In this document: positions 1-32,714 of the stretch, piece by piece
Layout of the letters: each line of letters begins with the position of its first letter
Numbering within the stretch: the first letter of the stretch is position 1
Assembly (NCBI GenBank): GCA_016873215.1
Contig: VGXU01000027.1
Span: 1-32,714, forward strand
Origin: Planctomycetota bacterium
Lineage (GTDB): Bacteria; Planctomycetota; Phycisphaerae; Sedimentisphaerales; Anaerohalosphaeraceae
DNA: 32,714 bases
Reading direction: 5' to 3'
Program-made: the position numbers and the translations under genes
The notes under the pieces: model-generated
Seen by the model: only the letters and a program-made list of their open reading frames with translations
Databases searched by the model: none
What the model was told of the DNA's origin: nothing

Positions 1-807
1 CGTCCGCTCTGGCCGCAGGGTATTGAAGCTCCCAAAGAGGCTGAGGCGGTTCCGGAAACCCTCGACTGGGACTTGTTCCTCGGCCCGGCCCCGCAGCGTC
101 CCTATCACCCGGCCTATCATCCCTGGATATGGCGTGGATGGTTAGATTTCGGCACCGGCTCACTGGGTGATATGGCGTGTCATATCCTGGACCCGGTCTT
201 CTGGTCGCTGAAATTGAAATATCCCACCAGTGTACAGGGAAGTTTTGCAGTGCCCGTTCCCCAGAGGGGGCTGCGTCTCACTGAGATTAAGGACTCCTAT
301 CCTTTGGCATCCACCATCCACTATGAGTTTCCGGCCCGTGAAGGGATGCCGGCAGTCAAGGTTCACTGGTATGACGGCGGCCTGCTTCCGGAACGGCCGG
401 AGGAACTGGAATTGAGTCGGCAGATGGGCGACGGCGGCAATGGTGTAATTTTTATCGGCGATAAAGGCAAACTGATGTGCGGCTGCTATGCGGCCAGCCC
501 GCAGTTAATTCCCTACGAGAAAATGAAAGCCTACAATAAACCCAAAGAGACGATACCTCGGATAAAAACCAGTCACGAGATGGATTGGGTGGCGGCGATC
601 AAGGAAGGACGCCAGCCCAGCTCTAATTTTGACTATTCCGGGCCGTTAACTGAAATGTGCGTCATGGGCAACTTATCCTTATTTTTCCCGGGGCAGAAAT
701 TACTTTGGGACGGCCAGAACATGAAAGTAACCAATGTTGAAGAAGCCAATGACTATATCAAATCCAAGTATCGGGATGGCTGGTATTTGGAAAAACCCAA
801 AGCTTAA
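1..807 (+). CDS. Gfo/Idh/MocA family oxidoreductase, C-terminal part (5' end outside window)
   Basis: The reading frame is open from the first base, so the N-terminal Rossmann (NAD(P)-binding) half lies upstream of the window and only about 268 residues are visible. What remains is the C-terminal alpha/beta substrate-binding domain. The stretch LDWDLFLGPAPQRPYHPAYH, then WRGWLDFGTGSLGDMACH and DPVFWSLKL, is characteristic of the Gfo/Idh/MocA subfamily common in planctomycetes and Bacteroidetes, where the conserved GD.ACH segment lies at the active site. The TTG at 73 is not the start. The family oxidises or reduces sugars and glycosides using NAD(P). The next gene begins 25 bp downstream and a second family member follows it, which points to a shared sugar pathway. 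Whether this copy is exported cannot be seen. Family assignment is firm; substrate unknown. Confidence 0.9.
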   Translation, partial: RPLWPQGIEAPKEAEAVPETLDWDLFLGPAPQRPYHPAYHPWIWRGWLDFGTGSLGDMACHILDPVFWSLKLKYPTSVQGSFAVPVPQRGLRLTEIKDSYPLASTIHYEFPAREGMPAVKVHWYDGGLLPERPEELELSRQMGDGGNGVIFIGDKGKLMCGCYAASPQLIPYEKMKAYNKPKETIPRIKTSHEMDWVAAIKEGRQPSSNFDYSGPLTEMCVMGNLSLFFPGQKLLWDGQNMKVTNVEEANDYIKSKYRDGWYLEKPKA

Positions 808-832
808 AAGCGGACAGAAAGCAGGGATAATT

Positions 833-2239
833 ATGAATAAAAAGAGATTGACATTTGTGATGGTTGTTTTATTATTAACGATAATGGCGTCGGCGGCGGA
901 ATTAACAATACACCCTCAAACAGACGTCTATGACGGCTGGAAACTCGGGATACAGGCGTGGTCGTTTAATCGTTTTACGCTGTTTGAGGCGATTGACAAG
1001 ACTCGGTCTTTGGGACTGGATTATATTCAGGCCTATCCGGGGCAGAAAATATCCCCGGAGATTTCTGACGGTTTTGGACCGGACTTGTCCGACCCGCTGC
1101 GGAAGGCCGTCAAGGAAAAACTGGCCGAGGCAAACCTTCAGGTTACTGCCTTCGGAGTAACGAAAATTGCAAGCGATGAGGCCGGTGCCCGTAAATTGTT
1201 TGAATTTGTCAAAGACATGGGGATTGGCACTCTCGTCTCTGAACCGGCCGAAGATCAGTATGAGTTGATCGACAAACTTTGCCAGGAATACCAGATCAAA
1301 CTGGCGATTCACAATCATCCCAAGCCAAGTCATTACTGGAATCCGGATACTGTATTGAAGGCCTGTGAAGGTCGAAGTAAGTGGATTGGAGCCTGTGTTG
1401 ATGTGGGGCATTGGGTTCGCAGCGGTCTGGATCCGGTGGAATGCCTCAAGAAATTGAAAGGTCGGATTCACGACGTGCATATCAAGGAAATTGATGACGG
1501 GCATGATGTCGTCTGGGGTACGGGGAAGGGACGCATAAAAGGGATACTGGAAGAACTCCATGGTCAGGGTTTTCAGGGGACATTTGCCATCGAATATGAA
1601 TATAACTGGGACAATAATATTCCGGAAATCCGTGAGTCCATCGCGTATTTTGATTCGCTCGCATCCGCATTGAAGCCGACCGGCTGGAAAGCGTTATTTA
1701 ATAGCGATTTGTCGAATGCCGAACTAAAAGAGAATAGCTGGGCAATGGAAGACGGCCAGTTGGCCCGAAAAGGCAAGGGAGATATCTGGACGAGGGATAA
1801 GTATTCTGATTTTATCCTGGATTTCGAATTCAAGCTTGCCGAAAAAACCAACAGCGGCGTCTTTCTGAGGGCGGCCGAACATACCTGGCTTCCCTGGGTC
1901 GAGATACAAATAGAGGATTCTTTCGGTAAACCGATTGGCAAACACATCTGCGGCAGTATCTACGATGTCAAGGAGCCGATGGTCAATACGGTCCGAAAGC
2001 CGGGTCAGTGGAACCGGATGACTATTTGCGCCAAGGGATCGGAAATAAAAACGGTATTGAATAATCAGCGGATTCTTGATATAAACCTAAATGACTGGAC
2101 CGAGGCGCATAAAAACCCGGATGGGACTGCAAACAAGTTTAATATTGCGTACAAAGATTTGCCTGGCGAAGGATGGCTTGGATTTCAGGACCATGGTTTC
2201 AGTATCTGGTATCGGAATATTAAAATTCAAAAGCTTTAA
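833..2239 (+). CDS. Secreted TIM-barrel sugar isomerase/epimerase-like protein fused to DUF1080 (3-keto-glycoside hydrolase-like) domain
   Basis: The protein has 468 residues from the ATG at 833; an upstream in-frame ATG at 734 would overlap the previous gene and place the signal peptide internally. Residues 1-22 form a Sec signal peptide. Residues about 35-285 form an AP-endonuclease-2/xylose-isomerase-like TIM barrel: GIQAWSF at the first strand, AIHNHPKPS, ACVDVGHW, IHDVHIKEID and FAIEYEYNW supply the usual His/Asp/Glu metal ligands. Residues about 290-468 match DUF1080 (concanavalin-like): GWKALFN, NSGVFLRA, PGQWNRM and a final IWYRNIKIQKL. DUF1080 proteins act on 3-keto-glycosides. In Bacteroides, separate TIM-barrel and DUF1080 proteins beside Gfo/Idh enzymes carry out elimination and hydration of 3-keto-glycosides; here both are on one chain, flanked by two Gfo/Idh enzymes. 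Domain calls are confident; the exact reaction is inferred. Confidence 0.88.
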   Translation: MNKKRLTFVMVVLLLTIMASAAELTIHPQTDVYDGWKLGIQAWSFNRFTLFEAIDKTRSLGLDYIQAYPGQKISPEISDGFGPDLSDPLRKAVKEKLAEANLQVTAFGVTKIASDEAGARKLFEFVKDMGIGTLVSEPAEDQYELIDKLCQEYQIKLAIHNHPKPSHYWNPDTVLKACEGRSKWIGACVDVGHWVRSGLDPVECLKKLKGRIHDVHIKEIDDGHDVVWGTGKGRIKGILEELHGQGFQGTFAIEYEYNWDNNIPEIRESIAYFDSLASALKPTGWKALFNSDLSNAELKENSWAMEDGQLARKGKGDIWTRDKYSDFILDFEFKLAEKTNSGVFLRAAEHTWLPWVEIQIEDSFGKPIGKHICGSIYDVKEPMVNTVRKPGQWNRMTICAKGSEIKTVLNNQRILDINLNDWTEAHKNPDGTANKFNIAYKDLPGEGWLGFQDHGFSIWYRNIKIQKL

Positions 2240-2260
2240 TCAGGTAAAGGATGTATTTTT

Positions 2261-3616
2261 ATGTTCAAAAAATTAAGTCGAAGGGAGTTTCTTCAGACCA
2301 CCGCGGCAATAGGCGCAGGATTGTATGTCAGCGGCAAGGCGCAGGGGGCCGATGCACCGGCCAAAGATGTAATTAATATAGCCCTGCTGGGAGCCGGCGC
2401 ACAGGGACAGGTCCTGATGGATGCGATTATCATGAAAAGAGACCCGGCCATTCGTTTTTTGGCCGTTTGCGACATCTGGGGCGTCAACCGTGACAAGGTA
2501 CAAAAACGCCTGAAGCGTTACAGCAAGTCCGGCTTTCGGGACACGGCCTATACGGATTACAAGGAAATGCTGGATACGGAAAAGGACCTGGATGCGGTCA
2601 TTGTCGCCACGCCGGATTTCTGGCATGCCGAGCATACGGTTGCCTGCCTGGAAAAAGGTCTGCATGTGTATTGCGAAAAAGAAATGAGCAATACCATTGA
2701 AGGCGCCAAAAAAATGGTCGAGGCTCAGAAAGCCAGCGGCAAGCAGCTTCAAATCGGTCACCAGCGCCGCAGCAATCCACGTTATCGGTACTGCTATGAC
2801 AAATTACTGCAGGATGCCCATATTCTTGGCCGTATCACCACCATCAACGGCCAGTGGAACCGCAGTAAGGACTCATGTCAAGACAATATTCTTCGGGAAG
2901 GAATGGCTCCTATTGAGGAAGCCATACTGAATAAATATGGTTTCAAGAATATGCAGCAGTTCCTCAACTGGCGATGGTATAAAGGACTCGGCGGCGGCCC
3001 GATTGTCGATCTGGGCAGTCACCAGATCGATATTTATTCCTGGTTTTTGGGCTGCAACCCGAAAAGCGTTATCGCCAGCGGCGGCGTGGATTACTGGAAA
3101 GACCATGAATGGTATGACAGCGTCATGGCCATTTATGAATATGAAACCAAAAACGGCCCGGTCCGTGCGTTTTACCAGACCCTGACAACCAACAGCGCCA
3201 ACGGCTACTTTGAATGCTTTATGGGTGATGAAGGGACGATGCTTATCTCTGAGGCATCCAATCGTGGCAGTGTGTATCGTGAGGGCTGGGTCCAAGAGGC
3301 CAAGTGGGACCCGTGGGTAGCCAAAGGATATATCGAAAAGGCAAAAGGCACAAAAGTCGCCGAGGACAAAGACAAAGAAGCGGTGCTGGATGTACGCGAA
3401 AGCATCCCCGCTGCGGAATATAAATTGACGGTGGAACTGACCGATCCTTATCATCAGCCGCATTTGATGAATTTCTTTAACGCGATTCGAGGAACCGAAA
3501 AACTCAATTGTCCGGCCCAGGTTGGCTATGAAACGGCCGTGACCGTGTTGAAAGTCAATGAAGCCGTCAGCAAGGCGACTCGTTTAGATTTCAAGGAAGA
3601 GGAATATAAAGTTTGA
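2261..3616 (+). CDS. Tat-exported Gfo/Idh/MocA family oxidoreductase
   Basis: The protein has 451 residues. The N-terminus SRREFLQTTAAIGAG is a Tat signal, so the enzyme is probably folded with its cofactor in the cytoplasm and then exported. The Rossmann fold begins near residue 37 with NIALLGAGAQGQ (dinucleotide-binding loop), followed by AVCDIWG and VIVATPDFWHA. The usual EKP motif appears as CEKEMS, a variant seen in this exported subfamily. The C-terminal domain contains QIGHQRRSNPRY and GGGPIVDLGSHQIDIYSWF. Exported members such as glucose-fructose oxidoreductase keep NAD(P) tightly bound. It lies 21 bp after the TIM-barrel/DUF1080 gene and 7 bp before the multihaem cytochrome, so it is almost certainly co-transcribed with both. 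The likely role is oxidation or reduction of a glycoside outside the cytoplasm; the substrate and electron acceptor are unknown. Confidence 0.93.
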   Translation: MFKKLSRREFLQTTAAIGAGLYVSGKAQGADAPAKDVINIALLGAGAQGQVLMDAIIMKRDPAIRFLAVCDIWGVNRDKVQKRLKRYSKSGFRDTAYTDYKEMLDTEKDLDAVIVATPDFWHAEHTVACLEKGLHVYCEKEMSNTIEGAKKMVEAQKASGKQLQIGHQRRSNPRYRYCYDKLLQDAHILGRITTINGQWNRSKDSCQDNILREGMAPIEEAILNKYGFKNMQQFLNWRWYKGLGGGPIVDLGSHQIDIYSWFLGCNPKSVIASGGVDYWKDHEWYDSVMAIYEYETKNGPVRAFYQTLTTNSANGYFECFMGDEGTMLISEASNRGSVYREGWVQEAKWDPWVAKGYIEKAKGTKVAEDKDKEAVLDVRESIPAAEYKLTVELTDPYHQPHLMNFFNAIRGTEKLNCPAQVGYETAVTVLKVNEAVSKATRLDFKEEEYKV

Positions 3617-3623
3617 TTCAGGG

Positions 3624-5459
3624 ATGAACGTGCCGTTGAAAAGAATAACATTCATACTGCTCTTATGGCTGGTACTGCCTGCGGTTCGTGCCCAGTCGGT
3701 CGAAGAAACCGAACTGATTGGGGAAGGCAACGACGGCAATTGCAGCACTCCCGTACATCGTTTTGAGCTTTACGACGAAAAAGGTGTGCGAATTCGAGCC
3801 AATGACAAAAAACCACAGCCGTTTTCGATTGAGAAGACCTGCGGCAAATGTCACGACTATCAAAAAATCGCAAAGGGCTGGCATTTTAACGGCCATGACC
3901 CGGAGGTCGAATCCGGCAGGTCAGGTCAGCCCTGGGTATTGATGGATTCAAAGACACGCACCCAGATACCAATCACTTCCCGAAAATGGCAGGGGGCATA
4001 TCCCCCTGAGCAACTGGGTATTACTCCGTGGGCGTTTCTGAAAACTTTTTACAGTCACTTTCCCGGCGGCAGCTATGGCCAGATGGATGCCCAGGATCCT
4101 GACGAGGCTATTCGTCAGGAAATCAGCGGAAAGTATGAAATCAATTGCTTAGCCTGCCATCACAACAGTCCCCAGGAAGACCAGAGTCTGGCCGCATTGC
4201 AATCGGCCCGGCAGAATTATCGCTGGATTCCCACAGCCTCCAGCGGCAAAGGGGTAGTTGAAGGGGTTGCACTGAGCTTGGATGATTATTTCGACCCGGC
4301 AGTCGATGAAGGCATCAAAGTCACTTACAACCAGGGCGTTCTCGACAAGGATGACATGGCCTTTTTTGATATTGCCTTGCCCGCCAATGAACGATGTTAT
4401 TTCTGTCATTCCAACCGGGACCTTCGCGTGGATGAAAACAGCGAATGGACGCAGGACCAGGATGTTCACCTGCAATCCGGTTTGAACTGTATCGATTGCC
4501 ATCGCAACGGCGACGACCACATGATGACACGCGGCATGGAAACTCAGGGAAGCGGCAAATCGCTGACTTGTGAAGGATGCCACTTGGGTAATGCTGCCGA
4601 TCTTTCAGAATCGAATCGTCTGGGTGCGCCCAACCCCAGGCATCTGGGCATTCCCACCATTCATTTTGAAAAGCTGACCTGTACGGCCTGTCATAGCGGC
4701 ACTGTCCCCGAGGACACCGCCGGACGCTGGAAAACATCCAGAATGCACAAAACCGGCCTTCACGGAAAACACAATCTCGACATTGCCCAGCCGCACCTTT
4801 ATGCCCCGGTCTTGATGAAAGGTGCCGACGGTAAAATCGGCCCCTATAAGATGTTCTGGCCCGCATTCTGGGGAATTCTGGCCGATGATAAAGTCACACC
4901 GATGGCTCCGGCCAATGTGCTTAAGAAGGCAGCGAAAATTTTAGAGGCGGACGTTCAAAAAGAGGATGACTGGCGTCCCCTGACCGAAGAGCAGATTCGC
5001 AATGTCCTGCTGGCTTTGAAAAAAGATGATGTAGGAGCAGTTTATATCGCAGGCGGAAAGCTTTACCAGCTTGATGCTGAAGACAAAATCATCAGCACTG
5101 AGCATAAAGCCGCTCAACCTTATGCATGGCCCTTAGCCCATGATGTCCGCCCGGCCAATCAATCTCTCGGCGTTCGAAATTGCAAGGATTGTCACACGGT
5201 CGATTCACCGTTTTTCTTCGGCAAAGTAGGGGTGGACACCCCTGTAAAAGCAGCCGGCGGGACAGCCTATATGGAAATGGTCCAACTGCAGGGAATCGAC
5301 CGGCTCTATATGTGGGTCTTCAATTTCACATTTGTTTTCCGGCCGTTTTTAAAGGTGATCGCTCTGGCGTCCTGCGCCCTGATTGGAATTGTGGTACTGG
5401 CTTATGTGCTTAAGGCGACCGCGGCCATCTCCAACGCCTGTGCCGAGGAGGACAAATAA
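3624..5459 (+). CDS. Seven-haem cytochrome c with C-terminal membrane anchor
   Basis: The protein has 611 residues, with a Sec signal peptide (about 1-23) and seven CxxCH haem-binding motifs at Cys73 (CGKCH), Cys175 (CLACH), Cys258 (CYFCH), Cys289 (CIDCH), Cys316 (CEGCH), Cys353 (CTACH) and Cys520 (CKDCH). Many extra His residues, e.g. HFNGH near 87-91, could be distal ligands. One transmembrane helix at about 567-597 places the haem domain on the outer face of the cytoplasmic membrane, with a short cytoplasmic tail. Motifs 3-6 are clustered; the 160-residue gap before motif 7 may hold a separate domain. I do not recognise a named enzyme family. The stop codon directly precedes the ATG of the cytochrome b-like gene, indicating a stoichiometric partner, probably for electron exchange with quinones. 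Maturation would need the ccsA/ccsB pair at 12213-14013. Confidence 0.93.
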   Translation: MNVPLKRITFILLLWLVLPAVRAQSVEETELIGEGNDGNCSTPVHRFELYDEKGVRIRANDKKPQPFSIEKTCGKCHDYQKIAKGWHFNGHDPEVESGRSGQPWVLMDSKTRTQIPITSRKWQGAYPPEQLGITPWAFLKTFYSHFPGGSYGQMDAQDPDEAIRQEISGKYEINCLACHHNSPQEDQSLAALQSARQNYRWIPTASSGKGVVEGVALSLDDYFDPAVDEGIKVTYNQGVLDKDDMAFFDIALPANERCYFCHSNRDLRVDENSEWTQDQDVHLQSGLNCIDCHRNGDDHMMTRGMETQGSGKSLTCEGCHLGNAADLSESNRLGAPNPRHLGIPTIHFEKLTCTACHSGTVPEDTAGRWKTSRMHKTGLHGKHNLDIAQPHLYAPVLMKGADGKIGPYKMFWPAFWGILADDKVTPMAPANVLKKAAKILEADVQKEDDWRPLTEEQIRNVLLALKKDDVGAVYIAGGKLYQLDAEDKIISTEHKAAQPYAWPLAHDVRPANQSLGVRNCKDCHTVDSPFFFGKVGVDTPVKAAGGTAYMEMVQLQGIDRLYMWVFNFTFVFRPFLKVIALASCALIGIVVLAYVLKATAAISNACAEEDK

Positions 5460-6128
5460 ATGTTCAGATGGGCTGCAATCATCAGTTTTGGAGTGATTTT
5501 TGCGGGACTCCTTTTGCATCATCTGCTGTTTCCCTGCGGTTACAAGCCGCGGTTTTCACCCGGTTCGCTGATTCGCAAAAAAGTGCATTTGTTTATCCTG
5601 CTGTTCCCGGAACAGAAACTCAGTTTGCCGGGAAAGATAAGAAAATTTATTTTCCTGCTGGGACTCTTGAGTTTTGTCGTATTGCTGCTGACCGGGTTTA
5701 CGCCACTCATGTTAGGCTCCAGACTTGCAGGCTACTGGCTGATCATCCATGCCACATTTGCTCCGGTTTTTATTGGTTGTACGGCCCTGTTGGCTTTGCT
5801 GGGGGCCGGCCAATATCGTTTTAATAAAGAAGACCTCGAAACGGTTGGATTGGGCTGCACAAGCAGCAAAATCGACGGCTGTCGGTTAACGGATATCGGC
5901 ATCGGCGCGAAAGCAGGGTTCTGGCTGTTACTGATATTATCCCTGCCGGTAACGTTAACGATGGTTTTAAGTATGTTTCCGTTGTTTGGAACACACTATC
6001 AGGAACTGTTTTATCACCTGCACCGCTGGTGCGGACTTGTTTTCGCCTGGATAGCAATTGTTGAACTCTACATCCTGATACGGATGGGAATTCTTGAGGA
6101 TACCAAAAAGAAGTCACATCAATTTTAG
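5460..6128 (+). CDS. Five-TM cytochrome b-like membrane protein, partner of the multihaem cytochrome
   Basis: The protein has 222 residues and about five hydrophobic helices (roughly 4-24, 61-80, 92-116, 151-173, 189-208). His97 in IHATFAPVF and His186/His188 in FYHLHRWCGLVFAW lie near the ends of helices 3 and 5, a spacing suited to a bis-His haem b as in cytochrome b561-type or formate-dehydrogenase gamma-type subunits. The ATG follows the stop codon of the 7-haem cytochrome gene with no gap, so translation is probably coupled and the two likely form one complex. The expected role is moving electrons between the quinone pool and the exported cytochrome; direction unknown. The protein is too divergent to name. 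An alternative is a haem-free membrane anchor. Confidence 0.72.
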   Translation: MFRWAAIISFGVIFAGLLLHHLLFPCGYKPRFSPGSLIRKKVHLFILLFPEQKLSLPGKIRKFIFLLGLLSFVVLLLTGFTPLMLGSRLAGYWLIIHATFAPVFIGCTALLALLGAGQYRFNKEDLETVGLGCTSSKIDGCRLTDIGIGAKAGFWLLLILSLPVTLTMVLSMFPLFGTHYQELFYHLHRWCGLVFAWIAIVELYILIRMGILEDTKKKSHQF

Positions 6129-6144
6129 CCAGGAGGATTAAACT

Positions 6145-7509
6145 ATGGCAAACGTATCATTACCGAATTATCTCATCGCGGCAAACACAAATTCGGCGGC
6201 CAATCGTGGACCTTGGTACAAAAACACGGCCCCGGCGTATGCGGGAATTTTCCTGTCCGTGCCGTTTATGGCGGGCATGGCTGGGGGGCTTGCTTACGGC
6301 AGTATCAGCGCGACGATCATCGGACTTGTGATGGGGGCGCTGTTCTGCCTGATGATTTACTATGTCCCGGCTAAACTGGGAATGCAGACAGGGATGCCTT
6401 TATATGTCGTGGCATCGTCAACCTTTGGCGCCGTCGGAGGAATCGCCATCCCGGGCTTTTTAATGGGTATTGTTCAGATATTCTGGCACGCAGTGTTTAC
6501 GACTTCAGCGGCAGGCTTTTTTATGGAAGCCATCGGCAAGGTGCCGGCAGACAATCAAGCCCTGTATTGGGTCGTCTGTGCGGTATGGGGGTTGAGCATG
6601 GCCTTTGTGGGAGCGATTGGTATTGGTCTGCTGGCAAAGCTTTCGTCGTGGCTGCCTATTTTCCCGCTGGTATTTATAGCGATTGCGGCAATTGCCAATA
6701 AAGACGGATTGGCTAATTTCAGTACCAATGTCGTCGTAGCCCAGGGCGTTATTGGTGTTGCGATGTCATTGGCGATGTTTGCAGCGCTGCAATCCACAGC
6801 GGGTTTTTTTGCTTCCGCGGGTGTGGCCGGGGCTGATTTCGGCATGAACAGCAAAAATGAAAAAGATGTTGCCCTTGGCGGTTTCTTCGGAGTCACCGTA
6901 GCTGCAATCGTCGCCGGTCTGCTGGCGATTCTGGCAATCGCCGGCGCAGCCGGTAAAAATCCGCAAATCGCCGCCCAAATCTCCGGCGGCAAAGCCTTTG
7001 ACGCTTTCTTTGCCTCAATTGCCCAGACAGGCAGTTTGGCAAAATTATCCGCCTGGGTATTTGTTATCTCCTGTATTTGCCCGACAGGATTCTGTGCGTT
7101 TCTGGCGTCCAATGCGTTTGCAACCATGCTGCCCAAACTGCCGCGAGTCCCAATGACATTGGCGGCAGGTCTGATTGGTGTAATTCTTGCCGCAACTGGA
7201 ATTGCCAATAATCTTATCAGCTTCTTTCTGATGGTTGGCGCTGCGTTTGGTCCGATCGCGGGAGTGATGCTGGCTGATTATATCCGCAGCGGCGGATGGA
7301 AAGGTCCCCGCAAGGGCATCAACTGGGCGGGCTATATCGCATGGGCCTTCGGCCTGGTCCTTGGTTTGCTTGGTGTGATTACGAAAAATAAGTTCGGGTA
7401 TGGCCTTGAAGCACTGATACCGATGGTGGCGGCAGCAGCGGCTTACTTTGCACTGGCCGGTTTTGGATTAGAGTCTGAAACGATTTTGCTTGAAAAAAAG
7501 AATGTGTAA
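6145..7509 (+). CDS. NCS1-type (cytosine/purine/allantoin-like) permease
   Basis: The protein has 454 residues, nearly all hydrophobic, with about twelve predicted transmembrane helices, the usual size and topology of nucleobase:cation symporter-1 proteins such as CodB. The region around RGPWYKNTAPAYAGIFLSVP, then ASSTFGAVGGIAIPGF and VQIFWHAVF, follows the pattern of the family's first three helices. Near the C-terminus, ADYIRSGGWKGP resembles the conserved ADY segment after helix 10. An excellent ribosome binding site (AGGAGG at 6131-6136) decides the ATG at 6145. It lies 16 bp after the cytochrome b-like gene, an unusual place for a nucleobase importer. NCS1 members carry pyrimidines, purines, hydantoins, thiamine and related ring compounds; the substrate cannot be read from sequence. 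Assignment to the superfamily is likely, to NCS1 moderately so. Confidence 0.75.
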   Translation: MANVSLPNYLIAANTNSAANRGPWYKNTAPAYAGIFLSVPFMAGMAGGLAYGSISATIIGLVMGALFCLMIYYVPAKLGMQTGMPLYVVASSTFGAVGGIAIPGFLMGIVQIFWHAVFTTSAAGFFMEAIGKVPADNQALYWVVCAVWGLSMAFVGAIGIGLLAKLSSWLPIFPLVFIAIAAIANKDGLANFSTNVVVAQGVIGVAMSLAMFAALQSTAGFFASAGVAGADFGMNSKNEKDVALGGFFGVTVAAIVAGLLAILAIAGAAGKNPQIAAQISGGKAFDAFFASIAQTGSLAKLSAWVFVISCICPTGFCAFLASNAFATMLPKLPRVPMTLAAGLIGVILAATGIANNLISFFLMVGAAFGPIAGVMLADYIRSGGWKGPRKGINWAGYIAWAFGLVLGLLGVITKNKFGYGLEALIPMVAAAAAYFALAGFGLESETILLEKKNV

Positions 7510-7573
7510 CCACAAAATAGAGTGTCCATCTGTACTATTATTGACAATACTATGAATCAGGAGATATGAAAAT

Positions 7574-8344
7574 ATGACAAACAGAATTATTTTAGTCATG
7601 ACCGTGCTGGCTGCTCTGGCGTTTAGCGGCTGTGCAAAGAAACAACCTGTTGACCAGCAGCCTGCGGCACCGGCCGAATCCAAACCTGCTGCACAGGCTC
7701 CCGTTGCTCAGGAACCCAAGCCGGCTGAAGCCTCGTCTGCCAAAGCCGACGTAAAACTCGAACCGATACCCCTGGTTCTTCCCAAGCCCATGTTTGTGGG
7801 AACCCCCGAAAACTTAGGGAACATCGAAAATCTGGAACCGGATATCAAGATGTCCCGGCCGCAGTTTCTTGCCCCCGCGGGAGTCAAGAACCTTGCCCTG
7901 AATAAACCTGTCACCGGCTCAGAAGCAGAGCCGATCACAGGTACATTGTCGATGATTGTCGACGGTGACAAGGAAGCAACCGAAGGCAGCGTGGTTGAAT
8001 TAGGCCCGTTTAAGCAATGGATACAAGTAGATCTCGGCTCGGAGCATGAGTTGTATGCCATCGTCTTCTGGCATTTCCACAAAACACCCCGTGTGTATTT
8101 TGACGTGGTCGTACAGGTTTCCAATGATGCTGAATTCATCACGGGCGTAACAACCCTGTTTAACAATGACGTGGATAATTCTCTCGGTCTGGGCGTTGGA
8201 ACAGATAAGCATTACATCGACAAAGCCGAAGGCAAACTGGTGGATGCCAAAGGGACCAAAGCACGTTATGTCCGGTTGTATAGCCAGGGTAACAACCAGA
8301 ACGATTACAGCCACTATATCGAGGTTGAAGTATTTGGCAAATAG
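7574..8344 (+). CDS. Lipoprotein with discoidin (F5/8 type C)-like domain
   Basis: The protein has 256 residues. The N-terminus is a lipoprotein signal ending in LAFSGC, with lipidated Cys20. A Pro/Ala/Lys-rich linker (about 22-60) follows, rich in QPAAPAESKPAA-type sequence. Residues about 105-256 look like a discoidin/galactose-binding jelly roll: NLALNKPVTGS opening, IVDGDKEATEGS, KQWIQVDLGSEHELYAIVFW, then KARYVRLYSQ and HYIEVEVFGK at the end. Such domains bind glycans or other surface ligands. It starts 64 bp after the permease with a good AGGAG site and ends 3 bp before the Agl23-ApbE fusion, so it belongs to the operon. It may anchor the envelope complex to a surface or substrate; this is inference. 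Confidence 0.83.
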   Translation: MTNRIILVMTVLAALAFSGCAKKQPVDQQPAAPAESKPAAQAPVAQEPKPAEASSAKADVKLEPIPLVLPKPMFVGTPENLGNIENLEPDIKMSRPQFLAPAGVKNLALNKPVTGSEAEPITGTLSMIVDGDKEATEGSVVELGPFKQWIQVDLGSEHELYAIVFWHFHKTPRVYFDVVVQVSNDAEFITGVTTLFNNDVDNSLGLGVGTDKHYIDKAEGKLVDAKGTKARYVRLYSQGNNQNDYSHYIEVEVFGK

Positions 8345-8347
8345 CCG

Positions 8348-10852
8348 ATGAGAAGCCGTTTCACATGGATTCTGTTATGGATAACGGTACTTGCGGGAGG
8401 GTCGTTTTTTCGCTTATGGCGATTAAACGACCGTCCCATGCATACCGATGAAGCGGTTCACGCAGAAAAGTTTTCCGCTCTTCTCGAAAAGGGATCTTAT
8501 ACATACGACGCCAGCGAATTTCACGGGCCGACGCTGAATTACTTTACGCTGGTCAGCGCCTTTCTGCGGGGCGAAAAAAGCCATGAGCAGATCAATGAAA
8601 CAACCCTGCGGATTATTCCGGCATTCTTCGGGATAGCGCTGACTTTAACCCCGCTGTTTTTCATCAAGGCATTTGGCCGCCGGACTGCAATATTCAGCTG
8701 CATCCTGATTGCTTTTTCGCCTGCGTTTGTCTATTACAGTCGGTATTACATCCAGGAAACGCTGCTGGTCTTTTTTACGGCGGCTTCTTTAGGCTCTGGC
8801 TGGATGTACTTTCAGACTCGCAAAATCAGCTGGATTATCCTGGCCGGTATCGCAGCCGGCCTGATGCATGCAAGCAAGGAAACGTTTATTTTCTCAGTCT
8901 TTGCGGCCTTCCTGGCATTGATATTCTGCTATTTTAACTACAAGTCTTTTAAGCCGATAAAGGTACTGCCTATTTTAGCCGCAGTTGCCGCAATGACAGT
9001 CACATCCATCCTGTTTTATTCTTCCTTTGGAACCAATCCGGGAGGAATCATCGATTCTGTGAGCACCTATGGGAGTTGGTTCCAACGTGCCTCCGGCCAA
9101 AGTACCCATATTCACCCCTGGTATTACTATCTGGACCTGCTGACGTGGCTGGAAATCTTTGAACCCATTACCTGGAATGAAGATATTATCATAGCATTGG
9201 CGGCCGCGGGTTTGATTTTGGCTTTGTTTCGACAGACAACAAGTTCGGTTTTCATGCGATTTTTTGCGATTTATACCCTGGCTTTAACGATAATTTACTC
9301 TGTAATCCCTTATAAAACCCCATGGTGTGTACTGAGTTTCCTCTATGGAATGGCGATTCTGGCCGGGTGGATTATTGATCGGATGATGGATGTTTTACAG
9401 GCTCGCTGGGAAAAGATTTGTGCCTGCCTGTTCATTCTTGTTTTCGTAATAGCAAGCCCTGCTGCTCAATGCTGGTTTTTGAATTTTAAATATACTTCAA
9501 ATCCCGTCAATCCCTATGTTTATGCCCATACATCGATGGATGTATTTCAAATGATCGAGGCGGTTAACAAGGCGGCACTCGCTTCCGATAAAGGTCAGGA
9601 TTTGCCGGTCTATGTGATTGCCTCCGACAGCGATTACTGGCCTTTGCCGTGGTATTTGCGAAACTTTAAGCAAGTTGGGTATTGGTCCCAAATTGACCCG
9701 TCTGTCTGCAATACACCGATTATTCTGGCAAATGCCAAACTGGAACAGGAACTGCTTGGTGTTTTGTATTCTGTTCCCAGGCCGGGCCAAAAGAATCTCT
9801 ACGTTCCTCTGTTTGAAAAGAAACTTCAACTGCGTCCCGGAGTCGAGTGGGGTGGATATATCCGCCAGGACCTGTGGGACCGGATGAACACCGCGGATCC
9901 GGCAGAAAAGGAAAATGAGCAATTGGGGGTTAATCCATTGGACAAAAAACAAATTGAAAATCTCGTGCATTTCAGTCATACGGCCATGAATACTACGTTT
10001 GAGGTATATATTCAGGACACGCGGGGGACCTATGCCGGACAGGCCGCACGCGCTGCTTTCAAGGAAGTGGACAGATTAGAGAGTTTGCTGAGCCGCTTTA
10101 TTCAAAACAGTGATATCGGACGGATTAATGCGGTTAAACCGAACCAGGAGATAATCATTGACCCGGATACATTTAAATGTCTGCAAGTTGCCGGACAAGC
10201 CTGGCAGTTGACCGACGGGGCCTTCGATGTGACCCTTGGCAATATCATCGCCGCATGGAAGAGCGGCGACTCTCAGAAGGCTCTTTTTCTCCAGGCTAAT
10301 CGGCCCAGTATGAAAATGCTTGAGCTGAATTCGGATGGCTTGAGTGTTATGGTAACCGACAGGGGGGTAAATCTTGATCTGGGAGGAATCGCAAAAGGAT
10401 ATGCGGTCGATAAAATTGCGGAGGTATTGCACGAGTGGGGTATCGATAAAGCCCTGATCCATGGTGGAGCCAGTTCTGTTTGTGCCTTAAAAAAACCGCT
10501 GGGAAAAAATGGCTGGCCGGTCACGCTGACTAATCCAACAAATCAGCAAATACTTGCACGACTCGAACTGGAAGAGGAAGTATTCAGTTGCTCAGGAATC
10601 GAGGCCGGGCGTCATATTATTAATCCCCTTACCGGCCAACCCGTCACAGACAGAAAAGCCTGCTGGATTCGTCTCAAAGAAAATGCGGCCCTGGCGGATG
10701 CTCTGACGACCGCCGGAATGATCATGCCTCTTGAGAAAATCCATAACTTGCCTGTCAGGATTCCCGGCATGTCCCTGATGCTATTGATGACTTCAGGGAA
10801 TACCCAGACTGAAGAAACACTGAAAGTAGGCGATTGGTCCGACAAAAAATAA
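8348..10852 (+). CDS. Fusion: Agl23-like GT-C membrane protein plus ApbE FAD:protein FMN transferase domain
   Basis: The protein has 834 residues. Residues 1 to about 520 form a polytopic membrane protein of the TIGR03663/Agl23-like type: MHTDEAVHAEKF (Asp34-Glu35, the GT-C acidic pair) and EFHGPTLNYFTL are family hallmarks, with about ten further hydrophobic helices. Residues about 545-834 are an ApbE domain: AMNTTFEVYI, LSRFIQNSDIGRIN, DLGGIAKGYAVDK (near 677), HIINPLTGQPV (near 755; the usual HIIDP Asp is Asn) and ALADALTTAGMI (near 779, Mg site). ApbE moves FMN from FAD onto a Thr/Ser of exported redox proteins. No clear flavinylation motif (Asp-x-x-Ser/Thr-Gly-Ala-Thr/Ser) was found in neighbouring proteins. 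It is the last gene of the operon, converging with the GT2 gene with one base between stop codons. No sign of a sequencing artefact at the junction. Confidence 0.87.
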   Translation: MRSRFTWILLWITVLAGGSFFRLWRLNDRPMHTDEAVHAEKFSALLEKGSYTYDASEFHGPTLNYFTLVSAFLRGEKSHEQINETTLRIIPAFFGIALTLTPLFFIKAFGRRTAIFSCILIAFSPAFVYYSRYYIQETLLVFFTAASLGSGWMYFQTRKISWIILAGIAAGLMHASKETFIFSVFAAFLALIFCYFNYKSFKPIKVLPILAAVAAMTVTSILFYSSFGTNPGGIIDSVSTYGSWFQRASGQSTHIHPWYYYLDLLTWLEIFEPITWNEDIIIALAAAGLILALFRQTTSSVFMRFFAIYTLALTIIYSVIPYKTPWCVLSFLYGMAILAGWIIDRMMDVLQARWEKICACLFILVFVIASPAAQCWFLNFKYTSNPVNPYVYAHTSMDVFQMIEAVNKAALASDKGQDLPVYVIASDSDYWPLPWYLRNFKQVGYWSQIDPSVCNTPIILANAKLEQELLGVLYSVPRPGQKNLYVPLFEKKLQLRPGVEWGGYIRQDLWDRMNTADPAEKENEQLGVNPLDKKQIENLVHFSHTAMNTTFEVYIQDTRGTYAGQAARAAFKEVDRLESLLSRFIQNSDIGRINAVKPNQEIIIDPDTFKCLQVAGQAWQLTDGAFDVTLGNIIAAWKSGDSQKALFLQANRPSMKMLELNSDGLSVMVTDRGVNLDLGGIAKGYAVDKIAEVLHEWGIDKALIHGGASSVCALKKPLGKNGWPVTLTNPTNQQILARLELEEEVFSCSGIEAGRHIINPLTGQPVTDRKACWIRLKENAALADALTTAGMIMPLEKIHNLPVRIPGMSLMLLMTSGNTQTEETLKVGDWSDKK

Positions 10853-10853
10853 A

Positions 10854-11597
10854 TTATGGCGTATTGTCGGCAAGGAATTTTCCAAAGCGTTTTTTCAATC
10901 GGACCAAATCTCTGAACACACGCCAGGATTCATGCAGCGGCTTAAGACGGCTGTCCGGATCGCATCGCCAGTTTACGGGAAACTCGAGGATATTGTACCC
11001 TTGGGACAACGCCAGTAAAATAATCTCAACATCAAACATAAATCCGTCAATTTGGCTGCTTGAGTACAATTCTCGTGCGATATCGCCCCGATAGACTTTA
11101 AATCCGCATTGGGTATCGGTCAGGTTGCCAACCCGCTTGATATCATGGATCAGGAACCAGTGGAAAATTTTCGAACAAACCTGTCGGTAAAGTGGTTGAG
11201 GCTGCAGAATAGAACCGTTGGCTAATTTCCTCGAGCCGTGTGCGATTTGGCATCGTCCGGAGGAAATCAAATTGACTCCCAATTGAATCTCCTCATAAGG
11301 TACACAGCAGCCGCTGTCGGAAAAAGCAACAAAGTCACCCCGACTTTTCAATATCCCGGTTCGTACCGCAAATCCTTTACCGCGATGTTCTTTCAGGGAT
11401 TCAATGACGCATTCAGCTTGTATTGTTTGGGCGACTTTTTCAGCTATTTTCGCTGTGTCATCTTTACTGCCGTCGTCAACGAGGATAATTTCCCCGGCCA
11501 GGCCTTCAGAAGTTAAAAATTGATCCGCGGCCAGAATGTCTCGGCTGATTTTGTTTTGTTCATTAAAAACCGGAATCACAATTGAAAGTTTTGACAT
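10854..11597 (-). CDS. GT2 glycosyltransferase, dolichyl/polyprenyl-phosphate glucosyltransferase-like
   Basis: The protein has 247 residues, is soluble and is a GT-A family 2 enzyme resembling Alg5/AglJ-type polyprenyl-phosphate sugar synthases. Visible motifs are IVIPVFNEQNKI at the N-terminus, LVDDGSKDDT (nucleotide-sugar-binding Asp residues), HRGKGFAVRTGIL and QCGFKVYRGDIAREL. The metal-binding D-x-D region reads FSDSGCCVP, a departure from the usual DADLSTP. WRCDPDSRLKPLHESWRVF near the C-terminus is typical of the family. Such enzymes charge a membrane lipid phosphate with a sugar that GT-C enzymes then use; the convergent neighbour is an Agl23-like GT-C protein, which fits a donor/acceptor pair. 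It appears monocistronic, with GAAGGG upstream of the ATG. Confidence 0.9.
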   Translation of the reverse strand: MSKLSIVIPVFNEQNKISRDILAADQFLTSEGLAGEIILVDDGSKDDTAKIAEKVAQTIQAECVIESLKEHRGKGFAVRTGILKSRGDFVAFSDSGCCVPYEEIQLGVNLISSGRCQIAHGSRKLANGSILQPQPLYRQVCSKIFHWFLIHDIKRVGNLTDTQCGFKVYRGDIARELYSSSQIDGFMFDVEIILLALSQGYNILEFPVNWRCDPDSRLKPLHESWRVFRDLVRLKKRFGKFLADNTP

Positions 11598-11812
11598 ATA
11601 AAGGTGCCCTTCAGAATTCTATCAAAGGGACAAGTTAAATACCATTGGTATTAAGGCATATAAACTGTAGAATAAAAGTGTCCCGTCTGGCGGAACAAAA
11701 AACGCACTACCAAGTTTATATATAGCCGAGACCTTTCCGGCTGTCAACAATCAATTCTTTCTGAATTGCCGACACACGTATTCATTGTTCGTTTCTGTGT
11801 TCAAACTGCATG

Positions 11813-11935
11813 TCAAATTGCGATACTAAGTAAACTGTCAATGAAGTCATCGATTACTCGGTTGATCCAGATACAAATATCTTCCTGTGTTTCCAATGCA
11901 ATCACCCTGTGGATATGATCCGAAATCTTTTCCAT
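11813..11935 (-). CDS. Short open frame, possibly the 3' remnant of a lost gene
   Basis: A 40-residue frame begins at an ATG (complement of 11933-11935) and ends at TGA. The peptide is MEKISDHIHRVIALETQEDI followed by a helix-like IWINRVIDDFIDSLLSIAI segment. The frame stays open a further 12 codons or so upstream of the ATG to a TAA just outside the MITE-like element, so it may be the tail of a longer gene truncated by that insertion. I do not recognise the sequence and no Shine-Dalgarno site is evident. It may not be expressed. Confidence 0.25.
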   Translation of the reverse strand: MEKISDHIHRVIALETQEDICIWINRVIDDFIDSLLSIAI

Positions 11936-11989
11936 GAGAATATCAGAATCTACCCCCGGACTCCGAGGCGGAATGGCTTAGGATACTTA

Positions 11990-12168
11990 GAGCATCTAAC
12001 AAAATGCCTTTGCATTCAAGCGGCTTATTTTGCGTCCGGCGGCGTTGGCCGGGCCAAAATCGTCCTCGACGTAGTATTCCGCTACGCCTGCGGCAATTTT
12101 GCCCCGTCCGCCTTGCCGGCCACAAAATCGCTCGCTTTCGGTGTGACAATTCATTTTGTTAGAGGCTC
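11990..12168. mobile_element. MITE-like element, 179 bp, with 17-bp terminal inverted repeats and TTA target duplication
   Basis: The left end reads GAGCATCTAACAAAATG (11990-12006) and the reverse complement of the right end (12152-12168) reads GAGCCTCTAACAAAATG, 16 of 17 identical. Both ends are flanked by TTA (11987-11989 and 12169-12171), a 3-bp target duplication of the TNA type reported for the IS1031 branch of IS5. The interior is markedly more GC-rich than its surroundings. On the minus strand a 52-codon frame starts with the ATG inside one repeat and stops with the TAG inside the other. There is no room for a transposase, so mobilisation would need one in trans. Confidence 0.65.
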
Positions 12169-12212
12169 TTAGTAATTCCACAAGCCTTATTCTTATCTTT
12201 AAGAGTAATCCG

Positions 12213-13001
12213 CTAAGTAGCATAGCTGTGAAGTCCATGAAAAAGCCGAGAAAGGTTTACCCATAGCAGGGTTATCAGAATCAGAACCAATCCCAAAATG
12301 ACCCAAATACTATTGATACGGGAATATTTTATACCATACATACTGCGAAAATGGAAATATCCCACATAAAAAAGCCAGGAAGCCAGAGACCATAATTCCT
12401 TCGGATCCCAGCCCCAGAAATCACCCCAGGCACATTGCCCCCAGTAGCTGCCCAATATCAGTCCAAGAGTCAGCAGGGGAAAACCCGCGCAAACCATTTT
12501 GTAAGCAGCTATTTCCTGGTGCACTATAGCTTGATGGGTATTCTTGACAGTAGTCAAGTGAGCAAAGGCCCAAAAGGCCGCCTTGGACATAAAAATATAG
12601 GAGAGCATATAGGCTGCTACATGCGGAGCAAACAACCAGCTTTGCAATGCCGGAGGAAGCTGTTGTGGTTCGGATTTAAAAACAAAGCCCGCCGGGAAAA
12701 GAACGATGACGCCAATAAGCATGTCGGCGGCGTATCCCCCAACACGAAGGATTTTGTCGCAAAATAATGAGACAGGATAGAGCATTCCCAGACAAAGAAA
12801 TACTTCAAAAAGATTTTGCATAGGAATGTGATTAACGTGATGCCATCGGTACGCAAAGGAACACAATGCTGCAATAAATCCAATCACATATAAATTAAGG
12901 CCGGTCTTACGATATTTGATTAGAGTGAAAAAGAAGGCCAGAATATAAATAGCCATCGACACATAAATGAGAAGGCCCTGAGCTGTATATTTAATTTCCA
13001 T
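12213..13001 (-). CDS. ccsA: System II cytochrome c biogenesis protein CcsA (CcmC/CcmF/CcsA haem handling family)
   Basis: The protein has 262 residues and about eight hydrophobic helices. The signature tryptophan-rich (WWD) motif is present at about 187-204, reading WGQCAWGDFWGWDPKELW. Candidate haem-coordinating histidines are His54/His55/His58, His127 in FAPHVAAYM and His258 in the terminal FHGLHSYAT. CcsA (also ResC) forms, with CcsB/ResB, the complex that carries haem across the membrane and ligates it to CxxCH motifs of exported apocytochromes. Its ATG overlaps the end of the upstream resB-like gene by 11 bp, so the two are translationally coupled. The obvious client in this window is the 7-haem cytochrome at 3624-5459. 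Confidence 0.92.
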   Translation of the reverse strand: MEIKYTAQGLLIYVSMAIYILAFFFTLIKYRKTGLNLYVIGFIAALCSFAYRWHHVNHIPMQNLFEVFLCLGMLYPVSLFCDKILRVGGYAADMLIGVIVLFPAGFVFKSEPQQLPPALQSWLFAPHVAAYMLSYIFMSKAAFWAFAHLTTVKNTHQAIVHQEIAAYKMVCAGFPLLTLGLILGSYWGQCAWGDFWGWDPKELWSLASWLFYVGYFHFRSMYGIKYSRINSIWVILGLVLILITLLWVNLSRLFHGLHSYAT

Positions 13002-14013
13002 ATAAGTGTTTCTCTTTTGTTTTGAATAAAGAACTGAGCCAGAAATGCCAGAATACGCCTGCTACGAGCATCAGATAGCCTGAATAGACAATGGATAGAC
13101 CGCTGTCGGAGACAACAGAAAGAATGCTGAATTGATAGCCTTGTTCGTCATACGACTGTTGGTAAAAGTAATAGCCTCCATAGTGAAGCGGGTGGTTGAC
13201 CTCAATATTTTTCCGTGCGACCGTGTTCCTATTTTCGACAATCGCAATATCGCTTATAAAATCTCGAATGGCGCCTGTGCAGGACAGCAGAAATTTATCC
13301 TGCGGGTGCGAATGACCACCGAAATTTTCAAAGACGTATTGATTGATTGTCTCGCCGGTGAGATATTCTATCTGGACTTCGATGGCCGGATTATATCCCG
13401 GTTCGTTTGAATCAATGATTTTTCTGATGTTGTTATCCAAGATGATCCTGAAATTCTGGAACTTTCTTAATATTTTAACCTTTCCAAATACGCTTCCCAA
13501 ATCGAATTCAGTATTTAACTCGATTGGAAATTTCCACAGTTGGCCCTGTCGAGTCTGGATTTGAAGAAACTTTGGTTCATAATATTCTATTCTGAACTCA
13601 TTCAGTTTTATTGAAAAAGGAAGCTGGCCTATCCGGCCGTCCCGGCCCAGTACGACCTGGCTGGTCTCCTGACCCTGGCCAATGAGCATCTGTCCTCTAT
13701 GTATCTTATCAATCTGAAAGAATTTTCTTTGAAATAGATGTCCGGTTTGTGAGCCGTACATGGCACCTGCAAGAATCAGGATGCAGCCCAGATGAATCAG
13801 CAACAGGCCGAAATTTCTGGCGGATTTTAGAAAAATGAACAGTCTGGCTGAAAGCATGATGAGCAATACAAACCAGGGTGTCGACATCGATGGCGAGTTG
13901 AAAAATTCCTGCGCTCTGTCAGCACCAAGAAACGCCCCGTAAATGCAGAATAAAATCAACGTGAAAATAAATATCAGAACAATCAGCATCTGAGTCTGAT
14001 GGAATTTTATCAT
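12991..14013 (-). CDS. resB: System II cytochrome c biogenesis protein CcsB/ResB-like
   Basis: The protein has 340 residues, with hydrophobic helices at about 8-28, 45-63, 68-88 and 311-332 and a large extracytoplasmic domain between the last two. The third helix contains LLLIHLGC, with a His expected as a haem ligand. Near residue 290, VNHPLHYGGYYFYQQSYDEQ is the most conserved stretch of the ResB family. ResB holds and presents the apocytochrome while CcsA delivers haem. It is shorter than typical ResB (over 400 residues) but has all four helices and the conserved periplasmic segment. It overlaps ccsA by 11 bp and is first in the two-gene operon. Confidence 0.87.
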   Translation of the reverse strand: MIKFHQTQMLIVLIFIFTLILFCIYGAFLGADRAQEFFNSPSMSTPWFVLLIMLSARLFIFLKSARNFGLLLIHLGCILILAGAMYGSQTGHLFQRKFFQIDKIHRGQMLIGQGQETSQVVLGRDGRIGQLPFSIKLNEFRIEYYEPKFLQIQTRQGQLWKFPIELNTEFDLGSVFGKVKILRKFQNFRIILDNNIRKIIDSNEPGYNPAIEVQIEYLTGETINQYVFENFGGHSHPQDKFLLSCTGAIRDFISDIAIVENRNTVARKNIEVNHPLHYGGYYFYQQSYDEQGYQFSILSVVSDSGLSIVYSGYLMLVAGVFWHFWLSSLFKTKEKHLYGN

Positions 14014-14105
14014 CTGGTTATCCTAAACTCTGTAACTATACAACTCCCGATTGAAGATTCCTTTTTTTCAATCAGAAATCAGCTTGCATCCAATAAGTAG
14101 CGTAT

Positions 14106-14340
14106 ATGAGAGATTATACATTGTCAAAAGAAAAAATAGCTGAACTGGAAAGACTTCATCGTTCCTCGCGTGATAAATGTCAGGCCGACCGCGTCAAGGC
14201 CGTCATCGAATTGGCCAAAGGCTGGTCGGCGGCTGCCCTCGCGGAGATTCTTCTCCTGGAATAGAAGACGCCTCGCCAATATTTTGAACGCTATCAGCAA
14301 GGCGGCTCCCATGCATTACTGGATGACACTTGCCTGACAA
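14106..14340 (+). pseudogene. Transposase N-terminal fragment (IS630-like helix-turn-helix), decayed
   Basis: From the ATG at 14106 the frame encodes a helix-turn-helix segment with LERLHRSSRDKCQADRVKA and LAKGWSAAALAEILLLE, then an in-frame TAG at 14262-14264. The same frame continues with KTPRQYFERYQQGGSHALLD, matching the next helices of IS630-type transposases (the W/R-Y-x-R-Y-x-x-G-G-x-x-x-L-L pattern). The DDE catalytic region is absent; similarity stops near 14340. This is a nonsense-mutated, truncated relic; no terminal inverted repeats were found. Confidence 0.7.
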
Positions 14341-14427
14341 GCACTATTACACAGTTTAATAACCACTTGCCGGTATTCCGGCAATCGAACGTTGAGCAGA
14401 ATCCATTAGAATCTATGGCTAATACTC

Positions 14428-14456
14428 TTGTGTTTGGCCTGGATATTCCATATAAT
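14428..14456 (+). promoter_or_regulatory. Candidate sigma-70 promoter for the sulfatase maturase fusion gene
   Basis: TTGTGT (14428-14433) and a perfect TATAAT (14451-14456) are separated by 17 bp. The predicted start point near 14463 would give a leader of about 35 bases before the ATG at 14499. The match is by eye only. Confidence 0.5.
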
Positions 14457-14498
14457 ATGAACAGATATGTTTTTTGAATCTTTCATATGGAAATACTT

Positions 14499-16499
14499 AT
14501 GCAACAACCTTTTACATTATTGATTAAACCCGCGGGTCCTGACTGTAATATCGCGTGCAGGTACTGTTTTTATGCATGCAAGAGCGAAATGTTCGGAGAC
14601 GGTGCGCACCGCATGAGCGAAGGAACATTGGAGTGTCTTGTGAAAAGCTATCTGGATTTGCGTTTTCCGATGAACAGCTTTGCCTGGCAGGGGGGTGAGC
14701 CGACGCTGATGGGAGTTGATTTTTACAAGCAGGCAGTCCGGCTGCAGCAGCAGTATGGGGCAGGGGGCCAGATCGTCAGTAATGCCTTTCAAACGAACGG
14801 GATTCTGCTGAATGATACATGGGCTGAATTTCTGGCAGAATATAAGTTTCTGTGCGGGATCAGTCTGGATGGACCTCAGGAATTTCACGATTATTACCGA
14901 AAAGACCGTGCAGGCAAGGGTACCTATGACCGGGTTCTGGCGGGGATTGAATGCTGCCGTCGGCACGGGGTAGAGTTTAATATCCTGGTGCTTCTCAATA
15001 ACCGGAATGTAGATTATCCGGATGAACTTTTTGATTTTTTCACATCTAAAGATCTGCTGTATTTACAATTTGTGCCGTGTGTGGAGCCGAATCCGGCTAA
15101 TCCGAAGCAGCCGGCAGAATACAGTATCACGCCGGAACAATACGGACGATTTTTATGTCGTTTTTTTAACCGATGGCAGGATGGTTGGACCCGGAAACTG
15201 AGCGTGCGGATTTTTGACAGCATGCTGTCGTATCTGCTGGGCAGACCTCATACGGAGTGCACATTCGGGCGGCAATGCAATGATTATATCGTGATTGAGC
15301 ATAATGGAGACGCCTACTGCTGTGATTTTTATGTCACGGACCAGACACGGCTGGGCAATATTCTCGATACGCCGATTGAGCAACTCGCCTCGCACCCGGT
15401 CAAGCAGGCATTTTCAAGCAGGAAGACTGAACTTGCGGATAAGTGCCTGGCCTGTCAGTATCTGGATATCTGCCGGGGCGGATGTCCGAAAGACCGGGCC
15501 ATGCTGACCGGAACGCATATGGCATCGAGTTATTTTTGTGAGGGGTATAAGATGTTTTTCGACCATGCTCTTGGTCATCTGCGAGGACTGGCCCAGGAGG
15601 TTCAGAAGCAGCACAATGAACGTACTGTGACCAAGTCGCTCTATATCAACGGAGAAGAAGTAGAAGGTGTCTTCATTCAGGCCGAGATAAATCGTTTACG
15701 TCCTCAATATCAGCAAGTCTTTGCAGATCAGCCGAAGGAGGAGCAGGAGAAACAATTGGCCGAATGGGCGCGGGAAAATATTATTGAGGCAACCCTGTTT
15801 CGACAGCAAGCCCGAAAATATTTTCCGCAGATTACTCCACAGGAAATCCAAAACACTCTTCAACAGTTGCTTGGTCAAGAAAGGCCGTATGGTCCTTTAC
15901 ATCAGCGACTCCAGGCCGGTACTCAAGAGCAGCAAAAGCTGCACGATGAAATTGCTGACCGAATTCGGCATGAAAGACTGCAATCTCAGATTGCCAGAAC
16001 AATCCCTCAACCCTCAGAAAAAGAGATCCGCAAGTATTATAACCAGCATCTGGCTGACCGATTTACGGTTTCGGAGATGGTGCATGCCGCACATATCGTT
16101 AAGCATCCGAATGCCGACAACTCCAAAGAACAGCTGTACCGGCAGATGTGCGAAATCAAGGAAAAACTCGATCAGGGTGTTCCGTTCGAGGAACTGGCCA
16201 AGGAGAATTCTGACTGCCCGGACAGCGGCGGTGATCTTGGATTTTTTGCGCGCGGCAAGATGGTTCCGGCTTTTGAAGAGGTTGTATTTAGTCTCAAACC
16301 TGGTTCATATAGTGATATTTTTGAGACTGAATTCGGCTGGCATATCGCTAAAGTCATTAAGAAGTGTCTCCCTGTTCCCTGTTCCCTGGAACAGGTACGA
16401 GAAGTCATTGTCCAGGATTTAGCTCAGCAGGCACAAGAAAGAGCACTCGAGCAGTTTCTCGACGCTCAAAAAGAAAAGGCCCATATCGAAGAACGATAA
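14499..16499 (+). CDS. Anaerobic sulfatase maturase (radical SAM/SPASM) fused to SurA-like and PpiC parvulin domains
   Basis: The protein has 666 residues from the ATG at 14499, chosen because GGAAA precedes it at suitable spacing; the in-frame ATG at 14487 has no ribosome binding site. Residues about 5-370 are an anSME: the radical SAM motif CNIACRYCFYAC (CxxxCxxC), FAWQGGEPTLMG, GISLDGPQEFHDYYR, and SPASM cysteines in CTFGRQCNDY, KCLACQYLDICRGGCPKDR and YFCEGYKMFF. It would convert the active-site Cys of sulfatases to formylglycine without oxygen. After residue 385 a helical, charged SurA_N-like segment leads to a parvulin domain (about 525-620) with HAAHIVKHP, FEELAKENSDCPDSGGDLGF, PAFEEVVFSLKPG and FGWHIAKVIKK. 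No signal peptide, so the foldase part is cytoplasmic. A Cys-type sulfatase lies at 22219. Confidence 0.9.
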   Translation: MQQPFTLLIKPAGPDCNIACRYCFYACKSEMFGDGAHRMSEGTLECLVKSYLDLRFPMNSFAWQGGEPTLMGVDFYKQAVRLQQQYGAGGQIVSNAFQTNGILLNDTWAEFLAEYKFLCGISLDGPQEFHDYYRKDRAGKGTYDRVLAGIECCRRHGVEFNILVLLNNRNVDYPDELFDFFTSKDLLYLQFVPCVEPNPANPKQPAEYSITPEQYGRFLCRFFNRWQDGWTRKLSVRIFDSMLSYLLGRPHTECTFGRQCNDYIVIEHNGDAYCCDFYVTDQTRLGNILDTPIEQLASHPVKQAFSSRKTELADKCLACQYLDICRGGCPKDRAMLTGTHMASSYFCEGYKMFFDHALGHLRGLAQEVQKQHNERTVTKSLYINGEEVEGVFIQAEINRLRPQYQQVFADQPKEEQEKQLAEWARENIIEATLFRQQARKYFPQITPQEIQNTLQQLLGQERPYGPLHQRLQAGTQEQQKLHDEIADRIRHERLQSQIARTIPQPSEKEIRKYYNQHLADRFTVSEMVHAAHIVKHPNADNSKEQLYRQMCEIKEKLDQGVPFEELAKENSDCPDSGGDLGFFARGKMVPAFEEVVFSLKPGSYSDIFETEFGWHIAKVIKKCLPVPCSLEQVREVIVQDLAQQAQERALEQFLDAQKEKAHIEER

Positions 16500-16504
16500 A
16501 AATG

Positions 16505-16524
16505 CCTAAAATCATTTTTTTAGG
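16505..16524. terminator. Possible bidirectional terminator between convergent genes
   Basis: CCTAAAA (16505-16511) pairs with TTTTAGG (16518-16524) around a 6-base loop, giving a short stem with T-rich sequence on either strand. It lies between the stop of the maturase gene and the stop of the convergent phosphoesterase gene, overlapping the latter's last codons. The stem is short, so this is tentative. Confidence 0.35.
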
Positions 16525-17693
16525 ATGTCGCCAAGATTAACATTTTTCCATTTTTTGTTTGAAACACCTGTGTAAATATCCGCGGTAACAGCCGCATCAG
16601 AGACATTCACAATCGCATAGCCGGGGAAGTCTGCGTATTCAAAATATGTCACATCTTCTTTTTCATCTTCCAGCCATTTTCTGCGTTGGCTCACTGTATC
16701 AGGCTGGAAATCAGGCTCCAGTGAAACCAGCGAGCCGGTATAATTTTGGATGCCTTCGATATAATCTTTAACGGAAATACGAGATGAATTAATTACGCTG
16801 TTCATGCTGAATTGTACAAAAGAGCCGGTTGGGGTTTTTCTGCCGAGAACACTGTATTTATGTAAATGGGCGGTCAAGACTATCGCTCTATATTCCCCCA
16901 GTATAGCCAGAAATTTCTCGCGAATGCCTTTCTCTTCAGGTCTTGAGAAAAGATGCCATGCGGCTCTGGCGCCATAAGGAACAGCGGGGGGGTGCATTAC
17001 GACAAAAGCATAACGATGTTTATTTTCTTTCAGAGTTTTTTTCAGCCAGTCAGGGTCATTATTGTTGTATGCATCAAAGATGACAAATAAATCCGGTCCC
17101 TTTAAAAAACAAAAAGAGGCCGAATGTATTGGTTTGTTGCTTTCATCAGACATCCATGGCAGCATAAAACTGTTAAAAGCCTCGATGGCTCCCGGCCCTG
17201 TAATATCATGATTACCCTTAGTCGCAAAGAATGCTGTATTGGGGAGGTATTGACCAATAATTTCTTTGGCATACCTGAACTGAGTGAACTGCAGATCGTA
17301 GCTGCCGCAAAGGCCTTCGATAAGATCACCACCCTGGATGACCATTTGTATCTGTTTTCTGTCTGAGTCAATGTGTGCCCGTAATTGCTTTAAGAGGCAG
17401 GGTGTGTATAGCTTTGTATTATTTACATAGTTTTCTATCTGCTTTATATCTTTTGGGTAATTCGACTTTACCCATTCCATGTCGTGATACGATGTCTGGT
17501 CGATATGTATGTCACCGATATAGATAAAAGAATATTTCGACTCTATGGTATTGGGCTCAGGGCCTGCTCCCCCGAATACGAGAGCGTGAAAAAACAGACA
17601 AAATGTTAGGATTAAACCGGTAGTCGCACGACAAGAGAGCTGTATGGAGCTAACGGCTGAAAATTTACGGATACATTTTTTTGTTTCCGCCAC
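16512..17693 (-). CDS. Secreted or membrane-anchored calcineurin-like metallophosphoesterase
   Basis: The protein has 393 residues from a GTG start with AAGGA seven bases upstream. A hydrophobic segment at about 25-42, after a positively charged N-terminus, is a signal peptide or anchor. The five metallophosphoesterase motifs are in order: YIGDIHID (Asp61, His63), VIQGGDLIEG, ATKGNHDITG, FVVMHPPAV and VLTAHLHKYS, giving a complete two-metal site. The substrate cannot be predicted; exported members hydrolyse phosphodiesters, nucleotides or sugar phosphates. It lies 52 bp downstream of the GntR-LacI-type regulator on the same strand and may be co-transcribed with it. It is unlike the other phosphoesterase at 23668 outside the motifs. 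Confidence 0.87.
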   Translation of the reverse strand: MAETKKCIRKFSAVSSIQLSCRATTGLILTFCLFFHALVFGGAGPEPNTIESKYSFIYIGDIHIDQTSYHDMEWVKSNYPKDIKQIENYVNNTKLYTPCLLKQLRAHIDSDRKQIQMVIQGGDLIEGLCGSYDLQFTQFRYAKEIIGQYLPNTAFFATKGNHDITGPGAIEAFNSFMLPWMSDESNKPIHSASFCFLKGPDLFVIFDAYNNNDPDWLKKTLKENKHRYAFVVMHPPAVPYGARAAWHLFSRPEEKGIREKFLAILGEYRAIVLTAHLHKYSVLGRKTPTGSFVQFSMNSVINSSRISVKDYIEGIQNYTGSLVSLEPDFQPDTVSQRRKWLEDEKEDVTYFEYADFPGYAIVNVSDAAVTADIYTGVSNKKWKNVNLGDILKK

Positions 17694-17745
17694 TGAATTG
17701 TCCTTATTTCAGTCCGGGTATATTCGGTATACTGTCTTTGCAGAG

Positions 17746-18921
17746 TTATTCCGCAGAATCAGGCGTTATTTTTAAATGACTTCCGCAGGATTCTCGGATG
17801 ATTAATTCTGTGTTCAGCATAATATTCCTTGCCGATATGTCCGGATGGTTGATTCGATCAAGCATCGTTCGGACGGCTTCGTATGCCAATGCAGAAGGAT
17901 TTTGTCGAATCGTGGTCAGAGAGACTGGAAGATTTTCATCAATCGGCAGATCGTCAAAGCCTACGATGCGTACATCCTGAGGGATCTTGATGCCTTCAGA
18001 GTAGAAAAAGTTGATTAAGTCGGCAGCGGTTGTATCATTTACGCAAACAAAAGCCTCGGTTGCTCCGCTTTTCACTAAATCCAGCATCATGGTTCGTTCC
18101 GGACAATCAGATTTGTTAATTAAATTACGACTGTCAAACTGGTGCAGGCGGGATTTTTCCGGCTGGATTTGATTTCCTTCAAGTGCCAATCGATATCCGC
18201 AATACCGATCGTTAATGGCGGTTGTTTGAACTGTTCCACAGATAAAATCGATTTTCCTGTAGCCCAGTTCAATTAAATGACTGGTCAAAATAAGAGAAGA
18301 CTGCTCATTATTAATACCGACGATGTCAAATTCGCTGCGGTGATAACCATCCGTCAAATCTCGATCCAGCAGGACTAAGGCAATCCCTGCTTTCTTGAGC
18401 CGGTCTGCAATGTTTTTATTAAGGAAATTGTTTTTGGTTAATTCGAGGGGGGTAAAAAAGACTCCCGCCACGGATGAACTAAGCAGGTGTTTGCAAATTG
18501 TCTCGGCTGCCTCAACATAATCAGAATCATCGCCGACAGGGATGTCATTTAAAAGAAGAGAATATCCAAATTGGCTGGCGTTTTTAAGCAGTTCGGGCAC
18601 CATAATACCGAATATGGTGCTGCTTGTGGTTTGAACAGGCCGGATCTGCCAGTGAACCAAAAGTCCCAGGGTTCGATTGCTATGTTTCGTACTCTGCTTG
18701 ACAAAGGTGCCCTGTCCCTGCCTTCGTGTGATAAGATTTTTTTGCTGCAGGTCACGCATGGCTCTGCCGATTGTGGGGCGTGAGGTATTAAACGTTTTCG
18801 CAAGCTCATTTTCCGTTGGGAGTCTTTCGCCTGGCTTGTAAATTCCTTTAACGATGTCGCTGCAAAGCTTGTCGTAAATCAATTTATGCTTTATCGTTTT
18901 TTCCGAACTTCTTCGTCCCAT
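17746..18921 (-). CDS. GntR-type winged-helix repressor with LacI-type sugar-sensing domain
   Basis: The protein has 391 residues. Residues about 10-78 are a GntR winged helix: YKPGERLPTENELAKTFNTS, then TIGRAMRDLQQKNLI and RRQGQGTFV. Residues about 90-385 are a periplasmic-binding-protein-like sensor as in LacI/GalR and AraR, with LGLLVHW, VAGVFFTPLE, ALVLLDRDL, DIVGINNEQ, KIDFICG and DVRIVGFDDLPIDENLP. It is arranged like Bacillus AraR: DNA binding relieved by a sugar. It is divergent from the GH2/sulfatase genes across a 293-bp AT-rich region, the usual position for a local regulator, so it probably represses those genes and itself until a degradation product binds. Ligand unknown. Confidence 0.92.
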   Translation of the reverse strand: MGRRSSEKTIKHKLIYDKLCSDIVKGIYKPGERLPTENELAKTFNTSRPTIGRAMRDLQQKNLITRRQGQGTFVKQSTKHSNRTLGLLVHWQIRPVQTTSSTIFGIMVPELLKNASQFGYSLLLNDIPVGDDSDYVEAAETICKHLLSSSVAGVFFTPLELTKNNFLNKNIADRLKKAGIALVLLDRDLTDGYHRSEFDIVGINNEQSSLILTSHLIELGYRKIDFICGTVQTTAINDRYCGYRLALEGNQIQPEKSRLHQFDSRNLINKSDCPERTMMLDLVKSGATEAFVCVNDTTAADLINFFYSEGIKIPQDVRIVGFDDLPIDENLPVSLTTIRQNPSALAYEAVRTMLDRINHPDISARNIMLNTELIIRESCGSHLKITPDSAE

Positions 18922-19073
18922 AGGGCAACGGCCTAATCAAAAATATGTCCAAGTTGTTTATACGATTATAATCAATTTTAATATTACCGAAACCACCTTT
19001 ATAAATAATTGATCAGGTAATATACAAGTGTTATAAAAACAGATATTCTAATAATAAATCCAAGTTTTAGGCT

Positions 19074-19103
19074 ACGATAAGGATAAACTATATCACGATA
19101 AGG
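19074..19103. promoter_or_regulatory. Direct-repeat candidate operator upstream of the GH2 gene
   Basis: The 9-bp sequence ACGATAAGG occurs at 19074-19082 and 19095-19103, start to start 21 bp, two DNA turns. TATATC (19089-19094) and GATATA (19105-19110) also flank the second copy as an inverted pair. The site lies in the divergent region between the GntR-LacI-type regulator and the GH2 gene, about 60 bp upstream of the GH2 promoter. Binding is inferred only from position and spacing. Confidence 0.3.
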
Positions 19104-19162
19104 GGATATAATTAATTTCATTGATATTATTAATAACGAATAGTATATATGTAAATACAATC

Positions 19163-19191
19163 TTGTCAAGAATCCGTATAAATAATATAAC
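19163..19191 (+). promoter_or_regulatory. Sigma-70-like promoter of the GH2/sulfatase genes
   Basis: TTGTCA (19163-19168) and TATAAC (19186-19191) are 17 bp apart, near-consensus -35 and -10 boxes. Transcription would start near 19198, leaving only about 17 bases before the ATG at 19215, with AAAGGGA as ribosome binding site. Confidence 0.55.
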
Positions 19192-19214
19192 AGCAAGATT
19201 GAAAAGGGACTTCA

Positions 19215-22121
19215 ATGAAAAATGGCTTGTTTATTGGCCGTCAGCTAATCTGGGGATTTATTCTGTTCTACATCTTCCCTATAGCGATCTGCTCAGGTGT
19301 TGAATTCAATCGTAGATTTGCTCCGCACCAGGGAATTGTGACGGACTATGAACGGCCGCAGCGAAGCGAACTTTGTCTCAACGGCAAGTGGCAGTTTCAG
19401 CCGGTTGCGCTGCCGGAAGGTTATCCATGGAATCGTGGGAATGTACCCGTCCTTGATTTGCCAAAATCCGACAAATGGGAGGCAGTACCCATTAAAATCC
19501 CGTCTGCCTGGAACGTAAACAACTGGGGTTTATGGGCCCAGCCGCAAAAATATGATCCTGTTCCTCTTTATTTTCCCAGCTATCCGGATTCATGGAAACA
19601 CGCCCGGATGGGGTGGCTGCGCAAGAGTTTCACAATTCCATCGGATTGGAAAGGCCGCAGGCTGATTCTGCATTTTGACGGGGTGGCCGGAGAATGCTGT
19701 GTTACATTGAACGGTAAAAAGGTTGTGGATTCTCATTACGATACTTTCACCCCTTTTGAAGCGAATATTACGGATCAGGCGGATTGGACGGGAGAAAATG
19801 AGTTGCTCGTGGGAGTCCGAGCCCATCGTCTGTTGAATCAGACACATCCCAAATACAAATGGGGCTGGGATGCGATGGGTCCGCGAGGTTCAGATATGTT
19901 TGATGTCTGCGGGATCTACCAGGATGTTTTTTTGCTCGGGTTACCGCAGGTCTGTGTCGAAGATATTTTTGTCAAGCCCTGGCTGGATCGTGACTTGCTG
20001 GAAATCGACGTACGGGTTAGTAATGCGACAAACAGCACGCGTACGATTCAAGTTGGGGGAGTGATTCGCCCATGGAAAAATCTGGCTGGAGACGATACTC
20101 TCACGGCTCCAGAACAGAAGTGGACCCTGGAAACACCTGTTATGACTCTTGCCGCCGAAACGGTCGAATTGAAGCCTGGAGAACACAAAACGATTACATT
20201 ATGCGAATCCGTAAACGGGCAGCTTAAACAATGGGGTCCCGGACACCCCAATCTATACGGACTTGTGTTAAACGTAAAGATGGACGGCAAAGAAACAGAT
20301 CGGAAATACATTCGTTTCGGATGGCGTCAGTTTAAGATCAAGGAAGGAGATTTATTCCTGAATGGACAGAAGATACGTCTTTATGGTGATTTCATGCATC
20401 CATTTTCTTCTTTCATCATGACACGTCGTACAGCCTGGGCATGGTTTACCATGATCGGGGATTTCGGCGGCAATAGTGTCCGGCCGCATGCCCAGCCATG
20501 GCCCAAATTTTATATTGATATGGCCGATGAAATGGGCATTGTGGTTCTGGATGAAGCGGGTCTGTTTGGTAGTGCCGGCGGTTTTAATATGGATCAGGAG
20601 CAGGCGTGGAAAAACTGCCGGGCTGGTTATGAAGCCCTGATTCGCCGGGATCGAAACAGTCCGAGTGTTATGGGCTGGAGTTTTGCCAATGAAATGTTTG
20701 CATTAGCTCTTTTAAATAAGATTCCTGATGAAGAGTTTGACTTTTATCGTGCCAAACTTGCAGATCTGGGGCAGATGGCTTATGGGTTAGACCCGACACG
20801 GGAGTGGATCTCTTGTGATGGGGATGAAGACCTGAATGGTCGTCTGAAGGTTTGGAGCAAACACTGGGGCGACGGTTGGAAAGATAAAGAGAAGATTGAT
20901 TATGGACTTCCTGAAAAAGACTCCAAACCCCTGATGCTGGGTGAATATAGCGGCTCTTATTATGGAACACCTGATCGGCTGGATTATTTGAATGGGGATC
21001 GGGCTTACGAGAGCTATGCCGGGCGGGTCGAAGCCTTGGGTATTGATATCTATGAATTAGCTACTGGTATTGCTCGCGATAAACTCGATTACTTTTCCGC
21101 CTCTGAAACGGTCTGGTTTGGATTGGAACATTTAAATTTTGGATTTCATGATTTTAGTCATCTCCCCACTGAAAAGGACGGAGTTTTCTTCACTCGCCCA
21201 TATCAAGAGGGTGAGCCTGGTATGCAGCCTGAAAGGATTGGGCCTTTTGTGACGACCCTCAATCCGGGATGGGATCCAAGCCTGCCGCTCTATAAACCAC
21301 TGGCAATGTTTGAGGCGATGAAAGCGTCCCTTGCGACTGAGAAACCATTTCCTTTTCAGAGTCGGATACCTTTTCTGGAACGCCCTGATGTTCCGTTGCC
21401 GACATTTGATTCTGTTCAGTTTATTGGAGATAAGCAAAGCAGCCTGCATGCATTTCTCAATAGCTATAATCTTTCGTTGACCGATGATGCGTCAGCGAAA
21501 TTTGTGATTATCGATGCTCATACCGGTCTTGGGATTGCATTAGATAAAATGATTGTCAAATCTGCTTTGTCATCCGGCGGGACGGTACTGATCCTGTTGA
21601 ATGACAGGGGGGTAGACTTGGATTTGTTGAACACAATCCTGCCTGAATCCGTGACTCTTACGGATCGTCAGATATCTTCTTTTGTGCATGGAGCAGAAAA
21701 CACCCAAACGGCTCCATTTTCGTTGAGAGAATTATATTTCGTTGAGCAAGAACAGAAATCGCACATGATGAAGTGCGGACTGGATGGTCCGTTTGTCAAA
21801 AACTCAACAATCCTTCTTAAGGCCTGTGATATCGACTGGTCTCTTTTCCACACATCCGAGAATCGAAAATGCGGCGCTCTGGTGCTCTATGAGAAACTGC
21901 ATAAGCCGTCTGGTGCAGCGCTGGTGGAATGGACAAAGGGACAAGGGAAAATCCTGCTCTGTTCTATTGATACTTCCAGAAAAAGCGAACGGATTACTCA
22001 TTTCTGGAAGAAACTGTTTGGATGTCTGGGCGTCAACATGGCAGGAGTAACTGACCGTTCGGATTTAAAAAGAGAAGAAACCAGACCGTACGATTTACTG
22101 CGTGATGGTCCTCCGAAATAA
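19215..22121 (+). CDS. Secreted glycoside hydrolase family 2 enzyme (beta-galactosidase/glucuronidase-like)
   Basis: The protein has 968 residues. An N-terminal signal peptide (about 1-28) exports it. Residues about 40-235 form the GH2 sugar-binding jelly roll (LCLNGKWQFQPV, KIPSAWNVNNWG, YDTFTPFEANITD), followed by an Ig-like domain to about 350 and a TIM barrel (FRFGWRQFKI-like entry at RFGWRQFKIKEGDLFLNGQK). The acid/base is Glu493 in MGWSFANEMF and the nucleophile is probably Glu577 in LMLGEYSGSYY. After about 740 the chain resembles a glutamine-amidotransferase-like accessory domain (FVIIDAHTGLGI, GGTVLILLNDRG), common in large GH2 enzymes. It precedes the sulfatase by 97 bp, and the two probably act on one sulfated glycan. 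Which sugar is released cannot be told from sequence. Confidence 0.9.
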   Translation: MKNGLFIGRQLIWGFILFYIFPIAICSGVEFNRRFAPHQGIVTDYERPQRSELCLNGKWQFQPVALPEGYPWNRGNVPVLDLPKSDKWEAVPIKIPSAWNVNNWGLWAQPQKYDPVPLYFPSYPDSWKHARMGWLRKSFTIPSDWKGRRLILHFDGVAGECCVTLNGKKVVDSHYDTFTPFEANITDQADWTGENELLVGVRAHRLLNQTHPKYKWGWDAMGPRGSDMFDVCGIYQDVFLLGLPQVCVEDIFVKPWLDRDLLEIDVRVSNATNSTRTIQVGGVIRPWKNLAGDDTLTAPEQKWTLETPVMTLAAETVELKPGEHKTITLCESVNGQLKQWGPGHPNLYGLVLNVKMDGKETDRKYIRFGWRQFKIKEGDLFLNGQKIRLYGDFMHPFSSFIMTRRTAWAWFTMIGDFGGNSVRPHAQPWPKFYIDMADEMGIVVLDEAGLFGSAGGFNMDQEQAWKNCRAGYEALIRRDRNSPSVMGWSFANEMFALALLNKIPDEEFDFYRAKLADLGQMAYGLDPTREWISCDGDEDLNGRLKVWSKHWGDGWKDKEKIDYGLPEKDSKPLMLGEYSGSYYGTPDRLDYLNGDRAYESYAGRVEALGIDIYELATGIARDKLDYFSASETVWFGLEHLNFGFHDFSHLPTEKDGVFFTRPYQEGEPGMQPERIGPFVTTLNPGWDPSLPLYKPLAMFEAMKASLATEKPFPFQSRIPFLERPDVPLPTFDSVQFIGDKQSSLHAFLNSYNLSLTDDASAKFVIIDAHTGLGIALDKMIVKSALSSGGTVLILLNDRGVDLDLLNTILPESVTLTDRQISSFVHGAENTQTAPFSLRELYFVEQEQKSHMMKCGLDGPFVKNSTILLKACDIDWSLFHTSENRKCGALVLYEKLHKPSGAALVEWTKGQGKILLCSIDTSRKSERITHFWKKLFGCLGVNMAGVTDRSDLKREETRPYDLLRDGPPK

Positions 22122-22140
22122 GTCGAGAGTATGAAATACC

Positions 22141-22161
22141 TGAGCGTCATCAAACCGCTCA
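22141..22161 (+). other. Hairpin between the GH2 and sulfatase genes
   Basis: TGAGCG (22141-22146) pairs with CGCTCA (22156-22161) around a 9-base loop. There is no T-run after it, so it is more likely a weak attenuator or mRNA-stability structure than a true terminator, or chance. Confidence 0.25.
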
Positions 22162-22218
22162 TTAAAGGCCATACGGTGAGATGAAAAAATGTTATAACTC
22201 CATAAAGAAAGGGATAAG

Positions 22219-23631
22219 ATGAAAAGTAATCGACGGGATTTTGTTAAACTTTCACTGGGCGGAATCAGTGTAGGCGTTCTTTCATCAGCCCTTGCAGGCA
22301 GCAGTGCCGCTGAAAGTTCTCGCCAGGGCGTCAAAAATGTTCTTTTTATTATTGTTGAAGATATCAAGAATATCATGGGTTGTTACGGCAATCCGGTTGT
22401 GCAGACGCCCAACTTGGACCGACTTGCCAAAAAGGGCATCATTTTTGACCGCGCGTATTGTCAGTATCCTGTATGCAACCCCAGCCGGACGTCATTTCTG
22501 ACAGGTCTTCGGCCGGATACCACGCAGATTCTGGACAATGTGGTCCCATGGAGCACACACATCAAAAATCATGTGACGTTGCCGAAATTGTTCAAAGATA
22601 ACGGCTATTATACGGTCGGTATGGGGAAAATATTTCATGGGAAAAAAGAACACGATGATGTGCAGGCATGGGATGAGCGTTTGGATTTTAGTCCGACAGA
22701 GATTGGCAAACAGGGTGAAGGCCGGAATATGACAGGCGGCAAAATAGACTGGTGCCAATGGCGTGCTGCAGAAGGTACGGATGACGACCAGCCGGACGGC
22801 CAATTGGCCGCCAGGGCGGTCCAAATCCTGAATCAGCAACACGGCAAACCCTTCTTTATGGCATTGGGTTTTCATAAGCCGCATGATCCATTTGAAGCCC
22901 CGAAGAAGTACTTTGATATGTATCCGCTGGACAAACTCATGCCGCCGGTTGTGCCGGACAAACAATTGCCAAAAGAAGAGTACATTCTCGGCAGTTCCTC
23001 GGCGTCTGTTTTTAGAGAATTTTCTCTGCGAGATCAGCGGGAATTTACACGTGCCTATTATGCGGCGACCTCTTTTACCGATGCACAGATCGGCAGGGTG
23101 ATGGATGCGCTGGACCGGCAAAATCTGTGGAAAGATACGGTGGTATTATTTATCGGCGACCACGGATATAACCTCGGTGAACATCACTGGTGGAATAAAG
23201 CAGTTTTATTTGAAGATACCACCCGAGTTCCGATGATTGCGGTAGTAGAAGGCCGAACCCGGGGCAATACGCGATGTGATCAGTTTGTGGAATTGGTGGA
23301 TTTGTATCCGACATTTGCGGATCTGTGCGGATTAAAAACGCCCACAAATCTTGAGGGGATCAGTTTTCGTCCCTTGCTGAGTGAGCCGGATAAGCCATGG
23401 AAAACCACCGCATATACCCAGGTCCAGCGGGGCGATACGGCCGGTAAATCGGTCCGGACAAAACGCTGGCGTTATAATGAGTGGATTCGTGACGGCAAAG
23501 TAATTCTTGTCGAGTTGTTCGACCACGCAAGCGATCCGCAGGAATATCGAAATCTTGCCGAAATGAGCGATTTTAAAGATATATGCGAAGAATTAAGCAA
23601 GCTCTTAAAAACAGGGCATAACCGTTTTTAA
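22219..23631 (+). CDS. Exported Cys-type sulfatase (S1 family, iduronate-2-sulfatase-like)
   Basis: The protein has 470 residues. The N-terminus [14 protein letters not shown] is a Tat-like signal. The modification motif is [11 protein letters not shown] with Cys86, the Cys-x-Pro-x-Arg form that an anaerobic maturase converts to formylglycine. Other sites are [12 protein letters not shown] (Glu47-Asp48 where most S1 sulfatases have Asp-Asp), [25 protein letters not shown] and [15 protein letters not shown], the second metal site. Length and motif order fit iduronate-2-sulfatase-like members acting on sulfated polysaccharides. AAAGGGA precedes the ATG. It follows the GH2 gene and probably shares its promoter. 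The anSME fusion at 14499 is the likely activator. Substrate not predictable. Confidence 0.93.
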
Positions 23632-23667
23632 TTAAAGTCGCGATTGCACAAAAAACTCTGTTGTCTT

Positions 23668-25074
23668 TTATCTATACCCTGAAGGGGATATTTCGATTGT
23701 GTTCATACTGTTGGGGTCAATTGCCACGCGCACATCAACGAGCTGTGCCGAATCGCCGTCAAAGGCCTGCTCGACAGTTCCTTTTGAAACATTATACCTA
23801 TTTCCCTTTGGCATTAGAAAACGCACCCTGGCGTCTGGAAATCCGACATCAAAATGATTGATAAGGGTTGCGGTGTTTGTCCGAGCTGTACCGTCATTGG
23901 CCTTTGCGTATGCAAGCCTGAGTTTAGGTCTCCATAAAGAAGGAACATCCGACGGATTTTCGACAAATTCCCGGTTGTTCACAGCGGTATAACTCCCATC
24001 GCTGTGAATCCTGAATAGGTTGAAGGCAAAATGCTCCCGAATAGAATTTGCATAATACTGAATTTTTTTGCCGCCCAGCTCGTACGGATTATTACCGGCA
24101 AGGTGATGATTATGACCAATCATGGCCAATCCAAGATTGACGGTATCAGCCCAGACACCCATGATTCCATTCTCACTTTTATGATAAGCAGCTATCCTGA
24201 GATTGCCAGGCCCGACATCGGCGAGCCATGATGTGTGATCTTTTAATTGGTACGCCCAATCAAAACCTTCCCAGCCGGTATTGACGATCATACAACGAGT
24301 GCTTCCATACTTAAAATGATGATATTGAAGCCCGTGATACTGATTCCAAAATTTTGATTTTTCCGGATAAAAGCCGGCAAAGGATTGACTTTGCTGCAGA
24401 AAATCATGGTTTCCGGCAGCTGAAAAGGCGGCCGCCTGGAAATCGCACACTCCCTTTAGACCATTCGCCTCAGATCCCTTATAAAAAAAATCAGCTCTTT
24501 CCTGAGGGTTAAACATATTGTCATTTATTAAATCGCCGGTAATAAAAACCATTTCAGGTCCGATGATATTCGCGACATCCACCATCGCTGATATCTTAAA
24601 CAATCCATTCGGCAAACCATTGATTGTCGCTTCCTGGCACAGATGGGTGTCGGAGATATGCATGATGGTGTAATCGGTCTTGTATTCCCGGACAACCTTA
24701 ACCGCACCGTGCGAAATCACTTGCCCTGTGGATGTATTCAATATCAGGTCATACCGTTCTTGCGGGGTACCCGCCGGAACGGTGACGGCAATCCGGGTGT
24801 TGTACGTGCTGCCGGAGACCTCATCGTATTGCCAGGAGCCTGTTTGTTTGGCGACCGAAGGTATGGAAACGATGTTGCAGGGGCCGCGTAATTTCACGGA
24901 TGTGACGGTTTGGCCGTCATCGGCATCAAACCAAACGGTAACGCTTTCACCCGCTTTTACAATCGCGGTCGTGGCATTCCAGGGATAAATGATTTTTCCG
25001 CAAAAACCGGTGCCGCAAAAGCTGATTAGGAAAAAATAAATCAACGCAAATTGGGTCTTATAATTTTTCATCAT
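23668..25074 (-). CDS. Secreted metallophosphoesterase with N-terminal Ig-like domain
   Basis: The protein has 468 residues. Signal peptide 1-25 ends near FCGK. Residues about 27-125 form a beta-rich, Ig/fibronectin-like domain. From about 130 a calcineurin-like phosphoesterase follows, with all motifs: YTIMHISDTHLC, VFITGDLINDN, SAAGNHDFL, IAAYHKSENG and LAMIGHNHHLAGNNP. A C-terminal beta domain of about 100 residues ends the chain. The first 54 residues are nearly identical to those of the upstream fucosidase gene because both lie in a 229-bp duplication that includes the ribosome binding site GAGGAA. This is the third gene of a minus-strand cluster with the GH29 and beta-helix/xylosidase proteins. 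Substrate unknown; phosphodiester or phosphate release from a glycan is possible. Confidence 0.88.
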   Translation of the reverse strand: MMKNYKTQFALIYFFLISFCGTGFCGKIIYPWNATTAIVKAGESVTVWFDADDGQTVTSVKLRGPCNIVSIPSVAKQTGSWQYDEVSGSTYNTRIAVTVPAGTPQERYDLILNTSTGQVISHGAVKVVREYKTDYTIMHISDTHLCQEATINGLPNGLFKISAMVDVANIIGPEMVFITGDLINDNMFNPQERADFFYKGSEANGLKGVCDFQAAAFSAAGNHDFLQQSQSFAGFYPEKSKFWNQYHGLQYHHFKYGSTRCMIVNTGWEGFDWAYQLKDHTSWLADVGPGNLRIAAYHKSENGIMGVWADTVNLGLAMIGHNHHLAGNNPYELGGKKIQYYANSIREHFAFNLFRIHSDGSYTAVNNREFVENPSDVPSLWRPKLRLAYAKANDGTARTNTATLINHFDVGFPDARVRFLMPKGNRYNVSKGTVEQAFDGDSAQLVDVRVAIDPNSMNTIEISPSGYR

Positions 25075-25142
25075 TTGGTTCCTCTTGCAACTTCAGCGTT
25101 GACAGGTCTGATTTTCGGTTCTTTTATACACGCGCAGCAATT
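24914..25142. repeat. 229-bp duplicated leader module, copy 1
   Basis: This segment covers the 5' leader and first 54 codons of the phosphoesterase gene. It aligns without gaps to 26400-26628 with about ten mismatches counted by eye (roughly 95% identity). Both copies encode the same signal peptide and the first strands of an Ig-like domain. Confidence 0.93.
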
Positions 25143-25144
25143 AA

Positions 25145-25210
25145 TTTCTGTGTAAAAACCTATTTATATTCTCTTGTCGGTATTGTTGGAGTCAATGGAA
25201 TCTCGCCGCG
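25145..25210. repeat. 66-bp duplicated tail module, copy 1
   Basis: This segment holds the last 17 codons and the 3' flank of the GH29 gene and matches 26802-26867 at the end of the beta-helix/xylosidase gene. Both encode a tail ending in IPTREYK. It lies 2 bp from the leader module, so tail and next leader form one composite junction. Confidence 0.85.
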
Positions 25211-26560
25211 AATGTATTGCCCGACTTTTTGGAGGGTTTTAATATCGATATCGCGCAGCTTGCCTTCATAGTTGGGTCCGACATCTAACGAAAATATATT
25301 ACCATATTTTTTAGCGCCAAGGTAGTCGGCATAAAGTTTTTCGGCTGGGTGGCAAAGGGCGTCGTGTTTCGGCAGGGAATAAAACCAGTCTGCACCCCCC
25401 ACATGGTTGGGAAGGATCGGATAGGTAAATTCCGCAGTCAGGTATCCGGTGTATGACCCCTCACTGTGCTTGTTATAATCACCGACTTTTCCTGGTCGCC
25501 CTCTTTCTCTAATGCACAGACGGCCTGCAGGTTCGCCTGAATTGAATCCCACAAATGTATCCGGCTGAAATTTATGAACCCAGTCAACGGTCGCCTTATG
25601 ATCGAGGCCGCCGGTTCCCTGGGCGTGGTCCATCCAGAAAAATTCTATCGGACCGTAGTTCGTGCAAAGCTCCTTCAACTGCTTTTTCTTCAGGTCAGGC
25701 CTGTTTGAAGAGCGCCAGATGGGATTTCTCCATTCTTTACTCCCTGGCACCAGGCCGTCTTTTGGAAGTTCTTGTTCTATCCAGCTCCAATCACCCTCAG
25801 AAAAATACAATGCCAGCTTCATGCCGTATTTATCACAGGATTTTCGCAGTTTGGCGAGAACATCGATACCGAGCGGACTGTTTGTGACCTTGAAATCGGT
25901 TGTATCCGTGTTCCACAGGCAGAAACCGTCGTGATGCTTTGTCAGGAAAAGAATATAATTCATGCCGGCCTCTTTGGCGGTCTTGCACCACTGATCGGTA
26001 TCACATCCCGTCGCTTTAAAATAAGACACATCCGTTACACCTCTTGTCCATTCATGTCCTGAAAAAGTGCTGAGTGACCAGCAGATGAACATGCCGAATT
26101 CCATATCGCTGATCTGTTGGGCCCTGATATCGTCAGGGATTTTTTTGGCAGTGATAGTTGGAACTGTGGTGTCCAGGGGAATTTCATCACGCAGTAATTT
26201 TCCGGCTTGTCCGACAAGACGCAGATAAAAGTCGCTCGCAAGTCCGTCCAGCGTTAAGAATTTCGATCCATCGCTTGCGGGTGGGTTGTTGGAGCATTTG
26301 AAAATTGCGGTCGCCTCATCCACTTCGTCGAATATTGCGATATAGAACATAGTGGCGTCCGCCTTTTTATTGGCTGACGCCTGTGACCACAAAAAATGAC
26401 CGTCATCGGCATCAAACCAAACGGTAACGCTTTCACCCGCTTTTACAATCGCGGTCGCGGCATTCCAGGGATAAATGATTTTTCCGCAAAAACCGGTGCC
26501 GCAAAAGCAGATTAGAAAAAAATGAATCAATGCAAATTGGCTCTTGTAACTTTTCATCAT
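25160..26560 (-). CDS. Mosaic secreted alpha-L-fucosidase (GH29) with captured leader and xylosidase-tail segments
   Basis: The protein has 466 residues in three pieces. Residues 1-54 copy the signal peptide and broken Ig-like start of the neighbouring phosphoesterase. Residues 55-135 (GHFLWSQ, FYIAIFDEVDEATAIFK, LASDFYLRLVGQAGKLLRDE) are the C-terminal end of a GH71/99-like xylosidase-type domain, homologous to the end of the gene at 26817. Residues about 140-450 are a GH29 domain: FGMFICWSLSTFSGHEWTRG, LTKHHDGFCLWNT, and FFWMDHAQ with the nucleophile Asp311. The last 17 codons again match the xylosidase-gene tail (PTREYK). The catalytic half looks intact, so an active exported fucosidase is plausible, although the two N-terminal pieces are not complete domains. 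No frame break is visible. A metagenome mis-join is the main alternative for the odd structure. Confidence 0.85.
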   Translation of the reverse strand: MMKSYKSQFALIHFFLICFCGTGFCGKIIYPWNAATAIVKAGESVTVWFDADDGHFLWSQASANKKADATMFYIAIFDEVDEATAIFKCSNNPPASDGSKFLTLDGLASDFYLRLVGQAGKLLRDEIPLDTTVPTITAKKIPDDIRAQQISDMEFGMFICWSLSTFSGHEWTRGVTDVSYFKATGCDTDQWCKTAKEAGMNYILFLTKHHDGFCLWNTDTTDFKVTNSPLGIDVLAKLRKSCDKYGMKLALYFSEGDWSWIEQELPKDGLVPGSKEWRNPIWRSSNRPDLKKKQLKELCTNYGPIEFFWMDHAQGTGGLDHKATVDWVHKFQPDTFVGFNSGEPAGRLCIRERGRPGKVGDYNKHSEGSYTGYLTAEFTYPILPNHVGGADWFYSLPKHDALCHPAEKLYADYLGAKKYGNIFSLDVGPNYEGKLRDIDIKTLQKVGQYIRGEIPLTPTIPTREYK

Positions 26561-26628
26561 TTGGTTCCTCTTGCAACTTCAGCGTTGACAGGGCTGATTT
26601 TCGGTTCTTCTATACACGCGCAGCAATT
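26400..26628. repeat. 229-bp duplicated leader module, copy 2
   Basis: This is the second copy of the module at 24914-25142. Its inner border falls at codon 54 of the GH29 gene, exactly where similarity to the phosphoesterase stops and similarity to the xylosidase tail begins. About 170 bp containing a palindromic repeat separate it from the tail module at 26802. Confidence 0.93.
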
Positions 26629-26677
26629 GTTGATCTTTGAAAAATATGCTTAATAAACCTGGCAGTAATTTTTGTTT

Positions 26678-26767
26678 GTCATCGGGCGCCTGAACCGGAA
26701 TCCAGAACGATTAAAACTGGATTCCCGTCCCTCGCCTTCACGGGGACAGGTACTGTGCGGGAATGAC
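26678..26767. repeat. Short palindromic dispersed repeat, copy 1 (about 90 bp)
   Basis: The element begins GTCAT and ends GGAATGAC, with internal inverted halves GGAATCCAG and CTGGATTCC and a GTCCC/GGGAC stem. It resembles the copy at 30833-30898 (same termini and same internal GGAATCCAG/CTGGATTCC). It lies between the xylosidase-tail module and the leader module, apparently inserted after the duplication. It is a REP/MITE-like intergenic repeat. Confidence 0.6.
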
Positions 26768-26801
26768 GTGTGACCTTAACTTATTTTTCAATCTTCAATA
26801 A

Positions 26802-26867
26802 TTCCTGCGTAAAAACCTATTTATATTCTCTTGTCGGTATGGTTTGGGTCAATGGAATATCGCCGCG
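26802..26867. repeat. 66-bp duplicated tail module, copy 2
   Basis: This is the counterpart of 25145-25210, covering the last 17 codons and the immediate 3' flank of the beta-helix/xylosidase gene. It aligns without gaps apart from scattered substitutions. Confidence 0.85.
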
Positions 26868-29609
26868 GAGCATTTTTGACACCTGGCCAACCTGCCACAA
26901 GTAATGGTCTGAAGGTAGGCCTCTATAGGTGTCGAACTTACTTTTTCCGACCGGCGGATTGTTGGTGACTTTATAGATCTGTGTGCTTTCGTCCAACTCG
27001 TCAAACATCGCCTGATATATCATGGTCGAACCGTTCTTTATCAGTTCATAGTGCTGTGCCCAGAGGAAACGGCCGTCCTCCCGCGAGATGAAGGCGCCTG
27101 CTGCCTTTTTCCCCTTTAGATTTTCCCAGCCAAATCCGGGATAGGAAACCGGCATAAACTCGAGGCCATTGTCTTTGCACCATTGGGTGTCTTCCACGAC
27201 TGTGGTTCTGGCATAGTTTATTGCATCGTCAATATTCCTAAGACGTCCGACTGACCACGGCGAAAGAATGTCCGCCTTTTTGTACATTTCCAGATACTCG
27301 GCGCTTTGTCCTCTCCAATCGAATGGCACGCCGAGCATGACTGTGCAGCCGCCGTATTTAGGATCGTTCTTCAGGAAATCGATAAACTTTTTACAATCCT
27401 CAATCGTGTATCCTCTGCGGAAACCCACTCCCCAGATGCCAACAACGGGTTTGCCCTTATGATGCTGATAGGCTTTGTCGTCGGGGTTGTCGGTTATTTT
27501 CATGATGTCAACGAGGTACTTCCAGTCTCTTATCATATTGTCGATGTAGTTCGCCGGCATATCTGTAAGGTCGTACATAACGGCATACGTTCTGCCGTAT
27601 TTGTTTGCTCCCTGACGACAGAGGTCAAGGACATGGTTATAGCCTATTCTGCTGAATACAGCCTCTTCGTCCCAGTCGGCAGTGACTTCCATCGCAAATC
27701 TTTGTACAAAGACGCCGTCAATTCCATAATCGTGCATCCACTTGAAATGCCGCAACGTCGATTTTGGATTTGCGTTGCTGTACACATAAGCACGGCTGCC
27801 GTCTTCATGGAAAAATTTATGGGGCAGGTAATGTTCGTCCTGATCCATCTCTGACATGTCGGGCCAAAATTCGATGCCGCAGTTGCCGTCGTAGAAATTG
27901 AGATCAAAGCCGCGATAATGAACCCATGCCAGGTTGGTTCCATCGCCTGCGCAGCGATACCATCCCTGGTAGCCGCACATCAATTTTTTATCCAGCGTCG
28001 ACGCATCCACGCGTTTGATCTCTGTCCTGTTCAGCTTCGATAACGCAGCAAAATACATCGTTTTTGCATCCGGCATTTTGCCGTTTTCTTTCAAATAATC
28101 TTTTTGGATGCTGTCGAGCATTCCCATCCACAACCTGATCCTGTATGGATGAATATCCTCGGGGGCGATTGAGCCGTATTTGTTCTTGAACTCATCGGAA
28201 GCCATGAGTTTTCTACGCAGATCATCGCCGGTTGACTTCGTTTCCTGCAGCCAGGCGATGTTGTCTTCCATTTCTTTTTGAGCCGGTTCTCTGCCCAGCA
28301 TCTCCAAATACGCGGCGTTGATAACAGCCCTGACTTCATACCCGCCATATCCATAAATACGATAGCCCAGTTTGTTGGTTTTGCCATGATTGCAGCGGAG
28401 CAGGTGCAGGAGATGTCTTTTGCACGGCATGAATTCTTTTTGAAGGGTGCTGTTGGTTACACGGTCAGGAGTAAAAAGGAACGGTCCCGGCTCATCCGGA
28501 TAGTTTGTAAATGCCGGGCGAAGCCCGTCGCCAACGCCGGAATGATTTGCAATGCTCTTATTATCGTACACCTTAAAATCCTTTACGCCGTTCACGACAA
28601 ATCCATATCCGGCCGCTCCGCCGGCGAGGGTGTTGCCGCAAACGGTTGCACCCACCAGCGTTCTATCTTTGTAGGAAGCTACCCACAAGCCGGTTCCCAT
28701 GGGGATTGCCATGTGGATGCGAGCACCAAATGCATCAATGTAGTTGTTTCTTGCTGCAGTGCCTTGATAACTGAAATGGTTCGGGTCTTTCAACGGGTAC
28801 AGGAAGCCATCAACCATGTTGATGCCGCCTAAGGATTCCCTGGATATGCACGAGATCACATTGTTTTCGGCAACGGAACCGGGCGCTCCATAGAATACAA
28901 CTCCAACGTCTGTCGGATCGATAATCAGATTGTTGCGAACGGTCGTTTTTTCGGCTGCGCAGGAGACCGCATCTCCCCAGTTGAACGGCACTTCCGTTTT
29001 TTCTCTGCCATTGCCGCGAGGGTCCACGCCTGCACCGAGGAATATGTTGCCCTCGACAAGTACATTCCTTGCCCCTTCATGTACTTTCAGGGTTGACCAT
29101 GTTCGCGTACTCATAAAAACATTATCCAGGGCTTTTTGACCTTCGGCGCCATCGCCGCCAAAAAAGACCATCGGAGGCTGACCGCCGCCGCCGGAGACTT
29201 CATTTTTAGCGACAGTGGAAAGCCGATACCGATTGCCGTCAAGAAGGACATTTTTCAGAACGATATTATCTTGCTGGGCGCCATCCACCAGCAGCATCAG
29301 GTTTGGGTTGGCAATCCGCAAAGTTGCATAATCAGATATACGGACGGCATCTTTGGTTGATATTTTCTGATTAGGGAATTTATAGACCAGTGTTTCAGTG
29401 ACCTCGTAAACGCCTTTTTTCTCAAGCAGGAGATCGTTGCCGCTGTCAAGTACAGCCTGGAGATTGCCGCCCGGACGTACCAGCTTTGCAGACGGCGGAC
29501 TAAGTTTGGGTTTAGAGATAGTTTTGCTTGTACATCCGACATTCAGATGCAGGATGAAAAATGACAGTACAAAAATAGCTGTAAAAAATTTTTGAAATTC
29601 CTTTTTCAC
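26817..29609 (-). CDS. Lipoprotein with beta-helix, DUF4214-like and GH71/99-like (xylosidase-type) domains
   Basis: The GTG at 29609 is preferred (AAAGG upstream, then a clean signal MKKEFQKFFTAIF...LNVGC); a TTG at 29645 is possible. This gives 930 residues. Lipidated Cys is near 26. Residues about 45-390 form a right-handed beta-helix like polysaccharide lyases/epimerases, with repeated V.NN.I-type rungs (EGNIFLGAG, TTVRNNLIID, VAENNVIS, ARNNYIDAF). About 427-482 resemble DUF4214 (AAYLEMLGREPAQKEM, MASDEFKNKY). About 540-930 match the GH71/99-like xylosidase/arabinosidase-type family (MCGYQGWYRC, FWPDMSEMDQDE, HDYGIDGVFVQRF, GCTVMLGVPFDWR, FDELDESTQIYK). It is the first gene of the minus-strand cluster and probably attacks a plant or algal polysaccharide at the cell surface. 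Confidence 0.85.
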   Translation of the reverse strand: MKKEFQKFFTAIFVLSFFILHLNVGCTSKTISKPKLSPPSAKLVRPGGNLQAVLDSGNDLLLEKKGVYEVTETLVYKFPNQKISTKDAVRISDYATLRIANPNLMLLVDGAQQDNIVLKNVLLDGNRYRLSTVAKNEVSGGGGQPPMVFFGGDGAEGQKALDNVFMSTRTWSTLKVHEGARNVLVEGNIFLGAGVDPRGNGREKTEVPFNWGDAVSCAAEKTTVRNNLIIDPTDVGVVFYGAPGSVAENNVISCISRESLGGINMVDGFLYPLKDPNHFSYQGTAARNNYIDAFGARIHMAIPMGTGLWVASYKDRTLVGATVCGNTLAGGAAGYGFVVNGVKDFKVYDNKSIANHSGVGDGLRPAFTNYPDEPGPFLFTPDRVTNSTLQKEFMPCKRHLLHLLRCNHGKTNKLGYRIYGYGGYEVRAVINAAYLEMLGREPAQKEMEDNIAWLQETKSTGDDLRRKLMASDEFKNKYGSIAPEDIHPYRIRLWMGMLDSIQKDYLKENGKMPDAKTMYFAALSKLNRTEIKRVDASTLDKKLMCGYQGWYRCAGDGTNLAWVHYRGFDLNFYDGNCGIEFWPDMSEMDQDEHYLPHKFFHEDGSRAYVYSNANPKSTLRHFKWMHDYGIDGVFVQRFAMEVTADWDEEAVFSRIGYNHVLDLCRQGANKYGRTYAVMYDLTDMPANYIDNMIRDWKYLVDIMKITDNPDDKAYQHHKGKPVVGIWGVGFRRGYTIEDCKKFIDFLKNDPKYGGCTVMLGVPFDWRGQSAEYLEMYKKADILSPWSVGRLRNIDDAINYARTTVVEDTQWCKDNGLEFMPVSYPGFGWENLKGKKAAGAFISREDGRFLWAQHYELIKNGSTMIYQAMFDELDESTQIYKVTNNPPVGKSKFDTYRGLPSDHYLWQVGQVSKMLRGDIPLTQTIPTREYK

Positions 29610-29734
29610 TGTTTTGCCTTTCGTTCCAGAGTATATACTTTTCAAAACATGGCGTTATTATACATTGCCCCCTTAAAACGTCACTAAAATAGTGAAAAAT
29701 AGTTGTAATTACCTATTCTTTAAGTCTCACGGAA

Positions 29735-30727
29735 CTACCATGCGTATGCTTTTGGCGCCTCGCCGCCGGGTCCTGGGAATATCTCGTCAAGCTGTTGAAG
29801 CGTTTTTTCCGACAGTATGATCTCCGGAACTTGTTTATTTTCCATGAGTTGTTCGACCGTCCGGGGTCCGATGATCGGGGCGGTAACGACGGGATTATGA
29901 AGCAGCCAAGCCAATGCGATATTGGCAGGGGATTGGCTAAGATCAACACAGAGCTTTTCAAAGCGTTCGAGTTTATCTCGATTTTTGCTTCGTGCCTGTT
30001 GCTGTGCTTCGGATGTACGGCGTCCGGCCTGCTTTTGGGGCCTGCCGCCGAGCAGTCCCCCGGCAAGCGGACTGTAGATGATCAGTCCCATTCCGAATCT
30101 GCGGCAGGCGGGAATCACTTCCAGCTCGAGCATGCGGTTATTGAGATTGTAAAGGCTTTGTTCGCTGGCGAGGCCTTGTTTGTTGAGCAGTTTGGCGGTC
30201 ATACAGCATTCGGCAATGTCCCATCCGGCAAAGTTGCTGGAGCCGACATAAACGATCTTTCCCTGTTTTTGCAGGACATCCATAGCTTCCCACATTTCCT
30301 GATGGCTGCAGTTGTGGTCGATGTGGTGCATCTGGAAGATTTCGAGGTGATCGGTCTGCAGACGTTTAAGGGTGCCCTCGCAATGCTTGAAAATCTTGTA
30401 TCTTGACAGGCCGTCGGTAGCGCTGTTTTCTTCATAGCGGTCATAGAAAGCGGCGCAGTGGCCGAAGACTTTGGCGGCGATAATGACCGCGTCACGCCGT
30501 CCTCCGCCCTGAGCGAGCCAGCGTCCGATGATCTTTTCTGCGCCGCCGCGATCGTCCAGACCGGCGCCGTAAGCATCGGCGGTGTCGAAAAAGTTGATGC
30601 CCATGGCAAGGGCTTCGTCCATCATGCGGAAACAGTCCTGCTCACGGATCTGGCAGGCGAAATTCATTGTCCCCAGGCATAAACGGGAGACCTTCATGCC
30701 GGTCTTGCCTAAAAATGTGTATTCCAT
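29735..30727 (-). CDS. Aldo/keto reductase
   Basis: The protein has 330 residues, the usual length for this family. The N-terminus FLGKTGMKVSRLCLGTM is typical. The catalytic tetrad is visible: Asp48 and Tyr53 in FFDTADAYG, Lys86 in IIAAKVFG and the His of IFQMHHIDHN. NADP-binding features near the C-terminus include APIIGPRTVEQL. It is cytoplasmic, with no signal peptide. It would reduce an aldehyde or ketone, or oxidise a sugar, with NADP(H). It is separated by 125 bp from the beta-helix/xylosidase gene on the same strand, so it could handle sugars released by that cluster, though a separate promoter is possible. Confidence 0.95.
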   Translation of the reverse strand: MEYTFLGKTGMKVSRLCLGTMNFACQIREQDCFRMMDEALAMGINFFDTADAYGAGLDDRGGAEKIIGRWLAQGGGRRDAVIIAAKVFGHCAAFYDRYEENSATDGLSRYKIFKHCEGTLKRLQTDHLEIFQMHHIDHNCSHQEMWEAMDVLQKQGKIVYVGSSNFAGWDIAECCMTAKLLNKQGLASEQSLYNLNNRMLELEVIPACRRFGMGLIIYSPLAGGLLGGRPQKQAGRRTSEAQQQARSKNRDKLERFEKLCVDLSQSPANIALAWLLHNPVVTAPIIGPRTVEQLMENKQVPEIILSEKTLQQLDEIFPGPGGEAPKAYAW

Positions 30728-30832
30728 AGTCCTCTCTTTTTTAGATATGTCTTCTGATTATATCAGTTTATCCGCACAGGAAAGACTTCATGATTGAACA
30801 TTGAAATATTTGCTTAAGGAATTATTACAGAT

Positions 30833-30898
30833 GTCATTCCCGAGAAGGCGGGAATCCAGTCTAAAATACTCTGGATTCCGGCTAAAGGCTGGAATGAC
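30833..30898. repeat. Short palindromic dispersed repeat, copy 2 (66 bp)
   Basis: The element starts GTCATTCC and ends GGAATGAC, a perfect 8-bp terminal inverted repeat. Internally GGAATCCAG (30851-30859) pairs with CTGGATTCC, so the RNA would fold into a long hairpin. It lies in the 240-bp gap upstream of the aldo/keto reductase, which otherwise holds only that gene's presumed promoter. It may also act as a terminator. Confidence 0.6.
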
Positions 30899-30967
30899 AC
30901 AAACCCGTATCCGCAACAGATAAAAGATAACACCGGTATGCGATGGTGTGAATGCTATGCTGCTCTT

Positions 30968-31841
30968 TTATTGCATCCAGGTCGGAAGAAGAACCTCGCC
31001 CCGAGTGACCGCATTGGTTGTTTGGTAATTTTTATGCCATTTCAGCCCCCAAAGGTCCTTTAAGGCTGTTCTCCTGGAGGAGCCATCCATAAAAACGATA
31101 TTGGTCATTTTGCTGTGACGTGTATGGCAAAGCTGATTCATAGATCCACTTCCCGGTGTCGTGTAAGGGGGCCACTCCGGGTCTCGAGTTCGATTTCCCT
31201 CCTGCGGCCATACATCCACCCAGTTCGAATCAAGAAACAGCGGTACCTGAAAAGGAGCTTTGACTCTATCCATTTTCCCCCAATAATTATCCAAAATATG
31301 CATCCGCCCCACCTCCCCAAGGAGGCATGCCTGTGGGATCCATCATCCAGGCATTCGGAGCATAGCTTCCCCAAGTCCATTTATTCGCAGTCGGTGCGGG
31401 AGCCTGATCTCTACTGCCCCAGCATTCACTTTTCTTGGTGGGGTGGAATTCTCTTGGGTTGGCACCTGCATTATCTCCAGGGTAACTTTCCTCCGGGTGC
31501 AGGGGTGCTTTTCCGCAAAGGAGGATATTCATATTATCTGCATTCATATACTGCTTAAAGGGCTGAATCCACCACTGTCCATGAATATCATCGCCGCTGC
31601 CGTTATTAGCCCAATCGGCATCAGGAAAGGTTTGTTTGTTCTCAGTAAGAAAGAACCCGACAATCATATTCCACTGCTTCAAATTGGACTGGCAAAGAAT
31701 GGATTGCGCCTTTTCTTTGGCTTTGCCCAATCCCGGCAACAGTATCGAAAGCAGCAACGCGATGATTGCAATAACCACCAGCAATTCGATTAATGTAAAC
31801 GCCTTTTTGATGGGTCTGATTGTTATATGTGTCGATATCAT
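30968..31841 (-). pseudogene. Pseudopilin (prepilin-type N-terminal methylation domain protein), frameshifted
   Basis: The gene starts at the ATG complementary to 31839-31841 (GGATAAAG upstream); an in-frame TTG at 31862 is less likely. The N-terminus [20 protein letters not shown] is a class III prepilin signal with Ala rather than Gly before the Phe+1 and Glu+5, leading into the hydrophobic helix. The first frame stops at 31287 after the residues DAYFG; the downstream frame (30968-31312) continues with the expected planctomycete pseudopilin ending, including MTNIVFMDGSSRRTALKDLW and GLKWHKNY. The two frames are offset by one base around 31287-31312, close to G and T runs. A real mutation and a sequencing error are both possible. 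Single-gene pseudopilins of this sort are numerous in planctomycetes and poorly understood. Confidence 0.8.
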
Positions 31842-32039
31842 TTTGTGCTTTATCCGCAACAAATTTCCAGAACTTTCTATTACTGCTCCGATAAATTACA
31901 TATTACTATATTTTACTCTTAATTGCCGTGTTTGTAAAGACAAAATAAGAATAAACTGAATATAAATGATATACGTAATTACAGTATGGGTGTATTTATA
32001 TTACTGCTATCCAGTTAGAAGTCAAGTAAAATCAATTGG

Positions 32040-32327
32040 TTACAGGAGTTCTTGTTGCCAATACTGTAGGTGGCTTCCGTAAGTGAAAATAATGCTCCTA
32101 TACAGTTTGTGGAATAAGTATGTCCACAATAATATCCATTGAAAAGTGCAAAACTTGAAATAAATATACTGCTCAAGCGGATTGCCGCCATGAAAACTCG
32201 AGCCGGTATGTCACGGGTAATAATACGTCCCCACAAGGGTATCAGGACCTGCAGCATGAACAGAACAGCAAGCGAACAATAAAAACAGCAACGTGTATCC
32301 GATTTTCTTCATCATAAATAATATCAT
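32040..32327 (-). pseudogene. Decayed GH99-like/WbsX-like gene, signal peptide and first conserved motif only
   Basis: From the ATG pair at 32310-32315 (or the ATG at 32327, with AAGGCGAG before it) the frame encodes a signal peptide, KKIGYTLLFLLFACCSVHAA, then GPDTLVGTYYYP and a TGA at 32211-32213. In the same frame HTGSSFHGGNPLEQYIYF follows. GH99-like proteins commonly start V-G-A-Y-Y-Y-P-W followed by an FHGG segment, so the TGA probably replaced a TGG Trp codon. The frame stays open 57 codons more but similarity fades, indicating a further deletion. TGA serves as a normal stop elsewhere here, so recoding is unlikely. The 177 bp upstream of the pseudopilin gene (31863-32039) is AT-rich with no gene. 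Confidence 0.55.
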
Positions 32328-32343
32328 CTCGCCTTTTTTGTGT

Positions 32344-32714
32344 TTATTGACTAACCACAGCAATCTCTCCCGCACTTAACGCCCGATCGTAAATCCTGAC
32401 ATCATCGATCAGGCCGGGGAAGAAACTTGATTTTTGGCCGTTGTATTCATACGCTCCGAGCATAACATCGGGGCCTGAAACCGTATTGATTGCATTAGTG
32501 CCGCTATAAGTGAAGCCCTGGGGAACTCCGTCGATATAGAGTTTTATTTCATGGATGCTTGGGGAGCCGTCATCGGTCATTGCCGCCGCAACATGATGCC
32601 ACTGGCCGTCCGTTACTAAAGCATTGGTTTGAATATAAGGACCGCCGGCATAAAGTGCCAATTTGCCGGTCGAAAAAATCCCAAGCAGCCATTGTTGTCC
32701 TGAAATATTCGCGC
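32344..32714 (-). CDS. LamG/concanavalin-like domain protein, C-terminal part (5' end outside window)
   Basis: The frame is open to the right edge, so at least 123 residues are seen and the start is missing. The sequence QQWLLGIFSTGKLALYAGG, then DGQWHHVAAAM, IKLYIDGVPQGF and GLIDDVRIYDRALSAGEI is the classic LamG_3 pattern, whose final strand reads FxGxIDDVRIYNRALSxxEI. The chain ends six residues later with no anchor or sorting signal. Such domains occur at the C-terminus of large planctomycete surface or secreted proteins and are thought to bind carbohydrate. It lies 17 bp upstream of the decayed GH99-like gene on the same strand. Confidence 0.88.
   Translation of the reverse strand, partial: ANISGQQWLLGIFSTGKLALYAGGPYIQTNALVTDGQWHHVAAAMTDDGSPSIHEIKLYIDGVPQGFTYSGTNAINTVSGPDVMLGAYEYNGQKSSFFPGLIDDVRIYDRALSAGEIAVVSQ

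Follow-up and report, generated by a model that had tools for sequence, protein, structure and literature searches.

A Tat-exported enzyme of the Gfo/Idh/MocA superfamily (GfoTat), a heptahaem cytochrome c (CYT7) and a membrane cytochrome b (CYTB) are encoded side by side in a planctomycete and in other bacteria of several phyla, and this conserved neighbourhood suggests an undescribed route by which electrons from sugars could pass from outside the cytoplasm into the membrane. We see about an even chance that the genes specify a module for sugar oxidation in the periplasm with an electronic connection to the membrane, in which an exported enzyme resembling glycoside 3-dehydrogenases would feed cytochromes c and b. 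If true, this would explain how a sugar dehydrogenase that carries its cofactor with it can be reoxidised once exported, and organisms regarded as fermenters that lack a respiratory chain would gain a path for electrons from glycosides into the membrane. The module occurs in several phyla, with complete genomes of the order among the carriers, and can thus be tested in cultured relatives.

The window, that is, the whole stretch of 32,714 nucleotides analysed, is one entire contig (C27) of a 2.69 Mb genome in 123 contigs, and its features are listed in Table 1. The original prediction had described eight codirectional genes; open reading frames and their translations place all eight on the + strand and reproduce exactly its gaps of 25, 21, 7, 0, 16, 64 and 3 bp, where the first value presumes that gene 2 starts at the ATG at 833, its frame being open back to 734. 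The gene families are also those that it named. It had also allowed for a transcript break near 3616, and at the 3616–3624 junction no terminator signal was found in excess over shuffled sequences, nor any gap beyond the 7 bp.

Table 1. Features of the locus.
Feature	Description	Position	Strand	Match or remark
Gene 1, GfoA	BT_2158-family glycoside 3-dehydrogenase, C-terminal 268 aa	1..807	+	NF058561; PDB 8tdf/8tdh
Gene 2	TIM barrel (AP_endonuc_2) and 3-keto-disaccharide hydrolase (3keto-disac_hyd, DUF1080) fusion	833..2239	+	Sec signal
Gene 3, GfoTat	Tat-exported Gfo/Idh, CEKE motif	2261..3616	+	Core partner of the cytochromes
Gene 4, CYT7	Heptahaem cytochrome c	3624..5459	+	C-terminal transmembrane helix
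Gene 5, CYTB	Membrane cytochrome b (b561/Ni-hydrogenase type)	5460..6128	+	CYT7-fused in other lineages
Gene 6	NCS1-type permease (Transp_cyt_pur)	6145..7509	+	MFS or other permease here in relatives
Gene 7	F5/8 type C (discoidin) lipoprotein	7574..8344	+	Conserved core member
Gene 8	Agl23 GT-C glycosyltransferase (TIGR03663)–ApbE flavin transferase fusion	8348..10852	+	Mostly separate genes in relatives
GT2	Polyprenyl-phosphate-type glycosyltransferase	10854..11597	-	Convergent neighbour, often conserved with core
CcsA	Cytochrome c assembly protein	12213..13001	-	Sole PF01578 match in genome
ResB/CcsB	Cytochrome c assembly protein	12991..14013	-	

Gene 1 is truncated at its 5' end by the contig edge. 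Its surviving C-terminal half scores 307 bits against NF058561 (profile positions 186–446 of 487; the cut-off of 750 applies to a gene that is here cut) and matches PDB entries 8tdf/8tdh at E = 3e-75. Together with the DUF1080 match of gene 2, this upholds the sugar-pathway identity originally proposed for both genes, which by homology only would be of the oxidation/elimination/hydration glycoside type. On contig C95 a ThuA-HEAT gene and a DUF1080 gene are followed, at the contig end, by a second BT2158-like gene with 83% DNA identity to window positions 1–581. Since same-genus relatives (L051 and L053) carry two BT2158-like genes in tandem, C95 may continue the operon on its upstream side.

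We looked for the cytochrome genes in other genomes. CYT7 is present in 60 of 98 relatives. Within the class it occurs in 71 of 298 genomes and GfoTat in 74; 66 hold both, five CYT7 alone and eight GfoTat alone (Fisher p = 1e-50, relatedness ignored). GfoTat lies directly upstream of CYT7 in most of 80 stretches of about 20 kb around CYT7. A scan of GTDB contigs yielded 307 encoded CYT7 relatives. The best 80 come with organism names and, as the closest relatives, are a biased sample; in 76 of them GfoTat is immediately 5' of CYT7 (median gap 29 bp), the remaining four loci being cut at the contig start. Among long loci the same adjacency is seen in 26/28 from the order, in 9/17 from the class's other orders (loci with 7 kb on both sides) and in 10/10 from outside the phylum. 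Carriers include Phycisphaerae, other Planctomycetota, Verrucomicrobia, Omnitrophota, Caldithrix/Calditrichota and KSB1, as well as bins labelled Deferribacteres and Bacteroidetes. Conserved linkage of the Tat Gfo/Idh gene to the cytochrome genes, which the original prediction had itself proposed to look for, is thus found again in dozens of genomes across several phyla, and cross-phylum synteny together with co-occurrence rules out chance or a local operon accident.

At least eight genomes hold GfoTat and CYT7 unlinked, either widely separated or on different contigs (G041, G137, G193, G247, G254, G286, G300 and G308); in G041 the two genes lie at 1.00 and 3.16 Mb of one contig. That several genomes keep both genes apart argues for a functional link between them beyond inherited gene order. 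The two can also part company. In two of the eight class genomes with GfoTat but no CYT7 (L227, L230), GfoTat stays with the NCS1 permease, discoidin lipoprotein, Agl23 and ApbE genes, and in L078, L112, L116 and L119 CYT7, CYTB and the discoidin lipoprotein are kept away from GfoTat.

The rest of the neighbourhood is conserved to differing degrees. CYTB is found in all 28 long loci of the order, the discoidin lipoprotein in 25, Agl23 and ApbE in 24 each and GT2 in 11, and the cytochrome b is often fused to the heptahaem c. A TIM-DUF1080 gene is near in 30/43 loci of the order, 8/24 of the class's other orders and 1/14 outside the phylum; the permease slot is filled in relatives by NCS1 or MFS members. 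The core is therefore the Tat-exported Gfo/Idh, the heptahaem c, the b561-type cytochrome b, the discoidin lipoprotein, Agl23 and ApbE, while the BT2158-like gene, the TIM/DUF1080 gene and the permease are variable parts. Gene 3 therefore goes with the cytochromes, genes 1 and 2 being lineage-specific additions. This redraws the proposed division into three sugar genes and a cytochrome module: gene 3 is the cytochromes' partner, and genes 1 and 2 accompany it mainly in the window's order.

Gene 3 exceeds the curated cut-offs of three Gfo/Idh/MocA profiles (PF01408, 67.8 bits; PF02894, 46.1; PF22725, 46.7) and that of the Tat signal profile TIGR01409 (17.7 against 16.7). It scores 73 bits against NF058561 (BT_2158; cut-off 750) and does not belong to that family. 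In a tree of the 292 Gfo/Idh proteins encoded at these loci, a single clade of 120 members (support 99) takes in all but one of the 100 that adjoin CYT7. The clade lacks the EKP motif of Gfo/Idh/MocA enzymes and keeps the catalytic lysine: at the usual EKP site 116/120 members read CEKE and one CEKM, with no CEK motif found in the other three, and among the proteins listed CEKE did not occur outside the clade. CEKE is a departure of the GfoTat clade and no ground for removing it from the superfamily. The Tat motif RRxF is present in 114/120 members, at least four of the remaining six being truncated or mis-started; it is invariant in the aligned set, in which the GxGxxG loop, K140, D250 and H254 are also kept. 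The structural model (pLDDT 88) has a Gfo/Idh fold, and its nearest structures are levoglucosan dehydrogenase, glucuronide-3-dehydrogenase, DgpA and GFOR; its neighbours also include the NAD-dependent glycosidases 8qc2–8qc8.

Seven CxxCH motifs and seven further histidines (H45, 87, 282, 299, 340, 347 and 506) are invariant in 22 diverse CYT7 sequences, and a C-terminal helix is present. Since the non-CxxCH histidines are as many as the haem motifs and invariant alongside them, all seven haems are likely to be bis-His ligated, and CYT7 is likely to be a carrier rather than a reductase. Among the best 80 of the 307 relatives, 75 have seven CxxCH motifs and five have six. With the CYT7 model as query Foldseek returned nothing significant, and a distant fold match to octahaem tetrathionate reductase (1sp3; Z = 8.2 over 306 residues) emerged only on a second look. 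Against the profile of that enzyme (TIGR04315, cut-off 375), gene 4, with seven CxxCH and not eight, scores 18.2 bits and its homologues 18–25. No match of the window CYT7 to TIGR04314 (MmcA/methano7heme, cut-off 250) was listed at E up to 0.01, and the homologue in L123 reaches 36.1 bits. With scores so far below the cut-offs, CYT7 was rejected both as an octahaem reductase and as an MmcA orthologue.

CYTB has two conserved histidines, H97 and H188. The Ni_hydr_CYTB profile (PF01292) is matched by 11 of 18 CYTB homologues at E ≤0.01 (best 2.9e-14), the window copy itself having no match. In over a dozen loci CYT7 and CYTB are encoded as a single open reading frame, which is good evidence that the two would form one complex. 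No fusion of GfoTat to CYT7 was seen in the loci examined.

The genome's sole CcsA gene, with ResB alongside, lies 1.4 kb past the operon, and in the more distant relative L078 CcsA and ResB matches are likewise near CYT7. A reading of haem motifs covered the contigs before C59, and C60; it found no other same-strand CxxCH cluster in the listed part of C1–C27 and no other open reading frame with at least two CxxCH in C28–C58, short contig tails aside. The order has been described as strictly fermentative, with the respiratory chain missing (PMC11266412, available text), and a conserved cytochrome module is therefore unexpected. MqnA and MqnD, menaquinone enzymes of the futalosine pathway, were not found in the genome, so that quinone is a putative end point.

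The ApbE domain of gene 8 matches PF02424 at 159.8 bits. The original prediction had placed ApbE within the electron path; on present evidence this is not supported, as the flavinylation motif [S/T]GA[S/T] (as defined in the available text of PMC8238504) is not conserved in any protein family of the locus. A core protein as the ApbE target was rejected in the same way; a candidate, T136 of the discoidin lipoprotein, is not conserved. The genome's two FMN_bind proteins sit in gene sets that read from sequence as Nqr and Rnf. Gene 8 is not the sole flavin transferase of the genome, a second ApbE being encoded on C1. The original interpretation is partly supported, in its synteny and in the sugar identity of genes 1 and 2; its module split is wrong, and its role for ApbE is unsupported on present evidence.

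We propose that GfoTat takes up its nicotinamide cofactor while folding in the cytoplasm and is then exported by Tat. Outside, its substrate would be of the pyranoside type and would be oxidised, most likely at C3, with reduction of the bound NAD; the membrane-anchored CYT7 would reoxidise the cofactor and pass electrons through the b561-type CYTB into the quinone pool. Cleavage of the 3-keto-glycoside would, in the window's order, be finished by the BT2158-like dehydrogenase and the TIM/DUF1080 enzyme, and the exchangeable permease would import the products. The discoidin lipoprotein, Agl23/GT2 and ApbE would be accessory, in substrate binding, glycosylation and flavin loading. Such an arrangement suits an exported dehydrogenase whose electrons reach quinone via a multihaem c and a cytochrome b, as happens in periplasmic hydrogenases and formate dehydrogenases. 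Direct transfer from NADH to haem is normally slow. The step from two-electron to one-electron transfer would naturally fall to a flavin, and the core does include ApbE, yet the protein families of the locus have no conserved flavinylation motif. Several observations speak against the proposed model: no GfoTat–CYT7 fusion was seen, no flavin bridge was found in the core, GfoTat occurs without CYT7 in eight genomes of the class, MqnA and MqnD were not found, and the order is described as a strict fermenter. More doubtful than the module itself is a larger claim, that among nicotinamide-dependent dehydrogenases of the periplasm GfoTat is the first known to feed a dedicated respiratory wire of heptahaem c, cytochrome b and quinone, possibly via an ApbE-installed flavin, and that sugar respiration at the membrane surface occurs in planctomycetes described as strictly fermentative and in several other phyla.

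Recycling of the cofactor of an exported Gfo/Idh by the cytochromes, as originally suggested, is plausible. Redox-neutral enzymes, glucose-fructose oxidoreductase for one, need no outside recycling, and GfoTat might work in this way, like GH109 or the oxidoreductive sulfoquinovosidases, the cytochromes then only freeing enzyme stuck in its reduced form or serving another enzyme. The glycosidases 8qc2–8qc8 and GFOR among its structural neighbours, and the retained K140, D250 and H254, are in keeping with this. However, the change from EKP to EKE is confined to the cytochrome-linked clade and we know of no reason why a dedicated cytochrome pair should then be kept across phyla, so that we consider redox neutrality very unlikely. 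Co-regulation of electronically separate systems deserves more weight, although we still think it unlikely: CYT7-CYTB would be a quinol-linked reductase or the extracellular outlet of a glycoside-grown fermenter, and GfoTat would recycle its own cofactor. It would fit that CYT7, like the MmcA family, has seven haems and one helix, that GfoTat persists without CYT7, and that in L078, L112, L116 and L119 CYT7, CYTB and the discoidin lipoprotein stand apart from GfoTat. Yet most genomes with unlinked genes still hold both, and it is one specific Gfo/Idh clade, not any of dozens of others, that pairs with CYT7.

The same anatomy would also serve electrons moving the other way, from quinol through CYTB and CYT7 to GfoTat, which would reduce a periplasmic 3-keto-sugar or similar carbonyl, a sugar derivative thereby acting as terminal electron acceptor. 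The gene set read as Nqr could supply the quinol, and CYT7 is distantly like both MmcA and octahaem reductases. Since menaquinol or a hydroquinone is a weak donor for the carbonyl of a secondary alcohol, such flow is thermodynamically less likely, and the sugar genes found alongside suggest that oxidation comes first; we judge it improbable. The preferred reading remains oxidation by GfoTat with transfer to CYT7 and CYTB.

Several known systems share parts of this module. Zymomonas GFOR is, like GfoTat, a Tat-exported Gfo/Idh of the same fold; it recycles itself with two sugars and uses no cytochromes. Genes 1 and 2 match the BT_2158 family and DUF1080 enzymes of the Bacteroides BT2158-type pathway, for which, to our knowledge, no dedicated cytochrome pair has been described; gene 3, in contrast, belongs to a different Gfo/Idh clade (73 of 750 bits). 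The BT2158 glycoside 3-dehydrogenase is itself periplasmic, according to the available text of PMC11300592. CYT7 shares seven haems and one helix with Methanosarcina MmcA (PMC6703419, available text), and its homologues give weak matches to the MmcA profile, but these reach 36 of 250 bits and the partner genes differ. Likewise, the octahaem tetrathionate reductase of Shewanella shows a distant fold match to CYT7 and weak profile matches to its homologues, but has eight haems, scores of 18–25 of 375 bits and different partner genes. ApbE flavinylation clusters for extracytosolic electron transfer resemble the locus in that ApbE neighbours a membrane cytochrome b and redox proteins located outside the cytosol, whereas the locus has no [S/T]GA[S/T] substrate; the available parts of two surveys of such clusters make no mention of a Gfo/Idh link. 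No description of a Gfo/Idh–multihaem–cytochrome b module was found in the parts of the literature searched, and with subscription literature mostly outside the search this absence is weak evidence. Another parallel to the proposed module is the FAD-dependent glucoside 3-dehydrogenase of Rhizobium radiobacter, which oxidises at C3 with cytochrome c as acceptor (PMC9915066, available text). That system pairs a flavoenzyme with a mono-haem cytochrome, whereas in the window the Gfo/Idh is a nicotinamide enzyme and has two cytochromes as partners, a heptahaem c and a b; the nicotinamide enzyme is the unusual part.

The Tat-exported Gfo/Idh gene (GfoTat) was also found at loci where the heptahaem cytochrome CYT7 does not follow it. 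In L226 (G083) a different eight-haem cytochrome (370 aa) and ApbE come after GfoTat, in the expected CYT7 place. In L227 (G088) and L230 (G009) GfoTat is accompanied by NCS1 permease, discoidin lipoprotein, Agl23 and ApbE genes, with no CYT7 or membrane cytochrome b (CYTB) nearby. Another family of this phylum, f41, has distant seven-haem CYT7 relatives (27-28% identity; L238, G347; L240, G533), and GfoTat is absent from both loci.

Genes for cytochrome c assembly adjoin the operon, including the sole CcsA gene found in the genome.

Coordinates of further features
Feature	Location	Strand
GfoTat, eight-haem cytochrome, ApbE	L226 6980-10537	
CcsA (PF01578), ResB	window 12213-14013	-
670-aa protein: radical SAM/SPASM half, SurA-like PpiC rotamase half	window 14487-16499	+
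942-aa ORF, TTG start, no Pfam matches	window 26817-29645	-
Second BT2158-like gene	L250 (contig C95) 3334-4709	

On contig C95, ThuA-HEAT and DUF1080 genes precede a second BT2158-like glycoside 3-dehydrogenase gene, with 83% identity to window 1-581. The contig was likely broken at a tandem repeat.
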